Origin: Fibrobacter sp.
GTDB taxonomy: Bacteria; Fibrobacterota; Fibrobacteria; Fibrobacterales; Fibrobacteraceae
Length of the DNA stretch: 64,000 nucleotides
Assembly: GCF_017551775.1 (NCBI RefSeq)
Contig: NZ_JAFZKX010000019.1
Span: 1 to 64,000, forward strand
Direction: 5' to 3'
The notes under the pieces are model-generated. The model made no database searches, was not told the DNA's origin, and saw only the letters and a program-made list of their open reading frames with translations. Positions 1 to 64,000 of the stretch are shown in pieces (the stretch's first letter is position 1; each line of letters starts with the position of its first letter). Made by a program: the position numbers and the translations under genes.

Positions 1-106
1 ATCATTCATTTTAAATCCTTTGAAATTATTGTTATGCAGTTGGCAGACCGCATCTCAATAGTAGTCAAAGGATTTTTTTCTCATGACCGCCAGAAGGCTT
101 TTACGG

Positions 107-130
107 AACCACCAGCCTAGCTGGTGGTTT
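107..130 (+). terminator. Intrinsic terminator, plus strand
   Basis: A 9-bp perfect stem (107-115 with 121-129) closes a 5-base loop and runs into a short T stretch. It would end a plus-strand transcript entering from the left. The first 100 bases show no recognisable gene. Confidence 0.55.
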
Positions 131-137
131 TCTTTAT

Positions 138-170
138 ACAAAAAAAGCCGCCCGAGGGGACGGACGGCTT
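138..170 (-). terminator. Intrinsic terminator of the large secreted protein gene
   Basis: On the minus strand a GC-rich stem of AGCCGTCC and GGGCGGCT type is followed by seven T residues. It lies 22 bases beyond the stop codon of the gene at 192-5243. Confidence 0.75.
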
Positions 171-191
171 GATTCAAAATTCCCGAGGGAG

Positions 192-3100
192 CTACTTCAC
201 GTTCACGCGGAGAGACTGCCCTCCAATCCGGACGAGGTACATCCCAGCGGTCGGGACCGGCAGGGAGAAGTTGGCCCCGGAGACGCGCCCGAAGGCGAGC
301 ACGCGGCCCTGCATGTCGAAGAGGGCATAGGCAGCCCCTTCGCGGGCACCGGAGATGCGGACCATGCGGGAGACCGCTTCCACGCGGAACGTGGGGGCAG
401 AAGCGATTGCCGGCAGGGCATCCTTGCAATCCTTGCCCTTGCATTCGGAGCTGCTAGACTTGCCGCTGGAGCTGGACTTGGCCGAGCTGGAAGAAGACTT
501 CGCGCTGCTAGAGCTCGATTTTGCGCTGGACGAAGAGGACTTCGGCGGGTTCACAGAAGAGCTGCTCGTCACGCTGCTGGAGCTTTCCGGGTTGATCGGG
601 TCGAAGTGCGCCGTGATGGTCGTATCGCTTACGACCGTGAAGCGCCTGGACGCGCTAGAATTACGGATATCGTCTTCCCAGTAGCTGAACTTGAAGCCAT
701 TGTCCGGGACAGCCGTCACCTTGACTTCTTCGCCGTAACTATATATACCGCTCTTGTTCAGGCCTTCCACGACGCCCCACCTGGAATCGTTCACCTTGGC
801 CGTCACATGGTACCGGTTGGCTTCCCACTTGGCGAAGAAGATCTTGTCGCCGGCGTCCTTCGGTGAAATCACGGCGATAGAGTCGCCCTGGAACGATGCA
901 GAAGTGTACCAGCCATGGAAGGAATGGCCCTCACGCGTAGGAACAGGCAGGACAACGCCTTCCCCGTACGTATAGGTCGTAGGCGCGTTCTCGAGCTTGC
1001 CACCGTTCACATTGAATACGATGGCAAATTCAGACTTCGTCACGAGAATCGGGTACTTGTCGCCCTGGGCCCATGGAGAGCCGTTCACGCCATTCTCGAT
1101 AGCAGCGCCCTCACCGTCCTTCTGCACGTAGGCATGCAGCAGTTCGGCAACCGCGCCATTCTTGAATTTTTCCGCAGAAGCGGCCGTTCCAAACTTGCTC
1201 TCCGCAAGGCCTTCGACCGTTTCAAGGTAGAAGTTGTTCTCGGAGACAATCTTCTTGTTGTAGCCGCTATCCGCAAGCACATAGTCCATGTTGCCCTTGA
1301 CGCTCACCTTGGAAAGTTCGCCAATGCTGTAGTTGTTCAGGAGTTTAAAGTTGACGTTCGAATTGATACGAACCACGATGCCGGAAACATACGTGAACTT
1401 GTTCGTGCCATCCGCTTCACTATAAACCTTGCCTGTATTGTAGTTGTTCGCAATCAAGACTTCGTAATCGTCACCGCTAGAGATGTCTCCAACAAGGCCG
1501 GCAGCATAAGACGTGATACCGCCGACAGTACCCTCGTTGTAGCTCCGCAACAGCGTGAACGTATTGTAGGCCTGTCCGACAAGGCCTCCACAGATACCGA
1601 CACTGCCAGTGACATTTTCGGCCGATACATCACCGCGGTTAAAGCAGTTCATGATGCTGGTCGTACCCGAGGCATAGCCAATCAAGCCCCCCGTCCCATC
1701 AAAGCCGCCAGTAATCTTTGCCAAGTTGTAGCTATTCAAGACACTTGTCGTTGCATAAGCCTCAGCAGCCATGCCCCCTGCGCCATTCCTGGCTAGAATT
1801 AAGCCTTCACTATGGGAATCGGTAATCGAGAGCGTTCCATTGGAGTGTGCGACCAAGCCGCCGGCCGACTGATTACGAGCGTGTGCGACTCCCTTGAAAT
1901 GGCAATTTTCAATCACGAGTTCCGCCGCAGGTGTCGAACCGGACTTTCCTTTAAGACTCAAGGCAAAGCCAGCGACATTACCTTTATCGGCAGCAAGGAA
2001 TGCATCTTCGATGGTGAGATTCTTGATGACGGCCGGGAGGTAAACATTCTGCTCCCAATCGTACCTATCAGCAATGATTTCACCGAACATGGCCATGCCG
2101 CCAGTCTTCGCATCGCCATAGAGGCCCGAAATCGTATGGCCCTGGCCATCAAAGACTCCACCGAACTTCTTGATCGTTTCCCAAGACAGGAACGTCGTCA
2201 CGTTCGCGCTATCCAGCGTACCGTCTTCGTTCAGCACATGTTCGTTCACCACGATATCCTTGGCAAGCTTGCCGCAAGCACTAGGATAGTTGAGGTTATA
2301 GAACATTCTATGCGTTCCGTTCACGTAGGCGGCATAGCCGAACAGCTCCGCGACATCCGTAATCTCGTAGCACATATCCGCCGAATCGAGTTTCGGCATC
2401 TTCAGCTTGAACCAGGCCGCATAATAAGTCTTGTCGCCGGTATCCGTGGCCGTAATCGCCGTAACGGGTTTACCTGAAAGTTCCGCATTATCGTACCAGC
2501 CGACAAAGATGTTGGTATCGAGCGAAAGCTTGGTCGGCAAAATCGCGCCAACGCCTTCCGTATAGAGCGTGACATTGCCGGAATCGACCTTGCCGCCATT
2601 CGTATTGAGCGTCACCTTGAACGTCTTCTGGAGCTTTGCCCAGAATTCCTTGTCGCCCGTGGCCAGCGAATCAATCGCCGTTACCGTAGCGCCTTCATAT
2701 TGAGCATTGGCGTACCAGCCCATAAAGGTTGCGCCATCCTGGACTACGTTTGCAGGGAGGACCTTCTTGAAGCCCGAAACATAGTGGTCAAAATACCTTG
2801 CCGTGTCGCCCTCGAAGGTGTGAAACGTGACCTTGTACTTTTCGCCAAGCGAATTTTCGAGTTTGCCCGAAAGAACCGGATAATATTCCATACCCACGTT
2901 CTGGCCCCACACAGCGCCATTCTCGCCTTCGTGCAGGGCGAGCGCCACCGTGCCGTTGTTAAACTGCAACTCGGTCGCCGGGAGACCCGCCAATTCCTTG
3001 TTGCCCTGGGCGTTCAGGTAATAGGTGTTGGAAGCAATCAACGTCGAAGAAGTCAAACTTCCGCCAAAAAGGGCCCTGCTGCCCGTGGGCATAAGGCTCT

Positions 3101-5243
3101 TCGTCTTCCATACGCTATAGCAATTGGAAACGGTAGCCGTGGTATTCGAAGCCCAGTGGGCCACGATGCCCGCATAATTGAAGCTGCTCCCCAAAACGAG
3201 ACCACGGTTATAGCAGTTCTCGATATCGAGAACGCCCTTGTAACCGACGCTACCCACGAGGCCACCGGCTCCCTGCGCGCTCATATAAGAATAGAGAGTC
3301 GATTCGGTATACACACCGGAAATCTTGGCATAGAAACCGGGAGAAGGGGGATTTCCAGACTTGGCGGGAACCACCTGGCCGACAACCGTTCCGAAATAAT
3401 TCGCCTTGACTGCGAAATAGGAATCCACGAGGCCGAAGTCCTTCAATACGGCGTACTTGTCCTCCGATCCTCCAATGCCACCAAACAAACCGAACTTATC
3501 AAAAAAAGTAGAATCGTCATAGAACAGGCCCGAAATCACGTAGCCGTTTCCGTTGAACACGCCGGCAAAACTGTCAATCGGGTTCCACGGGATATAGTTC
3601 AGAGCCGCTTCGGGGTCCCTGAGCGTTCCGTCATCCTTCAGCACGTTCTGGTTCACATAGATATCGCCCGCGAGGTTCGCACAGGCATCCCTTTCCTTGG
3701 TATAGCCGTCGGTTCCGTTCACGATGGAGGCAAAGCCGTAAAGTTCCTGAGCCGTCGCGATGAGGTAGCAGCCGTCGGTAACCTTGGCCGGCTTCTTGAT
3801 CTGGTACCACTTGGCGTAGAAGGTCTTGTCGCCGTTCTCCGTCTTGCCGATAGCCTTCACCCTGTTGCCGGTGAAGTCACTGTTCTCGTACCAGCCCGCA
3901 AACACGTAACCGCTACGGGAAACCTTTTTCGGGAGCATGGCCCCCACGGTTTCCGTATAGGTCTCGACCAGGCCGGAATCAATCGTACCGCCGTTCGTAT
4001 TGTAGGTGATGCTGAAGCGCTTTTCGTACTTGCCCCAGTAACTGACATCTGCCGTCAGCGTCTTAGGCGTATGGACAACCGTATCTCCCGTTAGGCCGCT
4101 GTTCGCGTACCAGCCGAAGAATTCATACCCGTCGATATCTACGTCAGGAATCCTGTAGCTGTAACCGACAACCATGTCCTTCGTCTTGAGCTTGGTGCTG
4201 CCGTGATAGATGTTCATCTTTATCGTCTGGAGGGTTGCGCCCGTCAGAGAACCGCTGAAAGTCGGAAGCGGGTCAGTCCCCACCTTTTGCCCCCACACGG
4301 TACCATCGACCCCGCCTAGGTCGTAATGGCGCATCACCTGCGTAATGGCGCCGCTAGCCATCTCGGCTTCGCTCACGGACGTACCGACATGCTCGTTGTG
4401 GCCCGGTTCCACATAGAACACGTTCTCGATGATATTATTCGCGTTTTTAGTGTAGTTACCGAACAGGGACTTTATGGTGTTGGCCGTTGCCGTACCGACA
4501 ATTGCACCCGAATTGTAGGCGTTGATCAAAGTAAACGTGTTAGAATTCTGGTTGCCGAACAACCCGCCGACATTCTTGGAGCCGACGATAGTTCCCGTAT
4601 TGTACACGTTGTGGAATTCGGTGCGCACGCCAGTGTAGTTGGAGACCGCCCCCGCAATGCCGCCGGCATTATTCGTCGTCGACTCGACTCTCGAAGCATT
4701 GAAGCAGTTCTCGATGACGACCGGGAGCTTTTGCGCCCAGACACTCCCAACGAGGCCGCCCGCGGAGTAACCGGCACGGAAGAAGGAACCGATAACGCCG
4801 ACATTCCTGATTTCGGCAGCAACGGGCTGGTAATACGACGACACCGCGCTATGGAACAACCCGGAGTAGGTCGCAGTCTCGCTAGAGTAATAGAGGCCCG
4901 AAACCGTATGCATCTGGCCGTCAAAATTTCCGTAGTAGGGGCCAATCATGGGCCATTTCGCGAAATTTGCCGTATCCGCCACGTTGAGCGAGCCGTCGGA
5001 CTTGAGTACGTTCTGGTTCACCACGATGTCTTTCGTGAGCTTGCCGCACGCGGTAGAATCTTTGCTAAAGCCGTCCGTACCCTTCACGATGGCGGCGAAG
5101 CCGTACAGTTCAGCAGCATTAGAAATCTCGTAGCAGCCGTTTTTCAAAGATGGCTGTACAGGGGTGATGGTCGTCGCGGCAGTCGCAAACGCACAAGAAA
5201 GCGCAACCGACGCGCAAAAGAGGAATCCTTTGCTTTTAAGCAT
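192..5243 (-). CDS. Large secreted protein with InlB-type repeats, poly-Ser linker and C-terminal sorting-like domain
   Basis: The product has 1683 residues and starts with a signal peptide of about 22 residues ending near AFATA. Three similar blocks begin at about residues 35, 490 and 945, each opening with a GCYEI or GCYLI motif and an AELYGFAA-like motif. They carry many glycine-rich GLVG/GLIG repeats like those of GLUG-motif beta-helical proteins. Each block ends in InlB B-type repeats with FxGWY and KTFYAKW signatures. A serine-rich linker (about residues 1530-1600) precedes a C-terminal beta module (LFDMQGRVL, GMYLVRI) that resembles a type IX-style sorting domain. The minus-strand start has a good ribosome site (AGGAGT). 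The gene stands alone. A cell-surface adhesin or substrate-binding role is inferred; no catalytic motif was seen. Confidence 0.85.
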   Translation of the reverse strand: MLKSKGFLFCASVALSCAFATAATTITPVQPSLKNGCYEISNAAELYGFAAIVKGTDGFSKDSTACGKLTKDIVVNQNVLKSDGSLNVADTANFAKWPMIGPYYGNFDGQMHTVSGLYYSSETATYSGLFHSAVSSYYQPVAAEIRNVGVIGSFFRAGYSAGGLVGSVWAQKLPVVIENCFNASRVESTTNNAGGIAGAVSNYTGVRTEFHNVYNTGTIVGSKNVGGLFGNQNSNTFTLINAYNSGAIVGTATANTIKSLFGNYTKNANNIIENVFYVEPGHNEHVGTSVSEAEMASGAITQVMRHYDLGGVDGTVWGQKVGTDPLPTFSGSLTGATLQTIKMNIYHGSTKLKTKDMVVGYSYRIPDVDIDGYEFFGWYANSGLTGDTVVHTPKTLTADVSYWGKYEKRFSITYNTNGGTIDSGLVETYTETVGAMLPKKVSRSGYVFAGWYENSDFTGNRVKAIGKTENGDKTFYAKWYQIKKPAKVTDGCYLIATAQELYGFASIVNGTDGYTKERDACANLAGDIYVNQNVLKDDGTLRDPEAALNYIPWNPIDSFAGVFNGNGYVISGLFYDDSTFFDKFGLFGGIGGSEDKYAVLKDFGLVDSYFAVKANYFGTVVGQVVPAKSGNPPSPGFYAKISGVYTESTLYSYMSAQGAGGLVGSVGYKGVLDIENCYNRGLVLGSSFNYAGIVAHWASNTTATVSNCYSVWKTKSLMPTGSRALFGGSLTSSTLIASNTYYLNAQGNKELAGLPATELQFNNGTVALALHEGENGAVWGQNVGMEYYPVLSGKLENSLGEKYKVTFHTFEGDTARYFDHYVSGFKKVLPANVVQDGATFMGWYANAQYEGATVTAIDSLATGDKEFWAKLQKTFKVTLNTNGGKVDSGNVTLYTEGVGAILPTKLSLDTNIFVGWYDNAELSGKPVTAITATDTGDKTYYAAWFKLKMPKLDSADMCYEITDVAELFGYAAYVNGTHRMFYNLNYPSACGKLAKDIVVNEHVLNEDGTLDSANVTTFLSWETIKKFGGVFDGQGHTISGLYGDAKTGGMAMFGEIIADRYDWEQNVYLPAVIKNLTIEDAFLAADKGNVAGFALSLKGKSGSTPAAELVIENCHFKGVAHARNQSAGGLVAHSNGTLSITDSHSEGLILARNGAGGMAAEAYATTSVLNSYNLAKITGGFDGTGGLIGYASGTTSIMNCFNRGDVSAENVTGSVGICGGLVGQAYNTFTLLRSYNEGTVGGITSYAAGLVGDISSGDDYEVLIANNYNTGKVYSEADGTNKFTYVSGIVVRINSNVNFKLLNNYSIGELSKVSVKGNMDYVLADSGYNKKIVSENNFYLETVEGLAESKFGTAASAEKFKNGAVAELLHAYVQKDGEGAAIENGVNGSPWAQGDKYPILVTKSEFAIVFNVNGGKLENAPTTYTYGEGVVLPVPTREGHSFHGWYTSASFQGDSIAVISPKDAGDKIFFAKWEANRYHVTAKVNDSRWGVVEGLNKSGIYSYGEEVKVTAVPDNGFKFSYWEDDIRNSSASRRFTVVSDTTITAHFDPINPESSSSVTSSSSVNPPKSSSSSAKSSSSSAKSSSSSAKSSSSGKSSSSECKGKDCKDALPAIASAPTFRVEAVSRMVRISGAREGAAYALFDMQGRVLAFGRVSGANFSLPVPTAGMYLVRIGGQSLRVNVK

Positions 5244-5463
5244 CTTTGTTACTCCTGATAGTAGATATATATCTAATTATACAAACTGCTTATTTATTGC
5301 AGTTTTGTGAAGACGTCCCCGCCATTTCGCGTTGTAAAACATTGCAATACAAATTTGGACAAAAAACGGGAATTTCAGGCAATCCGCCGGCGAGAACAGG
5401 CAAAAACGCGCAGACTAACCCGTAAATATATCGTTACCCCCTACTCATTTGTATATTTGTGGC

Positions 5464-5871
5464 ATGGAAACAGCAAAGAACTCTTATACCGCCCGTATCG
5501 AAGTCCGCTACGCGGAAACCGACCAGATGGGGGTCGTGCACCACGCCGTTTACCCCGTATGGTTCGAACAGGCCAGAACAGAATTTTTCAGAGTCGCGGG
5601 AGCGAGCTACTCCCAGATGGAAGCCGACGGCTACATGAGCCCGGTGCTCGAACTCAACGTGCAATACAAGAACCCGACGCATTACGGTGAATTTGTGGAT
5701 GTCGAAACGACCCTCGAGAGAGTCGGCAGCGTGCGCTTCAAGTTCAACTACAAAGTTTTCGTGGAAGGCAAGCTCTGCACCATCGGGTACTCCATCCACT
5801 GCCTGCTCAAGGACGGCAAGCCCACCAGGGACTTCCCCGCGGCGTTCACAAAGTTTTTCCCCGAAGGATAA
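5464..5871 (+). CDS. YbgC/FadM-type acyl-CoA thioesterase (hotdog fold)
   Basis: The product has 135 residues from the chosen ATG. It shows the 4-hydroxybenzoyl-CoA thioesterase-like signature: YAETDQMGVVHHAVY, with the Asp/His active-site region, followed by FEQARTEFF. Members hydrolyse acyl-CoA thioesters in the cytoplasm; YbgC of Tol-Pal clusters is the best-known relative, but no tol genes are present here. An upstream in-frame codon at 5449 would add five residues. The 5464 ATG is preferred because a TATATT box ends 6 bases before it and no Shine-Dalgarno sequence is present, which suggests a leaderless message. Family assignment is firm; substrate is unknown. Confidence 0.85.
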   Translation: METAKNSYTARIEVRYAETDQMGVVHHAVYPVWFEQARTEFFRVAGASYSQMEADGYMSPVLELNVQYKNPTHYGEFVDVETTLERVGSVRFKFNYKVFVEGKLCTIGYSIHCLLKDGKPTRDFPAAFTKFFPEG

Positions 5872-5939
5872 CCGATAGGAACGCAGACTGTCCGCGAGCT
5901 TTGACAGGTTTGAATTGACCAAAGGAGAGGCCTAAATCT

Positions 5940-6752
5940 ATGGCAGAACAAGAAGAAACCGTCCAGATCCACATCAAGTCCCTAGACAAGACCATAGACT
6001 TCCCCGTCAGGAGTTCCGAGTTCTGCAATACCTGCAAGGGCACCGGGACAAAGGACAAGAAGCCGTGTCCGACCTGCTGCGGCTCCGGATGGATCAAGAT
6101 GCTGGACTGCATTCGCTGCAACGGCACAATGCAAATCGAAAACGGCCTCAAGTGCAACATCTGCAAGGGAATGGGGACCATCTCCGAAGCCAAGACCAAG
6201 GATTTTCTCGAAGCCCGCCAGTTCTGCGAAGACTTTCAGAAAAAACCGGCAAAGACAATCCTGATTTGCCTCGCCTGCCTTGCGGCCCTCGGCGTCTGCT
6301 CCTACATTGTTTCCGGCTACGCATTTGTGGACCTCCGGCTGGTAAAGACATGGTTCGCCTACATCGCGCTCCTGGTGGGGTTCGTCGCCGGTTTCCGCAT
6401 ACTGACCTACCTCCACAAGATGAACGTAGGCTCCTACCTGCCGGTATCCAAAAAAATCGTGTTTGCCGGCGCCGTCATCGCTCTCGGTATCGCGGCCATC
6501 GTCATTCCCGGCCCCGTTGCCGGACGTTACCACTGGATCGAGAGTGAAGCACAGGAAGCCATCAGCGAAGCCGTATCGGAACACGAAGTTTTTTGCCAAA
6601 AAGTCAAAGTTTCGGGTAACGACGGCGATGTTTATCACGGAGTCGCCACGATTTCCGATGGCGAAGAACTCAAGGTAAACATCCACTACCGAAAAGTCAA
6701 CGAGACCGGTCGCAAAATCGGCTACTCTATCGAAGTGGAACCCGTGGAATAA
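5940..6752 (+). CDS. Membrane protein with DnaJ-type zinc-finger repeats
   Basis: The product has 270 residues. Residues 25-75 hold paired CxxC(x)GxG motifs (CNTCKGTG, CPTCCGSG, CIRCNG, CNICKGMG), the arrangement of the DnaJ central zinc-binding domain. No J domain is present. Three hydrophobic segments follow at about residues 100-120, 130-150 and 165-185, then a hydrophilic C-terminal domain of about 75 residues that looks like a small alpha/beta fold. The start has a strong ribosome site (AAAGGAGAGG). The stop is 3 bases before rarA, so the two are probably co-transcribed. The function is unknown; a redox or chaperone-like role at the membrane is only suggested by the zinc finger. Confidence 0.75.
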   Translation: MAEQEETVQIHIKSLDKTIDFPVRSSEFCNTCKGTGTKDKKPCPTCCGSGWIKMLDCIRCNGTMQIENGLKCNICKGMGTISEAKTKDFLEARQFCEDFQKKPAKTILICLACLAALGVCSYIVSGYAFVDLRLVKTWFAYIALLVGFVAGFRILTYLHKMNVGSYLPVSKKIVFAGAVIALGIAAIVIPGPVAGRYHWIESEAQEAISEAVSEHEVFCQKVKVSGNDGDVYHGVATISDGEELKVNIHYRKVNETGRKIGYSIEVEPVE

Positions 6753-6755
6753 GAT

Positions 6756-8039
6756 ATGGAACAGCCGCTCGCCGAAAGACTGCGACCGCAGAACCTGGAT
6801 GAATTTCTAGGCCAGAACAAGATTCTGGGCGAGCAGAGCCTATTGCGCCGAAGCCTGGAAAACGACACCGTCCCGAGCATGATTTTCTGGGGCCCTCCCG
6901 GTTGCGGCAAGACGAGCCTCGCCCACGTAATCCGCCAGAAGACCAAGAAGCGCTTCGTAGCGCTCTCCGCAGTCGCGAGCGGCGTGAAAGAAGTGAAGGA
7001 AGTCCTCGCTGACGCGCGCCAGATGAAAAAGGCCTTCCTGGACACGATCCTCTTCATCGACGAAATCCACCGATTCAACAAGGGCCAGCAAGACGCGTTG
7101 CTCGGTGCCGTGGAAGACGGCACCGTGACGCTTATCGGCGCGACTACCGAAAACCCGGGATTCGAAGTGAACGGCGCATTGCTGAGCCGCTGCCAGCTTA
7201 TTCTGTTTGCGCCCCTCAGCAGCGACGACTTGCGCACGCTTATCTTCAGTGCACTCCGCGACCATCCGCGCGGCCTGCAGCTCAAGGACGTGGAAATCGA
7301 AGACGCCGTCGTGGACAAGCTCATCGCGCAGTCCGAAGGCGACGCGCGCTTCTTGCTGAACCAGCTCGAATGGATTGGCAAGAGCCTCGGCGACCGCAAG
7401 AAGATCGACGAGAAACTGCTGGAAGAATTCCAGTACAAGAAGCCCCTGCGCTACGACAAGAACGGCGAGGAGCACTACAACCTGATTTCGGCACTGCACA
7501 AGTCGGTGCGCGGAAGCGACCCCGACGCCGCCGTCTACTGGCTACACCGCATGCTGCAGGGCGGCGAAGACCCGCGGTTCATTCTGCGCAGGCTCATGCG
7601 CATGGCAATGGAAGACGTGGGCCTTGCAGACCCGAACGCGCTACTGCTTGCGACAAGCGCGAGAGAAGCGTACGACTTCATGGGCATACCCGAGGGCCTC
7701 ATCGCGCTCGACGAGCTGGCGATATACCTCTCGCTCGCCCCGAAGAGCAACAGCCTCGAACTTGCGGGCATGGCGGCCGACAGCATTATCCAGCGGACAG
7801 GGACGTTGCCTGTACCGCGCGCATTCCGGAATTCCGTGACCCGCGTGGGCAAGCAGCTCGGTTACGGGAACGGGTACGAATACGACCACGACAGCCCGGG
7901 CGCCTATTCCGCGCAGGAACACCTGCCCAAGCAACTCGAAGGCACGGAAATTTACCGCCCGACAAATTACGGCAAGGAAAAGCTGCTGGCCGAAAGACTC
8001 GCGCAGCTAAAGCAAATTAAAAAAGAGAAGAAAGGATAA
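6756..8039 (+). CDS. rarA: Replication-associated recombination protein A, AAA+ ATPase
   Basis: The product has 427 residues, the usual length for RarA/MgsA (relatives of eukaryotic WRNIP1). It starts with the family N-terminus (PLAERLRPQNLDEFLGQ). Walker A is GPPGCGKTS at about residues 46-54, Walker B is LFIDEIHRFNKGQQD, and sensor 1 lies in LIGATTENP. The C-terminal tetramerisation region (SALHKSVRGSDPDAAVYWL, GGEDPRFILRRL) is typical. RarA acts at stalled replication forks and interacts with SSB and the replisome. The gene follows the zinc-finger membrane protein by 3 bases. A dispersed repeat region separates it from the convergent prmA. Confidence 0.95.
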   Translation: MEQPLAERLRPQNLDEFLGQNKILGEQSLLRRSLENDTVPSMIFWGPPGCGKTSLAHVIRQKTKKRFVALSAVASGVKEVKEVLADARQMKKAFLDTILFIDEIHRFNKGQQDALLGAVEDGTVTLIGATTENPGFEVNGALLSRCQLILFAPLSSDDLRTLIFSALRDHPRGLQLKDVEIEDAVVDKLIAQSEGDARFLLNQLEWIGKSLGDRKKIDEKLLEEFQYKKPLRYDKNGEEHYNLISALHKSVRGSDPDAAVYWLHRMLQGGEDPRFILRRLMRMAMEDVGLADPNALLLATSAREAYDFMGIPEGLIALDELAIYLSLAPKSNSLELAGMAADSIIQRTGTLPVPRAFRNSVTRVGKQLGYGNGYEYDHDSPGAYSAQEHLPKQLEGTEIYRPTNYGKEKLLAERLAQLKQIKKEKKG

Positions 8040-8043
8040 ACTT

Positions 8044-8140
8044 CTGACCCTGACCTTCGTCAGGGTGACGAAAGGGATAAAATTCCGACCCTGTCCTGAC
8101 CTGCGTCAGGATGACCAAGCGTCAGGGTGACGAAAGGGAG
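8044..8140. repeat. Dispersed inverted-repeat element, two units
   Basis: Two related units lie between the convergent rarA and prmA. The first is a CCCTGAC/GTCAGGG hairpin followed by TGACGAAAGGG. The second has CCTGAC...GTCAGG, then CCAAGCGTCAGGGTGACGAAAGGG. A near-identical unit recurs at 59905-59950. The position suggests a bidirectional transcription end or a REP-like element. Confidence 0.75.
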
Positions 8141-8149
8141 ACAAGCGGG

Positions 8150-8995
8150 TTAGCCGTTTACGGCAAGCACGCTCCACCATTCGCCGCTGACGCGTTCTTC
8201 TTTCACCTTGAAGCCGGCTTCTTCGAACCAGCGCAGGATATATTCCTTTTCCGTGAGCAGCTGGCCCGAGATGATGAGCTCGCCGCCGGCGGCCAACAAG
8301 TCCTCGATATCGTCGCGCAACGGCCAGAGTTCACTCCGAATCATGTTGCACAGGATGACATCGAACTTGGTCCCGTCCTTGAACGCATCCAAAAAGCCGA
8401 GCACGCAGTCGCTCTCGCCGAAGCCGTTACGCTCGAAGTTTTCCGCTATGCAGGGAATAGTGAGCGGGTCGATTTCGGTACCTACCGCAAGGCGGGCGCC
8501 GCGGCGGCGGGCATACATCGCCAAAATGCCGGTTCCCGTCCCGATGTCGAGCACAGTCTTGCCCTTGAAATCAACCGATTCCATGAGCGTCGCGCAGCTG
8601 CTCGTAGTATCGTGCTCGCCGGTCCCGAAGGCAGTCTTCGCCTCGAGTTCCAGCACGACAGCCTGCGGGTCGTCGGGAGTAAATTCCACCCAAGGCGGGC
8701 GCACCCAAAGGTGCGGGCTCACGGAGACGGGCTGGGCGCGGTCACGCCACCACTTGTCCCAATCCTTCGCGGGCTCGTCGCTCAGCGTGAAATGGTACTG
8801 CGGGAACTCCGCCACGATGCGGTCGCGTTCGGCCTTGTCACCCGTATAAAAGCAAAAGTCCGTACGGCCCTCTTCTTTGGGGTCGAGTTCCTCGAGCGTC
8901 GCCACCCCCGCCTCGAAAAGCAGGTAGCTCGCGAGTTCAAAATCTTCGATAGGGCAATAGCCCTCCGCCTTGTACCATGTGTCAATTTTCTGCAT
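8150..8995 (-). CDS. prmA: Ribosomal protein L11 methyltransferase
   Basis: The product has 281 residues. It carries the PrmA-specific motif AFGTGEHDTT followed by the SAM-binding motif VLDIGTGTGILAM. The N-terminal substrate-recognition domain (about residues 1-120) ends in the WVRPPWVEF segment seen in the family. The motif IV region reads CNMIRSEL, a variant of the usual NIL form. PrmA trimethylates ribosomal protein L11 at several residues. The ATG is preceded by TAAATT at a 7-base distance and by no Shine-Dalgarno sequence, one of six such starts in this window. Confidence 0.92.
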   Translation of the reverse strand: MQKIDTWYKAEGYCPIEDFELASYLLFEAGVATLEELDPKEEGRTDFCFYTGDKAERDRIVAEFPQYHFTLSDEPAKDWDKWWRDRAQPVSVSPHLWVRPPWVEFTPDDPQAVVLELEAKTAFGTGEHDTTSSCATLMESVDFKGKTVLDIGTGTGILAMYARRRGARLAVGTEIDPLTIPCIAENFERNGFGESDCVLGFLDAFKDGTKFDVILCNMIRSELWPLRDDIEDLLAAGGELIISGQLLTEKEYILRWFEEAGFKVKEERVSGEWWSVLAVNG

Positions 8996-9032
8996 ATGGG
9001 AAAATTTAATAAATAAATGAAGCCGTCACTTC

Positions 9033-9227
9033 TTAGGCGTGAACGGATTGCTTCTCGTAAAGTATGTCCATCATGCCGTCAACCTCGTTCAGAAAGATTT
9101 CGTCGGTATACCCTTTTAAAGAGACATCTTTCGCGAAGTCCTTGTCAAGCAGTTTTTCAGCAGAAATATGGCACTTCACTGAAATACTTCTTCCACTTTT
9201 CAACAATCTCTTCGTTGCGCGCCTCAA
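9033..9227 (-). CDS. Small hypothetical protein overlapping the DUF4160 gene
   Basis: This 64-residue frame overlaps the 3' end of the DUF4160 gene by 71 bases in another frame. Its last 40 residues (from about AEKLLDKDF) look like ordinary protein, while the overlapped N-terminal part is Arg/Lys/Ser rich and looks like an out-of-frame shadow. It could be a separate gene, or the tail of the DUF4160 protein after a frameshift near 9165. No family is recognised. Confidence 0.3.
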   Translation of the reverse strand: MRRATKRLLKSGRSISVKCHISAEKLLDKDFAKDVSLKGYTDEIFLNEVDGMMDILYEKQSVHA

Positions 9228-9435
9228 TAATCCTCAGAATGTTCTGTAAAACATGCGGGTTTATGCGGGAATTATTATTGGCTAAAAGACATTTTCCCGC
9301 TTGCGTTATCCAAATTTTTGTCGCATTTGCAGTGGGCGCGCCTTCTGAAACATGAACATGCACCGGTTCCAACGGCATATTTTCGTTGGACCAGAAATAA
9401 ACCCAGAAGGAACCTATTTTAAAGATTTGCGGCAT
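9157..9435 (-). CDS. DUF4160-family protein
   Basis: The product has 92 residues. It matches the DUF4160 pattern: an N-terminal PQIFKIGSFWVYF strand, a PVHVHV motif, and a C-terminal RNEEIVEKWKKYF helix. DUF4160 genes commonly sit next to a DUF2442 gene and are suspected toxin-antitoxin-like pairs. The gene overlaps the preceding 120-residue gene by 17 bases, which indicates translational coupling. Base composition is AT-rich compared with prmA. Its function is not established. Confidence 0.7.
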   Translation of the reverse strand: MPQIFKIGSFWVYFWSNENMPLEPVHVHVSEGAPTANATKIWITQAGKCLLANNNSRINPHVLQNILRIIEARNEEIVEKWKKYFSEVPYFC

Positions 9436-9781
9436 TGCTAAACCCGCCTTTCTGGGAAAATTCCATTATCAAATGAGCTGTAGACTCAATCACTTTCTTA
9501 TAGCGATCGATTTCCTCATCTGAAAAACCGAATATATCTTCCCATGTATAGGAGGGTAAATAGCATGTTGCCCGATGGAAGCCGTCCTTTGCATCGGGCT
9601 TTTCGATATACACCTTGACACGACCGTCCTTGCCCATTTCAGAATGGACAATTTCCGCGTTATCATCAAGTGTCATAAAGGGGTACATCATATTGCTAAA
9701 AGGCAATATAATATTTTCTTGTACTGTTTGGCTAGTATTCTTCGGTTGCTCCCTGCGGGCCTGGTTTATCATTTGTTTCAT
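9419..9781 (-). CDS. Hypothetical protein paired with DUF4160
   Basis: The product has 120 residues, no signal peptide and no membrane segment. The C-terminal half (YLPSYTWEDIFGFSDEEIDRY) is acidic and probably helical. It sits in the position usually held by a DUF2442 protein, upstream of and overlapping the DUF4160 gene, but I do not see the DUF2442 signature. The in-frame Met at residue 5 is an alternative start. A small-molecule or antitoxin-like regulatory role is speculative. Confidence 0.55.
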   Translation of the reverse strand: MKQMINQARREQPKNTSQTVQENIILPFSNMMYPFMTLDDNAEIVHSEMGKDGRVKVYIEKPDAKDGFHRATCYLPSYTWEDIFGFSDEEIDRYKKVIESTAHLIMEFSQKGGFSNAANL

Positions 9782-9811
9782 GCCCTATATATTTGCAAGA
9801 ACCGTGCCAAA

Positions 9812-9846
9812 GAAAAAGTGCCGTTTCCAAACGAAAAACGGCACTT
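9812..9846 (-). terminator. Hairpin with minus-strand T run
   Basis: An 11-bp stem (AAGTGCCGTTT, 9816-9826, with its complement at 9836-9846) is followed on the minus strand by TTTTTCTTT. A closely similar hairpin stands at 57487-57508. It lies upstream of the minus-strand gene pair, so it may insulate them from read-through. Confidence 0.5.
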
Positions 9847-9887
9847 CAAAAAATATCATCCGGTGATTAATCGCTTAAATCACTGAT

Positions 9888-10100
9888 TTATTGAGTTTGA
9901 GCAGGGCGTTCCCCGGCTCGCCAACCCGATTGTCATGCCGGACCCAGTTCCGGCATCACCGTTTCACATCACCTCGCCGGGTCGGGCTCTGCTCGCCTAC
10001 GGCTCATCGAGCCTCGCTGCGCGAGTCTCGCCGCACCGCGCGACGATCCCTAACGCATTTCTTTCAAAACAAACTATATTGTAAGAAAAAGGACATTTAA
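9888..10100. repeat. Intergenic region with a dispersed palindrome
   Basis: This GC-rich stretch between AT-rich genes holds a perfect 8-bp palindrome, ATGCCGGA/TCCGGCAT (9935-9956, 6-base loop). After it comes a CTCG-rich segment (about 9980-10050) with many short self-complementary pieces. Similar ATGCCGGA palindromes are common dispersed repeats in many bacteria. No gene is visible. The KAP gene ribosome site (AAAGGAC) is at the right end. Confidence 0.5.
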
Positions 10101-10101
10101 T

Positions 10102-11571
10102 ATGCAACAGGATAGACTTGGACGCGGACCATTCATTGAATTATTAAGCAATATCATCACTCAGAAAACAGACGCTCACGAAGGCTTTTCTTTCGCCATA
10201 GACGGCAAATGGGGCTGTGGGAAATCCTGGATTTTAAAGGAACTTGAGCAGAAACTAGAATCACAGAACTATTTAGTGATTCATTACAATTGCTGGGAAA
10301 ACGAATACTACGAAGAACCTCTCGCCGCATTATTATCTGTCATTATTGAAAAATTGAGACAATTACAGAGTTCACTAACTGATAGAAATCAAAAAGATCG
10401 ACTAAAAATTGCATTAACTTTTTTTGCAGAAGTCATTTCGACCATCCTGACGAATAAATTTGGTATAGGTTTTGACAACATCCTAGAATCTGGGAAAAAA
10501 GCGATTAAAAAAGATTCAGATTCTAGCATATCTACCACTTTTGATAACAATCAAAGTTTAAAAGAAGCTTTAAACAATGTTCGTGAACATCTTCTACAAT
10601 TAAAAAACGTTTTATCAGAGAATGAAACTACGTATGCCAATATTATTATTGTAGTTGACGAACTTGACCGTTGCCTACCTGAATATGCAATAAAAGTCAT
10701 GCAGCGACTGCATCATATATGTTTTGACACCGTATCGGATAAATACACCTTTATTCAGTTAGCAGCAATTAATAAAAGTGAATTACTCGGTTCCATTGCA
10801 AAAACCTTTGGGCGCGAATTCAACCTAATTCAAAAATATACAAGTCCAGACCAATACAAGCCCGGGAAAATTGTTTTTGACAATTTTGAGGAAACTCAAA
10901 TTCAGTTTGGAAATTATTATTTCAAGAAATTCTTCCAAATGATCATCCCTGTTTCTAACGGAGAACAAATAGACAATCCCTTGTCACTTCTTGAAGGTTT
11001 TGATGAAAAATTTGATCAAAGTGACACCAATGGAAGAGAATATGTCGAAAGTTTTTTTACAGAGGTTCTTTCGTTCTTCCCCATGAGAACGAAATTAGAG
11101 TTAATACATCTGGTAAAGACCGCTCATGAGATAACAGCCTTAGATAGTTCTCTAGATAAGCACCTAAAATACAACACGTTGTGCATAGAGTTAATAGACT
11201 GTCTTTGCAAATCGATTTTAAAGAAAGGACTACCTCTAATAAAACACCACGGAAATCAAGATCAATCGCATAAATTGTATTTGCAAATTCCTGATTTATC
11301 CCATATTGAAGGAATTACCAATACATTTGCATTTGAACAATCTTTCGCTAAATGGAGTACATCCAACTGCGATGAAAGACTATATAGATCTGCAAGAAAT
11401 ACAAATTTCACAAAAGTTTATGAATTCGAATTATTGATGCCAGAATCGTATATAAAGCCATTTTACCACGCACAACGTGGATTAGAAACAAAAATTATCG
11501 GCAAAAATGTTCTTGAATCCGAAGTTACTTTCATCAAAGCTTTCCGAAAAACGCTTGATGCCCTAGTATAA
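10102..11571 (+). CDS. KAP-family P-loop NTPase
   Basis: The product has 489 residues. Walker A is GKWGCGKS at residues 35-42 and Walker B is IIIVVDELDRC with the key Asp near residue 186. This spacing and the DELDRC form are characteristic of KAP NTPases. The CWENEYYEEPL motif after Walker A is also typical. Many KAP proteins have membrane helices inserted in the NTPase domain; none is evident here, so it is probably cytoplasmic. The gene is AT-rich and convergent with hsdR (21-base gap). KAP proteins are frequent in phage-defence islands, and the neighbours support that role, which remains an inference. Confidence 0.88.
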   Translation: MQQDRLGRGPFIELLSNIITQKTDAHEGFSFAIDGKWGCGKSWILKELEQKLESQNYLVIHYNCWENEYYEEPLAALLSVIIEKLRQLQSSLTDRNQKDRLKIALTFFAEVISTILTNKFGIGFDNILESGKKAIKKDSDSSISTTFDNNQSLKEALNNVREHLLQLKNVLSENETTYANIIIVVDELDRCLPEYAIKVMQRLHHICFDTVSDKYTFIQLAAINKSELLGSIAKTFGREFNLIQKYTSPDQYKPGKIVFDNFEETQIQFGNYYFKKFFQMIIPVSNGEQIDNPLSLLEGFDEKFDQSDTNGREYVESFFTEVLSFFPMRTKLELIHLVKTAHEITALDSSLDKHLKYNTLCIELIDCLCKSILKKGLPLIKHHGNQDQSHKLYLQIPDLSHIEGITNTFAFEQSFAKWSTSNCDERLYRSARNTNFTKVYEFELLMPESYIKPFYHAQRGLETKIIGKNVLESEVTFIKAFRKTLDALV

Positions 11572-11592
11572 ACCGCAATAGGCTTATACTAT

Positions 11593-14500
11593 TTACTTGT
11601 TCTCCTCGAAGTTTTCAACTTGTTCCATGACTTTGCTGAAAACTTCGGGGCTGTATTGTGGCGGGTAGCCGTTTTTCACTAGGCAAATCTTGATGTCAAG
11701 CTTTAACTGATTGCGGACATTCTGATTGTTAAGCCAGTCGGCAAACGATGACTTGGTATCAATGATTTCTTTTACCTTCTTTGCCAAAGCCTTGCATTTT
11801 TCATTTATAACAACGCCATCAATTTCCTTGTCTTCGCCATATTCAAAATTGTATTGGTCACGAAGGGCAAGCAAAATATCATAGAAAGCTTTTTCTTCAA
11901 AGGTAAGCCCAATCTTGCGGAAACTTTCGCGATTCTCATTCATCTGGCGTAAAATTTCAAGAGCCTGCGCAGTGGCGTTCTTGATAATTTCATCAGATGC
12001 ATGTTCCTGCGTTTCGCCAGCTTCTTCGGCAGAAAGAGTTTTGCGCCGTTCGTGATATTCAGCGATAGTCCGTTCAAGCATTTCCTGGAACGACTGTGCC
12101 GCAATTTGGTTTATTTTTCCAAATTCCTTGATTTGCTTGCGAAGCATTTTCACCAAAAGTTCAAGCTTTGTCGCAGGCATCTTGACATCGGACAGTTTCT
12201 CATAGAATTCAGGACCGAAGATATTCTCTTCTTCGCCATTATCAAGAATGCTTTCCACCTTGTTGTACTTAAGCGCCTCTTCCACCATTTTGGCGACATT
12301 TCGGTTCATGGTATCAGTGTCAATATCACTCGTTCCACTCATTTTACGAACAAAGCCTGCAATAGCCATAAAGCATTGAGCCAGCGCAGATTCTTCTTCG
12401 CTCAAGTTTCCTGACGGAGAGCAGACATCAAACGCCATGCGCATACGCTTTACCACCTGCAAGAAATAATTCTTGAAAGAAACCTTTTGCGGCTTGTGCG
12501 CCCCATTTTGGCTTTCAGAATTGAGTTCCTGCGTAGAGGTAAATACATATTCCGCCGCTTTTGCTAACAACATGTACCGTTTTGCAGGGTCACAATTCGG
12601 ATCTAAGAACGGTGAAACGTCGTAATCGACAAACAATCTCTTCAAGATTTCAAGTTCTTCCCTGAAAACAACCGTCGCCTGCTCCACATCGTCAACTGTC
12701 GGGGCAACAGAGGAATCACCGCCATAGATTTTCATCGCTTCACGCATATTGTCGCGAATGCCGATATAATCCACAATCAACCCGAAGTCTTTCCCCGGAT
12801 TCTTACGGTTCACGCGACTTATGGTCTGGATAAGCATATGCTTTTTCAGCGGCTTGTCATTGTACATGTATGTAAGGCAGGGAACATCAAACCCTGTAAT
12901 CCACATATCCACAACAATAACAATATGGAAATTCGACTTTTCCTCTTTAAAAGCGGCATCCATATCTTCGGAACGGGAATCGTTCTTGACACCCCCAAGA
13001 TAATCATACATTTCTTTGGGGTCGTTGCTCCCGACACTAGAAACCATTGCCATAAACGGCATAGGCTTCAATTTTTTCAGTTCTTCTTCCGTCGCCACGA
13101 CGCCATCAGGCGTTTTCTTTTCCACAAACCATTCCGGATACTTCGCCTTGAATTGAGTCAGCAAAGCATAGGCAATCGGGCGAGAAGAACAAACCACCAT
13201 CGCTTTCTGAACCCTTTCGGGGTCCCCAGCACAACTAGATACATAATGGTCGTGAATATCAACGGCAAGGCGTTCCAAACGGGCGGGATCACCAAGAATC
13301 ACTTCCATGGAACTCATCGCCTTTTTGCTTGCCTGAATATCTTCGGCTGTAGCGCCATCTTCGGCGCATTTTTTGTAGTAATCTTCGATTTCCTTGGCTT
13401 TCGCCTCATCTAGCAGGACCTTTGCTATTCGCGGATGATACTTAATAGGAACCGTCAACCCATCTGCAACAGCTTGGTCCATCGTGTAGCGGTCAATTTC
13501 ATCACCAAAGGTCTGATATGTTTCTGCAATCGGCGTACCGGTAAAGCCAACGAAAGTTGCATGCGGGAACGCTTCGCGCAAAACCTTTGCATAAGGCTTC
13601 GAAAGCATAGCCCTCATGTTTTCGTCAACATCTTTGCTGAACTGAATTTTCTTGGAATGTTCCAGTTGCGTGCGGTGTGCCTCATCCGAAAAACAGATGA
13701 TATTTGCGCGGTCATTAATCAAACCGATTTTATCATCTTCGCGGTCACAAAATTTCTGGATAGTGCAGATGTAAAAACCACCGCTTTCACGTGCACCCAA
13801 TTCTTCACGCAGCATTGCTCGGTTCTTAACCACCTCAACAGCACCGAGATTCAAGAATTCTGTACTCTTGGTAAAGAGTTTTGCACCCTGTTTTTGCAAT
13901 TCTTCGCGATCTACAATCATTACGATTGTCGGAGAGCCGATTTCCGGGATATCGGAACAACGGAGAGCCAATTGACGCGCCAAAAACGCCATCGTATAGG
14001 TTTTGCCGCATCCTGTAGCACCGAAATAGGTGCCGCCCCTGCCACTTTTTTCAACGACAGACTTGACGATGCTCTGTTTTAGCAAGCGCGAAGCAAAGAA
14101 CTGCGGATAACGGCAAACGATTTCTTTTTCATCGTGGTCGTATTCGCTATCTTGGAAATAGATGTAATCGCGGAAGATTTCAAGGAAACGGACTGGGCTA
14201 TAAACGCCTTTTATCATCGCTTCGGTTTCGGCAAAGGGCATTGTTGAAACTTTGTCGCCATCGTTTACGCGTCGCCAAGCGTAAAAGTGTTCGTATGGTG
14301 TACGGACGGTCCCAAGGCGTGTCTTTACGCCGTCAGAAATACATGCCAACGGGCAATAATGCAGAAGGTGCGGGATGTCGCGCCAGTAGCGGATATTGAT
14401 TTGTTTCCATGCGTCATCGATTGTCGCGTTTGCATCGGCAGGATTTTTGAGTTCAATAACGCAAAGGGGCATTCCATTTACATAGAGTAATACATCGGGG

Positions 14501-14925
14501 CGACGATTTTCCTTTTTGCCATTATTGACGTATTCAATCGTAAGTTGGTTGACCACCCGGAAGATATTGTTTTCAGGGTGTTCAAAATCAATTAGCGGAA
14601 TAGCTCTTGGTTCACCATTTTGCGGGGTAAACTGAACGCCATCAATGAGCCAACCATAAAATTTATGAAGCGTTGCAAAATCACTTTCGGCACCCACAAG
14701 GCGAATCGTATCGAATAGTTTTTCGACATCCTCACTGGACAAGTCAGGATTTGTCGTTTTCAAGTATTCCTTGACATCATCGGTATGGAGAACTTCCTTG
14801 ATTTCTTTTCTGGCAAGTTTATTCCCTGGCAAATACAGCCAGCCTTCCGTTTCAAGGAAAGCGATAAAAGCGTATTCATAGTCGGACTCGCAGAAATGCC
14901 CATTGAAGTTAATCAATTTTGCCAT
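11593..14925 (-). CDS. hsdR: Type I restriction endonuclease, HsdR (motor and nuclease) subunit
   Basis: The product has 1110 residues, normal for HsdR. The N-terminal nuclease domain has the PD-(D/E)xK residues in RRPDVLLYVNG and CVIELKNP (about residues 140-165). The superfamily 2 helicase motor follows: Walker A GATGCGKT (about residue 305), the DEAH box in CFSDEAHR, VGFTGTPI, and motif VI in QTISRVNR. The C-terminal region is helical and binds the methylase core. HsdR translocates DNA and cleaves unmodified DNA in complex with HsdM and HsdS. It is the last gene of the operon, starting 2 bases after hsdS. All motifs look intact. Confidence 0.97.
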   Translation of the reverse strand: MAKLINFNGHFCESDYEYAFIAFLETEGWLYLPGNKLARKEIKEVLHTDDVKEYLKTTNPDLSSEDVEKLFDTIRLVGAESDFATLHKFYGWLIDGVQFTPQNGEPRAIPLIDFEHPENNIFRVVNQLTIEYVNNGKKENRRPDVLLYVNGMPLCVIELKNPADANATIDDAWKQINIRYWRDIPHLLHYCPLACISDGVKTRLGTVRTPYEHFYAWRRVNDGDKVSTMPFAETEAMIKGVYSPVRFLEIFRDYIYFQDSEYDHDEKEIVCRYPQFFASRLLKQSIVKSVVEKSGRGGTYFGATGCGKTYTMAFLARQLALRCSDIPEIGSPTIVMIVDREELQKQGAKLFTKSTEFLNLGAVEVVKNRAMLREELGARESGGFYICTIQKFCDREDDKIGLINDRANIICFSDEAHRTQLEHSKKIQFSKDVDENMRAMLSKPYAKVLREAFPHATFVGFTGTPIAETYQTFGDEIDRYTMDQAVADGLTVPIKYHPRIAKVLLDEAKAKEIEDYYKKCAEDGATAEDIQASKKAMSSMEVILGDPARLERLAVDIHDHYVSSCAGDPERVQKAMVVCSSRPIAYALLTQFKAKYPEWFVEKKTPDGVVATEEELKKLKPMPFMAMVSSVGSNDPKEMYDYLGGVKNDSRSEDMDAAFKEEKSNFHIVIVVDMWITGFDVPCLTYMYNDKPLKKHMLIQTISRVNRKNPGKDFGLIVDYIGIRDNMREAMKIYGGDSSVAPTVDDVEQATVVFREELEILKRLFVDYDVSPFLDPNCDPAKRYMLLAKAAEYVFTSTQELNSESQNGAHKPQKVSFKNYFLQVVKRMRMAFDVCSPSGNLSEEESALAQCFMAIAGFVRKMSGTSDIDTDTMNRNVAKMVEEALKYNKVESILDNGEEENIFGPEFYEKLSDVKMPATKLELLVKMLRKQIKEFGKINQIAAQSFQEMLERTIAEYHERRKTLSAEEAGETQEHASDEIIKNATAQALEILRQMNENRESFRKIGLTFEEKAFYDILLALRDQYNFEYGEDKEIDGVVINEKCKALAKKVKEIIDTKSSFADWLNNQNVRNQLKLDIKICLVKNGYPPQYSPEVFSKVMEQVENFEENK

Positions 14926-14927
14926 GA

Positions 14928-16046
14928 CTATTCCTCCAGCGAACCTTTGATAAGGATTGGGCAGATATCCTTTATCTGTTGTTTTAACTGTTCGTTAATG
15001 CGTTTGCGTTCGTTATAGACTTTGTAAATGTTGGCGATTGATTTTTGAACATTGATATCTGGAATGGGAATTTTAACAGAACACATTTCCGACCAATCAA
15101 ATGTTTCACGAGCACTACCCCATGAATTAAAACGAGCGTAACGATCAAATTCATTTCGAGTAAAAAACATCATTAGATATTGCGGATTAAGCAAATCCAC
15201 ATCTTTAATTCTAAAAACGGTGTAAATAGACGAGACTAAACAACTTTCATTTGAATCATTAAAACCCAAAGCTACTTTATCACCTCGACGAGAAGTGTCT
15301 GCAACATAAACAAATTCATTTTGTTTTACTACTTTATAATTTTTCAAGCTAACACCTAGCATATCAGCTTTAGTATCTATAAAACTTTTTTCGGTTGATA
15401 TTCCTCGTAAATTTTCAATATTCAGTTTTTCATCATCATTCCGCAAATCACTAGGTTCAAGATATTTTCCAATTTCCTGTTTGTCACATTCTTTTTTCAA
15501 TTTATCTAAAAAGGCATCGCAGGTAAGTTTTAAATCATCAAGACCTTGTTCGTAGGATTTCTGGTTGGCAACCATCGACTCATAGATGTCTACATACTTT
15601 TGCTGTACTGTTATATCAGGAAGCGTGATGGATATATCACACATGTCTTTTATACTAAATTCAGGCCTTTGACTTCCAAAATTTCTAAACGTGACTTCTC
15701 TGCAAAATTCTTTACGACGAAAATAAATGAACAAATATGTCGGATCAATAAGTTTTTTTCCTTTTTCATTCAGATAAAATATTTGATATAAGTGAGATAC
15801 TATGCACAATCCACTAGTACGATACGCTATGGAACCTAATTCTAATCGCGTTGGATTATAAACAAAAGCTCCATTTTTCACAATTTTATAAGGCTTTAAA
15901 TCGACCTCAATTGGATTGCCCTTTGGTGATGCAAACACGCCCTGAGTATTTACACCTTCTATCAAATCCATTCCGTATTTCTGATCTCTGTTATTTATCG
16001 TCGATCGTTCAATCAATTCACCTAGCTTATACTTCTTCAGAGCCAT
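14928..16046 (-). CDS. hsdS: Type I restriction-modification specificity subunit HsdS
   Basis: The product has 372 residues with two target-recognition domains of about 170 residues, each followed by a conserved helix (KSYEQGLDDLKLTCDAFLDKL and NERKRINEQLKQQI regions). Each domain ends in an ITLPDITVQQKYVDIY or IPIPDINVQKSIANIY motif typical of HsdS. It determines the bipartite DNA site of the enzyme. It lies 12 bases after hsdM and 2 bases before hsdR. The gene is the most AT-rich of the three, as expected for a fast-exchanging specificity gene. The recognised sequence cannot be predicted from these data. Confidence 0.95.
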   Translation of the reverse strand: MALKKYKLGELIERSTINNRDQKYGMDLIEGVNTQGVFASPKGNPIEVDLKPYKIVKNGAFVYNPTRLELGSIAYRTSGLCIVSHLYQIFYLNEKGKKLIDPTYLFIYFRRKEFCREVTFRNFGSQRPEFSIKDMCDISITLPDITVQQKYVDIYESMVANQKSYEQGLDDLKLTCDAFLDKLKKECDKQEIGKYLEPSDLRNDDEKLNIENLRGISTEKSFIDTKADMLGVSLKNYKVVKQNEFVYVADTSRRGDKVALGFNDSNESCLVSSIYTVFRIKDVDLLNPQYLMMFFTRNEFDRYARFNSWGSARETFDWSEMCSVKIPIPDINVQKSIANIYKVYNERKRINEQLKQQIKDICPILIKGSLEE

Positions 16047-16058
16047 AACCCATCCCCA

Positions 16059-17675
16059 CTATTCAATGCCAAAACCAATGTTCTTAAACGCCTTTACTAG
16101 CATTTCCTGGCTCTGTTTTTCCGTAGCGAGCAAGGTTTTCATCTCACCTTGAATCCGCTTCATTTCTTTCTTGTAGTCAATATCCAAGTCGTGGTCTATA
16201 AATTCGATATACTTGCTTGGCGTAAGCGCCCAGCCTTTTTCTTCAATTTCCTTAATCCCTACACTACGATAAAGTTCCGGTACAGCATAGTTCGCGTCAT
16301 CGGTTCCTTCATTTTGCCAGGTATGGTAAATACTCGCTGCTTTTTCAATTTGTTCTGTAACAAGGATTACCTTCTTCTTGTTTTCGTTCTTGACTGGATT
16401 TTCTGTCCATTGCCGCAAATCCATAAAGAGAATTTCGTGTTTACGGTTACGGAGTTTTCGACCTTTATATTTTCCACCATTCTTGTTCTGGTTCAAGATC
16501 CAAAGCGTCACACTGATATCCGTGGTAATGAATAATTCTCGCGGCAGAACAACAATCGCTTCAACTTTATCATTCTGAATGAGTTTTTTTCGGATTTCCA
16601 CCGTATCTTCGTCATTCAAGGCGCCGTTTGCAAGCAAGAACCCCGCCACACCATCAGACGGCTTCAAGTGCGATAGCATATGCAAAATCCAGGCATAGTT
16701 GGCGTTGCTCTCCGGCGGCGTATCATAATCCGCCCAACGAGCATCATCTTTCAAGTTGTCATTATACCAACCTTTAAGGTTAAACGGCGGATTCGCCATG
16801 ATATAATCAAAATAAACACCCCTATGCAAATCATTTATAAAAGTAGAGTCATTCGTGTCACCCAGATGGTGGCTCAAACCGCGCAAAGCAAGGTTCATCT
16901 TTGCAAGGCGGTAAGTAGCAGCATCCTTTTCTTGACCATAGATATTGATACGGTTGATATCCCCCTGCTTGGACTTGACCAGTTCCGCACTCTGGATAAA
17001 CATGCCGCCCGAACCGCAGCACGGGTCGTAAAGTGTACCGTCGTAAGGTTCAATCATCGATGCAATCAGTTGAACAACATCGTGCGGCGTGTAGAATTCG
17101 CCTTCTTCCTTGGTGGCGTTCACCGCAAATTCTTTCAGGAAATATTCATAGACACGACCGATGAGGTCTTTTTCTTCGCCAAAGGTCTTATGGCTAATCT
17201 TGTTCACCTCGTCCACTAGTTTCTTAATGTCGTTAGCCGCAAGGTTGCGAGTCAAGAACGTTCCTTCAACAAAGCAGCCTTTTAGGTCTTTTGAGTCGGT
17301 CGCAATGCTATGCAGGGCAGCATCAAGCGCAGAGTTCAGTTTTGGAGCCGGAGTATTGATGATATTCGACCAACGAGCTTCGGGGGGCAGATTGTAAGTT
17401 CCATCGGCAAAAGAAACATCTTCAAAGAAGGCTGTTCTGATATTTTCATCATCGGGATCAAGTCCCTGTTCAAGTAAAGCCCCGCGCAATTTTGCAACAC
17501 CATCATCGTATTTTTCACCAATGAAGCGCAAGAATACAAGCGTAAGCATCATGTCGCGCTTTTCGAAAAACGAACCTGAATTGCGGGCTGCCCGCAGAAT
17601 GTCTCGACAATTAAAAAGGATATTGTCGATGTTAAGAGCCTTCTCGGTCGCCTTCTTCGCAGCCTTCTTTGCCAT
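16059..17675 (-). CDS. hsdM: Type I restriction-modification DNA methyltransferase HsdM
   Basis: The product has 538 residues. The N-terminal helical HsdM domain (about residues 10-170) is followed by the N6-adenine methylase domain with SAM motif DPCCGSGGMF (about residue 215) and catalytic NPPF (about residue 293). The C-terminal region includes a coiled segment. It methylates adenines in the HsdS-defined site. It is the first gene of the hsdM-hsdS-hsdR operon. A GGAG ribosome site lies 10 bases before the ATG, and a perfect palindrome sits 22 bases upstream (17698-17713). Confidence 0.97.
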   Translation of the reverse strand: MAKKAAKKATEKALNIDNILFNCRDILRAARNSGSFFEKRDMMLTLVFLRFIGEKYDDGVAKLRGALLEQGLDPDDENIRTAFFEDVSFADGTYNLPPEARWSNIINTPAPKLNSALDAALHSIATDSKDLKGCFVEGTFLTRNLAANDIKKLVDEVNKISHKTFGEEKDLIGRVYEYFLKEFAVNATKEEGEFYTPHDVVQLIASMIEPYDGTLYDPCCGSGGMFIQSAELVKSKQGDINRINIYGQEKDAATYRLAKMNLALRGLSHHLGDTNDSTFINDLHRGVYFDYIMANPPFNLKGWYNDNLKDDARWADYDTPPESNANYAWILHMLSHLKPSDGVAGFLLANGALNDEDTVEIRKKLIQNDKVEAIVVLPRELFITTDISVTLWILNQNKNGGKYKGRKLRNRKHEILFMDLRQWTENPVKNENKKKVILVTEQIEKAASIYHTWQNEGTDDANYAVPELYRSVGIKEIEEKGWALTPSKYIEFIDHDLDIDYKKEMKRIQGEMKTLLATEKQSQEMLVKAFKNIGFGIE

Positions 17676-17697
17676 ATCAGATGCACTCCATGTTGAA

Positions 17698-17713
17698 AGT
17701 GAACGAGTTCACT
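17698..17713. promoter_or_regulatory. Perfect 16-bp palindrome upstream of hsdM
   Basis: The sequence is AGTGAAC-GA-GTTCACT, two 7-bp perfect arms around a 2-base centre. It lies 22 bases upstream of the hsdM start. It could be a dimeric repressor or activator operator, or a leader hairpin. No controller gene is visible in the island. Confidence 0.45.
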
Positions 17714-17763
17714 CTCGCAGGAGCCATGCGCCGGGCCTGGTTTCAGGAGCCGTTCAGCGGGCA

Positions 17764-17995
17764 TAAGAAAAGGCGGGGAGCATTGCTACTCCTCGCCCGA
17801 AAGCGCGACATTTTCAAAAAAGAATACAACGACCCGCGATGGCGCTCCACGCGCCACCATCCCGAGCGGATACAGTACGCCCAGGACACAATACACCCGT
17901 GGCCTTCACGGGCGGTTGCGAGTAATTGTCTTATTCTCGTTGCAGAAAGTGTCGAAGTTTCAGATAGAGGAACAAGAGCAAAACTCAGCGAGTCC
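17764..17995 (-). ncRNA. Putative structured small RNA B (minus strand)
   Basis: Reading on the minus strand, this element opens with a 58-base block (17928-17986) that is almost identical to a block in element A. It ends in a clear intrinsic terminator, a 9-bp GC stem (17772-17780 with 17789-17797) followed by TTTTC. The shared block folds into a stem of about 9 or 10 bp (TCTTATTCTC with GAGGAACAAGA) with an inner GAAA/TTTC stem. The encoded frame is broken between the two copies, so a protein is unlikely. No Rfam family is recognised. Boundaries are approximate. Confidence 0.4.
17928..17986 (-). repeat. 58-base direct repeat, copy B
   Basis: This block differs from copy A (18215-18271) by two substitutions and two single-base insertions. 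One substitution (T for C in the outer stem) is matched by A for G on the other arm, so base pairing is kept. Confidence 0.8.
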
Positions 17996-18027
17996 ACTCC
18001 TGTTCGGCATCTACCCAGCTTTTTTAG

Positions 18028-18280
18028 GAAATAAAAAAGGCGTGGAGTTGAATGCGTCTACCTATCTGAGGCCTTCGACTGCCCGCAACGAATAAACGCA
18101 AACAACTCACGCCCCAAAAGGCCGCTTGCAACTAGGCCAATTGCCAAATAAAAACAATAAACCATGCAGCAAAACGATGCGGCAGGCCTAAGCCCGTCGC
18201 AGACGTGAGCGTCCGTCTTATCCTCGTTGCAGAAATTGTCGAAGTTTCAGATAGAGGACAAGAGAAAACTCTATTTTAAC
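18028..18280 (-). ncRNA. Putative structured small RNA A (minus strand)
   Basis: This element lies 287 bases upstream of element B on the minus strand. It begins with the same 58-base stem-loop block (18215-18271). It ends in a terminator-like stem, GGCGTGAGTTG (18103-18113) with CAACTCCACGCC (18039-18050), enclosing a 52-base loop and followed by six T residues. An AT-rich stretch upstream (18275-18310) could hold the promoter, just after the terminator of the nuclease gene. Two tandem copies ending in separate terminators suggest duplicated small RNAs. Expression is not shown by sequence alone. Confidence 0.4.
18215..18271 (-). repeat. 58-base direct repeat, copy A
   Basis: This is the counterpart of 17928-17986 and folds into the same two-tier stem-loop. 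Only these two copies were seen in the window. Confidence 0.8.
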
Positions 18281-18301
18281 CATAATATAGATTATTCCGC
18301 T

Positions 18302-18333
18302 GACAAAAAATAACCCCAGAACAAGTCTGGGGC
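18302..18333 (-). terminator. Intrinsic terminator of the Rpn nuclease gene
   Basis: A CCCCAGA/TCTGGGG stem with a 5-base loop is followed on the minus strand by TTATTTTTTG. It lies 26 bases after the stop codon of the gene at 18359. Confidence 0.8.
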
Positions 18334-18358
18334 AAAAAAGAGGAATATTCGGACCTCC

Positions 18359-19153
18359 TTAAAGAAGTCCATGCTCCTTAAGAATCTTTTCGTACTTGTC
18401 GGCACGTGATTTCGCCTCATCTGCACGGGCCTCGGCCTCGTCGGCTCGTTTCTCGGCAGCATTAGCACGTTCGCGCTCGTTATACACAGCCTCGTCAATT
18501 TCCTGTTGCCAAGTCATATAGCGCTTCCTTGTTTCGTTGTCAGACAGATACCATTGCCGCTGGCGTTCAACAGCCAGCGTCCCCGCGGATGTCGCCTTGT
18601 TTGTCGCGAAGTATTCAAGATACTCCTTGATCGACTTCTCGGCAACATCCCTGTACTTACTGAATATATAAAAATTTTTCCAACATTGATCGCCCAATTC
18701 GTGTTCCGAGCGTCCGATTTCCAGATTCTTGAACTTGTAGACGGGCCGTCCCTGCCTGAAAATGTCGTCCGGGCAAATAAAGATTATGTACTGCTCCTTG
18801 AGGTTGCGGTAGGATTCACCCTTGTTCAAGGCCTCTGAGTCGCACAAGGCCTGGTAGTAGCGGGCGCGTTTCGGCAGTTCATGTGTGTCCTCTATCTGCA
18901 TTTCAATATCAAATGTGCGGACGGTTTCGCCCTTGGGTCCCTGTTCCTTTACGAAGACATCGTATCGAACACCCTTGTTAAAAGGACTACTTTCGGTGGA
19001 TTTCTCCGGTTCGGGTTCCTGAAGGTCAAAAATCTTGATGCCAAGGAGGGCTTCAAGGAACGGCTTCGCGATGTGCTTATGGCTGAACACCAGCGCGAAC
19101 ATGAAGCGGTTCGTGATGGGCAGTTCTTCGAACGGAATGTGGTTCGGTTCCAT
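18359..19153 (-). CDS. Rpn family PD-(D/E)XK nuclease / putative transposase
   Basis: The product has 264 residues from the chosen ATG. It opens with the family motif LPITNRFMFALVF and contains the PD-(D/E)xK core (VRYDVFVKE then FDIEMQIEDTH with the ExQ form). YYQALCDSEAL and YIIFICPDDIF match the PDDEXK_2 family. These proteins are related to RpnA, which stimulates recA-independent recombination. The C-terminal 60 residues form a coiled coil with RADEAEARADEAKSRADK heptads. An upstream ATG at 19174 would add seven residues. The inner ATG is preferred because AAAGGAGC stands 6 bases before it. Such genes are multicopy in Fibrobacter-like genomes. Confidence 0.88.
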   Translation of the reverse strand: MEPNHIPFEELPITNRFMFALVFSHKHIAKPFLEALLGIKIFDLQEPEPEKSTESSPFNKGVRYDVFVKEQGPKGETVRTFDIEMQIEDTHELPKRARYYQALCDSEALNKGESYRNLKEQYIIFICPDDIFRQGRPVYKFKNLEIGRSEHELGDQCWKNFYIFSKYRDVAEKSIKEYLEYFATNKATSAGTLAVERQRQWYLSDNETRKRYMTWQQEIDEAVYNERERANAAEKRADEAEARADEAKSRADKYEKILKEHGLL

Positions 19154-19202
19154 TATGCTCCTTTGTACGTACATGGCTGTCCGTACCTTTAGTCGTTAAA
19201 CA

Positions 19203-19260
19203 AAAAAAAGAGCCGTTCCTATACCGATATAATAATACGATATAGAAAACGGCTCTTTTT
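19203..19260. terminator. Bidirectional terminator-like hairpin
   Basis: A 13-bp outer stem, AAAAAGAGCCGTT with AACGGCTCTTTTT, encloses a loop with its own CTATA/TATAG stem. T runs exist on both strands. It separates the Rpn nuclease gene from the B12 operon. Confidence 0.65.
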
Positions 19261-19333
19261 GTGAGCGAATGGCCAGTTGTTCGCTAGCCAATGTTAATAT
19301 AGCAAATGAATCGAAAGAAAAACCAAATCGGTA

Positions 19334-19368
19334 AAGGAAAGGCGCACCGGAAAACCGATGCGCCTTGT
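19334..19368 (-). terminator. Terminator of the B12-uptake operon
   Basis: A 10-bp stem with one mismatch (GGCGCACCGG/CCGATGCGCC) lies about 30 bases after the stop codon of the lipoprotein gene. On the minus strand it is followed by a weak T-rich stretch. Confidence 0.55.
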
Positions 19369-19396
19369 TTCTAGAGGTGTAATTTCGTTTGACTAA

Positions 19397-20881
19397 TTAT
19401 TCCACGATTTCGACTTTCTTGGCGCTGAGTTCCTTCGTATCGATGGAAGAAATCGTAGAACCGTCCGTGAGGGAAATCTTGCGGATTTCGGCAACGTCAT
19501 ACATAACGACCCAAGCAGTGTTGTTGTCAATGGCAACGATGTCCCAGGGATTGACCTTGTCTTCAAAGGCCTGCTGCCAAGCAACAGTCTTGGCGGTTGT
19601 ATTTACCTTCGAGATGCTACCCTTACCCTTGCGGTCAAGCACGTACAATCCACCATTGACCCCTACGATTTTTGTATCGGTCGAGAAGGGAATGTTATTG
19701 TCACTGAGGCAAGAACCTTCTTCTTCATCTTCTTCAATCCAGTAAAGTTTGCCTGCGTTAGCAAAATCGCTGATATAGACAAATATCTCGCCGCCTGCAA
19801 CGACAATACCAGCGGGCTGATAGCCCATCTCATCATCATAAAGGGCGGTGAGCTTCTTTCCATTATACGCGTACGCCACCATGGGGGTCAAATCAAAGAG
19901 GGATCCGCGGTCACCGATATAGGCAAGTTTCATTTTACTGTCATAGTAAATAGAACCGCTGGCATCGACAATGCCATCAATTTTCTTCACCGACTTGCTG
20001 GTCAAATCAACTTCGACAGCAGGGACATCTTGGTAGGCCCTGTAAACAGCAACATATGCCGTGCCAGAAACCTTGTCAACATCCATCATATACGCGCCAC
20101 CGCCAAGCAGCGTACCGCTCACCCAAAGTTCAGACTTCTTGTTCTTCAGGTCAATCTTTTCGATACCGCGGTTTTCATCGGCATCAATACCCCATGTGAC
20201 AGGATTGTATTCGCCCTGAGTACCCACATAAAGCGAGCCCTTCACCATCTTGATGGCCTGCGGGTTCTTGGTCACAAGCGGAATCGTATCAAGAAGAGTG
20301 CCATCGCTCAGTTTGAACAGGGCCACGAGACCATTCTCGTACTTCAGCAAGGACGAACCATCCGAATAAGAGCGCTGGAACACGGCGAACAGCGTGTCGC
20401 CAGAGACTTCGAGGTCGGCGGCGTTCGGCGTTTCAGAGAGGTAAGTAATTTTCAGTTCGACGGAGCTGCTGGACTGCACTTCTTCGGAAGAGCTGCTCAC
20501 CACTTCGCTGGAAGAAGACTTCGCTTCGCTGGAGCTGGAGTTTGCGGAGCTGCTAGAGTTAGCCTTTTCAGAAGAGCTCGACTTGGCGGAGCTGCTGGAG
20601 TCCTTCTTTTCCGAGCTGCTGGACTTGTCGTCTTTCGCGCTGGAGCTGGACGTCGCCTTGCCCGAGCTGCTGGACTTTGCCTTGGAAGAACTGGAGGACT
20701 TGGCCTTCACAGAGCTGGAACTTTCGTCATCGTCGGAATCGCTGCTGACGATGTCATCTTCCAGACATTTCCCATCTTCAAGACAGGTCACGCTGGCGCC
20801 CGAACCGTTGTCGTCACCGCAAGCGCTCATGAAGAACGCAAGCGACATAGAAGCGAGTAATGTGAGTAGTTTTTTATTCAT
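19397..20881 (-). CDS. Beta-propeller lipoprotein, possible BtuG-like cobalamin-binding surface protein
   Basis: The product has 494 residues. The signal peptide ends in a lipobox (FFMSACGDD), so the mature protein is lipidated at that Cys. Residues 45-150 form a low-complexity Ser/Lys/Asp linker with many SSSS runs. The remaining 340 residues are short beta-blade repeats (YVGTQGEYNP, YVAVYRAYQDVP, YIGDRGSLFD, FVYISDFANAG, WVVMYDVAEIRKIS) like YncE-type seven-bladed propellers. The gene lies 42 bases after the riboswitch-controlled TonB receptor, on the same strand, with an AGGAAG ribosome site. In Bacteroides, BtuG is a propeller lipoprotein that caps BtuB and binds B12. The same arrangement here suggests an equivalent role. 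Fold and linker are seen; ligand is inferred. Confidence 0.75.
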   Translation of the reverse strand: MNKKLLTLLASMSLAFFMSACGDDNGSGASVTCLEDGKCLEDDIVSSDSDDDESSSSVKAKSSSSSKAKSSSSGKATSSSSAKDDKSSSSEKKDSSSSAKSSSSEKANSSSSANSSSSEAKSSSSEVVSSSSEEVQSSSSVELKITYLSETPNAADLEVSGDTLFAVFQRSYSDGSSLLKYENGLVALFKLSDGTLLDTIPLVTKNPQAIKMVKGSLYVGTQGEYNPVTWGIDADENRGIEKIDLKNKKSELWVSGTLLGGGAYMMDVDKVSGTAYVAVYRAYQDVPAVEVDLTSKSVKKIDGIVDASGSIYYDSKMKLAYIGDRGSLFDLTPMVAYAYNGKKLTALYDDEMGYQPAGIVVAGGEIFVYISDFANAGKLYWIEEDEEEGSCLSDNNIPFSTDTKIVGVNGGLYVLDRKGKGSISKVNTTAKTVAWQQAFEDKVNPWDIVAIDNNTAWVVMYDVAEIRKISLTDGSTISSIDTKELSAKKVEIVE

Positions 20882-20923
20882 GGTTGCTTCCTTTTCTGGC
20901 TTTACGCATATTATGCGCGGGGG

Positions 20924-22948
20924 CTAGAACCCCTGTATGAGTGTAAACCTGTATTCCCGACCGGGCGCCGGATACGGCGTGTAGATATTGCGGTAGGTCT
21001 CATCCGAAATATTGTCCACGGCGAACATGATCCTAGTCTTTTTCCACGGCTGCCAAGCGAGCGAGGCGTTATAACGGGCAACGGGGGGCTGCCGCGTAAA
21101 ATTCATGCGGTCGCTGAAAATCCGCGTCCTGTATGTAGCCTGGAACATGGCGCTCAAGTTGTAGGGCAAAAAGAACGTGCCCTCGGCAAAATAGCTGTGC
21201 ACGGGTTCGCCCGGCAGCAGGTTCCCGTTATAGGCCTTGTTCACGCCGTCGTCACGCGGATTCTGGATAGTCCCGCGCAACACCGCCTGGAAGAATTTCA
21301 CCGGACGGCTTTCCAGTTCGAGTTCCACCCCGCGAATAAGCGACTTGTCTATATTGAAGGCCTTCATCAGGTTGGTACTTATAACCCAGTATATTCCATT
21401 TTTTACATGATTTTCGAAATAGGTGGCGCGCAATACCGAGCGGTTCTTCGGGGTCGCAAGCGAGAGGCCAGCGGCAAAACGCAAGGCCGATTCATCCTTG
21501 AGCGTGGGGCTCGAAAGCATCCCCGGATACACGCCGTAGAGTTCCATCAACTGCGGCTGCCTGTAAAATCGCCCGAACGAAACGTTGCCGCCAATCCAGG
21601 AATTTTTCTTCCCGAACTTCGCCTGCACCATTCCCGCAAGGCTCAGGTCACGATCCGTAGCCTCGCTTACAGCGGCAGCGCCCGTAGTCATCAGGACCTG
21701 GCCGCCTCCGATATCGTCGTACGTCTTCAGGATGTTGCCTTCGGCGAACAACGAGAACCAATCCGTAAAGTTGTATTCCGCATTGCCCGCAATGGAACCC
21801 GCGAGGCGTTCCAGGCCAAAGCTCTCCAGCGTGCCGCGCGATTCCCAGAGTTCCGCGCTACCCGCAAGGCGCAAATACGCCTCGAACTTGTCCAGCAAGA
21901 GGTTCGCCGAAACCTCGGGAACCGCCCTGTAGCCCGCAAGCCCGTATTCCCTGAAATCCTTCGAGAGGTAGCCGATTTTATCGAGCGGGTAATACGACGA
22001 AGACGAATTCTTCTCGAACTTGCCGGTAACGCCCGCCGTCAGGAGCAGCACGTCGGCAATAGTCGGGAATTCCAGCCGGTACGCGACCTGCGCCATGTCG
22101 CCCGTAAATTCCGCCACATACGTCTGCAGGTCTTCCAGGCCCGGGTTCCCCGCCTGCGTGTGCATCGCGCTTGCAGACAGAATAGAGAAGAATCCGTTCC
22201 CGTGGAGCATGCGGTACTGGAAGCTGCCGGAATATTCCGTGAATTCCGCGTTCCTGCGCCTGTCCTTAAAATCATCCTCGTCGTTATAGAGGGTGCCGTT
22301 GCGGTTATCGAACTCGTAGTCGTTATCGCTGTGGCGCATGGATGCCGTCGCGGAGAACTGCACGCTGTCCTTGATACCCGCGGAAACCTGTACGGAACCT
22401 TCGAACGTGTTGTGAGAACCGTAACTCGCGATGACGCGCCCCCTCGGGGTCGAACCGCTATGCAGCGCATCCTTGGTCACGAAGTTTATCGCGCCGCCAA
22501 TGCCCGAGCCGCCGAACTTCGCCGGGACCCTGTCCTTGTAAACCTCTATCCTCTCGATGTTGTTGAGGTCGATCGACCCCAGGTCGGCAGCGCCGCCGCC
22601 GGCATCGTTCAGGGGAATGCCGTCGATGCAAATCAGCACGTTACGCGCGGCAATCCCGCGGATGGATACCGTCTGGAAACTGCCCATGCCGCCCTGCTTG
22701 TAACCCTGGATGCCCGAAAGCGACGAAATGACTTCGGAAGCCGAAAGTCCGAGGCCCTCCCAAGCGGAAGGCGAAATTTCCATGTAATCCGTTCCCGGAT
22801 TTTCCGTCTCGGCTATAGCGTAAGATTCGACCTGGGAAACGCCCAAATCCTGCACAGGCCCTTCCTGGGCATGCACGCCATGTGCCGAAGCACACGCAAA
22901 AACAACACCGCACAGCAGCGCGGGCAATTCGGACGATGTCACTCGCAT
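20924..22948 (-). CDS. btuB: TonB-dependent outer-membrane receptor, probable vitamin B12 transporter
   Basis: The product has 674 residues with a signal peptide ending at VHAQ. A plug domain follows (about residues 55-165: EVISSLSGIQGYKQGG, SIRGIAARNVLICIDGIPLND, IERIEVYKDRVPAKFGGSGIGGAINFVTK). The rest is a 22-strand-type beta-barrel ending in aromatic FTLIQGF, as outer-membrane proteins do. The size is close to BtuB. A cobalamin riboswitch immediately upstream on the same strand supports cobalamin or cobinamide as substrate. It is the first gene of a two-gene operon with the propeller lipoprotein. The start codon region takes part in the riboswitch expression platform. Confidence 0.88.
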   Translation of the reverse strand: MRVTSSELPALLCGVVFACASAHGVHAQEGPVQDLGVSQVESYAIAETENPGTDYMEISPSAWEGLGLSASEVISSLSGIQGYKQGGMGSFQTVSIRGIAARNVLICIDGIPLNDAGGGAADLGSIDLNNIERIEVYKDRVPAKFGGSGIGGAINFVTKDALHSGSTPRGRVIASYGSHNTFEGSVQVSAGIKDSVQFSATASMRHSDNDYEFDNRNGTLYNDEDDFKDRRRNAEFTEYSGSFQYRMLHGNGFFSILSASAMHTQAGNPGLEDLQTYVAEFTGDMAQVAYRLEFPTIADVLLLTAGVTGKFEKNSSSSYYPLDKIGYLSKDFREYGLAGYRAVPEVSANLLLDKFEAYLRLAGSAELWESRGTLESFGLERLAGSIAGNAEYNFTDWFSLFAEGNILKTYDDIGGGQVLMTTGAAAVSEATDRDLSLAGMVQAKFGKKNSWIGGNVSFGRFYRQPQLMELYGVYPGMLSSPTLKDESALRFAAGLSLATPKNRSVLRATYFENHVKNGIYWVISTNLMKAFNIDKSLIRGVELELESRPVKFFQAVLRGTIQNPRDDGVNKAYNGNLLPGEPVHSYFAEGTFFLPYNLSAMFQATYRTRIFSDRMNFTRQPPVARYNASLAWQPWKKTRIMFAVDNISDETYRNIYTPYPAPGREYRFTLIQGF

Positions 22949-22974
22949 CGGTCAAACCAGTGGCGCAAAGCGCC

Positions 22975-23200
22975 GATTGGACCCTACAGTTCTTCTGACT
23001 CGGGGATCGCTCTACTTCCAGCACCTTCACACGCGTACTCCCTTTCACGGTTTCCACGCATTGGTTCTTGCTGGTTTCGTCCTCCCTTACAGCGGCGGGA
23101 CCGTTCCCGGATTTGCGCCGCCGGCATCCGCCGGTTTTGCAGCACGGGATTCTCTTACAGGTTTCGCTTTCGCGCCACCTGCAGCTTTTCACGGCATAGG
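22975..23200 (-). promoter_or_regulatory. Cobalamin (adenosylcobalamin-class) riboswitch
   Basis: On the minus strand the leader contains the conserved core GGTCCCGCCGCTGTAAGG (about 23083-23104) and a B12 box form CCGAGTCAGAAGAACTG (22987-23003), in the right order and spacing. The upstream half holds the GCAGGT...ACCTGT pairing and the AGAATCCCGTG segment of the aptamer. A GGCGC/GCGCC hairpin (22962-22974) just before the start codon overlaps a second pairing, CCGAT (22973-22977) with ATCGG (22947-22951), that would cover the ATG. This suggests control of translation initiation. Confidence 0.93.
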
Positions 23201-23214
23201 GCCATTTGTCTAGA

Positions 23215-23243
23215 AATATAAAAAAAGGCGCCCATGTTTTCAA
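23215..23243 (-). promoter_or_regulatory. Sigma-70-type promoter of the riboswitch transcript
   Basis: The minus strand reads TTGAAA (23238-23243), a 17-base spacer, and TATATT (23215-23220). Transcription would start near 23207, just ahead of the riboswitch aptamer. Confidence 0.65.
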
Positions 23244-23323
23244 TAAAATACATTCCGCAAGGAATTTGCCTGCCGCGGCCATTTTTAACGCACGTTTTGC
23301 GTAAAATAGATTATATTACTTAC

Positions 23324-24340
23324 ATGCTCTTTATTTACCAATTTCCAGACTGGACGAATTTCAGGTTCGACTCCGCACGCGTGCTCGACGCGCTCGGCAA
23401 GGCGCGTTTCAGCGAAGGCAGGCTCTCGGGACTCCTCACCTTCGCGGGCACAAAAGATTTCGAGACGGACCTCGTCGTCGAGGACATCGTCGCGAACTTC
23501 GCCATCGACGGAATCCAACTCGACAGCGACTCCGTCCGGGCGGACGTCGCGCTCCGCGCCCAGGGAAGCAGCGCCCACATCCAGAACTACATCGGCGCCA
23601 TAGAGAACTACACGACTCCCCTGTCCCAGGAACGCCTATTCAACTGGCACGGTTCCATGACCGGCGGCAGGACGACTTCGTGGCGGGGCGGTTCAAGCGG
23701 TATCGACGCCAAGGGCGAAGGCCTGAATTTCTCGGGACCGGGGCCGGAACGCCTGCCCGCCGAAACGGAACACTTTTTGCGATGGTTCGAGAACTACCCC
23801 ATGGACGGCACCATCAAGGCGGCCATCGCGCATTTCTGGTTCTTGACGCTGCGGCCTTTCGACAAGGCGAACGGGCGAATCGCGAGGGCCATCACCGCGC
23901 TGCAACTGAGCCGCGCGCAGAAATCCGCACGCATGCACTACGCCCTGAACCGCCAGATTTTAAAGAACCGCGAGGAATACCTCCGCACGCTGAACAGGGC
24001 GCAATGCGGCAACGGCGACCTCACGGAATGGATCCTCTGGTTCCTCGCGCAAATCGTGGAAGCGGTACAGACGAGCGAATCGGCGATTGAATTCGAGACG
24101 CGGCGTTTCCGCTACCTCGCGAGGCATTCGGGAGTGCAGACAACCGAAAGGGAACAGCGGCTCCTGAACGCGGCCCTCACGGGGGAACTCCCGAGGGACT
24201 TCACGGCGAAGGACGTGGCGGCCCTGTTCGGGACAAGCCACGATACCGCGCTCCGCGAAATACAAAGCCTTATAGGGAAAGGGCTCGTTGCCGCCAACAA
24301 GAAGGGCGGGCGCAGCCAGACCTACAGCGTCGTGGAGTAA
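23324..24340 (+). CDS. Fic-fold protein with DUF4172-like N-terminus and C-terminal winged helix; catalytic His replaced by Arg
   Basis: The product has 338 residues from the chosen ATG. The N-terminus (FPDWTNFRFDSARV) matches DUF4172. The Fic core motif, normally HPFxxGNGR, reads RPFDKANGR with Arg at residue 177 in place of the catalytic His. The segment that normally holds the inhibitory S/TxxxE(G/N) motif reads NFAIDG, so the Ser and Glu are also changed. A winged-helix region occupies about residues 275-338 (TAKDVAALFGTSHDTALREIQSLIGKGL). Fic enzymes transfer AMP to target proteins; this one is predicted not to use the normal His mechanism. A TATATT box 6 bases before the ATG and no Shine-Dalgarno support the start. 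The longer frame from 23234 is not preferred. Confidence 0.85.
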   Translation: MLFIYQFPDWTNFRFDSARVLDALGKARFSEGRLSGLLTFAGTKDFETDLVVEDIVANFAIDGIQLDSDSVRADVALRAQGSSAHIQNYIGAIENYTTPLSQERLFNWHGSMTGGRTTSWRGGSSGIDAKGEGLNFSGPGPERLPAETEHFLRWFENYPMDGTIKAAIAHFWFLTLRPFDKANGRIARAITALQLSRAQKSARMHYALNRQILKNREEYLRTLNRAQCGNGDLTEWILWFLAQIVEAVQTSESAIEFETRRFRYLARHSGVQTTEREQRLLNAALTGELPRDFTAKDVAALFGTSHDTALREIQSLIGKGLVAANKKGGRSQTYSVVE

Positions 24341-24374
24341 TCCCGCCTATATTGTATATATGTGTATTGCTGGC

Positions 24375-24520
24375 CTTAAACGGCGGGGCAATTTTTGCCG
24401 AACTTAAACAGCGCAGCATTTCTCAAAGACGCGTTTATTGAAGTTGTTAAACGGCGGGACGTATTTCGCAGGCTTTAAACGGCGAGACGTATTGTATTTC
24501 GCGGGTCTTAAACGGCGCCG
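24375..24520. repeat. Tandem degenerate repeat of the helicase gene 3' end
   Basis: TTAAACGGCG or close variants occur five times, at about 24376, 24403, 24447, 24475 and 24510. Some are followed by GGGACGTATTTCGC-like sequence. The right-most copy is the last codons and stop of the helicase gene on the minus strand (GGCGCCGTTTAA). The array therefore looks like repeated copying of the gene end. Confidence 0.65.
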
Positions 24521-26010
24521 CCGTTCTCGCGCATGCGTTTGCGGGCACGGGAACCCGGGCGGTTGCGGCGACGGTGCCTGTGGCCGTTTTCGGGCTGACC
24601 GCCATTGGACGATGCACCGTCAGGAACCACGTTGCCGGGCCGCGCATTATTAGCCTGCGCGTTACCGGGTTGCGCGTTGCCGGGCTGACCGCCGAAACGC
24701 TTCTCGCGGCCGTCTCCCGGGTGCTTTTCGCGGGCCGGCTTGCCGCTCGCCGGCTTTTCAAAACGCTTCTTCTCGCGGGATTTTTCAGCGCGGTTTTCCG
24801 CATCGCGGCGCGACATGCGACCGCGGGCATTGCGCATCTCGCTTTCCGCGGTTTCCTTCTGCGGGGGCGGCAGCTTCTCGTATATCGCCTGGTCGCCTTC
24901 CGGGATGCGGATGCGGGTCAGCTTCTCGATAGCGCGCAGGTCCTGTTCCTCGTCGGGCGAGCAGAACGAAATCGCTATGCCGTCCTTGCCAGCGCGGGCG
25001 GTACGGCCGATGCGATGCACGAACGTCTCGGGCACGTCGGGCAGATCGTAGTTGAACACGTGCGAAACGTCGTCCACGTCTATCCCGCGGGCGGCGATAT
25101 CCGTCGCAACCAGCACGCGAATTTGTTCGCACTTGAAGTTCCCGAGGGCTTCCTGCCTCCTGTTCTGGCTCTTGTTCCCGTGAATCGCCGCGCACTTGAT
25201 TCCCGCCTTTTCGAGCACGCGCGTTATTTTGTCTGCACCATGCTTGGTGCGGCTGAACACGAGCACCTTCTTCATTTCGGGGTGAGCGAGCAGGAGTTCC
25301 TTCAAAAGCGCTCCCTTGCGGCGCTTGTCGATGCGGTAGAGTTCCTGGCGGATGCGTTCTATCGGCGTGCTCTGCGGGGCCACTTCCACGTGCACCGGGT
25401 CCGGGCGGAGGATGGTCGATGCGAGTTTCGTGATGTCGTCGGGCATCGTCGCGCTAAAGAACAGGTTCTGGCGCACCTGCGGGAGCAGCGCCACCACCTT
25501 GCGGATATCGTGAATGAACCCCATGTCGAGCATGCGGTCGGCTTCATCGAGCACGAAGAATTCCAGGGCCTTCAGGGAGACCGCCTTCTGGTTGATAAGG
25601 TCGAGCAGGCGGCCCGGAGTCGCCACCAGCACGTCCACGCCGCGCACGAGGTTCCTCTTCTGCGGGGCATCGTTCACGCCGCCAAATATGCAGGCGGTCG
25701 AAATCGCGGTGAACTGCGCATACTGCTTGAAACAGTCTTCCACCTGGATGGCGAGCTCGCGTGTCGGCAGCAAAATGAGCGCACGGCAGGTCTTCGGCGC
25801 GCGGAATTTCCCGGAATCGAGCAGGCGCTGCAGAATCGGGAGCGCGAAGGCCGCCGTCTTGCCGGTGCCCGTTTGGGCAATTCCCAGCAAATCCCGCCCT
25901 TCCAGGAGGCTAGGAATCGATTTTTCCTGGATCGGAGTGGGCTGTTCGTAGCCGACAGCGCGCACCGCACGCTGCAGAGGATTTGCGAGGGGAAGGTCGG
26001 AAAATAGCAT
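24508..26010 (-). CDS. DEAD-box ATP-dependent RNA helicase, RhlE-like
   Basis: The product has 500 residues from the chosen ATG. All helicase motifs are present: Q motif (GYEQPTPIQ), AQTGTGKTAAFALP, PTRELAIQ, TPGRLLD, VLDEADRMLDMG, FFSATMP, and HRIGRTARAGKDG. The C-terminal 110 residues are basic and low in complexity, with Asn/Gly/Pro repeats and an Arg-rich end, as in RhlE proteins that bind RNA through such tails. RhlE-type helicases act in ribosome assembly and RNA decay. An upstream frame from 26094 would add 28 residues unlike the family, so the inner ATG is used. A TACATT box lies 11 bases upstream of the ATG. Confidence 0.93.
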   Translation of the reverse strand: MLFSDLPLANPLQRAVRAVGYEQPTPIQEKSIPSLLEGRDLLGIAQTGTGKTAAFALPILQRLLDSGKFRAPKTCRALILLPTRELAIQVEDCFKQYAQFTAISTACIFGGVNDAPQKRNLVRGVDVLVATPGRLLDLINQKAVSLKALEFFVLDEADRMLDMGFIHDIRKVVALLPQVRQNLFFSATMPDDITKLASTILRPDPVHVEVAPQSTPIERIRQELYRIDKRRKGALLKELLLAHPEMKKVLVFSRTKHGADKITRVLEKAGIKCAAIHGNKSQNRRQEALGNFKCEQIRVLVATDIAARGIDVDDVSHVFNYDLPDVPETFVHRIGRTARAGKDGIAISFCSPDEEQDLRAIEKLTRIRIPEGDQAIYEKLPPPQKETAESEMRNARGRMSRRDAENRAEKSREKKRFEKPASGKPAREKHPGDGREKRFGGQPGNAQPGNAQANNARPGNVVPDGASSNGGQPENGHRHRRRNRPGSRARKRMRENGGAV

Positions 26011-26143
26011 AATTGGCGCCAAATGTAGAAAAAAAGGGGGGTCGCAACAATTAAATAACCATTTTTTGCGAATAGGGGAGTTGAAAAATAACATTTTTTG
26101 TGTTAATTTTCATAAGCAAATCTCCTTTAACCCCCTCTAAAAC

Positions 26144-26821
26144 ATGGAAGATTCGCTGCTAGTATCTGTCATAGACAGTGTCGTCGCCTTTCATGTATCG
26201 GCGGGCGGCAACTCGGGCACCTCTGCGTTAGCCCAATGCCTCATCGCCCTGTTCGGGGCCCTGGGCGGGGGTTTGGCATCGGCCCTCATGGCGTATTTCC
26301 TGGGAAAACGGTACGAAAGGATGCTGCTCGAAAACGACGAGCGCAGAAACAGGCTCGCCATGGAACTCGAAAGGCAGCGCGCAGATTTGCAGCAGCAACT
26401 CGAAGAAAAGCGCGACAAGCGCCAGAACGCAAAAGAACTGCTTCAGGTGCTTTCAAAGTTCTCCGACAGGATTTTAGAAGCCGACAAGAACTCCGTGTTC
26501 ATCGCAATGCAGATGACCCAGCCGAACAAGCAGAAGGAAGTTACCGAATTCGGCGCCCTCGTCGAAAAAATCGAATTCCTGTGGCAGCAAAACGGCTTTT
26601 TGCTCGACGCGACTTTCGCGAACGGCATCCAGAAAATCTTCCGCCTCATGTTCCTCTACAGGGACTGCGCCATGCGCTGCACCATGTTCGCCATGATGCC
26701 CGGGCAGCAGAAGCAAATCCAGCCCATCATTTCGAACTGCAACTATTACCGCAAGCTCTGGAATGACGAGTGGGACAAAATCAACGAGCAGATGAAAAAA
26801 ATAAAGAACTCGATGTTCTAG
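26144..26821 (+). CDS. Hypothetical membrane-anchored coiled-coil protein
   Basis: The product has 225 residues. One hydrophobic segment at about residues 30-52 (LIALFGALGGGLASALMAYFLG) is followed by a charged coiled coil (about 55-100: ERMLLENDERRNRLAMELERQ). The C-terminal half is helical with several Met, Cys and aromatic residues. It resembles small envelope proteins of unknown function and no family is recognised. It stands divergently from the helicase and convergent with glucokinase. An imperfect GAACTCG/CGAGTTC hairpin overlaps its stop codon. Confidence 0.65.
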   Translation: MEDSLLVSVIDSVVAFHVSAGGNSGTSALAQCLIALFGALGGGLASALMAYFLGKRYERMLLENDERRNRLAMELERQRADLQQQLEEKRDKRQNAKELLQVLSKFSDRILEADKNSVFIAMQMTQPNKQKEVTEFGALVEKIEFLWQQNGFLLDATFANGIQKIFRLMFLYRDCAMRCTMFAMMPGQQKQIQPIISNCNYYRKLWNDEWDKINEQMKKIKNSMF

Positions 26822-26875
26822 ACACCGAGTTCTCATAATCAAAAAGATTCGGACAAACGATAATAGCTCAGGTCT

Positions 26876-26924
26876 GGATCCTTCGACTTCACTACGTTCC
26901 GCTCAGGATGACACTTGCGTGTCA
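26876..26924 (-). repeat. Dispersed repeat directly after the glk stop codon
   Basis: On the minus strand the glk stop TGA begins a unit reading TGACAC...GTGTCATCCTGAGCG, then GAAGTCGAAGGAT. A second unit with the same layout follows the exbD stop codon (39751-39796). Confidence 0.75.
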
Positions 26925-27989
26925 TTTCTGCAGGTTCAAGCTCGCATTCGCGGCTCCGTACAAACTAATGCTGTAATCCTTGATGATATACACCGGGATC
27001 TTGTTCAGGAGCGGACGGATGTTCGGGTTGTAGTTCTTTTCGAAATACTTCATGAACAAACTATCGCGTTCGAGCCAGCGCAAGTCCTTCTGCACGGTAC
27101 CGCCGGCCAGGTAAAGGCCGCCCAGCGGGAGGAACAGCGTAGAGGCGTCGCTCGCAAAGCGGGCAAGCATCTTCACGAACAGGCGCATCATCTCGGCCGC
27201 GACCGGGTCGGTATCGCTCGCGCGGCTGATGTACTTCGGACGGTCGTTCGGTTCGGTCTCCTCGATCTTCTTGAAGGCCTCGTTATCGGGAACGCCGCGG
27301 GTTTCCTTCCACCATTCGTACATGTTGCGCAGCCCCATGCCCGACACGAGCGGTTCCACGCCGGGGACGCAACCAATCTTCTTTTCCATGTAGTCATGGA
27401 ATTCCTGCGAGTCCTTGTCGAACGGGGCGAACGTGGAGTGGCCACCTTCGGAGCAGGCCGGGATGTACTTCTCGCCGTCGAAGGCAAGGAAGCCCACGCC
27501 CATGCCGGTACCCGGGCCAATAACCGCCTTGGTCGCCTTCTGCGGGGCGGGCTGGCTGCCGTCGGTATGCGTGAGCTTGAAAATCTGCTTGGGATCGTCC
27601 ACGTCGAGCGTCGGGATGCCGTAGCTTATCGCCATGAAGTCGTTGATGACAAGCGTCGGGATGCCGATGGCCGCGGTAAGCGCTTCACCGTCCACGCTCC
27701 ACGGGAGGTTCGTCATCACGCACTTGTTGTTCGCCACAGGGCCAGCGGCGCTGATGCACACGTGGCTGGGCTTGAGGTCGGCACGGGATTCCGTAGCGAG
27801 CTTCAGCGTCTCGCAGATCGGGGCTTCGAGACCGTCGATATCCTTGCTGGGGCAAACCGTTTCGAGAATCAGCGTGAACTTGCCATCCTTGTAGCCAACA
27901 AGGCCAAGGTTCGTGTTGGTACCGCCAATATCGCCCGCCAGAACGAGGCGATCAAACTTTGCATCGGGATTAAGCCATTTGATTTCCAT
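26922..27989 (-). CDS. glk: Glucokinase
   Basis: The product has 355 residues from the chosen ATG. It has the N-terminal phosphate-binding motif LAGDIGGTNTNLGL, the NDFMAISYGIP segment with the catalytic Asp, GPGTGMGVGFL, and the EGGHSTFAP motif of the bacterial glucokinase family (PF02685). It phosphorylates glucose to glucose 6-phosphate, the entry step for cellulose-derived glucose. The start at 27989 is chosen because GGAG lies five bases before it; the longer frame from 28046 adds residues unlike the family. A dispersed repeat begins at its stop codon. Confidence 0.93.
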   Translation of the reverse strand: MEIKWLNPDAKFDRLVLAGDIGGTNTNLGLVGYKDGKFTLILETVCPSKDIDGLEAPICETLKLATESRADLKPSHVCISAAGPVANNKCVMTNLPWSVDGEALTAAIGIPTLVINDFMAISYGIPTLDVDDPKQIFKLTHTDGSQPAPQKATKAVIGPGTGMGVGFLAFDGEKYIPACSEGGHSTFAPFDKDSQEFHDYMEKKIGCVPGVEPLVSGMGLRNMYEWWKETRGVPDNEAFKKIEETEPNDRPKYISRASDTDPVAAEMMRLFVKMLARFASDASTLFLPLGGLYLAGGTVQKDLRWLERDSLFMKYFEKNYNPNIRPLLNKIPVYIIKDYSISLYGAANASLNLQK

Positions 27990-28416
27990 AAAAACTCCGG
28001 GTTTTCGACTTGCGAATATAGGAAATTTCTGGACACTGCGCGGCAAAACAGCATTTTTTACGACCCCGTATGACAGCCGATAGATGGTTCGCCACGCCCC
28101 CCGAACACCCCCGCTTCCAAAACATACAGAAAAATGTTTTTTTTATTACTCTCGAAAAATTTTTCGGCCGATTTTCGGGTGTTTAGGGAAAAAATCTCAA
28201 ATTGACAAAAGAGTCTAATCCCCTCACGGTAGCAAAACATTGTATTACTTTGTTCTTCATTCCGCATTACATATCAGTTCTATATTATACAACATTGTTA
28301 CGTTATTAGTAAAATTATGATAAATTTAAACATTTATTCTAAAAATTTTCTTTTGTTATATTTTCGCAAGTTTGTATTCAGAGAATACTTTCGTTCAACC
28401 CCTACCTAGGAAAAAG
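27990..28416. other. AT-rich intergenic region between divergent glk and the 1047-residue secreted protein
   Basis: No gene is visible in these 427 bases. A perfect palindrome CGAAAAATTTTTCG lies at about 28153-28166, followed by TTCGGGTGTTTA, which resembles the motif upstream of the two TonB-related units. Several AT-rich tracts (28260-28370, with TATATTATAC near 28281) could hold promoters for the rightward gene. None is certain. Confidence 0.5.
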
Positions 28417-31400
28417 ATGAAAAAGATAATCCTATCCTTATTATTCCTCTGCTCCTTCGTATTCGCTCAGGCGGGAATCCACGTCGAAGCGTACGACGAG
28501 CAGCAAACCAACGCACGTCAGGCAACAATCAGATTGCGTGTCGTCAACAGCACCGAACAGACGTTTAATAACGTCCGGTTGACATACTATCTGTATAAAG
28601 AGGCCAACCGCGGTATTGAAATTCATCCCTACTACACGCCTTCGGCAACTGTTCACCACGAAACAAACGGCGACCAGGTTGAAATCAATATTGATATTCC
28701 GACCCTCGCTCCGGGTGTGTTCCCCAACTCCTCCGGCATGAACATCGGTATCAATTACACCGACTGGCAAGCCTTTGACAAGACCGCCAGCGTGAGCTAC
28801 CCCAACTCCAGCAGCTTTGTCGTCGACAACAACATCGCCATCTTCATCGATGGCCAGCCCTACCAAGTGGTAGGCCCCGTGCTCACGGATCCGGCCCAGC
28901 CCCGCTTCGTCGGTGTGCAGCCTGAAATTTCCTCCTACCGTGCAGCATGGGTCGAAATTTCCAACTTCGACAACGACAACAAGAACTCCCTGAACGGGTT
29001 CTACATCAAGGATGCGAGCGGCAGCACGCTCTCCCTTGACGGCAAGGAACTCCCCAAGGGCCAGAAGTTGATCATCTGCAACACGGACAGCAAGTACTGC
29101 CCCACCGCAGACATTCAAATCATCTCGACCGAACTCGCTTTCGGCCTGGATGGTGAACTTACCCTCTACAACGCAAACAACGAACCGGTCGATTATGTGG
29201 CCTGGGGTACGGTTGGCCCGAACGCTGCGGCAGTCGCTTCTGCAAACAGCGCCCTGAACACCAACGAATACCTGAAAACCCACTACGACGAATTCGAACT
29301 GGGCAGCAACTACTACGGAACCGGCGACTTCTACCGCGCCATCGTTTCCGAAACCCAGAACACCGTCAAGGAATGGAAGCTCTTCTCGGCCAAGGAAATC
29401 GAGAAGAACGCTGAATCCACTCCCGACCCCAAGCCGCTTTCCCTCTCCGACGGCTCTATCGTCACCCTGTTTGAAGGCGAAGAGATGGTCTTCTCCTGGA
29501 TTGCCGTCAAGGGCGCCAAGAAGTACATCCTCACCGTAATCAACGACGTCACAAACGAAGTTGCAGCCCAGGTCACCACGGCATACACCAGTGTTTCCGT
29601 GTTCCTGCAGCCGGGTACCTATAGGTGGACTGTCGAAGCCTCGCAGACCGGCGACTTCGAAACCTCCCTCGAATCTCTCATCGCTCACAAGGACGATCTC
29701 ACCGAGCTCACTATCAGAACCCGCGTGTTCTCCGACGATCACATCGTCTACAACCTCCACGTGGACCCGCTCGCCGCCAGAAGGGACTCCTACCTTCTCG
29801 ACCTCCAGTGGGGTGAGATGTTCAACGAAAAGAGAGGCGGAATGCCGCACAATCTTTCCGCGTACTACGACAATTATCACCAGCTTCAGTTCTCCGATCC
29901 GAACGAAAAAGGGTACGACTATGAAGAAAGCTGGAGATGCTGGATTGTCAGCGCCGTCATGCTGAACCACTACTACGGCGGCACCATCACCCAGGATGAA
30001 ATCAAGGTTCGCGTCAAGGGCAATCCGAACGATATGTACCTCGACGCCTTCCCGCACGGATCAAGAGGCGGCGGATATGTTTCCGACGTAAACGAAGCCC
30101 TGCAAATTGCGTTGAATGTTCCCCAGGAAAAACTGCATTACCTGCCGGGACGTCCGGATGAGACCTACTTGATTGACGCCCTTAGCCAAGGCCGTCCCAT
30201 CTATATTTGGCAATACAGCCATATCATGACCATTGACGCAGTGCGTCTGGATCCCGAATTGGGCGTTTACGAATTCCGCTTTATCAACGTTGACAACAAT
30301 GGTAGATATGAATGGCGTGTCTTTGAAAAAGAATCCTCCATCCGCTTCACTTGGATTCCGTCCGACGTCACCAACGCTCAGAATTCCGACCCGGCAATCG
30401 AAAACGACTCGGATGGCGACGGACTCTACGACTACGACGAAATCAACCGCTTCCATACCAAGGTCGACAAGGAAGACTCCGATGGCGACGAGGTCAATGA
30501 CCGCGAAGAAATCCTTTCTTACACGCTTCGCAACAAGAAAGAATATGAATCGACATTCCTCACCAGCGATCCGCTCGCCAATGTCGATGGCGACGAATTC
30601 CGCGCCGAACTGGACTACGACTCCGACAACGGAGGCGCAAAGGACGGTGATGAAGACCTGAACCACGACGGTATTTTCGACGAAGGCGAAACCGATCCGT
30701 ACAAAGCAAGCGACGATCCGGGCATCAGTACCCCGGAACCGTCTGATCTTCCGGAAATCTACGCCATCTCGACCCTCATCTTCAGGCAGCAGACCAACTG
30801 CACCAAGGATAACGGGGGCTACTGCGATTTGGCCGCCGCCGGCATCCAGTCCAACTACTACAACAATATGATTATCGGTGATGAAAACCATGTCGGTGCG
30901 CTCCATACTCTTGGAACCATTTACTTCCAGCATGGCATCCAGGTTCACGGGGACATCAACCTCTACGGCTCCGATGCGAAGGTTGCTGAAAATTCCTCCA
31001 TGTTCTGGTACCTCGTTGGCGGTGAAGTGGTCAACCGTACTGTAGCCGAATTCAACGAAACCTTCCCGACCGTCATTGACGTGTTCGGATTCCAGGAAGA
31101 ACGCCAGCCGATTTACGTCGGCAACGGACAAACGTTGACGCTGGAAGCAGGTGTCAAGTACGGAACCATCATCGTCGGTTACAACGGAACGCTTATCATC
31201 CCGGCTGGCGAATTCTACGTCAAGAATCTCCAGTTGCAGGACTACGGCAAGGTCAAGTTCTCTCAGCCCGGCCAGCAGACCATCCTGCATATCGATGGCG
31301 AATTCTTCTGGCGCGCACCGATGGATCACAGCGAGCAGGAACTCAAGACCATCGCAAGCAGCTTCGAAGTTCTTATCAGCACCCAGAACAGGGACTACTT

Positions 31401-31560
31401 TATCAATAAGACCTTCGCTGGCCGCATTGTTGCCCCGTACTCCAATGTGTACATCGAGACAAATCAGGGGGCTACTTTCTATGGAAGCATCACCGCTTTC
31501 AACATAGAAGCCCGCAATTTTGCTAACATTAAGGTTATACCTTACGCAAGCAATAACTAG
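28417..31560 (+). CDS. Secreted multidomain protein: CBM3-like domain, lamin-tail-like domain, C39-like protease domain, calcium-binding repeats
   Basis: The product has 1047 residues from the chosen ATG (AGGA ribosome site) and a signal peptide ending at FAQA. Residues 20-150 resemble a CBM3-like beta sandwich. Residues 170-330 resemble a lamin-tail domain (AWVEISNF, GFYIKDASG, YVAWG). Residues 490-670 resemble a C39-like papain fold: Cys508 in SWRCWIVSAVML, His602 in YSHIMTIDAV, and a possible third residue at Asn624/Asp626. Residues 675-780 hold thrombospondin type 3-like DxDxDG calcium repeats. The last 260 residues form a beta-helix-like domain (YGTIIVGYNGTLIIPAGEF). The gene is followed 18 bases later by a small secreted protein. 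A peptidase or processing role at the cell surface is inferred. Confidence 0.8.
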   Translation: MKKIILSLLFLCSFVFAQAGIHVEAYDEQQTNARQATIRLRVVNSTEQTFNNVRLTYYLYKEANRGIEIHPYYTPSATVHHETNGDQVEINIDIPTLAPGVFPNSSGMNIGINYTDWQAFDKTASVSYPNSSSFVVDNNIAIFIDGQPYQVVGPVLTDPAQPRFVGVQPEISSYRAAWVEISNFDNDNKNSLNGFYIKDASGSTLSLDGKELPKGQKLIICNTDSKYCPTADIQIISTELAFGLDGELTLYNANNEPVDYVAWGTVGPNAAAVASANSALNTNEYLKTHYDEFELGSNYYGTGDFYRAIVSETQNTVKEWKLFSAKEIEKNAESTPDPKPLSLSDGSIVTLFEGEEMVFSWIAVKGAKKYILTVINDVTNEVAAQVTTAYTSVSVFLQPGTYRWTVEASQTGDFETSLESLIAHKDDLTELTIRTRVFSDDHIVYNLHVDPLAARRDSYLLDLQWGEMFNEKRGGMPHNLSAYYDNYHQLQFSDPNEKGYDYEESWRCWIVSAVMLNHYYGGTITQDEIKVRVKGNPNDMYLDAFPHGSRGGGYVSDVNEALQIALNVPQEKLHYLPGRPDETYLIDALSQGRPIYIWQYSHIMTIDAVRLDPELGVYEFRFINVDNNGRYEWRVFEKESSIRFTWIPSDVTNAQNSDPAIENDSDGDGLYDYDEINRFHTKVDKEDSDGDEVNDREEILSYTLRNKKEYESTFLTSDPLANVDGDEFRAELDYDSDNGGAKDGDEDLNHDGIFDEGETDPYKASDDPGISTPEPSDLPEIYAISTLIFRQQTNCTKDNGGYCDLAAAGIQSNYYNNMIIGDENHVGALHTLGTIYFQHGIQVHGDINLYGSDAKVAENSSMFWYLVGGEVVNRTVAEFNETFPTVIDVFGFQEERQPIYVGNGQTLTLEAGVKYGTIIVGYNGTLIIPAGEFYVKNLQLQDYGKVKFSQPGQQTILHIDGEFFWRAPMDHSEQELKTIASSFEVLISTQNRDYFINKTFAGRIVAPYSNVYIETNQGATFYGSITAFNIEARNFANIKVIPYASNN

Positions 31561-31578
31561 TTCAAAATAGGAGTGACT

Positions 31579-32505
31579 ATGAACTACGCACCAGCTTTAA
31601 TGATAGGCATCCTTGCCGCGAACTTATATGCGGCAGATTGCACCATCAATTACGAAGGCGGAAATTCCAGTGCCGATGCCAATTCCGGTTATCCGGCGAC
31701 TGCACTCTACCTTTTTGAAGGCGATTACCTCGATCTTTCCAAGATGGATAAGAGGGAACCTGCCGTCGTGAACGTTTCAGGCAATGATACCGCATGGGTG
31801 TACAGATCCGAACTGGATTCCACCATGATCGTTATCGTTACTGAAAAAGTGGTAAAGGTGGCGCGTGTTCCTTACTCCTCCAACTTGGACGACGCTGTGG
31901 ACTCGCTCTTCTCCATACATCACTACGATGTATACAAAGACGAGTTCTCTCGCCTTCAGAAGGCCGGCGTTTTCAAAGGAACGGCGGAACAAGCTGATTC
32001 CCTCGTCGAACATGTGTTCAATTTGTGTAAAGTCTATTATTTCAAGGAAATGGGCAACACCGGTTGCGAATTCAATCCTCCTGAACTCCGAGAAAGAAGA
32101 AATGGAGGAAAGGATATGGACTACGCTACTGTTCCGCTGGCATTCTTAGCAGTCGCTGCAGATTTCAGGCCGCTTCTCGACACGATAAATGTCTGTACGG
32201 AACTCAAGTATCCAGGTGCGCCCGACACGACCCAAGTCACGCCCCCCGATACGACTAAAGTCCCCGACACGACCAAAACAGAGTCTCTCCAGGGAATGGG
32301 CAAAGCCGCACCGGGCCTGTCCTTTCTGAAGATCAAGCCCAGGCACTACCATGTCGGCAACGTTCTGAAGGGAACGTCCTACAAGGTGTTCAGTACCAAC
32401 GGGCAGTTGCTGGAACAGGGAATCTTTACAGGCAACGTATTCGTGGCCCCGGCCATTCCCGTCATCTTGCAAGTCAACGGGAAAGAGACGCTGTTCTTGA
32501 AATAG
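31579..32505 (+). CDS. Secreted protein with Pro/Thr linker and C-terminal sorting-like domain
   Basis: The product has 308 residues. A signal peptide ends near LYAA. Residues 20-205 form a domain of unknown family with six or so Cys residues. A Pro/Asp/Thr linker (PPDTTKVPDTTKTE) leads to a C-terminal beta module (about 240-308: YKVFSTNGQLLEQGIF, VILQVNGKETLFLK), similar in layout to type IX-like sorting domains. The ATG at 31579 is preceded by AGGAG at a 5-base distance, better than the GTG at 31573. It is in one unit with the upstream multidomain protein and ends before a strong terminator. Confidence 0.7.
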   Translation: MNYAPALMIGILAANLYAADCTINYEGGNSSADANSGYPATALYLFEGDYLDLSKMDKREPAVVNVSGNDTAWVYRSELDSTMIVIVTEKVVKVARVPYSSNLDDAVDSLFSIHHYDVYKDEFSRLQKAGVFKGTAEQADSLVEHVFNLCKVYYFKEMGNTGCEFNPPELRERRNGGKDMDYATVPLAFLAVAADFRPLLDTINVCTELKYPGAPDTTQVTPPDTTKVPDTTKTESLQGMGKAAPGLSFLKIKPRHYHVGNVLKGTSYKVFSTNGQLLEQGIFTGNVFVAPAIPVILQVNGKETLFLK

Positions 32506-32529
32506 CGGTCCGAACACACCAGTATTCAA

Positions 32530-32562
32530 CAAACGCCTGCCTGTGCGCAGGCGTTTTCTTTT
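32530..32562 (+). terminator. Intrinsic terminator
   Basis: A 10-bp stem AAACGCCTGC/GCAGGCGTTT with a 6-base loop is followed by TTCTTTT. It ends the two-gene unit 28417-32505. Confidence 0.88.
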
Positions 32563-32622
32563 ATCTGCATGATACGAACCGTGAATAATGGTATATTTTA
32601 GTGAGAAAAACTTAGGAGAAAT

Positions 32623-34278
32623 ATGAGAATCCGCGATTTCAGAACAATTCAATACTTCGCATGTCTATCTTTGGGCGCAGTCGCATTTACTGCATGCGGA
32701 GATGACGAGTTCACCCCGATTTCAAAGGACCGCGGGTACGAATACTCGATCAAGTCCAAATCGGATTTCGCGGACATCCCCTGCAACGAAAAGCGCGAAG
32801 GCCGCGAGGCTGTTGTCGGTCGCGACAAGGACAGCTATATCTGCAAATTCGACTACCGCGATTCCGCGTACATCTGGATTGGTGACACAGACACGCTCAC
32901 CGCGGAGGGCAGGGACTTCAAACGAGCAGAAAGTTCCAGCAGCTACTCCTCAAGCTACAGTTCTTCAAGCAGCCAATCCTCGGGTTCCACCATCAGTTAT
33001 GGGACAATGAAGGATTCACGCGACGGCCAGACATACAAGACGGTGGTAGTCGACGGCGTAACCTGGATGGCCGAAAACCTGAACTACGCCGAACACGAAA
33101 CAGGGGCATCCAGTTGTTACAGCAACATTGACCAGTATTGCGAAACATACGGTCGTCTGTACAGCCGCGACGCGGCAATGAACAGCACCTCGTGCGAATA
33201 CCAAATGTCTTGCGATTTGGGCGAAGGTCCCATACAGGGAGTCTGCCCGAGCGGTTGGCATATCCCGACAAAAGCAGAAGTGCAAAGCCTGCTGGATTAC
33301 ATCAGTTCCCCATCGGCATTGAGGTCGACCGGATCGAGCTGGAGCTACCCGGGAACAGACGAGTACGGACTTTCCTTCCTGGGCGCCGGCAACTGGAGCG
33401 ACGGTACTTTCGAGGACATCCGCAAATACGAAGTCATGTGGATATACATACCCAGCAGCCTCCAGTATTTCCTCTTGATTTCTGGTTCTTCTGACAATGC
33501 GGAAATCTGGGATCACTCTTCGAACAAATACTACGGCACCGTCCGCTGCATAAAGGGCGACGGAGTTGCTCCGGCCAGTTCTTCCAGCCTGTCATCAAGC
33601 AGCTATTCCAGTTCGTCACAGCGCAGCAGTTCCTCGCAATACCAGGAAATCACCGAACCCCTCCTGGAAGAAGCCGGCACTCAGTTCAACCCGGACATCG
33701 AATATGGCACCCTGACCGATACCCGTGACGGCAAGACTTACAAGACGGTGGAAGTCGACGGCGTAACCTGGATGGCCGAAAATCTGAACTACGCAGGCAA
33801 CGAAGTCGGAGAATCAGTCTGCTTCAACGACGATGACAACTTCTGCAAAATTTATGGACGCCTGTACAGCCGTGACGCAGCGATGAATTCCAGCGATTGC
33901 GCTTTTAAAGGATCATGCAATTTAGGCTCCGATCCAATTCAGGGTGTCTGCCCAGACGGCTGGCACATCCCGACAAAAAGCGAGGCGCAGGACCTCGTGG
34001 ACTTTGTAAGTGGTCAGTCGCGCCCGCTGAGGTCAGCCAAGGGCTGGAAAGCAAGCCTTACATCCGGATTAGATACCTACGGACTTTCCTTCCTGGGCGC
34101 CGGAGCTTATCGAGTCAATGAAGAATTCACTTATTTGGGTGAATATGATTTTGTATGGGCCTATTATGCATCTTCGGACCAATACTACATTATAATAAGG
34201 GGATCAAGAGGCGATACGGAAGTTTGGGACAACAGCGGCACCGAACTTTACAACACAGTCCGCTGCATAAAGGATTAG
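32623..34278 (+). CDS. FISUMP lipoprotein, tandem copy 1
   Basis: The product has 551 residues with a signal peptide and lipobox (AFTACGDD). A short conserved domain (about residues 28-105, ISKDRGYEYSIKSKSDF onwards) is followed by a Ser/Tyr linker. Two FISUMP domains (TIGR02145) lie at about 125-310 and 360-551. Each starts with GT(M/L)xDxRDGxTYKTV and has WMAENLNYA, YGRLYSRDAAMN, CPxGWHIPT and a C-terminal VRCIKD. A second Ser linker separates them. The conserved Cys pairs suggest disulphides. The protein is probably attached to the outer membrane and surface exposed. FISUMP proteins are abundant in Fibrobacter; their function is unknown. An AGGAG ribosome site precedes the ATG. Confidence 0.9.
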   Translation: MRIRDFRTIQYFACLSLGAVAFTACGDDEFTPISKDRGYEYSIKSKSDFADIPCNEKREGREAVVGRDKDSYICKFDYRDSAYIWIGDTDTLTAEGRDFKRAESSSSYSSSYSSSSSQSSGSTISYGTMKDSRDGQTYKTVVVDGVTWMAENLNYAEHETGASSCYSNIDQYCETYGRLYSRDAAMNSTSCEYQMSCDLGEGPIQGVCPSGWHIPTKAEVQSLLDYISSPSALRSTGSSWSYPGTDEYGLSFLGAGNWSDGTFEDIRKYEVMWIYIPSSLQYFLLISGSSDNAEIWDHSSNKYYGTVRCIKGDGVAPASSSSLSSSSYSSSSQRSSSSQYQEITEPLLEEAGTQFNPDIEYGTLTDTRDGKTYKTVEVDGVTWMAENLNYAGNEVGESVCFNDDDNFCKIYGRLYSRDAAMNSSDCAFKGSCNLGSDPIQGVCPDGWHIPTKSEAQDLVDFVSGQSRPLRSAKGWKASLTSGLDTYGLSFLGAGAYRVNEEFTYLGEYDFVWAYYASSDQYYIIIRGSRGDTEVWDNSGTELYNTVRCIKD

Positions 34279-34281
34279 TCT

Positions 34282-36075
34282 ATGTATAAAAATGCACTGA
34301 GTATTGCCCCTTTTGTTTTTAGCGCAATCGCATTTACTGCGTGCGGAGATGATGACAGTTTCGCCCCGATTTCAAAGGACCGCGGGTACGATTACTCAAT
34401 CAAGTCCAAATCGGATTTCGCAGACATCCCCTGCAACGAAAAGCGCGAAGGCCGCGAGGCGGTCGTCGGTCGCGACAAGGACAGCTACATCTGCAAGTTC
34501 GACTACAGCGATTCCGCGTACATCTGGATTGGCGACACAGACACGCTCACCGCTGAGGGCAGGGAGTTCAAACGAGCAGAAAGTTCCAGCAGCTCCGACG
34601 ACGAAGATGAATCCAGCAGCTCACGCAATTCAAGCAGTTCGCAGTCTTCCAGCTCTAGATCTTCGAGTAGTTATTCAAGTTCATCGTCGAGCAGTAGTTC
34701 CTCGAGCTATAGTTCCTCAAGTTACAGTTCCTCGAGTTACAGTTCTTCGAGCAACAGCTCTTCAAGCAGCCTAACCCCGTACACCAAGGAATCGCACTTC
34801 AACCCGGACATCGATTACGGGACAATGAAGGATCCGCGCGACGGCAAGACTTACAGGACCGTGGTAGTTGACGGTGTAACCTGGATGGCCGAAAACCTGA
34901 ACTACGCCGGACACGAAATAGGGGAATCCAGTTGTTACGCCAAAGATGACGAGTATTGCGAACTATACGGTCGCCTGTACAGCCGCGATGCGGTAATGAA
35001 TTCCACCAGTTGCGTCTATGGCGTTTCATGCAATTTGGGCTCCGATCCCATCCAGGGAATCTGCCCGGACGGTTGGCACATTCCGACAAAACCCGAAGTG
35101 CAAAGCCTGCTGGATTACATCAGCCCCGAATCGGCATTGAAGTCGGCCGGATCGAATTGGAACTATCCGGGAACAGACGCGTACGGACTTTCCTTCGTGG
35201 GTGCCGGTAACTGGGACAACGGCACTTTCGAGGACATCCACAAATACGAAGTCATGTGGATGTACGCACCTGGCATCGCCCAGTATTTCCTCTTGATTTC
35301 TGGTTCTTCCGGAGATGCGGAAATCTGGGATTACTCTTCAAGCAAATACTACAGCACCGTCCGTTGCATAAAGGGTGACGGAGTTGTTCCGGCCAGTTCT
35401 TCCAGCCTGTCATCGAGCAGCTATTCCAGTTCCTCGCTACACCAGGAAATCACCGAACCCCTCCTGGAAGCAGGCGACCAGTTCAATCCGACTATCGATT
35501 ACGGCACCCTGACCGATACCCGTGACGGCAAGACTTACAAGACCGTGGTAGTCGACGGCGTAACCTGGATGGCCGAAAACCTGAACTACGCAGACAACGA
35601 AATTGGAGTATCCACCTGTTTCAACAACGAAGACCGTTTCTGCGAAATTTATGGGCGCCTGTACAGCCGCGATGCAGCGTTAAATTCCAGCAAATGCGCT
35701 TTTGGAGAAACATGCAATTTAGGTTACGCTCCAATTCAAGGAATCTGCCCCGACGGGTGGCATATTCCGTCAGAGAGCGAGGCGAATTCCATTACAGAAC
35801 TTACAGGAGGAGTATTGAGCCCATTGATATCGGCAGAGGGCTGGAGATCAGACATTACGCCCGGGACAGATAGATACGGACTTTCCTTTGTGGCTGCCGG
35901 TTGTTATGCCTCCAGAGGCAATAGTTTCAGTAGCTTGGGTGATTATTCATACTTCTGGTATTACACGAACACAAAGCAATCTTACCTCTTGTTAAGAGGA
36001 CACGAAAACAACGCAATCACCTTTAATTACAGCGACTCTGAACTCTATACCTCAGTCCGCTGCATAAAGGATTAA
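34282..36075 (+). CDS. FISUMP lipoprotein, tandem copy 2
   Basis: The product has 597 residues and the same plan as copy 1: lipobox FTACGDDD, the nearly identical N-terminal domain (residues 25-105), an expanded Ser/Tyr linker (about 108-170), FISUMP domain 1 (about 180-370), a short linker, and FISUMP domain 2 (about 405-597). The start codon follows the stop of copy 1 by 3 bases, and its ribosome site is the AAAGGAT overlapping that stop. The linker DNA consists of 15-base units encoding SSYSS-like pentapeptides. The N-terminal domain differs by only a few residues from copies 1 and 3, whereas the FISUMP domains differ more. Confidence 0.9.
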   Translation: MYKNALSIAPFVFSAIAFTACGDDDSFAPISKDRGYDYSIKSKSDFADIPCNEKREGREAVVGRDKDSYICKFDYSDSAYIWIGDTDTLTAEGREFKRAESSSSSDDEDESSSSRNSSSSQSSSSRSSSSYSSSSSSSSSSSYSSSSYSSSSYSSSSNSSSSSLTPYTKESHFNPDIDYGTMKDPRDGKTYRTVVVDGVTWMAENLNYAGHEIGESSCYAKDDEYCELYGRLYSRDAVMNSTSCVYGVSCNLGSDPIQGICPDGWHIPTKPEVQSLLDYISPESALKSAGSNWNYPGTDAYGLSFVGAGNWDNGTFEDIHKYEVMWMYAPGIAQYFLLISGSSGDAEIWDYSSSKYYSTVRCIKGDGVVPASSSSLSSSSYSSSSLHQEITEPLLEAGDQFNPTIDYGTLTDTRDGKTYKTVVVDGVTWMAENLNYADNEIGVSTCFNNEDRFCEIYGRLYSRDAALNSSKCAFGETCNLGYAPIQGICPDGWHIPSESEANSITELTGGVLSPLISAEGWRSDITPGTDRYGLSFVAAGCYASRGNSFSSLGDYSYFWYYTNTKQSYLLLRGHENNAITFNYSDSELYTSVRCIKD

Positions 36076-36078
36076 TCT

Positions 36079-37833
36079 ATGTATAAAAATGCACTGGGCG
36101 TAGTCCCCCTTGTTTTTAGCGCAATCATTTTTAATGCTTGCGGCGATGATGACAGTTTCGCCCCGATTTCAAAGGACCGCGGGTACGAATACTCGATCAA
36201 GTCCAAATCGGATTTCGCGGACATCCCCTGCAACGAAAGGCGCGAAGGCCGCGAGGCTGTAGTCGGTCGCGACAAGGACAGCTACGTCTGCAAGTTCGAC
36301 TACCGCGATTCCGCGTATATCTGGATTGGCGACACAGACACGCTCACCGCGGAGGGCAGGGACTTCAAACGAGCAGAAAGTTCCAGCAGCTCCGACGACG
36401 AAGATGCGTCCAGCAGTTCGCAGTCTTCCAGCTCTAGATCTTCGAGTAGTTATTCAAGTTCATCGTCGAGCAGTAGTTCCTCGAGCTATAGTTCTTCGAG
36501 CAGCCTATCCTCGAGTTCCATCATCAGTTACGGGACAATGAAGGATTCGCGCGACGGCAAGACTTATAAGACCGTGGTAGTCGACGGCGTAACCTGGATG
36601 GCTGAAAACCTGAACTACGCCGACCATGAAATAGGGGAATCCAGTTGTTACAGCAACAGTGACAGCAATTGCGAACTATACGGTCGCCTGTACAGCCGCG
36701 ACGCGGCAATGAACAGCGCCTCGTGCGAATACCAAAAGAATTGCGATTTAGGCGAAGGTCCCATACAGGGCGTCTGCCCGAGCGGTTGGCATATCCCGAC
36801 AAAAACAGAAGTGCAAAGCCTGCTGGATTACATCAGTTCCCCATCGGCATTGAGGTCGGCCGGATCGAGCTGGAACTACCCGGGAACAGACGACTACGGA
36901 CTTTCCTTCCTGGGCGCAGGCAACGGGAGCGACAGCTATTTCGAGGACCTCCACAAATACGAAGTCATGTGGATATACATACCTAGCAGCCTCCAGTATT
37001 TCCTCTTGATTTCTGGTTCTTCTGACAATGCGGAAATCTGGGATCACTCTTCGAACAAATACTACAGCACCGTCCGCTGCATAAAGGGCGACGGGGTTGT
37101 TCCAGCCAGTTCTTCCAGCCTGTCATCGAGCAGTTACTCATCGAGTAGTTACTCATCGAGCAGCTATTCCAGTTCATCACTGCGCAGCAGTTCTTCGAGA
37201 AAAAAACAAGACGTCGAACCCTTCCTAGAAGAGGCCGGCACTCAGTTCAATCCGTCTATCGAATACGGCACCCTGACCGATACCCGTGACGGCAAGACTT
37301 ACAAGACCGTAGAAGTCGAGGGCGCGACCTGGATGGCCGAAAACCTGAACTACGCAGGCAACGAAATAGGAGAATCCTTCTGCTTCAACGACGAAGACCG
37401 CTACTGCGAACTTTACGGGCGCCTGTACAGCCGCGACGCGGCAATGAACGACAGCAAATGCGACAAAACCAGTTGCGACCTGGGCGATGCTCCTATACAG
37501 GGCATATGCCCCAGCGGCTGGCACATTCCGTCAGAATCCGAAATGTTAAACCTGTTAAGCCTCGCGGGCAATAAGGCCCTGCCACTGATATCGGCGGAGA
37601 GCTGGAAATCGTCTATAGCATCGGGAAGCAACAATCTTGGGCTATCCCTGATCGGGGCCGGAGACTACGACTCTAGTAAGCATTTCGAGCACCTCGGCGA
37701 AGATGCCTTCGTATGGGTTTATAGCGATGGCGGCCAGACTTATTTTTTAATCCGAGTCTCCGATAACCATGCAGCGGTCTTTCAGTATACCAGCACACAA
37801 ATGCACATCAGCGTACGTTGCGTGAAGGACTAA
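36079..37833 (+). CDS. FISUMP lipoprotein, tandem copy 3
   Basis: The product has 584 residues with a lipobox (IIFNACGDDD). The domain order equals copies 1 and 2. FISUMP domain 1 (about 150-340) is closest to domain 1 of copy 1, including the CEYQ and SSPSALRS segments. FISUMP domain 2 is the most divergent of the set, ending in VRCVKD. The inter-domain linker carries three SYSSS pentapeptide units. Its start is 3 bases after the stop of copy 2. The junction sequence (TCTATGTATAAAAATGCACTG) is the same at both gene joints, a sign of recent tandem duplication. A strong terminator follows. Confidence 0.9.
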   Translation: MYKNALGVVPLVFSAIIFNACGDDDSFAPISKDRGYEYSIKSKSDFADIPCNERREGREAVVGRDKDSYVCKFDYRDSAYIWIGDTDTLTAEGRDFKRAESSSSSDDEDASSSSQSSSSRSSSSYSSSSSSSSSSSYSSSSSLSSSSIISYGTMKDSRDGKTYKTVVVDGVTWMAENLNYADHEIGESSCYSNSDSNCELYGRLYSRDAAMNSASCEYQKNCDLGEGPIQGVCPSGWHIPTKTEVQSLLDYISSPSALRSAGSSWNYPGTDDYGLSFLGAGNGSDSYFEDLHKYEVMWIYIPSSLQYFLLISGSSDNAEIWDHSSNKYYSTVRCIKGDGVVPASSSSLSSSSYSSSSYSSSSYSSSSLRSSSSRKKQDVEPFLEEAGTQFNPSIEYGTLTDTRDGKTYKTVEVEGATWMAENLNYAGNEIGESFCFNDEDRYCELYGRLYSRDAAMNDSKCDKTSCDLGDAPIQGICPSGWHIPSESEMLNLLSLAGNKALPLISAESWKSSIASGSNNLGLSLIGAGDYDSSKHFEHLGEDAFVWVYSDGGQTYFLIRVSDNHAAVFQYTSTQMHISVRCVKD

Positions 37834-37855
37834 TTTACATCAATTAAGAGTATGG

Positions 37856-37890
37856 GTCCGGCGGGTATAACGCCGGACTTTTTAATTTTT
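37856..37890 (+). terminator. Terminator of the FISUMP operon
   Basis: An 8-bp perfect stem GTCCGGCG/CGCCGGAC with a 7-base loop is followed by TTTTTTAATTTTT. It overlaps the last bases of the convergent TPR gene. Confidence 0.9.
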
Positions 37891-38997
37891 CTCGAATTCC
37901 AAAATATCGGCCTGAACGGTGATGTCGTCGGGGAAATACTTCTGTGCGACTTTCAACAGGCGCAGCGCCTCGTCATCGCGCTTTTCGGCGTGAGCGTCGT
38001 AGGCCATGTTCTTGAAACCGAAAACGGATTCGGCATTGCCCTGCTTGGCAGCGAGCTCGTAGGCGGCCTCGGCACGGTCGTAAAACTTCGCATCGTAGGC
38101 AAGGTTCCCGAGGAATATGGCCGCATCGCTAAAGTCGGGCTTGATTTGCACCAGGTTGTTGAGCACATCCATCGCGATGAACGGCTTGTTGTCTTCGGCA
38201 AGGACATCCGCCAGCTTATACATGGTCGCCGTGTCGTCAGGGCGCACGCCCAGCGCCTCGCGGTAAGCGGCTGCGCTTTCTTCGAACTGCTTGTTCAGGC
38301 GGTAGACATCGCCGAGATACACCAAGAAGTCCACTTCGTCAGGGTGCGCGGCATAGCCCTCGCGGACTACGGCCACGGCGCGCTCGAAATCGTTCAGAGC
38401 GATGTTCGCTTCCGAAAGCTGGTAGACAATGCTTATGTCTTCCTTGTCGAGCTGGTAGGCCTTTTCGATGGCGCGGAGGGCGCCGACCCCGTCGCCGGTT
38501 TTACTGTAGGCTTCGCCCAAGTAAAGCCAGCCGGAAACATTTTCCGGCTCCAGTTTCAACGCGCGGTGGTACGCCGCCACGCATTCCGGGTATTGGCGCA
38601 GGCGGAAGTACACGCTTGCCATGTTGAAGAGCGCCGGGGAGAACTTGCCCGCAGAATAGTCGACCGCCTTGCGGTACGTGGCGGCCGCCTCGGGGAACAT
38701 GCCGCTCTGGTAATAGCTGTTCGCGATGTTGAAACTGGTGGCGACGGGGTCCGCCCCGCGGGATTCCGCCTTGCGGTAAAGCGTGATGGCCTGCTTGAAT
38801 TTGCCGTCGCGGTAGAGGACGTTCGCGCGTTCCATCAGGTCGTACGCGGACTGCGCCGCAAAAGAGCATGCTATGAATACAAAAGCGACTAGCAGGGAAC
38901 AGCGGGAAACGAGACTACGGGAACAACAGGCTGCAACACGCCCGCGGACGTTCCGCCGCAATCCATAACAAATATTTATAAAATATCTAGAATCCAT
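37882..38997 (-). CDS. TPR-repeat protein of the TonB operon
   Basis: The product has 371 residues from the chosen ATG (a TTG at 39012 would add five). A basic N-terminus and a hydrophobic segment (about residues 28-48) suggest export. The rest is about ten tetratricopeptide repeats (YDLMERANVLYRDGKFKQAITLYRKAE and similar). In TonB2-type clusters of gammaproteobacteria a TPR protein stands last, after tonB2, as here. Its exact role in those systems is not settled. The gap from tonB is 78 bases. Confidence 0.82.
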   Translation of the reverse strand: MDSRYFINICYGLRRNVRGRVAACCSRSLVSRCSLLVAFVFIACSFAAQSAYDLMERANVLYRDGKFKQAITLYRKAESRGADPVATSFNIANSYYQSGMFPEAAATYRKAVDYSAGKFSPALFNMASVYFRLRQYPECVAAYHRALKLEPENVSGWLYLGEAYSKTGDGVGALRAIEKAYQLDKEDISIVYQLSEANIALNDFERAVAVVREGYAAHPDEVDFLVYLGDVYRLNKQFEESAAAYREALGVRPDDTATMYKLADVLAEDNKPFIAMDVLNNLVQIKPDFSDAAIFLGNLAYDAKFYDRAEAAYELAAKQGNAESVFGFKNMAYDAHAEKRDDEALRLLKVAQKYFPDDITVQADILEFEKN

Positions 38998-39075
38998 AAC
39001 TTTTAATATCAACCTGCAATTCTAATAACCAGTAACTATAGACCAATAACCGTAGCGCCAGCCTTACACATTACA

Positions 39076-39726
39076 CTAGTCCCTGAACTTCACTTCGAAC
39101 GGTTGTTCCATTCCGCAGAAGGGAACCGCCTTGCCCGCCTTTTCTGCCGGAGCGAACGTCATGCGGCCAAGGGCCTCGCGGCCGGCGGCGGCAAGTCCGG
39201 AACCAGCCGGAGATTCCTCGATCACCTTGATATCGTACGCCTTGCCATTCACGTCCACGCAGAACGAAAGCCGAAGCATCGCGTCCATTTCGCTATCCCT
39301 GATTTTTGCCGGCACCTGGAAATTGGGCATCGTGCGGCTTTCGGGCTTCTTGTCGACATCGCCCTTTTCAGTAGAGAGCGCACCGCCGCGGAAATCGGCC
39401 ACCAGTTCCTCGTTGATGGCTGCCCCCGCGGTTCCCGAAGCCGTCCCCAGGTTCATCGCGAGCCTCGGGCCCGCCTTGGGCGAACGCGAATTGGACTTCT
39501 GGCGATTCGGCTTGCGCGCCGGTTTCTTCTTCTCTATCTTTTTCTCGACCTCTTCGACCTTCTTGACGGCGATTTCGGTTTTCGTGTACTTCTTTTCGTG
39601 GAAAACCTTTCCCGTCAAGAACAGGTTCGCCATCGTCACGGAGAACACGAGGACAGCGCTCGCAAGGATAGCCGCGAAGAGGATGGTGAAACGCTTCACA
39701 AGTTTTTTTAAATACTTGAAAATCAT
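39076..39726 (-). CDS. tonB: TonB energy transducer
   Basis: The product has 216 residues. A membrane anchor lies at about residues 14-38. A Lys/Glu-rich periplasmic stretch (VKKVEEVEKKIEKKKPARKP) replaces the usual proline-rich region. The C-terminal TonB domain (about 125-216) reads MDAMLRLSFCVDVNGKAYDIKVIEESP...GREALGRMTFAPA, matching the TonB fold. TonB carries energy from ExbB/ExbD to outer-membrane receptors. It follows exbD after 67 bases, and a dispersed repeat lies in that gap. Confidence 0.9.
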   Translation of the reverse strand: MIFKYLKKLVKRFTILFAAILASAVLVFSVTMANLFLTGKVFHEKKYTKTEIAVKKVEEVEKKIEKKKPARKPNRQKSNSRSPKAGPRLAMNLGTASGTAGAAINEELVADFRGGALSTEKGDVDKKPESRTMPNFQVPAKIRDSEMDAMLRLSFCVDVNGKAYDIKVIEESPAGSGLAAAGREALGRMTFAPAEKAGKAVPFCGMEQPFEVKFRD

Positions 39727-39750
39727 AGATTCAAACTAGTTCTTATAGAA

Positions 39751-39796
39751 ATCCTTCGACTTCACTTCGTTTCGCTCAGGATGACACTCCGCGTCA
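39751..39796 (-). repeat. Dispersed repeat after the exbD stop codon, inside the operon
   Basis: It has the same layout and orientation as the repeat at 26876-26924: the stop TGA, then GTGTCATCCTGAGCG and GAAGTCGAAGGAT. Both begin directly at a stop codon. Confidence 0.75.
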
Positions 39797-40198
39797 TTCC
39801 GCCTGCGCCGCAATCGAGACCTTCTTCACGCCCGCCAAATTGCACATATCTATCACCTGGACGAGTACGCCCGTTTCGGCGCCCTTGTCCGCAATCACCA
39901 CGGCTTCCCTGTCGGGCGCCTTGGCAAGCGACTGCTTCAAGATATCCTGCAGGCTGGCCATGTCCACCTGGCGTTCGTTGATATGCACCGTCCCCTCGCG
40001 CGTGATGGCGATGAGCAGGTTTTCCTTTTCGAGCTGGCTTGCGGACTGCGCCTGCGGCTTAGTCACGTCGACGCCCGTCTCGCGGGTAAACGAAGACGTC
40101 ACCACGAAAAAGATGAGCAGGATGAACACGATGTCCATCAGCGGGCCCATTTCGATGCCCATATCCTTCTGTTTTCTCTTCGGCAAGTTGAATTCCAT
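39794..40198 (-). CDS. exbD: ExbD/TolR family biopolymer transporter
   Basis: The product has 134 residues, typical for ExbD. A single membrane helix (about residues 17-38, MGPLMDIVFILLIFFVVTSSF) carries the conserved Asp that lines the proton path. The periplasmic part follows. With ExbB it forms the proton-driven motor for TonB. It is 3 bases downstream of exbB. Confidence 0.95.
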   Translation of the reverse strand: MEFNLPKRKQKDMGIEMGPLMDIVFILLIFFVVTSSFTRETGVDVTKPQAQSASQLEKENLLIAITREGTVHINERQVDMASLQDILKQSLAKAPDREAVVIADKGAETGVLVQVIDMCNLAGVKKVSIAAQAE

Positions 40199-40201
40199 AT
40201 A

Positions 40202-40882
40202 CTATGCCTTCTTCTCGACAAAATAGTTTTCGATTACGGTAGCGCCCAGTTCCATCTTCTGGCGCAAAACTTCTACGCGTTCATCCAGGCGCTGTTTCAA
40301 AAGCGTAAGCGGGAATGCCACCAGGAGTCCGCTCTGCGTCGAAATCAACGCTTCCGAAATGCCGTCGGCCATGAGCACCGGGTTCTGGTTGCCGTACAGG
40401 GTAATCACCTCGAAGGTAGAGACCATGCCCGTCACCGTGCCGAGGAGCCCGAGCAGCGGGGCGGCAGAAGCCATCACCGAAATCACGTGGTTGCCCTGCT
40501 CCATGTAGCGCACCGTCTTCGCGAGGCGCACCTGCATATAGTCGCGGAAACCCTCGGGATTTTCCTGCGCAACGCTAATCGCATAGCTGAGTTCCCTGGA
40601 CAGGAGCCCGCCACGCTTGCGCAAACGCCTCAAAGCCTTCGCCACGCTCGGCTCTTCGCCGTTCTTCTCGTATTCCTCGTTTCCGCCGTTCAGGTCCAGG
40701 CGCATGCGCTTGATGACCCTGTGGACATCCTTGCGGAAGAAATCGCGGCCGATGCGGAACCAGCTGGAGAACAGGAAGTAGAATCCGATGACACCCGCAA
40801 GGAGGATCGGGAGCATAACCACGCCGCCCGCCTCGTACGTGTTCCTCAGGGATTCGACAAATATGTAGAACGAGTTGGACAT
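40202..40882 (-). CDS. exbB: MotA/TolQ/ExbB proton channel protein
   Basis: The product has 226 residues with three membrane segments: about 18-38, 115-140 and 160-185. The last two contain the conserved motif APLLGLLGTVTGMVSTF and the GISEALISTQSGLLVAFP stretch. This is the ExbB2-like channel next to exbD. It begins 7 bases after the TtpC-like gene. Confidence 0.95.
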   Translation of the reverse strand: MSNSFYIFVESLRNTYEAGGVVMLPILLAGVIGFYFLFSSWFRIGRDFFRKDVHRVIKRMRLDLNGGNEEYEKNGEEPSVAKALRRLRKRGGLLSRELSYAISVAQENPEGFRDYMQVRLAKTVRYMEQGNHVISVMASAAPLLGLLGTVTGMVSTFEVITLYGNQNPVLMADGISEALISTQSGLLVAFPLTLLKQRLDERVEVLRQKMELGATVIENYFVEKKA

Positions 40883-40889
40883 GCCCGAA

Positions 40890-42515
40890 CTACGACTCCT
40901 TCCCGAAAATTTTGTTCATGAGCGCCATGCTCTGCACATACATTTCGCTGGTGACCTTTTCAATCTTTTCGCTCAGAAGCCCATGCAAAATCATCACGGG
41001 AATAGCGATGACAAGGCCAGTCTCCGTCGTGACGAGAGCTTCGGAAATACCGCCGGCCAGCACGCGGGCGTCGTTCGTGCCCACTTCGGTAATCACGGTA
41101 AAGAGCGTGATGATACCCGTCACCGTACCCAGAAGGCCGAGAAGCGGGGCGATGGTACCCATGGCAGCCAAAAGCCCCATGCGGCGATCCAGTTTAGGCT
41201 GCTCGCGGAGGAGGGCTTCCTGCAGGGAGCGTTCCGCATCTTCGCGCGTTTCGCGGGCGCGGTTCAGCACCGCAAACAGCACCATCGAGAGGCTCGTTTC
41301 CTTCTTGAGGCAAAGATTCGCGGCATCCTCATACTTGGTTTCATTCACAAGCTTGCCGAGCTTCTTGATAAAGCGGCGGCTCAGGTGCCCGCGGTAAGAG
41401 AGCACGAGGAAGCGTTCCAAGCAAAGCAGCAATGCAAATATCGCGACAAGGGCCAGCGGGTACATCACGATGCCACCCTTCTTGAAGAACGCCTGGAATT
41501 CCTCGGTCCAGGTCAGTTCCTTCGTGTCCGTAATCGCGTTCTTGATGGCCTTGTTCTGCAAAACATCCAGCGGGATGTCGACCATCGCGGATGCCGCCGC
41601 AGATACGCGGGTGGAATCCTGCGTGGAATCAGCCGGAGCGACAACGCTTGCGGAAGCCTGTTTCACCGCCTGCTTCACGCCCGCAGCCATTTCGGGAGGG
41701 AGCGTAGAGTTCCATTCGAAAACCTTTCCCTGCAAGGCGCCGGAGCGCAGGAGGGCCTGCACTTCGCCGTTGTCCGTTGCGACTTCGCCCAGGAACACCG
41801 TACCGAGACGCAAGCGTTCTACGGTCACGTCGGGGCGGTTGCCCACCTGAGAAATTTCGCGGCCGACCGACTGCGTGTAGGTCAGTTCGTGGCGCAGCAG
41901 CAAGTCAGCCAAGTAACCGCGGGCAGCGCCCAGCGTATTCGGGACCTTCTTTTCGGTCTCATCGGAGGCTTCCTTCAAGCGCAGAAGGCGACCGTTCATG
42001 CCTACGGGATAGTCGCCCGTAACTTCGCCGAGCGTCTTGTCGATGGAAAGCTTCACCTGCGTGTTCAGCGCATCGTAAGCGCTCTCCTCGCTCTTCGCGT
42101 TTTCTTCGGCTTCGCTAGTCACGTTGCGGCTTGCCATGACTTCTTCGTTAACGCGGCCCAAATCCGTCGAAAGCTTGGAATAGCGTCCGTCCAGTTCGCG
42201 CGTTTCCGTCTGGTGTTCCTCGGTCAACTGCGATTCTGCATAGCGCTTCTTCCAGTGTTCCGCTTCCAGCTTTTCGAGCGAGTCCGCCTTCTGCAGGCGA
42301 ATGCGGGTAAGCGTTTCCACCTCGCGCTGCAACGTGCGCACTTCTTCGAGCTGCAGGGAATCCTTGATGCGTTCCTGGTCTTCGGCAGACTGCTTCTTTT
42401 CGCCCGACGACCACGGCCACGCAAATGCGGAAGACGCAAGCAGGCAAACAACGGCAACAAAACGTCCAGAAATTCTCACAGCGCTTCGATTTTTCAGAAT
42501 GACATTCTTATTCAT
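40890..42515 (-). CDS. TtpC-like MotA/TolQ/ExbB protein with long periplasmic domain
   Basis: The product has 541 residues. A signal peptide (ending near AFAWP) precedes a coiled-coil periplasmic region (about residues 30-160) and a further domain to about 300. The C-terminal 230 residues are an ExbB-like unit with three membrane helices and the motif APLLGLLGTVTGIITLF. This layout matches TtpC, which is required for TonB2-dependent uptake in Vibrio. Its start overlaps the stop of the DUF3450 gene by 4 bases (ATGA), so they are translationally coupled. Confidence 0.9.
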   Translation of the reverse strand: MNKNVILKNRSAVRISGRFVAVVCLLASSAFAWPWSSGEKKQSAEDQERIKDSLQLEEVRTLQREVETLTRIRLQKADSLEKLEAEHWKKRYAESQLTEEHQTETRELDGRYSKLSTDLGRVNEEVMASRNVTSEAEENAKSEESAYDALNTQVKLSIDKTLGEVTGDYPVGMNGRLLRLKEASDETEKKVPNTLGAARGYLADLLLRHELTYTQSVGREISQVGNRPDVTVERLRLGTVFLGEVATDNGEVQALLRSGALQGKVFEWNSTLPPEMAAGVKQAVKQASASVVAPADSTQDSTRVSAAASAMVDIPLDVLQNKAIKNAITDTKELTWTEEFQAFFKKGGIVMYPLALVAIFALLLCLERFLVLSYRGHLSRRFIKKLGKLVNETKYEDAANLCLKKETSLSMVLFAVLNRARETREDAERSLQEALLREQPKLDRRMGLLAAMGTIAPLLGLLGTVTGIITLFTVITEVGTNDARVLAGGISEALVTTETGLVIAIPVMILHGLLSEKIEKVTSEMYVQSMALMNKIFGKES

Positions 42516-43348
42516 TTTTCGCCTCCCACCACGGAAATGCTCACCGGCAATTTCACGACCTGGGGCGGCTTTTTAGCCTGCTTCACGTCTATCGCGAGCT
42601 TGACTGCACTACGTTCTTCCAAATTCAAATCCTCGTTCCATTCATAAACCACATTCCCGTTCTCGATACGGCGCACCAGGTACCCGTACACGGAACCATT
42701 GTCATCGGAATAGACCATCCACTGGTTGCCGATACGCAAAATCGAGGCATTGATGAGTTCGCCGTTCTTGCGCGTAAGCGGACTATTTATTATAGCGACC
42801 TCGTCGCCGAACTTCGTCTCTTCGGCAATAAGCGACTTGAGACGGGAAAAGGCTTCTTCTTCGCTGGCGTTCCCGCTCTCGATATCGCGGGTAAGGGACT
42901 TTACGCGATCGAGGCGCGTTTCGCGTTCCCAAGGAACCGTCTGCGACACCTGAGATTCAAGCTGCTTGCTGATGGCGGCAAGCGCCGAGCGGAGGGCCTT
43001 GCGCTTCGCGGCGACATTCTCGGTACGGTTCTTCGCACGCGCCTGCTTGCTGCGTTCTTCCTGCAACTGGCCCGCAACCGCATGGATTTTCATATTCAGG
43101 CTGTCGATTTCGGCACGACGGCGGTCCTTATCGGCCTTGTAGCGCTGCTGGAGCGTCTTGTAGCGGGAATCGTCCGCCTTGAGCATCGAATCCGTAGCGA
43201 CAATCTGCCGGTTCAGTTTCTGAATCTCGGAATTCAGTTTTTCCTTTTCGAGCTTGAGATCCTGAATTTCGGAAGTGCGGTCGGCAAAGGCCAATCCCGA
43301 CATCACAAAGACCAGAAGCATGATGGGTAATAAATTCAATCTTTTCAT
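42512..43348 (-). CDS. DUF3450 family periplasmic coiled-coil protein
   Basis: The product has 278 residues from the chosen ATG (a TTG at 43360 adds four). A signal peptide ends near AFAD. A long coiled coil follows (about 25-150), then a small beta domain (INASILRIGNQWMVYSDDNGSVYGYL) typical of DUF3450. DUF3450 genes head TtpC-ExbB-ExbD-TonB-TPR clusters, as here. The protein probably works in the periplasm with the TtpC-like protein. A motif shared with the 833-residue TonB receptor lies 38 bases upstream. Confidence 0.88.
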   Translation of the reverse strand: MKRLNLLPIMLLVFVMSGLAFADRTSEIQDLKLEKEKLNSEIQKLNRQIVATDSMLKADDSRYKTLQQRYKADKDRRRAEIDSLNMKIHAVAGQLQEERSKQARAKNRTENVAAKRKALRSALAAISKQLESQVSQTVPWERETRLDRVKSLTRDIESGNASEEEAFSRLKSLIAEETKFGDEVAIINSPLTRKNGELINASILRIGNQWMVYSDDNGSVYGYLVRRIENGNVVYEWNEDLNLEERSAVKLAIDVKQAKKPPQVVKLPVSISVVGGEK

Positions 43349-43385
43349 AAATATCCGCAATGGTTTGATTTCAAAACTACATTAT

Positions 43386-43415
43386 TAAAACACCCGAACC
43401 CACAAAAAATGTCAC
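43386..43415 (-). promoter_or_regulatory. Shared upstream motif, TonB operon copy
   Basis: On the minus strand it reads GTGACA, 17 bases, then TGTTTTA, and the spacer ends in TCGGG. It matches 24 of 30 bases of the motif at 47623-47652. Its distance to the start codon (38 bases) fits a promoter. Confidence 0.5.
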
Positions 43416-43446
43416 CGTCCCGACGCAAAAAGAAGAGATTCGTAAC

Positions 43447-45087
43447 TTATTCGCATTCCATACGACCTTTGCGTTCCTTGCACCAGTTGTTGCAAATCGG
43501 GAAACGGTAAGCATCGCACAGGCTTTCCACCTGATCATGGATAATGCTCGATTTCTGTTCTTCGAGGTAGTAACGGCTGACAAGCGCTGCATCGCATGTC
43601 AAGTTATCCATGGACGACCTGTTCGGCAGGCCCCTATCGGCACACCAGTTCCACAGGTATTCCTTGCAGCTATTCTGCTCGGGACTTTCCATGCACTGAT
43701 TCTCGAGTTCTTTGCAATCCGCAATCGAATTGCTCTCGAAACCGCTAGCCACGCAGTAACGCTTGAGGCCGTCGGCATAGGCGTCCGACTTGTTCTTGTC
43801 GCTGATAGAGTCGGGCAGGTATGCCGACCACTTTTCTTCCTTGTTCATCATCGCCGCCTTCACGAGCGACGGAAAGCATGTCTTTTCGCTCCGGTATTCT
43901 CCCTTGGTATAATAATCGGGAGCCTTTTCATTGGCCGTCATCAAGTCGTATTGTTCGATGCTGTCGACAGGCATTCCCGAACAGAACACATCCTGGTAAA
44001 GCCTGCAACCGCGCGAGGCCCAACTCTTGTTATCGCCATCGGAGGTTGCGTCGCAGTTGGCAAAGGCGATGTGTTTCATCGGTACGCCATTCTCGCCGTC
44101 GACATAGAACGTGAACGTAGATCTCGCCATTCCGCTAAACACGCCCATGCCGTTCTCGATATTCGATTCCGGAACGATGCGCGAATCGGAAACAGAGCCC
44201 TTCACCTTACTTTCATAATCGATGTAGGCCTCGTCCGTCGTGTAAAATACGACGGTGACACGCCCGAGAGGCATCATCATGTTCGGCAAGAAAAGCGTGT
44301 CGAGCGCCTGGATACCACCGATACTCTGCTTCGTCGTGTATCCGAGATTCGCCTCGTGCTCCAGCGGGTCGTGCATGGAGACCCCGCTATAACCCATAGA
44401 ATCAGGCTCGATAAGGCCCGAGAGCATCATGTTGATGGTCGTGTTCTGCGCTTCCTCGCTTTCCATCCCGTATTGCAGTATGGATATCACGCCCTTGATG
44501 GACTTGTCGTAGTTGAGCGCGCACTTCACAGTTTCCATGTCCAGCGGGAATTCCAGGAACTTGATGCGGACTTCTTCGTTCTCGTCGTACTCGATCCACT
44601 CGAAACTGCCGTCCTGCTGCGGCACGCTCAGTCCCTTGATACTCACGGGATTCGGGATGGTCGCCTGCGCGCGGAACGTGGTTTTCGCCGTATTGCCCGC
44701 ACTGTCCCACTTGAAGAAGGCTTCCATCGAGTAAGTCTCGCCGGCTATTCCGGAGAACTCGCCTTCGGAAAAACAGTTCGGCTTGCTGCCCGTGACCGTG
44801 AGGACCGCCGTCGTATCGACTTCGGCGCCATGACTGTCGGTGAATTTTCCCGAAACCGTCACGTAGGCGCTATCGTAGAACGCGAAATTCTCGGCCGAAG
44901 TCTCGTCCAGTTCGTAGACCTTCGAAAAACAGATGCTCGCTTCCCCACCGTTAAGGACGTAACCGTAGGTATAGATACCCGTATAGACTTCGCGGTCCTC
45001 GGGATAGAAACTCCATGGCCCGTGGAAATCGCAAGCAACAAGGAGCGCGAACGCAAATGCGCAGAGGATTCTAGAAATAGTATTCAT
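43447..45087 (-). CDS. DUF4249-like outer-membrane lipoprotein partner of the TonB receptor
   Basis: The product has 546 residues with a lipobox (ALLVACDF). The N-terminal 300 residues are beta-rich and resemble DUF4249 proteins, which in Bacteroidetes are encoded directly after a TonB receptor and are thought to help substrate capture. The C-terminal 180 residues are Cys-rich (CSGMP, CFPSLVKAAMM, CKELENQCMES, CNNWCKERKG), a feature not typical of DUF4249. The gene overlaps the receptor gene by 17 bases, so they are coupled. The substrate is unknown. Confidence 0.65.
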   Translation of the reverse strand: MNTISRILCAFAFALLVACDFHGPWSFYPEDREVYTGIYTYGYVLNGGEASICFSKVYELDETSAENFAFYDSAYVTVSGKFTDSHGAEVDTTAVLTVTGSKPNCFSEGEFSGIAGETYSMEAFFKWDSAGNTAKTTFRAQATIPNPVSIKGLSVPQQDGSFEWIEYDENEEVRIKFLEFPLDMETVKCALNYDKSIKGVISILQYGMESEEAQNTTINMMLSGLIEPDSMGYSGVSMHDPLEHEANLGYTTKQSIGGIQALDTLFLPNMMMPLGRVTVVFYTTDEAYIDYESKVKGSVSDSRIVPESNIENGMGVFSGMARSTFTFYVDGENGVPMKHIAFANCDATSDGDNKSWASRGCRLYQDVFCSGMPVDSIEQYDLMTANEKAPDYYTKGEYRSEKTCFPSLVKAAMMNKEEKWSAYLPDSISDKNKSDAYADGLKRYCVASGFESNSIADCKELENQCMESPEQNSCKEYLWNWCADRGLPNRSSMDNLTCDAALVSRYYLEEQKSSIIHDQVESLCDAYRFPICNNWCKERKGRMECE

Positions 45088-47572
45088 AGTTCAGCATGAT
45101 AGGCATAAAGGGGAACTGAGTAATTTCTGTCTTCTTGGGCGGGTTCTTGCTCGTATCGTAGAATGTATAGAACATGTTTTCGTGGTCGGTCAGGTTGATG
45201 ATGGTCCAGCTGAAATTCCACTTGCCTTCGCGACCCATGTCGATAGCCTTCACGTCGATGCGGAAGTAGTCCGACTGACGGCCCGCATTGCGGCTTCCCG
45301 GCAGCACCGTAATCTTGTCCGAATACTGCTGGTTGGCCATTTCCTGCGGGTAGTAATAACCCTTGTATTCGCTGATGGGCATACCTGCGGAATACTTGAG
45401 CGCGATGGACGATCTCAGGTAACGACCCTTCGCTTTTCCCTTGTATTTCCCGAGGGCTTCATCACCGCCCTTCCAGTTGATACCAGCATCCAGCTTGAGC
45501 GCATAAGGCTGATGCCAGCTCGGGTAATAGGCATTGGTTCCATCGTCCGTGCGCACGACGCTCACGCTCTGGCTCCAGTTGATACCGCCAAACCACCAGC
45601 CGTTATTCTTGCGGAGCGAAAGTTCGTAACCGAAGGAATAGCCATCCGCCGTGCCGAACCCGTCAGCAATCACGAATTCATCCGACGCCGTTTCCTCGTT
45701 GCTGTCCAAGACCGTCTGGAACGTGTTCAGGCCGCTCTGCGTCTTGTAATACAGACCAACAGTCGCATCGTAGCCGTCGAATATATCGCGTTGGCTGTAT
45801 TCTGCGGCAATGAGCCACGAAGAAGCCGGCTTGATATGCTTGCCCTTGGTAGTCGTCGTCGCCGGGTAATAGAACTCGTTCAAAGTCTCCTGGTCGGTAT
45901 AGACAATCGAGTTCATGTACTGCAAGTAATAACCGCCGTACAACTCAAGCGTCTTCGTGTCGTCGATATTCACCGTGAGGGAGGCGCGCGGTTCCACGCC
46001 GAAATGCTTCGCGGCAGTCTGGTAGTTGAATCGCATACCGTATTGCAGCAACCAATCGGGAGAAAGCTTCCAGGCATCCTGCACGTAGCCCACGTGGTGG
46101 AACGGCTTCTGGATATCGGCAATCATCATGGAAGACATCTGTTCCTGGTAACGCTCGTAGTCGTATTCCAGTTCGTAGCCAATCGTGAACGTGTGGTTGT
46201 CGATACCGCGGTAGTTGAGCCACTGCTTGCCCGCGAACGTGTAGAGGTACATCTCGATAGACATGAGGTCGCCGACCTTCATCGTCTGGTAGAACTCGCT
46301 AAACGCGAACGTGGCGTTGTAATCCCAGTTGCCATTGATGCGGTGCATGAAATTCACGGGAATCGCGACGTTGCCCCAGTCCATGTAGAGCGGGTCAAAG
46401 CTCAGGCGGTCCTTGCCCACATAGAAACTGAACTTGAGGCGCGTATCTTCGGTGAAATTGTACATGAAGGTACCCTGCAAGTCCGTGAACTCGTAGTCCA
46501 GATCCAGGTCCAGCATGCCTACCGCGTTCATCAGGCCGAGCATGAACCCGATGTAGGTGGTACGGCCGGCGACAACCCAGCGGGCCGGGCCCTTGTGGCC
46601 CTCCGTATGGAGCTGTGCCGCAAACGTGCTTATCTTGACGCTCGTCTTGCTGAACCATTCTTCGACAGTATCCTGGCCACCCGCACGTCCGTCCATCTTC
46701 AAGACGGAACTCAGGCGGTTGCCGTACTGCGCAGGGAACCCGCTCTTGTAGAACTGCACCTCGTCAATGCCTTCCACAAGGAACGTGCTGAACAACCCGA
46801 AGAAATGCACCGGGGAATAAACCACCGCGTTATCAAACAGGAACAGATTCTGGTCGGCGGCACCGCCGCGCACATAAATCTTGGAACTAAAATCGGAGCT
46901 CGCCACCACGCCCGGAAGCGCCTGGATGCTCTTGATGACGTCGGCCTCGGCAAGGCCAGGCATGCGCTTGATGGACTTCGCCGAAACCACCGATTCGCCC
47001 GGCTTGCGCTTGGGGCGCTTGCGCAACTGCACCACGACCTTCTTCAGCTCGGTCACCTTCTCGTTGTTGCCGCCGGCAAGGAGGGCTTCGACATCGACAT
47101 CCTTTTCCGGACTGTCGGCCGGAGCCGCGGCAACACCAGCACTGTCATTCTTGGGCTCTGCGGGTGCCGCCGTATCCGCAGCCACGACCGCCGCGGAGTC
47201 TTCCGCGAAACTGTCGCCCAGCGCCTGCGAAAAGGCGCGGTCCGGTCCCACGTACTTGAGTTCGTAACACTTTTCCTTCTCGGCGCCCGCCGTATCGGAA
47301 TTGGTGACGCAAACGTTCCAGAGCGTATCTTCCGGAAGCACGATGCTAAAAGGTTCGCCGACCGTCGTCTGCAGGGCCTCCCCCGACTCGAGGATTTCCA
47401 CATTCAGCTTTTCGCCCTCGGCAAAGGACGGATCCTGCACGACGCCGTTGAAGACTATTCCCGCGACCTGCGCGGAATCTCCGGCAACAGCATCCGACCC
47501 CGCAGCCGGTTCCTGCGCCAAGGCGGACGCAGCCGCCAAAAGAACAACAATGCCAGTATATAGTTTCAACAA
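45071..47572 (-). CDS. TonB-dependent outer-membrane receptor
   Basis: The product has 833 residues and apparently starts with TTG; no in-frame ATG exists near the signal peptide (LYTGIVVLLAAASALAQE). A beta domain (about residues 30-130) and an acidic Ala/Asp linker come before the plug domain (about 175-300: VVSAKSIKRMPGLAEADVIKSI, VRGGAADQNLFLFDNAVVY, EGIDEVQFYKSGFPAQYG). The barrel ends in aromatic MLNYEYYF. A TonB-box-like segment is not clear. It is coupled to the DUF4249-like gene, and both lie next to the TonB energy operon. The substrate cannot be told from the sequence. Confidence 0.9.
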   Translation of the reverse strand: MLKLYTGIVVLLAAASALAQEPAAGSDAVAGDSAQVAGIVFNGVVQDPSFAEGEKLNVEILESGEALQTTVGEPFSIVLPEDTLWNVCVTNSDTAGAEKEKCYELKYVGPDRAFSQALGDSFAEDSAAVVAADTAAPAEPKNDSAGVAAAPADSPEKDVDVEALLAGGNNEKVTELKKVVVQLRKRPKRKPGESVVSAKSIKRMPGLAEADVIKSIQALPGVVASSDFSSKIYVRGGAADQNLFLFDNAVVYSPVHFFGLFSTFLVEGIDEVQFYKSGFPAQYGNRLSSVLKMDGRAGGQDTVEEWFSKTSVKISTFAAQLHTEGHKGPARWVVAGRTTYIGFMLGLMNAVGMLDLDLDYEFTDLQGTFMYNFTEDTRLKFSFYVGKDRLSFDPLYMDWGNVAIPVNFMHRINGNWDYNATFAFSEFYQTMKVGDLMSIEMYLYTFAGKQWLNYRGIDNHTFTIGYELEYDYERYQEQMSSMMIADIQKPFHHVGYVQDAWKLSPDWLLQYGMRFNYQTAAKHFGVEPRASLTVNIDDTKTLELYGGYYLQYMNSIVYTDQETLNEFYYPATTTTKGKHIKPASSWLIAAEYSQRDIFDGYDATVGLYYKTQSGLNTFQTVLDSNEETASDEFVIADGFGTADGYSFGYELSLRKNNGWWFGGINWSQSVSVVRTDDGTNAYYPSWHQPYALKLDAGINWKGGDEALGKYKGKAKGRYLRSSIALKYSAGMPISEYKGYYYPQEMANQQYSDKITVLPGSRNAGRQSDYFRIDVKAIDMGREGKWNFSWTIINLTDHENMFYTFYDTSKNPPKKTEITQFPFMPIMLNYEYYF

Positions 47573-47622
47573 AAAATCCCGTATTTCGACAAAAATAACA
47601 AATAGGAATCCCTATCTGCCAC

Positions 47623-47652
47623 TAAAACACCCGAGCACCGCAAAAGTGTCAC
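47623..47652 (-). promoter_or_regulatory. Shared upstream motif, TonB receptor copy
   Basis: On the minus strand it reads GTGACA, 17 bases, then TGTTTTA, 51 bases before the TTG start of the receptor. It is the partner of the motif at 43386-43415. Confidence 0.5.
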
Positions 47653-47694
47653 TTTTTTTTTGAATTCCCCTCAAAAAATCCAAGAATAATCAAA

Positions 47695-47725
47695 AGCGCA
47701 GGTAAATTTATTTACCTGCATTTTC
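47695..47725. terminator. Hairpin between the receptor gene and the small membrane protein
   Basis: A perfect 9-bp stem GCAGGTAAA/TTTACCTGC with a 4-base loop has a short T run on each side. It would separate the minus-strand gene at 47786 from the receptor operon. Confidence 0.6.
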
Positions 47726-47785
47726 GAGTTGCAGCCGCGGACGCTGAAGGCGTCAAAACCGAGCGAGAAAGGCCCGCTTAGGGGA

Positions 47786-48184
47786 TTAAATTAGTTGCTT
47801 GAGGAGAATAGCCGAACAAAAAATGTGAAAAACTACGACACAAGACCTAATTATGGGCGTTTCTTTCCACGTATAACTCTTTTTCTTTATCGTGAATTTC
47901 TTTATCAATACAGATAGAAGAAGAACTTCAAATTCCCAAAAAACACATGTAACATTATCTAAAATTTTCAAGCCTTCTTCTGAAAATAAAGACTTATTAA
48001 AAAAAGACAAAATATTGAAGAGTCCATCAAATCCACTTAAAAGAAACGCAACAAAAACGCCCGCACACAATACTGGCTGCTCATTCCAGCGAATTACAAT
48101 AAACTCACCAATCTCAATCTTTTTTGATCGAATCACAATAATCGCAAGGAAAAAGTATAGCGGAAACCAGAGATAGAATTCCAT
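47786..48184 (-). CDS. Hypothetical small membrane protein
   Basis: The product has 132 residues with about four hydrophobic segments (about 3-18, 36-60, 80-95 and 110-130). The gene is markedly more AT-rich than its neighbours, which suggests transfer. An AAGG ribosome site lies before the ATG. It is flanked by hairpins and repeat sequences on both sides. No family is recognised. Confidence 0.55.
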   Translation of the reverse strand: MEFYLWFPLYFFLAIIVIRSKKIEIGEFIVIRWNEQPVLCAGVFVAFLLSGFDGLFNILSFFNKSLFSEEGLKILDNVTCVFWEFEVLLLSVLIKKFTIKKKSYTWKETPIIRSCVVVFHIFCSAILLKQLI

Positions 48185-48292
48185 ATCACATTACCTTAAA
48201 ACTTCTGCTAGCAAAATAAAAAAATCGCTCGGAACCGAGCAAGGCAAAGCGCACAGATGATTAAAGGCGTACGGAAGTTTCTTCTAACTAAA

Positions 48293-48317
48293 AAAAATTC
48301 CGCAACTGCGGAATTTT
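48293..48317. terminator. Bidirectional hairpin terminator
   Basis: An 11-bp perfect stem AAAATTCCGCA/TGCGGAATTTT has a 2-base loop. A and T runs on the two sides allow function in either direction. Confidence 0.65.
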
Positions 48318-48330
48318 AACCTAAAACGAG

Positions 48331-48432
48331 CTTTCGTTCAAAACCGAGCGAGACGAGGCGCAGGGCGACGTGGCGTACAGAAGTACGCGAGGAGCCCTGC
48401 AACGAAGTATCGCGATGCGTTTTGGACGAAAG
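48331..48432. repeat. Large inverted-repeat element beside pilC
   Basis: Outer arms of 14 bases (48331-48344 and 48419-48432, CTTTCGTTCAAAAC with GTTTTGGACGAAAG) match at 13 positions. Inside lie a GCAGGG/CCCTGC pair and a GCGTAC/GTACGC hairpin. It ends two bases before the pilC stop. AAAACCGAGCGAG pieces of it recur at about 47756 and, in part, 48229. Confidence 0.7.
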
Positions 48433-48433
48433 A

Positions 48434-49636
48434 TCACCCTTTGATTGCGTCGCCCATGGAGAACATAGGCATATACATAGCGATCAACAGCGCACCGACA
48501 GCACCGCCCAAGAACACGATAATCAACGGTTCGATCATGCTCACGACGCTATCCACTGCGGCGTCCACTTCTTCATCGTAGAAATCTGCCAGCTTCAAAA
48601 GCATGCCGCCCAAGTTACCGGTTTTCTCACCCACACCGGTCATCTGGATAACCATGGGCGGGAAAATGCCTACTTCCGTCATGGGGTCGGCAATGGACTT
48701 ACCACCCGCAATGCCTACCGCAATTCTACCAATCGCCTTTTCCACCACCTTGTTGCCGGCGGTCGAGGCCACCACCTTCAAGGCATCCATCACGCTGACA
48801 CCGGCGTTCAACAAGGTTCCAAGCGTACGCGCAAAACTAGCCGTAGACGACTTTATCTGCAGGTCACCGATTTTCGGAACCTTCAAGAGGAACTTGTCGA
48901 AAGCAAATTGGGCCGCGGGAACCTTCATCACCATCTTCCATGCGATAATAATCGCTACCAGGGCAAGGAAAAGGAAACCGCCGTTGTTTACCAAGAAATC
49001 GGAGATGTTCATCACGACCTGCGTCGGAGCGGGGAGTTCCGCATCCAAGGCAGCGAACTGTTCGGCGAAGGTCGGCACCACGAACGTCATAAGGGCGATC
49101 ACCACCACGATACCCACAATGATAACCATCACCGGGTAGGTCAGGGCCTTCTTCACCTTGCGCTTGAGGCGCATGCTGTTTTCCATCGTCTCGGCCAAAC
49201 GCGCGAGGATTCCTTCAAGAATACCGCCCGCTTCACCGGCCGCCACCATGTTGCAATACAGGGCGTCAAATACCTTCGGGTGCTGCGAGAGCGCATCGGC
49301 CAGCGAAGAACCGCCATTGATGGACTGCGTCACCTTGTGCACCACGTCTTTCAATGCCGGATTCTCGCACTGTTCCTCGAGAATGTTCAAGCACTGGAGC
49401 ATCGGGAGGCCCGCAGAACACATGGACGAGAACATACGCGTAAAGCGGGTCAGGTCCTCGTGCTTGATGCCGTTACCGATAGGAATCTTGATTTCCTTCG
49501 GCTTCTTCTTCAAGCTCACGATAGTGAGACGGCGACGCAGGAGGAGCGATTCCGCCTCGGCCTTGTCCTTGGCATCAAGCGTGCCCTCGAAACTGTTTCC
49601 CTGGGAATTTTGCGCCTTGTATAGGAATTCTGCCAT
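48434..49636 (-). CDS. pilC: Type IV pilus inner-membrane platform protein
   Basis: The product has 400 residues, normal for PilC/GspF. Two T2SSF domains (about 65-190 and 265-390) each contain the FTRMFSSMCSAGLP-like or FARTLGTLLNAGV motif and a GEAGG or GEKTG glycine turn. Three membrane helices lie near 170-190, 215-240 and 370-390. It anchors the pilus assembly ATPases. It is 3 bases downstream of pilT and has a GGAGT ribosome site. An association with twitching or pilus retraction is supported by pilT. No pilB or pilin gene is in the window. Confidence 0.92.
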   Translation of the reverse strand: MAEFLYKAQNSQGNSFEGTLDAKDKAEAESLLLRRRLTIVSLKKKPKEIKIPIGNGIKHEDLTRFTRMFSSMCSAGLPMLQCLNILEEQCENPALKDVVHKVTQSINGGSSLADALSQHPKVFDALYCNMVAAGEAGGILEGILARLAETMENSMRLKRKVKKALTYPVMVIIVGIVVVIALMTFVVPTFAEQFAALDAELPAPTQVVMNISDFLVNNGGFLFLALVAIIIAWKMVMKVPAAQFAFDKFLLKVPKIGDLQIKSSTASFARTLGTLLNAGVSVMDALKVVASTAGNKVVEKAIGRIAVGIAGGKSIADPMTEVGIFPPMVIQMTGVGEKTGNLGGMLLKLADFYDEEVDAAVDSVVSMIEPLIIVFLGGAVGALLIAMYMPMFSMGDAIKG

Positions 49637-49639
49637 CGA

Positions 49640-50707
49640 TTAAACTCCTTCCTTCACAAACAGCTGTTCCAACTGGTCCGGGCTCGGAGAACGGGCGAGC
49701 GCCTCGAAGCGGTCGACCTTGTGGTTCTTGACCAGTTCGCAAAGGCACATGTTCATCGTGTTCATACCGAACTTCTGGCCAATTTCAATCATGGATTCAA
49801 TCTGGTGCACCTTGTCGTCGCGGATAAGCGCGCGGATACCCGGAGTCACGTTCATGATTTCGTACGCCATCACGCGGCCGCCACCGATCTTCGGGATAAG
49901 CGTCTGGCATATCACGCCCTGGAGCACGAACGAAAGCTGGGTACGCACCGTCTGCTGTTCGCCCTTCGGGAACGCGTCCACCACGCGGTTGATGGTCTGC
50001 ACGCAGGAGTTGGTATGCAAGGTTGCGAAGGCCAAGTGACCGGTTTCCGCAATCGTAAGCGCCGCACGGATGGTCTCGAGGTCACGCATTTCGCCGATAA
50101 GCACCACGTCCGGGTCCTGACGGAGCGCCATCTTGAGCGCCTGCGAGAAGCTGTTGGTATCGCTACCGACTTCGCGCTGGTTGATCATGCATCCCTGGTG
50201 CTTGTGCAGGAATTCAATCGGGTCTTCCACCGTCAAGATGTGGTCATGACGTTCCTTGTTGATCTTGTCGATCATGGCGGCAAGCGTCGTGGACTTACCC
50301 GAACCGGTAGCACCCGTCACCAGCACGAGGCCGGAGGGGCGGGTCGTGAACTCGGCGAGAATTTTCGGAAGGCCGAGTTCCTTGAAGGTCTTGATTTCGA
50401 GCGGGATGATACGCAGGGCCAGGGCCACGCAGCCGCGCTGCAGGTAGGCGTTGGCACGGAAACGCGCAAGATTCGCGATACCGAAAGAAAAGTCGCACTC
50501 CTTATTCTGTTCGAACGACTTCTTCTGGAGTTCGTTCATAAGGCTGTACGTCATGCGCATGGTTTCGTCGGGCTTGAGCTTGTCGTCGCCGAGGGGGGTA
50601 AGCTTGCCGGAAAGACGCACCAGCGGGGGCGCACCTGCAGTAATGTGCAGGTCAGACGCGCCACGTTTCACCATTTCGGAGAGAAGGTCTTGAATATTGT
50701 ATGCCAT
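49640..50707 (-). CDS. pilT: Type IV pilus retraction ATPase
   Basis: The product has 355 residues from the chosen ATG. Walker A is GATGSGKSTTLAAMID, the Asp box is ILTVEDPIEF, Walker B is VVLIGEMRDLET, and the His box is GHLAFATLHTNS. The PilT-specific C-terminal motif appears as GIRALIRDDK. PilT powers pilus retraction. The ATG at 50707 is preceded by TATATT at a 7-base distance and by no Shine-Dalgarno; the TTG at 50713 is not preferred. It is divergent from the thioredoxin-like gene with only 53 bases between them. Confidence 0.95.
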   Translation of the reverse strand: MAYNIQDLLSEMVKRGASDLHITAGAPPLVRLSGKLTPLGDDKLKPDETMRMTYSLMNELQKKSFEQNKECDFSFGIANLARFRANAYLQRGCVALALRIIPLEIKTFKELGLPKILAEFTTRPSGLVLVTGATGSGKSTTLAAMIDKINKERHDHILTVEDPIEFLHKHQGCMINQREVGSDTNSFSQALKMALRQDPDVVLIGEMRDLETIRAALTIAETGHLAFATLHTNSCVQTINRVVDAFPKGEQQTVRTQLSFVLQGVICQTLIPKIGGGRVMAYEIMNVTPGIRALIRDDKVHQIESMIEIGQKFGMNTMNMCLCELVKNHKVDRFEALARSPSPDQLEQLFVKEGV

Positions 50708-50760
50708 ATTCAAGAATATAACTTAAAACCGCCCGAAAAAAACATAAATTCTCTATAGAA

Positions 50761-51276
50761 ATGCGCTTTAAATCGTTCAAAGTCATCGGTATCACAATTT
50801 TAATTGCCGTTTTGTTCATCGCGTACCAGGTGTACCGCGAGAAGTCTCGGCCGTTCCAGGCCCTGCCCGAAAGGATCGAGAACTTCGAAGCCCTAGACGT
50901 GGACGGCGGAAAAACGGACTTTAAAACACATAAGGGGAAGGTGACGCTTATCGTGCTGAGCGCAAGCTGGTGCCCGGCGTGCATCGCGGAACTGCCGACC
51001 CTCGAAAAGCTCTACCGCGAATTCGCCGGCGACGGTTTCAAGGTGCTCATGATTAGCGAAGACGACAACGTGAGAATCGCATCCCGGTTCAAGAAAAAAT
51101 ACTCGATGCCGTGGACCATGCTTCACTGGAACTACGACCTGATAAACATGCTAGGCAACCCGCGCGTAATCCCCGTAAGCTACCTCATCGACAAAGACGG
51201 GAAAATCGACTTCGTAAAGGCTGGCCTCATCGACGAAAAAAGGATGCGCCGCGCGATAAAATCGCTGGTAAGATAA
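50761..51276 (+). CDS. TlpA/ResA-like membrane-anchored thioredoxin
   Basis: The product has 171 residues with an N-terminal membrane anchor (about 7-24). The thioredoxin-like domain has the active site SWCPAC (Cys71 and Cys74) and the cis-proline region NPRVIPVSYLIDKDG. It is close in size to ResA and TlpA, which reduce disulphides outside the cytoplasmic membrane, for example during cytochrome c maturation. No partner gene is adjacent. The start has no clear ribosome site. Confidence 0.88.
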   Translation: MRFKSFKVIGITILIAVLFIAYQVYREKSRPFQALPERIENFEALDVDGGKTDFKTHKGKVTLIVLSASWCPACIAELPTLEKLYREFAGDGFKVLMISEDDNVRIASRFKKKYSMPWTMLHWNYDLINMLGNPRVIPVSYLIDKDGKIDFVKAGLIDEKRMRRAIKSLVR

Positions 51277-51347
51277 CCGAAATACTGCTAATGGACACAC
51301 TTGCCTTGTTGAGCAAGGCTACGGTGTAACGCGCGGGATAACGATGG

Positions 51348-52319
51348 TTAAGCAATCGGACTCGGGAAAAGGACGACGTCCTTGATCTCGTCCTTGTGCA
51401 GGGCGAGCATGAACAGGCGGTCCAGCCCGAGCGCCACGCCCGAGCAGGCGGGCATACCCGATTCGAGCGCCGAAAGGAAGTTCTCGTCTATCGGAGGAAG
51501 GGGCTTGCCCATGCGGCGGCGGATTTCCAGATCCGCATTAAACCGGCGGCGCTGTTCGTCCGCGTCGGTCAGTTCCGTATAGCCGTTGCAAAGTTCCACC
51601 TTGTCCACGAACAGTTCGAACCTGCGCGCCCACACGAAGCCTTCCTTGTCGGTATAGGTCTGCGCGAGGGCCGCCTGCGAGGGCGGGTAATCCATAATGA
51701 ATTCCGCGCCGTTCGCCGCCAGAGCGGGTTCGACCACGAATACCATCAGGTAGTCCCACCAGTCCTCGCGGCTCATGCGTTCCTTGCCCTCGGGTATCGG
51801 AATGTTGTAGTACTCGCAAGTCTCGACAAAGTTGTTCAAGTCCTTGCAGAACGGATTCACGCCGGCATAGTTCTTGAAAGCGTCCATCCAGCGGGTGCGA
51901 CGCGCCTTCAAGGGCTTCCCGACAATTTCGCTCACGAGCGCTTCCACCTCGTCCATGAGCTTATCTTGCGGCATGCCCACGCGGTACCATTCCACCATGC
52001 TGAACTCGTTGTTGTGATGCGAACCGAATTCATCCTTGCGGAAGGACTTGGTAATCTGGAATATGTCGCCGAATCCCGCCGAAAGCAGGCGCTTCATGTG
52101 GAACTCGGGACTCGTCATGAGGAAGTGCCTAGGAACGCCGTCCACCTCGAAGTAATCGAGCTGCGGATCCGTACCGCCTGCGTTAGAAAGCACGGGCGTT
52201 TCCACTTCGAGCACGCCACGCAGTTCAAAGAACTTGCGCACCTTGTTCATCAGTGATTGCCGCAAGATCCATGTCTCGCGGTCACACGTCGGCGAAAACT
52301 CCAAACCCTCGAATTGCAT
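51348..52319 (-). CDS. epmA: Elongation factor P (R)-beta-lysine ligase
   Basis: The product has 323 residues, matching EpmA (GenX/PoxA). It is a class II lysyl-tRNA synthetase-like catalytic core without the N-terminal anticodon-binding domain. Motif 2 is QITKSFRKDEFGSHHNNEFSMVEWY and motif 3 is SGVALGLDRLFMLAL. EpmA attaches beta-lysine to a conserved lysine of elongation factor P. It begins right after the stop codon of the FISUMP gene, with no gap. The partner genes epmB and efp are not in this window. Confidence 0.93.
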   Translation of the reverse strand: MQFEGLEFSPTCDRETWILRQSLMNKVRKFFELRGVLEVETPVLSNAGGTDPQLDYFEVDGVPRHFLMTSPEFHMKRLLSAGFGDIFQITKSFRKDEFGSHHNNEFSMVEWYRVGMPQDKLMDEVEALVSEIVGKPLKARRTRWMDAFKNYAGVNPFCKDLNNFVETCEYYNIPIPEGKERMSREDWWDYLMVFVVEPALAANGAEFIMDYPPSQAALAQTYTDKEGFVWARRFELFVDKVELCNGYTELTDADEQRRRFNADLEIRRRMGKPLPPIDENFLSALESGMPACSGVALGLDRLFMLALHKDEIKDVVLFPSPIA

Positions 52320-53708
52320 TTACTTGCCGTTCACCACACAACGGACAGAAAGCCAGAATTCCTTTTCGACAGGCATCGATGTCACGTTGTTGTCCGTGTT
52401 GAACATCGAGCGGGCCAGACCACGGCCATCCTTCAACTGCCTTTCCGTCCAGAAATAAGCGCCTTCGCCCTGAATAACGGAGTTCATGGTCTTGTTGGCA
52501 TAGCCGCCGAACAGAGCCGTGAACGCATAGTCGTCACCACCGTTGCTGCGCAGCTTTTCAGCAGCCACATCCACACCGCCGGCAAACGTTTCGAGCGCCT
52601 TCCAGTCCTCGTCGGTAGAAAGGTGCGTGCCTTCGGGGCATGCGGTCTGGGCTGCAACCTGCGTATAGAGGCGGCCGTACGTCGCGCAGTTTTCTTCGTC
52701 GCGGTCATAGCAGTTGGAGCCGCCTTCCACCACGAAGTTCAGGTTCTGCACGAACCACTTGACACCGCCGATTTCCCTGACCTTGTACTTCTGGTTGTCG
52801 CGCGGGTCGACGAATTCCTCGAACACGGGGCAACGCGTCGTCAGTTCCTTGGAAGCGAGGATGGAGTCCACCTGCGGCTGCCAGCTCGCGCAGAAGCGGA
52901 AGAGTTCGCTGCCCGGCAGCGGAGTAGAATCGGCCATGTGCTTGTCGGCCCAACGGTTCACGTAATCCAGGTTAATGACGACGGAATCCGGGAGAGAAAG
53001 CGCACGTGCGTTCGCCTGGAGCATGTCCGCGTACCTCACGGCAGCGGGCTTCGGAGCCTTCCAGTAGCCTTCGACGAGGCCCTTGCGAAGGTTCTCGTAC
53101 AAGGGAGACGGACGCATCACGGCAATGGTCGTATCTTCCACGAAACGTTCAGGCTTGGTTTCGCAAGTCGTCTGGCGCAGGGTGTCGTTCATGCTCTGAG
53201 CCTGGATAAAGCAATCCTCCATGCAGGAATTGCGGGCCTTGCCCTTCTTCGGACACGGCATCCATACGGAAGTGTCCGCATACATCTTGACCGGCTTGGC
53301 GTAACCCTTGGTCTTGACCGCGACCTTCGCGACATTTTCCAGGGCATCGAGCGCCTTCGTATTGCCGGTTTCCGCATCCAGGAGCAAGAGAGAAATGACT
53401 TCGTTACAGGCGTCGACCGCCTTGGGATTCGAACAAGCCTTCACGCCGTAACCATAGGCAAACTGCGTCGGGCAGTTCGCAAAGGATTCTTCGGGATTGG
53501 ACTTGAAAATCTTCTCGTACACGCGAACAGCATCGTCCGGAGTGAGCTTGCCGCAGTAAACTTCCTCAATCTTGCCCTTCTTGACCATCTTCTGGGCGGC
53601 GATGATATCGCCGGCGTCCACGGCATCGCGGAGTTCTTCTTGGGCAAAAGCAGCAGTCGCAAGAATCGAAGCTGCGACGGCAGTCATACACTTAGTGAAT
53701 AATTTCAT
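52320..53708 (-). CDS. Exported protein with C-terminal FISUMP domain
   Basis: The product has 462 residues with a signal peptide ending at AFAQ and no lipobox. Residues 20-280 form a Cys-containing helical region of unknown family (PTQFAYGYGVKACSNP, CMEDCFIQAQSM). The last 160 residues are a FISUMP domain with VDPRDNQKYKVREIGGVKWFVQNLNF, CATYGRLYTQ, CPEGTHLSTDEDW and FWLSVRCV. Unlike the three tandem FISUMP genes it has a single domain and no poly-Ser linker. The ribosome site is AGAGGAT. It is the first gene of a unit with epmA, which may be only an operon of convenience. Confidence 0.85.
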   Translation of the reverse strand: MKLFTKCMTAVAASILATAAFAQEELRDAVDAGDIIAAQKMVKKGKIEEVYCGKLTPDDAVRVYEKIFKSNPEESFANCPTQFAYGYGVKACSNPKAVDACNEVISLLLLDAETGNTKALDALENVAKVAVKTKGYAKPVKMYADTSVWMPCPKKGKARNSCMEDCFIQAQSMNDTLRQTTCETKPERFVEDTTIAVMRPSPLYENLRKGLVEGYWKAPKPAAVRYADMLQANARALSLPDSVVINLDYVNRWADKHMADSTPLPGSELFRFCASWQPQVDSILASKELTTRCPVFEEFVDPRDNQKYKVREIGGVKWFVQNLNFVVEGGSNCYDRDEENCATYGRLYTQVAAQTACPEGTHLSTDEDWKALETFAGGVDVAAEKLRSNGGDDYAFTALFGGYANKTMNSVIQGEGAYFWTERQLKDGRGLARSMFNTDNNVTSMPVEKEFWLSVRCVVNGK

Positions 53709-53793
53709 ACTATCCTCTCATTCTGTATTTTCAATATAGCAAAGTGATTTTGCAAAAAACCGCCAAGACATACAACTTTTCTACATTTTGGTC

Positions 53794-55035
53794 ATGGATA
53801 ACGTGAATTCTTTTGATACAGAGGCCATCCGTAGCGAGTTTCCGATGCTCGTCGCAGGCGACAACGATACAAAACCGCTCGCCTTCCTGGACAGCACCGC
53901 CACCACGCAAAAACCCGCATGCGTCATCGACGCGATGGACGACTTTTACCGCGAGCACTACAGCTCCGTAAAACGCGGAGTGTACCGCCTGAGCGCCCGC
54001 ACCACCGAAGCATTCGAAGCCACACGCAAGAACGTTGCGAAGTTCATTAACGCGAAGAGCGAAGACGAAATCGTATTCACTCGCGGCACCACCGAGAGCA
54101 TCAATCTGGTGGCATGGAGCTACGGCCGCAAGTTCTTCGAAGCCGGCGACGAAATTTTGATTAGCGGGCTCGAACACCACGCGAACATCGTGAGCTGGCA
54201 GCTCGTCGCCGAAATGAAGGGCGCCAAGATCAAGGTCATTCCCGTCAAGGACGATGGCGACCTGGATTTGGACAAACTACCCGGGCTTTTGAATGCACGC
54301 ACCAAGATGGTGGCCGTAACGCACGTGAGCAACGCCGTCGGGACAGTGAACCCGATTGCAGAAATCATCAAGACGGTCCGCGCCGCCGCCCCGCAGGCAA
54401 AAATCCTGATTGACGGTGCACAGAGTTCGAGCCACATCAAGATTGACGTGCAGGCGCTCGACTGCGATTTCCTCGCTTTCAGCGGGCACAAAATGTACGG
54501 CCCCACTGGGGTCGGCGTGCTCTACGGCAAATACGACGTTCTGGATTCCATGCCCCCCTGGCATGGCGGCGGCGAGATGATCAAGAACGTGACCTTCGAG
54601 AAGACGACTTACGCCGACGTTCCCGCCCGCTTCGAGGCAGGCACGCCCATGATCGCCGAAGTCATCGGGCTCGGCAAGGCCATCGAATGGATTAGCGAAA
54701 AAGGCATCGAGAACATCCGCAGGCACGAAGCTGAAATCACGCAGTACGCGCTGGAACAGCTCGCAAAAATCCCGCAGGTGAAAGTGCTCGGGAACCCGAA
54801 GGAACGCGGCGCCCTCGTGAGCATCACCCTGGATGGAATCGCCGTGAGCGACGCCGCGATGATTCTCGACGAAGAGAACATCGCCGTCCGCAGCGGGCAT
54901 CACTGCGCCCAGCCCGTGATGGACCGCTTTGGCGTCGACGCCACGCTCCGCCTGAGCTTTGGCGCCTACACGCTCAAGCGCGACATCGACCGCCTTGTTG
55001 CGGGCCTTCAGAGAGTCGTCCGACTGTTCGCTTAA
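53794..55035 (+). CDS. sufS: Cysteine desulfurase, SufS/CsdA type
   Basis: The product has 413 residues. The PLP lysine is in SGHKMYGPTG (Lys233) and the catalytic Cys is in RSGHHCAQP (Cys371), the group II (SufS/CsdA) form. YLDSTATTQKP-like N-terminal residues read FLDSTATTQKP, and GLEHHANIVSW is conserved. It takes sulfur from cysteine for Fe-S cluster or other sulfur transfer. It is followed 26 bases later by tcdA. In E. coli, CsdA is encoded with TcdA (CsdL), so a CsdA-like role is possible. A TACATT box 6 bases before the ATG suggests a leaderless start. Confidence 0.93.
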   Translation: MDNVNSFDTEAIRSEFPMLVAGDNDTKPLAFLDSTATTQKPACVIDAMDDFYREHYSSVKRGVYRLSARTTEAFEATRKNVAKFINAKSEDEIVFTRGTTESINLVAWSYGRKFFEAGDEILISGLEHHANIVSWQLVAEMKGAKIKVIPVKDDGDLDLDKLPGLLNARTKMVAVTHVSNAVGTVNPIAEIIKTVRAAAPQAKILIDGAQSSSHIKIDVQALDCDFLAFSGHKMYGPTGVGVLYGKYDVLDSMPPWHGGGEMIKNVTFEKTTYADVPARFEAGTPMIAEVIGLGKAIEWISEKGIENIRRHEAEITQYALEQLAKIPQVKVLGNPKERGALVSITLDGIAVSDAAMILDEENIAVRSGHHCAQPVMDRFGVDATLRLSFGAYTLKRDIDRLVAGLQRVVRLFA

Positions 55036-55061
55036 TTCGCGGATTCGCCGCAGAGTTCATC

Positions 55062-55901
55062 ATGGGTATCGAAAAAGGGATTTTCAACCGCACATCGCTC
55101 CTTCTCGGTGACGATGTCATGGACAGCATCTACCAGAAGCGCGTCATCATCTTCGGGCTCGGCGGAGTCGGCAGCTGGTGCGCCGAAAGCCTGGTGCGTT
55201 CCGGCATCAAGGAACTCGTCCTCGTCGATTCGGACCGCGTGTGCGTCACCAACGTGAACAGGCAACTGATGGCCACCACCAAGACCGTGGGGCAAGTCAA
55301 GGTCGAAGTCCTCAAGAACCGCCTCCTGGAAATCAACCCGCACGCCAATATTGTCGCCCTGCAGGACATCTACGAGGAAGCGAATACCGACAAATTCCAG
55401 CTGGACACTTTCGACTACATCATCGATGCCATCGACAGCCTCGAAAACAAGATGCAGTTGCTCTGGCACGCCACGCGCACCAAGGCGACCGTATTCTCTT
55501 CGATGGGCGCCGCCCTCAAGATGGACCCCACGCGCATCAAGGTCGCCGAATTCTGGAAAGTAGCCGGTTGCCCCCTCGCCCGCGCCCTCCGCGACAAATT
55601 CAAACGTAAGAAGAAGAACCTCAAGAAAAAGGTCCTGTGCGTCTACAGCGACGAGCTCCTGAAAAACCGCGGCAAGAATTCCTCCTGCGGAACAGAAGCC
55701 TGCATGTGCCCCAAGGTCCGCAGCGAGCACAGCGAAGCGGAACTCAAGAACGCCGAACTCATCGGCCACGAATGGTGCAGCAGCAAAGCGCAAATCAACG
55801 GCACCATGGCGCATGCCACCGCCATTTTCGGTTTCACGATCGCGGGCCTCGTGATGCAGGATATTTACCAGAAGGCTTTAGCCCGTAAAGAGCAAGCCTA
55901 G
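55062..55901 (+). CDS. tcdA: tRNA threonylcarbamoyladenosine dehydratase
   Basis: The product has 279 residues and belongs to the ThiF/MoeB (E1-like) family. The nucleotide-binding motif is IIFGLGGVGSWCAESLVRSG, followed by LVDSDRVCVTNVNRQ and DAIDSLENKM. The Cys pairs (SSCGTEACMCPK) and the GTMAHATAIFGF C-terminus match TcdA. It cyclises t6A to ct6A at position 37 of ANN-decoding tRNAs, and in E. coli this uses sulfur-relay partners CsdA and CsdE. Its last 4 bases overlap the end of the convergent gene at 55898. Confidence 0.93.
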   Translation: MGIEKGIFNRTSLLLGDDVMDSIYQKRVIIFGLGGVGSWCAESLVRSGIKELVLVDSDRVCVTNVNRQLMATTKTVGQVKVEVLKNRLLEINPHANIVALQDIYEEANTDKFQLDTFDYIIDAIDSLENKMQLLWHATRTKATVFSSMGAALKMDPTRIKVAEFWKVAGCPLARALRDKFKRKKKNLKKKVLCVYSDELLKNRGKNSSCGTEACMCPKVRSEHSEAELKNAELIGHEWCSSKAQINGTMAHATAIFGFTIAGLVMQDIYQKALARKEQA

Positions 55902-56521
55902 GCAACAAACTTGCGCAACCGAGCGATTTCCACAACCGCCTGGACAATTTTCCCTATGTTGGGGTCGGGCATCCGAAGCGCCGGAATAAACGGTTCCGGA
56001 AGTTCGCCCTTCTTTTTGCCCAACTGCTTCTGCTCCGATTCGGCCATCTGCAGCAACATTTCCATCCGAGTGTCGTCGCCGAACGCATCTTTTAGAACAA
56101 GCTGGAATTCTTCCATCGAAAACGTCTTGGAATCTTTTTCCATCTTAGAAGACATCCGGTAGCTGCAAAGCTCATTGGCGTCCTTGTCGCTCATGTCTTC
56201 GGGAATATCGGCCGTCATTTTGTCCAGATCGAAAATAGCCATCTGCCTCAAAATCGGCCTTCGCAACAATTCCACAACCGCCTGCTCTTTTTCGGCAATA
56301 TCTTTTCCCTTCACGGCAGCGGTCAGGCCCACCTTTTCAACGACGCCGTCAACGAGCTCCTGGTAGCTTGCGCCAAGCCGCGTTACCCCGCTAGCAAGCG
56401 CCTGCCAATCATTCGCCTTGCCACTAGCCGCGCCGCCAAACAAAATACCCGCCAAGTAAGCGAGATTATCCGGCTCGACCTCGCCAAGAAAAACCAGATT
56501 CGAATCCAACGTGCAACTCAT
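55898..56521 (-). CDS. Hypothetical protein, mostly helical
   Basis: The product has 207 residues, acidic and helical, without signal peptide or membrane segment. A Gly/Ala stretch (GILFGGAASGKAND) near residue 28 recalls a tellurite-resistance TerB-like or structural helix pair, but the match is weak. It is 6 bases downstream of the DUF1232 gene and probably in one unit with it. It ends in the tcdA gene, convergent with a 4-base overlap. No function can be assigned. Confidence 0.6.
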   Translation of the reverse strand: MSCTLDSNLVFLGEVEPDNLAYLAGILFGGAASGKANDWQALASGVTRLGASYQELVDGVVEKVGLTAAVKGKDIAEKEQAVVELLRRPILRQMAIFDLDKMTADIPEDMSDKDANELCSYRMSSKMEKDSKTFSMEEFQLVLKDAFGDDTRMEMLLQMAESEQKQLGKKKGELPEPFIPALRMPDPNIGKIVQAVVEIARLRKFVA

Positions 56522-56527
56522 TTTAAA

Positions 56528-56881
56528 TCACCCCACTGCGTAGGCGATTAACAACCCAATAGCAACCAGCAAACCACCCAGTAGCAACGCCGCAATAACC
56601 GTCGCAATAATCAAGAGCCACTTTGTGTATTTAAGGATTTTCACCATCGAGGAATTCTGGTCTTTCGCAAACTGCTGGACAATATTCATCGTCGCGGCAG
56701 CAAGGAACCCGACATCATCAAGCCAGCCCACCACGGGAATCGTATCCGGAGCCAGGTCAATCGGCGAAACCGCATAGAGCATCGACATGATGACGAAGAA
56801 AACCGCGAGGCCTTTCTTGAAATCAGAAGCGCCATTGGTTTCGACAACTTCCGCTTCGACAATTTCTGGTTCCTTGTCCAT
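56528..56881 (-). CDS. DUF1232 (YkvA-like) membrane protein
   Basis: The product has 117 residues. The DUF1232 signature reads YAVSPIDLAPDTIPVVGWLDD at about residues 36-56, followed by two C-terminal hydrophobic segments (about 88-116). Family members are small membrane proteins, of unknown role in most cases. The ribosome site is AGGTGG. It is 26 bases after the PLD-like gene and 6 bases before the hypothetical gene. Confidence 0.85.
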   Translation of the reverse strand: MDKEPEIVEAEVVETNGASDFKKGLAVFFVIMSMLYAVSPIDLAPDTIPVVGWLDDVGFLAAATMNIVQQFAKDQNSSMVKILKYTKWLLIIATVIAALLLGGLLVAIGLLIAYAVG

Positions 56882-56907
56882 ATTACCACCTTTGTTTTTT
56901 ATAAAAA

Positions 56908-57429
56908 CTACTTAATCCTGTCCCCGCAGAATTCCTGACGACCGCATTTTTTGCAGTGAGAACCCATCCAAAGCGTATCGAACTGCTCGATTGCGGGTTC
57001 CACAATCGCCGGGTCGTTGGTGAGGATGCCCGCCTCGAAGTTGCGGCGCAGGGAACTCTTCATACCGATACCCGCACCCGTGAGGTTCGCCGACCCTATG
57101 TAAGCCGTCTCCAGGTCAAAAATCATCATCTTGAAATGCACCCGCGGGCACATCACGCGCTCCAGGTCCGTCGCGAGAATCTTGTACCGGTCGAAATCCT
57201 CGCGGAAGTTCGGGCCCGGCTCCTTCGCGTGAATGAGCCGCACACCCACCCCGCGCTTGAGAAGCGTCGCAAGTTGCCCGAGCAGCGGGATAGAATCGCC
57301 GTCCTGCTTCACGTACACGTCCTTGATATCGGCCGTGCCAATCCACAACGTCTCGCGCACCTTCGCGATGCGGGAAATCACCTCGGAGTAATGTTCCTCG
57401 TTCTGGATGTACTTGGTGAATGTGGGCAT
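56908..57429 (-). CDS. Phospholipase D-like (HKD) protein with C-terminal Cys motif
   Basis: The product has 173 residues. One HKD motif is present as HFKMMIFDLETAYIGSANLTGAG (His98, Lys100, Asp105). A single HKD motif suggests that two chains join to make one active site, as in Nuc-type endonucleases. The C-terminal CKKCGRQEFC could bind a metal. The ATG has a TATATT box 7 bases upstream and no Shine-Dalgarno. It may cleave phosphodiesters in nucleic acids or lipids; substrate unknown. Confidence 0.85.
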   Translation of the reverse strand: MPTFTKYIQNEEHYSEVISRIAKVRETLWIGTADIKDVYVKQDGDSIPLLGQLATLLKRGVGVRLIHAKEPGPNFREDFDRYKILATDLERVMCPRVHFKMMIFDLETAYIGSANLTGAGIGMKSSLRRNFEAGILTNDPAIVEPAIEQFDTLWMGSHCKKCGRQEFCGDRIK

Positions 57430-57482
57430 ATAAGGAAATATACAATAAAAGCGGGAAAGCGAACGTTTCCCGTATAAAACAC

Positions 57483-57510
57483 AAAATGCCGTTTTTTCAA
57501 AAACGGCACT
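57483..57510 (-). terminator. Terminator of glnN
   Basis: A 10-bp stem TGCCGTTTTT/AAAAACGGCA (57487-57508) with a 2-base loop lies about 30 bases after the glnN stop. A TTTTG run follows on the minus strand. A similar hairpin is at 9816-9846. Confidence 0.75.
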
Positions 57511-57540
57511 TCGTTGAAAAAACGCAGCCGATGTTGTTTA

Positions 57541-59661
<2,121 letters not shown>

Positions 59662-59777
59662 CTTGAACCTCGTTTTTTGCCATTTTCAGGCGTTTTTCAT
59701 TTTATGAAAAGGAAATTAGGAATAAAAACGGGGCGTGGCACCCGATTTCTGGGTCGATTTTCCCAAATTTCATTACA

Positions 59778-59822
59778 TTTTTGTAAAATTAATGTATATT
59801 ATTACAAAAACGTAAAATTTAC
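59778..59822. promoter_or_regulatory. Inverted repeats upstream of glnN
   Basis: TTTTTGTAA (59778-59786) and TTACAAAAA (59802-59810) form perfect 9-base arms around a 15-base AT-rich spacer. A second palindrome, GTAAA-A-TTTAC, is at 59812-59822. Position 116-160 bases upstream of the glnN start suggests a binding site. The protein is unknown. Confidence 0.4.
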
Positions 59823-59859
59823 ATGAAGGAACCACGCTAAGGACGTCGCCAACGGAGTC

Positions 59860-59886
59860 ATGCTGATGAAAATCAGCATCGGCTTT
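59860..59886 (+). terminator. Hairpin, possible weak terminator
   Basis: An 8-bp stem ATGCTGAT/ATCAGCAT (59860-59867 with 59872-59879) is followed by CGGCTTTTCG. It lies between glnN and the regulator. Confidence 0.35.
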
Positions 59887-59904
59887 TCGCGGGTAGTGAC
59901 AGCC

Positions 59905-59950
59905 GACCCTGTCCTGACTTGCGTCAGGATGACCAAGCGTCAGGGTGACA
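59905..59950. repeat. Dispersed inverted-repeat element
   Basis: It repeats the second unit of 8044-8140 almost exactly: CCTGTCCTGAC, GCGTCAGGATGACC, AAGCGTCAGGGTGAC. Here it lies 13 bases before the start of the NtrC-like gene. Confidence 0.8.
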
Positions 59951-59963
59951 TTTGGAAGAGATT

Positions 59964-61025
59964 ATGCTTAACGAAACCGAAGAAATCGAGAAGCTAAAGG
60001 CGCAGGTCGAGCGGTACGAACGCGAGATCCGCGAACTGCGCGACATCATCGACGAGAAGCCCGGCAAGATGGTCGGGAACAGCGGCGAGATGCGCGCAGT
60101 TTACAAGCAGATCAAGGCCTGCGCCGGCAACGACGCGCCCGCGCTCATCTACGGCAACGACGGCACCGGCAAGGAACTCACCGCCCGCACCATCGCGGAA
60201 CTTTCCCCGCGCAAAGGAGGGCCGTTCACCGTTCTCGGGTGCGCGAACCTGCGCGAAAGTTTCGGGAACCCGGCAAGCGCCTTCGAGAGCGAACTCTTCG
60301 GTTACGAACGCGGAGCGTTCCTCGGCGCGAATACCCGGCACATCGGCAAGGCGGAACTCGCAAACGGCGGGACGCTCTTCCTGGACGACGTCTCGGCGCT
60401 CGGCCTCCCCGACCAGGAAAAACTCCTGCGCTTTATGCAAGGCCAGACCTTCAACCGCCTGGGCGGAAACATGCAACTCCATTCCGACGTGCGCCTCATC
60501 GCAGCCTCGAGCAAAAACCTCGAAGAGATGATGCAGCAAAAGCTCTTCCGCGAAGACCTCTTCTACCGCCTGAACATCGTGCAGATTACGCTCCCCGACC
60601 TGGCGCAGCGCAAGAGCGACATATTGCTTTTGGCGGAACATTTCATCGCGCAAGTGAACCTCAAGTACGGTCGCCACGTGATGCGCCTTTCCACGCCCGC
60701 CATCGACATGCTCATGAGCTACCACTGGCCGGGCAACGTACAGGAACTCGAGAACTGCATCGAACGCGCGGCGCTCGCCACCACCGACGACTGCATCCAT
60801 TCGCACGACTTGCCGCCCACGCTGCAAACCGATGTCACCAGCAAAACGTCTATCATCCCCGAAGGGGGCGCCTCGCTCGAGACGCTCCTTGAAAGCTACG
60901 AGAAGGAAATTCTGACCGAGGCGCTCCGCCGCAACAACGGGAACCTTTCCGCCGCCGGACGCGACCTCTCCGTAAGCCCCCGCATGATGCACTACAAAGT
61001 AAATAAATTCAAATTAGTTACTTAA
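59964..61025 (+). CDS. NtrC-like AAA+ transcription regulator with GAFLGA in place of GAFTGA
   Basis: The product has 353 residues from the chosen ATG (GGAAGAG upstream; TTG at 59952 is less likely). A short coiled coil (residues 5-35) replaces the usual receiver or sensor domain. The AAA+ domain has Walker A GNDGTGKEL, the ESELFGYERGAFLGA segment (117-122), Walker B GGTLFLDD, and the REDLFYRLN arginine-finger region. A Fis-type helix-turn-helix lies at about 315-350 (NLSAAGRDLSVSPRMMHYKV). The Thr of GAFTGA, which contacts sigma-54, is Leu (residue 120). It may not open sigma-54 promoters in the normal way. It is next to glnN, but the target is unknown. Confidence 0.88.
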   Translation: MLNETEEIEKLKAQVERYEREIRELRDIIDEKPGKMVGNSGEMRAVYKQIKACAGNDAPALIYGNDGTGKELTARTIAELSPRKGGPFTVLGCANLRESFGNPASAFESELFGYERGAFLGANTRHIGKAELANGGTLFLDDVSALGLPDQEKLLRFMQGQTFNRLGGNMQLHSDVRLIAASSKNLEEMMQQKLFREDLFYRLNIVQITLPDLAQRKSDILLLAEHFIAQVNLKYGRHVMRLSTPAIDMLMSYHWPGNVQELENCIERAALATTDDCIHSHDLPPTLQTDVTSKTSIIPEGGASLETLLESYEKEILTEALRRNNGNLSAAGRDLSVSPRMMHYKVNKFKLVT

Positions 61026-61084
61026 TTTATACATATCTATTATTCCGCTACTGTTCTTAATTTATTTATATTTATTTCATACTT

Positions 61085-62419
61085 ATGAAAGAACAGAGCA
61101 AGCTCCTCACCTCTCGCCAAAAAGAAATTCTATCATTACTTCGTAAAGGTCTTACAAACGCTGAAATATGTAGGACATTGAGTATATCAGAGAATACAGT
61201 CAAGGTACATCTAGCCAACATATACAAGATTCTGGAAGTCACCAACAGGACAGAAGCGGTTTCAGCCAACATTGACGAAAAACCAGCCAACACTGCCGAA
61301 GAAACCAACGACATACATATTGCCATCACAGGCAGCGACAAACTGAACGCCACCCCCCTGGCCAAGGACGTGTCCCTTTCGATTGTAGAAGCCCTGCACC
61401 ACTACCACCTGTTCCGAATCACAGACAACGTATCCTCGCAGTCGGAATCCACCTATCAAATACAAGTCACGAGCGCCCAGGGCAAGGACGACACCCTCTT
61501 TGTAACCCTATACAAGAGCGGTTCCTCCGAAATTCTCTGGTCCGCATCGAAAAAGATTTCCGCAGATAGCGACATTCAGCTATTAGCCTCGCAAATCACC
61601 ATCCAGCTTTTCAACCACATCACAACAGCTGCCGCACACGCCTACGAAAAGAACAGAAACAGGACTCCGCTATGGTGGTACGCCTCCTGTTATGCGAACT
61701 TCAAGATTCAAAGCACCTGCAGGGAAGCCTTCGACGAAATCGTCCCGGTACTCGAAACCCTGTGCACGAAAGAGAACCACCATGTCTATGCGGCCAATTC
61801 ACTCGTTTTAGCTTATTACGCCGCAATCAACGAGTCCTGGGCGAACGCCGAAGAATACGTGGCCAAAATTGGGAAAATCGCTTGTTCCGAAATGCGAAAC
61901 AACCCCTACTCCATCTACTCGCAGTTCATGATGGGCGTCTACAATATCGTCATCGGCAACAAAAGCGAGGCCATCGCTTATTTCAAGCAAATACTGAAGG
62001 CAAATCCGGAAGATTTCAGAACTCGGAGCATGCTCGCACAAATCTACCTGCTCACCGGGAAAGAGGACAAAGCCCTCCACCTGTTCAACGAGAACGAGCG
62101 TTACCTTCCGGAATCCGCCGGAATGGCCCTCCAGTCGACAACAAAGGCTTTCATCTACTACCTGCAAGAAAAATACGATGAAAGCGAGGAAGTCGCCGCC
62201 CAAGTCGTCCTTTTCCACCCCGAAACACCACTTGCAAGGTTAATCGTCATCGCCTGCAAAAATCGTAAAGGCGATTTCGAACAAAGCGAAAGCCACATCA
62301 AGAAATTCTTCGAGTATCACCCGCATTTCAAGAAGTCGGATCTGGAAAAATTGCTTTCGGGCATTGCGCCTTCGAAAAAAAACGTCATTCTCAGCTGTAT
62401 CAGCAACGTTTTTCCGTAA
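61085..62419 (+). CDS. LuxR-type HTH regulator with TPR-like C-terminus
   Basis: The product has 444 residues. Unusually, the LuxR/GerE helix-turn-helix is at the N-terminus (about 7-62: LTSRQKEILSLLRKGLTNAEICRTLSISENTVKVHLANIYKIL). A domain of about 110 residues follows that resembles the SignalP-free region before TPRs in CadC/adenylate-cyclase-like regulators (ITIQLFNHITTAAAHAYEKN). The last 240 residues are TPR-like repeats. No membrane segment is seen. It lies 59 bases after the NtrC-like gene, in an AT-rich gap that may carry its own promoter. Confidence 0.78.
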   Translation: MKEQSKLLTSRQKEILSLLRKGLTNAEICRTLSISENTVKVHLANIYKILEVTNRTEAVSANIDEKPANTAEETNDIHIAITGSDKLNATPLAKDVSLSIVEALHHYHLFRITDNVSSQSESTYQIQVTSAQGKDDTLFVTLYKSGSSEILWSASKKISADSDIQLLASQITIQLFNHITTAAAHAYEKNRNRTPLWWYASCYANFKIQSTCREAFDEIVPVLETLCTKENHHVYAANSLVLAYYAAINESWANAEEYVAKIGKIACSEMRNNPYSIYSQFMMGVYNIVIGNKSEAIAYFKQILKANPEDFRTRSMLAQIYLLTGKEDKALHLFNENERYLPESAGMALQSTTKAFIYYLQEKYDESEEVAAQVVLFHPETPLARLIVIACKNRKGDFEQSESHIKKFFEYHPHFKKSDLEKLLSGIAPSKKNVILSCISNVFP

Positions 62420-62510
62420 GCACTAGCCCTAAAAAATAGTCCATTCGGGTTATGGACAAATAATACTATCGCAGTTTATCTTTAAAATACCAAATAAAGG
62501 AAACTGCAAT

Positions 62511-63554
62511 ATGAATACAGAACCCAAAGATCCGAAGGATTATTACAAACAGAAACTTACCATCAAGGACCTGAGACCAGGCGATATTCTCACCTTCGAA
62601 GGTGAGGACGACCATGGCATATCCAGCGCCATCATGATGCTCACCAATTCCAAGGTGACGCACGGAGCTCTCTATTTCCAGGACAGCCCCGTCGAAGCGC
62701 TCGCCGATGCCGGACAATCCGGCCTACACGCTCACGAAGTCATCGACAAGGAAGATTCCAGATGCGCCTACGTCTGCCGACTCCAGAAAAATGACAAGGG
62801 CGACCTCTTCTCGGATTCCGAACTTTACCCCGTCCTCCATAGCGCCAAGGGCTACCTCGACCTAAAGATGCCCTATCCCTATTCCGATCTCGTCCTGCTT
62901 GCCATGATTCTCATCTTCAAGGATATTTCCCACGTCAACATCAAGCAGCACGTCATCATCGGCATCCTCAAGATTGTCGCGGCAGAAATCAAGAAGCTGA
63001 TTGATGAAAAGAAGCACAAGGGCGAACACACGATGGTCTGTTCCTCGTTTGTCTACCAGTGCTACCTGGACGCATCGAAAAACAACAAGGATCTCAAAAT
63101 CAAGTTGAGCAATTCCGATATGCACGTCCTCAAGTGCGCGAACCAGGCCCAGACGCTTTTCAACCTCTATGCCGAACATGCGGCAGAAAACAACTTCGAA
63201 ACCTCACGTTTCATGGTTCAGGAAGAAGACGACAGCGTAAACGATTTGGAAGCCCTTCTCAAGGAAGCTCTCGAAGACAACGGCAATTCGCGCGTCATGC
63301 TCATGAAAACCAACATTCTGAGCCGCGCAATCGAAGACTTCCTGATGAAACTCTTGGATTATTTGGGATATAAATTCAAATCCATCAAGGAACTCATTGA
63401 AAACGCACGGGAGCTTCAGTCGATGTTCGTTACCCCGAACGACCTGTGCTACAACATCGACAATGCGGAAAAGGTCGGTTACATCAACCTGTACCGCGCA
63501 ACCGAAGACCTCGCCGAAGACCAAATTACCACCAAATACAACAAAGAACCCTAA
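62511..63554 (+). CDS. Circularly permuted NlpC/P60-like (papain-fold) protein
   Basis: The product has 347 residues without a signal peptide. LRPGDILTFEG opens the fold. His in SKVTHGALYF comes before Cys in MVCSSFVYQCY (about residues 46 and 173), which is the permuted order of YaeF/LRAT-type enzymes. A polar helical region of about 150 residues follows. Members are amidases or acyltransferases acting on peptidoglycan or lipids. The ribosome site is AAAGG. It is paired with the small gene 22 bases downstream. The catalytic layout is seen; the substrate is unknown. Confidence 0.75.
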   Translation: MNTEPKDPKDYYKQKLTIKDLRPGDILTFEGEDDHGISSAIMMLTNSKVTHGALYFQDSPVEALADAGQSGLHAHEVIDKEDSRCAYVCRLQKNDKGDLFSDSELYPVLHSAKGYLDLKMPYPYSDLVLLAMILIFKDISHVNIKQHVIIGILKIVAAEIKKLIDEKKHKGEHTMVCSSFVYQCYLDASKNNKDLKIKLSNSDMHVLKCANQAQTLFNLYAEHAAENNFETSRFMVQEEDDSVNDLEALLKEALEDNGNSRVMLMKTNILSRAIEDFLMKLLDYLGYKFKSIKELIENARELQSMFVTPNDLCYNIDNAEKVGYINLYRATEDLAEDQITTKYNKEP

Positions 63555-63576
63555 TCTCAAAAAAGGAGAACTAACA

Positions 63577-63924
63577 ATGGCTGAAACAATAGAAGGAAAC
63601 GCCAGAGCATTCACCCTTCACAACGACGGAAATTTCGTCGCCCACATCGTACTCGTATGGACCCATCCCGAAACCGGCAAAAGCGGGGAATACGAACAGT
63701 CCGGCTACCACGACATTTGCAAATATGCCGAACGGACAGTCAATCTGAGCGATACCGACATCCCCTTGGGAGCATTGGTCCATTTGAAGGTCGACGTCGT
63801 CCTGGGCAAGGATAATGAAGACCACAAGCGTTCCTTCACCTACACCGCGGATGGCAAAACTGCCGATTACACAATTTCAGGCTGGACATTAAGCAACGAT
63901 CTCACATACAACAGCCTCAAGTAA
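63577..63924 (+). CDS. Small beta-rich protein paired with the permuted papain-fold protein
   Basis: The product has 115 residues from the ATG at 63577 (AAAGGAGAA ribosome site, 8 bases spacing). It is rich in beta-forming and Thr/Asp/Tyr residues (TLHNDGNFVAHIVLVWTHPETG, SGYHDICKYAERTVNLSD) and looks like a small beta sandwich. No signal peptide is present. It is translated after the upstream gene and before a strong terminator, so the two form a unit. No family is recognised with confidence. The longer upstream frame from 63397 overlaps the neighbour and is not used. Confidence 0.7.
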   Translation: MAETIEGNARAFTLHNDGNFVAHIVLVWTHPETGKSGEYEQSGYHDICKYAERTVNLSDTDIPLGALVHLKVDVVLGKDNEDHKRSFTYTADGKTADYTISGWTLSNDLTYNSLK

Positions 63925-63943
63925 CAAGCCGACTGAACATGCA

Positions 63944-63985
63944 AAAAGGAATGGCGCTCTGAAAGCGCCATTCCTTCTTTTTTTT
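63944..63985 (+). terminator. Strong intrinsic terminator
   Basis: A perfect 11-bp stem GGAATGGCGCT/AGCGCCATTCC with a 5-base loop is followed by TTCTTTTTTTT. It ends the 62511-63924 unit. Confidence 0.95.
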
Positions 63986-64000
63986 GCAAAAATCGTGTGC

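Follow-up and report, generated by a model that had tools for sequence, protein, structure and literature searches.

The BtuG1-3/BtuB1-3 pairs of Bacteroides thetaiotaomicron are encoded in riboswitch operons in which a BtuB-class receptor lies beside a seven-bladed β-propeller lipoprotein, the same layout as that of the locus described here. BtuG has been reported to be exclusive to Bacteroidetes (PMC6143338), and the linker of BtuG2 has been described as a possible hinge (PMC10404256). A propeller lipoprotein is also placed on a TonB receptor in the XusAB siderophore piracy system, where XusB is likewise seven-bladed (PMC13142918). No joint mention of BtuG and Fibrobacter was found in the literature searched.

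The Fibrobacterota include major rumen cellulose degraders. The window, the whole 64,000-nucleotide stretch of DNA from a rumen-type Fibrobacter sp. that was analyzed, carries on its minus strand (19397-23243) a two-gene operon running from a riboswitch through a TonB receptor to a lipoprotein (Table 1), with an intergenic gap of exactly 42 bases (20882-20923). The initial annotation had described this operon and its gap, and the coordinates, the RF00174 match and the domain matches bear it out. Its cobalamin riboswitch is equally well founded, since the match of 68.8 bits (E 7e-15) exceeds the gathering score of 31.5 and covers the full aptamer (model positions 1-189). A whole-genome scan of the 3.2 Mb genome, which encodes MetH-type and other B12-binding domains, returned this single RF00174 match. 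The riboswitch ends 19 bases ahead of the receptor ATG and no U-tract terminator was seen between the two; translational control is therefore inferred. The promoter had been called clear. It is well placed, with a -10 box reaching the start of the Rfam match, and agrees with the consensus at 10 of 12 bases, but matches of this quality are common in the region (six observed against 2.5 expected), so the assignment rests on position. The terminator-like hairpin is absent from the list of the computed scan.

Table 1. Features of the corrinoid uptake locus inferred for Fibrobacter sp. (window coordinates).
Feature	Positions	Strand	Evidence
Promoter, sigma-70-like, TTGAAA-17-TATATT	23215..23243	-	10/12 consensus bases; consensus only
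Cobalamin riboswitch aptamer, RF00174	22968..23216	-	68.8 bits, E 7e-15, full model
TonB-dependent outer-membrane receptor, BtuB-like, 674 aa	20924..22948	-	Pfam Plug and TonB barrel; profile closest to BtuB
Lipoprotein, surface-type, 494 aa, circularly permuted BtuG-like propeller	19397..20881	-	Lipobox, linker, fold, rotation test
Lipoprotein signal peptide to/around lipidated Cys, MNKKLLTLLASMSLAFFMSAC, then acidic GDD	20816..20881	-	Read from sequence
Ser-rich linker (SSSS units) that fills most of the ~128-residue Cys-to-propeller stretch	20459..20815	-	Composition; pLDDT <50 in fused model
Extra N-terminal strand ELKITY	20441..20458	-	Strands of fused model; co-predicted with C-terminal KKVEIV (~19403-19420)
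Seven-bladed β-propeller, permuted order	19397..20440	-	Fold prediction and permutation analyses
Terminator-like hairpin GGCGCATCGG-TTTT-CCGGTGCGCC, then TTTCCTTT	19333..19364	-	Spotted by eye

The receptor contains Plug (1.4e-17) and TonB barrel (4.1e-15) domains in Pfam. A profile built from 35 relatives has E. coli BtuB as its top PDB match (1.5e-30), soon followed by the Bacteroides BtuBs, whereas siderophore and colicin receptors are matched at 1e-22 or weaker. The receptor fails the cut-off of the NCBIfam BtuB equivalog TIGR01779 (93.5 against 599.7 bits), and the best NCBIfam subfamily score of the single sequence belongs to the siderophore class. On its domains and profile, it is classified as BtuB-like, as first proposed, below the curated BtuB threshold.

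Propeller homologues were found in 152 of 168 Fibrobacterota genomes. RF00174 lies upstream on the same strand, within 4.5 kb, in 128 of the 136 propeller-bearing genomes checked (95 of 98 within the family; 33 of 38 among the deeper genomes), some matches being weak. The median spacing between RF00174 and propeller is 2.29 kb, and about 0.001 such pairs per genome are expected by chance. The lack of an association between homologues and cobalamin genes had been set in advance as grounds for refutation, and the association holds. Because the arrangement recurs across the phylum, it cannot be ascribed to chance. Nearly all Fibrobacterota appear to have the same type of capture system, with a lipoprotein on a receptor. 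A pair that imports some other ligand in the manner of XusAB, with only a secondary link to the riboswitch, has a precedent in the architecture of XusB and draws support from the siderophore-class score of the single receptor. This is nevertheless quite improbable given the riboswitch linkage, the preference of the receptor profile for BtuB, and a propeller profile that prefers BtuG with no DUF4374 among the matches listed. DUF4374 was also not detected in the Fibrobacter lipoprotein by the Pfam scan, or in its relatives among the 25 families listed.

The relationship to BtuG was detected with a phylum-wide propeller profile (A5), whose 12 best PDB matches are all BtuG chains (E 1.9e-13 to 3e-10), with other propellers following from 1.4e-8. 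The propeller sequence alone gave no usable match in PDB, Pfam or NCBIfam, and no BtuG; a profile restricted to the permuted proteins (form A, see below) also missed BtuG. The homology is thus carried by the unpermuted relatives. In a Foldseek search, other propellers outrank BtuG, whose best rank is 20 (TM 0.52-0.55), a result that must be qualified because sequential alignment penalizes permutants. Taken with the score of 229 bits that the rotated propeller reaches against the phylum profile, the PDB matches of A5 support its assignment as a remote BtuG homologue. The suggestion of a Fibrobacterota BtuG thus gains substance from profile A5 and from the phylum-wide linkage to cobalamin riboswitches and BtuB-like receptors, with corrinoid binding remaining an inference.

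The initial annotation missed that the propeller of this Fibrobacter is, by sequence analysis, a circular permutant. Positions from about 131 onward of the BtuG-order profile are placed first and positions 1-130 last, so that the swapped segments can be seen within one open reading frame (ORF), and the blade order of this propeller and its clade is rotated by about 215 residues. Rotating the sequence back raises its profile score from 138 to 229 bits. Counting blades as in BtuG, the new chain ends fall between numbers 3 and 4, and the blade that the ancestor closed in 3+1 'velcro' fashion is now continuous. Opening the chain at a new point and joining the old ends has shifted the membrane tether to another side of the lid. 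The permuted form comprises 23 ORFs, this one included, against more than 60 ORFs in BtuG order (form B). In the propeller tree, form A is a single clade nested among form B (100/100), and the receptors of form A also group as one clade; the permutation thus arose once, an origin common to the receptor tree. This clade lies within the Fibrobacteraceae, and the propellers outside it have their blades arranged as in BtuG. Blade order does not enter the published definition of BtuG, being a structural trait, but on this point these relatives agree with BtuG and the present protein does not; it is therefore named a circularly permuted BtuG homologue rather than plain BtuG.

Propeller blades resemble one another and most of the genomes are draft assemblies, so misassembly, or an alignment confused by the repeated blades, might mimic a permutation. 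Such an error is barely credible here: the segments are up to 54% identical to form B with one consistent breakpoint, the ORFs come from three genera and a single clade, the rotation test peaks once, close to the breakpoint, while form B controls score best at zero rotation, and the permuted chain is predicted to fold into a closed propeller (pLDDT 90).

The AlphaFold2 model of the propeller has seven blades of four strands each, with a mean pLDDT of 90.3 and a pTM of 0.90. This is the structure prediction that had been proposed as a check, and it agrees with the earlier description of a β-propeller behind a Ser linker, here about 128 residues long and 43% Ser. In a model in which receptor and propeller are fused, strands are predicted at residues 803-808 (ELKITY) and 1149-1154 (KKVEIV), and the C-terminal end of the propeller is unstructured in the model without ELKITY; pairing of the two strands is inferred from these models. 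Many near-invariant polar residues, namely Q22, R23, D177, R178, D225, R270, N59, D255 and N297 in propeller numbering, lie at the ends of b-strands and in the BC and DA loops, a count made post hoc. The Ser linker was rejected as a mark of the Fibrobacterota form: it spans 72-162 residues in all 23 permutants, against a median of 16 in form B of the family. The earlier proposal based a possible separate form on a linker unlike that of BtuG; what distinguishes the present protein is the circular permutation.

The fused model was obtained by reading through the single TAG between the in-frame genes, with a mostly unpaired alignment. Its pTM of 0.58 compares with our own estimates of about 0.55 for undocked and at least 0.7 for docked domains, and loop conservation favors neither face of the propeller (p ~0.6). 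As docking and binding have not been demonstrated, the propeller might belong to a B12 operon without catching corrinoid, as an assembly or gating partner or as a periplasmic lipoprotein, all the more as no surface-sorting rule is established for lipoproteins of Fibrobacterota. This remains unlikely, though not negligible, in view of the homology to the corrinoid-binding BtuG1-3 and of genus g4 genomes, where the propeller has its own RF00174-like element, in some cases scoring below the gathering cut-off. Moreover, the acidic GDD that follows the Cys of the lipobox (FMSAC-GDDNG; CGDDN and CGDDS are the commonest starts among the relatives) resembles Bacteroidota export signals; surface exposure is inferred.

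We favor, with a probability of roughly 0.8, the interpretation that this locus, the only cobalamin-riboswitch-controlled one detected in the genome, is a two-gene corrinoid uptake operon with a BtuB-like receptor and a BtuG-homologous lid; corrinoid binding, surface exposure and lid docking are inferred. At low intracellular B12, the riboswitch would allow the receptor and the surface lipoprotein to be expressed. The propeller would catch corrinoids outside the cell and, sitting as a lid on the receptor, pass them on for TonB-driven import. The long Ser linker may keep the lid working despite a tether that exits about three blades from its ancestral position, the site of the hinge proposed for BtuG2. 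A further proposal, to which we give somewhat less than even odds, is that in one lineage the permuted lid has taken the place of the ancestral one, keeping docking and the corrinoid site, with the tether about three blades (~150 degrees) from the ancestral hinge and a new clasp of N- and C-terminal strands in place of the velcro closure. If so, the lid must open by way of the long, disordered Ser tether rather than a pinned N-terminal hinge.

BtuG-type capture in Fibrobacterota would imply a greater age or mobility of this strategy than has been assumed. The permuted form amounts to a natural experiment, as it shifts the tether of a lid whose proposed hinge is that very tether, so that the lid-opening model of BtuBG can be put to a direct test.

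Among the known systems, XusB resembles the Fibrobacter lipoprotein in architecture but belongs to the DUF4374 family and has an iron ligand. E. coli BtuB, the nearest structure to the receptor profile, acts without a lipoprotein partner, and the Fibrobacter receptor lies far under the BtuB equivalog cut-off. The form B proteins of Fibrobacterota (for example L027, L052 and L126) share the operon and the domain, with segment identities of up to 54%, and differ in their BtuG blade order, 3+1 strand closure and usually ~16-residue linker. BtuG1-3 differ from the Fibrobacter lipoprotein in having an unpermuted propeller, a short pinned linker instead of a Ser linker of some 128 residues, and a host from another phylum.

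The minus strand of the window bears out the proposed arrangement of a cobalamin riboswitch, a TonB receptor gene and a lipoprotein gene, and the spacing of 42 bases between the two genes is exact. A promoter-like TTGAAA-17-TATATT stands upstream of the riboswitch. Because the riboswitch stops 19 bases short of the receptor start, it is inferred to regulate translation more likely than termination. Across the 3.2 Mb genome no other cobalamin riboswitch was detected; the genome also encodes several B12-binding domains, including one of MetH type. The receptor and lipoprotein genes often share a frame, with only a single stop codon and short spacer in between (window 20881–20924; also relatives L032, L033, L036, L041, L052 and L088). 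Neighboring genes are included in the table.

Features of the window and blades of the predicted propeller
Feature	Position	Strand	Remarks
Cobalamin riboswitch	22968–23216	−	RF00174, 68.8 bits, E 7e-15, full aptamer
TonB receptor	20924–22948	−	674 aa
Lipoprotein with propeller	19397–20881	−	494 aa
PD-(D/E)XK transposase-family protein	18359–19174	−	PF12784; immediately downstream of operon
HsdR, HsdS, HsdM	11593–17675	−	type I restriction-modification (Pfam)
DUF4172 and Fic domain gene	23234–24340	+	divergent; listed start overlaps operon promoter region
Secreted-looking protein	28372–31560	+	1062 aa; no Pfam match at 1e-5
Propeller blades	6–58, 60–108, 115–153, 163–199, 209–245, 256–291, 298–334		propeller numbering; AlphaFold2

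The window receptor by itself matches BtuB and other TonB receptors, and scores far under the BtuB equivalog cut-off. When a profile built from 35 relatives was compared with solved structures, E. coli BtuB was the top match (1.5e-30); the BtuB chains of Bacteroides BtuBG complexes (1.9e-25 to 1.2e-21) ranked level with or above colicin and siderophore receptors. Judged by sequence, the receptor is BtuB-like.

Propeller homologues occur in 98 of 111 Fibrobacteraceae genomes, and a profile search placed them in 152 of 168 Fibrobacterota genomes and 39 of 41 genera. RF00174 and the receptor were searched in Fibrobacteraceae and in 40 deeper-phylum genomes. The homologues were confirmed to stand beside B12 riboswitches: an RF00174 match lies within 4.5 kb upstream, on the same strand, in 128 of the 136 genomes with a listed propeller (95/98 family, 33/38 deeper), with a chance expectation of ~0.001 per genome. 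The median distance of 2.29 kb leaves room for a receptor; RF00174 is directly upstream of the propeller in 11 genomes. Some matches in genus g4 fall short of the Rfam gathering score. Of the eight genomes without linkage, several have propeller and RF00174 on separate contigs. In g4 (e.g. L076, L075, L083 and L080), propeller and receptor are separated or reversed in order, and the propeller frequently has its own RF00174-like element, with several such elements in some genomes. In deeper-phylum ORFs of L127, L120 and L135, ~190–230 residues precede the propeller; they may be linkers, additional domains or open frame ahead of the actual start codon.

Most relatives found in the initial genome search aligned to the window protein as two pieces of one ORF in swapped order, with window residues ~219–342 first and 2–216 second, separated by a gap of a few residues. 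Scoring against a profile of the unpermuted BtuG blade order (form B; profile A1) put 23 ORFs, the window's own and 22 more, in the permuted order (form A); form B comprised more than 60, among them all 20 from the deeper phylum. Rotating the window propeller by ~195–213 residues raised its single-domain score against A5, a phylum-wide profile of unpermuted members only, from 138 to 229 bits. The same held for form A members of two other genera, and two form B controls scored highest at zero rotation. In a tree of rotated domains, the form A propellers group in a single clade (100/100) that sits inside form B, and form A receptors also form one clade. By these groupings the BtuG order is ancestral, and a single permutation took place within Fibrobacteraceae. 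Form A is found in genera g1, g6 and g11. The remaining g6 genomes with a propeller carry form B together with a distant receptor, a pattern suggesting that the operon moved between genera.

A tandem gene pair is the textbook precursor of circular permutation. Propeller gene duplication does occur, as two form B genes lie in tandem behind a single receptor in relative L089 (G089:C30, 2500–9500; genome contamination 8%).

The initial annotation had suggested, from the Ser linker, that the protein may be a separate form; this argument was not borne out. From lipidated cysteine to propeller, the linker spans 72–162 residues (median 125) in form A; in family form B the median is 16, and 7 of 45 reach at least 60. 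Since form A originated once, its association with a long linker counts as a single event. The distinguishing feature is the permutation.

The window propeller alone gave no BtuG match, and A1 matched BtuG1 at 2e-4, among other propellers. With A5, the best 12 PDB matches (8okv, 8bmy, 8bmx, 8p97, 8puj, 8bn0, 8bai, 8baz, 3dsm, 8blw, 8ptf and 8ptd) are all BtuG chains, at 1.9e-13 to 3e-10, followed by an archaeal surface-layer propeller at 1.4e-8. These identities rest on entry names of B. thetaiotaomicron lipoproteins bound to cobalamin (8okv, 8bmz), on partnership with BtuB chains (8blw, 8bmx, 8p97), on inference from name and near-equal scores (8puj, 8ptf, 8ptd, 8bn0, 8bai, 8baz), and on the naming of 3DSM as BtuG2 (PMC6143338). 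A5 positions 87–307 align collinearly with BtuG2 residues 101–310. Pfam DUF5074, a family that includes BtuG, is matched by 8 of 26 members (best 5.1e-10). BtuG homologues were described as exclusive to Bacteroidetes on the basis of a BlastP search of 313 human gut genomes (eLife 2018; PMC6143338), and none of the papers searched connects BtuG with Fibrobacter. The suggestion of a Fibrobacterota BtuG is supported in substance by the A5 matches and the phylum-wide riboswitch linkage; it extends the range of BtuG-type B12 capture to another phylum, with corrinoid binding and a docked complex not shown.

The AlphaFold2 model of the window propeller (pLDDT 90.3, pTM 0.90) predicts seven blades of four strands, in agreement with the proposed propeller domain. 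Form B starts at strand b and finishes at strand a of the 209–245 blade, a 3+1 closure, which is usual for propellers. In form A this blade is continuous, and both chain termini fall between the 298–334 and 6–58 blades. The fused model shows an extra N-terminal strand (ELKITY) and C-terminal strand (KKVEIV); the latter is unstructured in the model once ELKITY is omitted, so the two likely form a new N–C clasp, their pairing being inferred.

By homology with BtuBG, the operon most likely works by a scheme in which the surface lipoprotein would capture corrinoid and shut as a lid above the receptor, whose loops would dislodge the ligand for import powered by TonB energy. A fused-chain model of receptor and propeller (pTM 0.58) did not resolve the docking. 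In BtuG2, receptor loops EL2 and EL11 hold the linker from the lipidated cysteine, the proposed hinge (PMC10404256). The form A tether exits about three of seven blades away, from which two alternatives are inferred: a lid that docks in a rotated position, or a long Ser tether that has taken over the role of the hinge.
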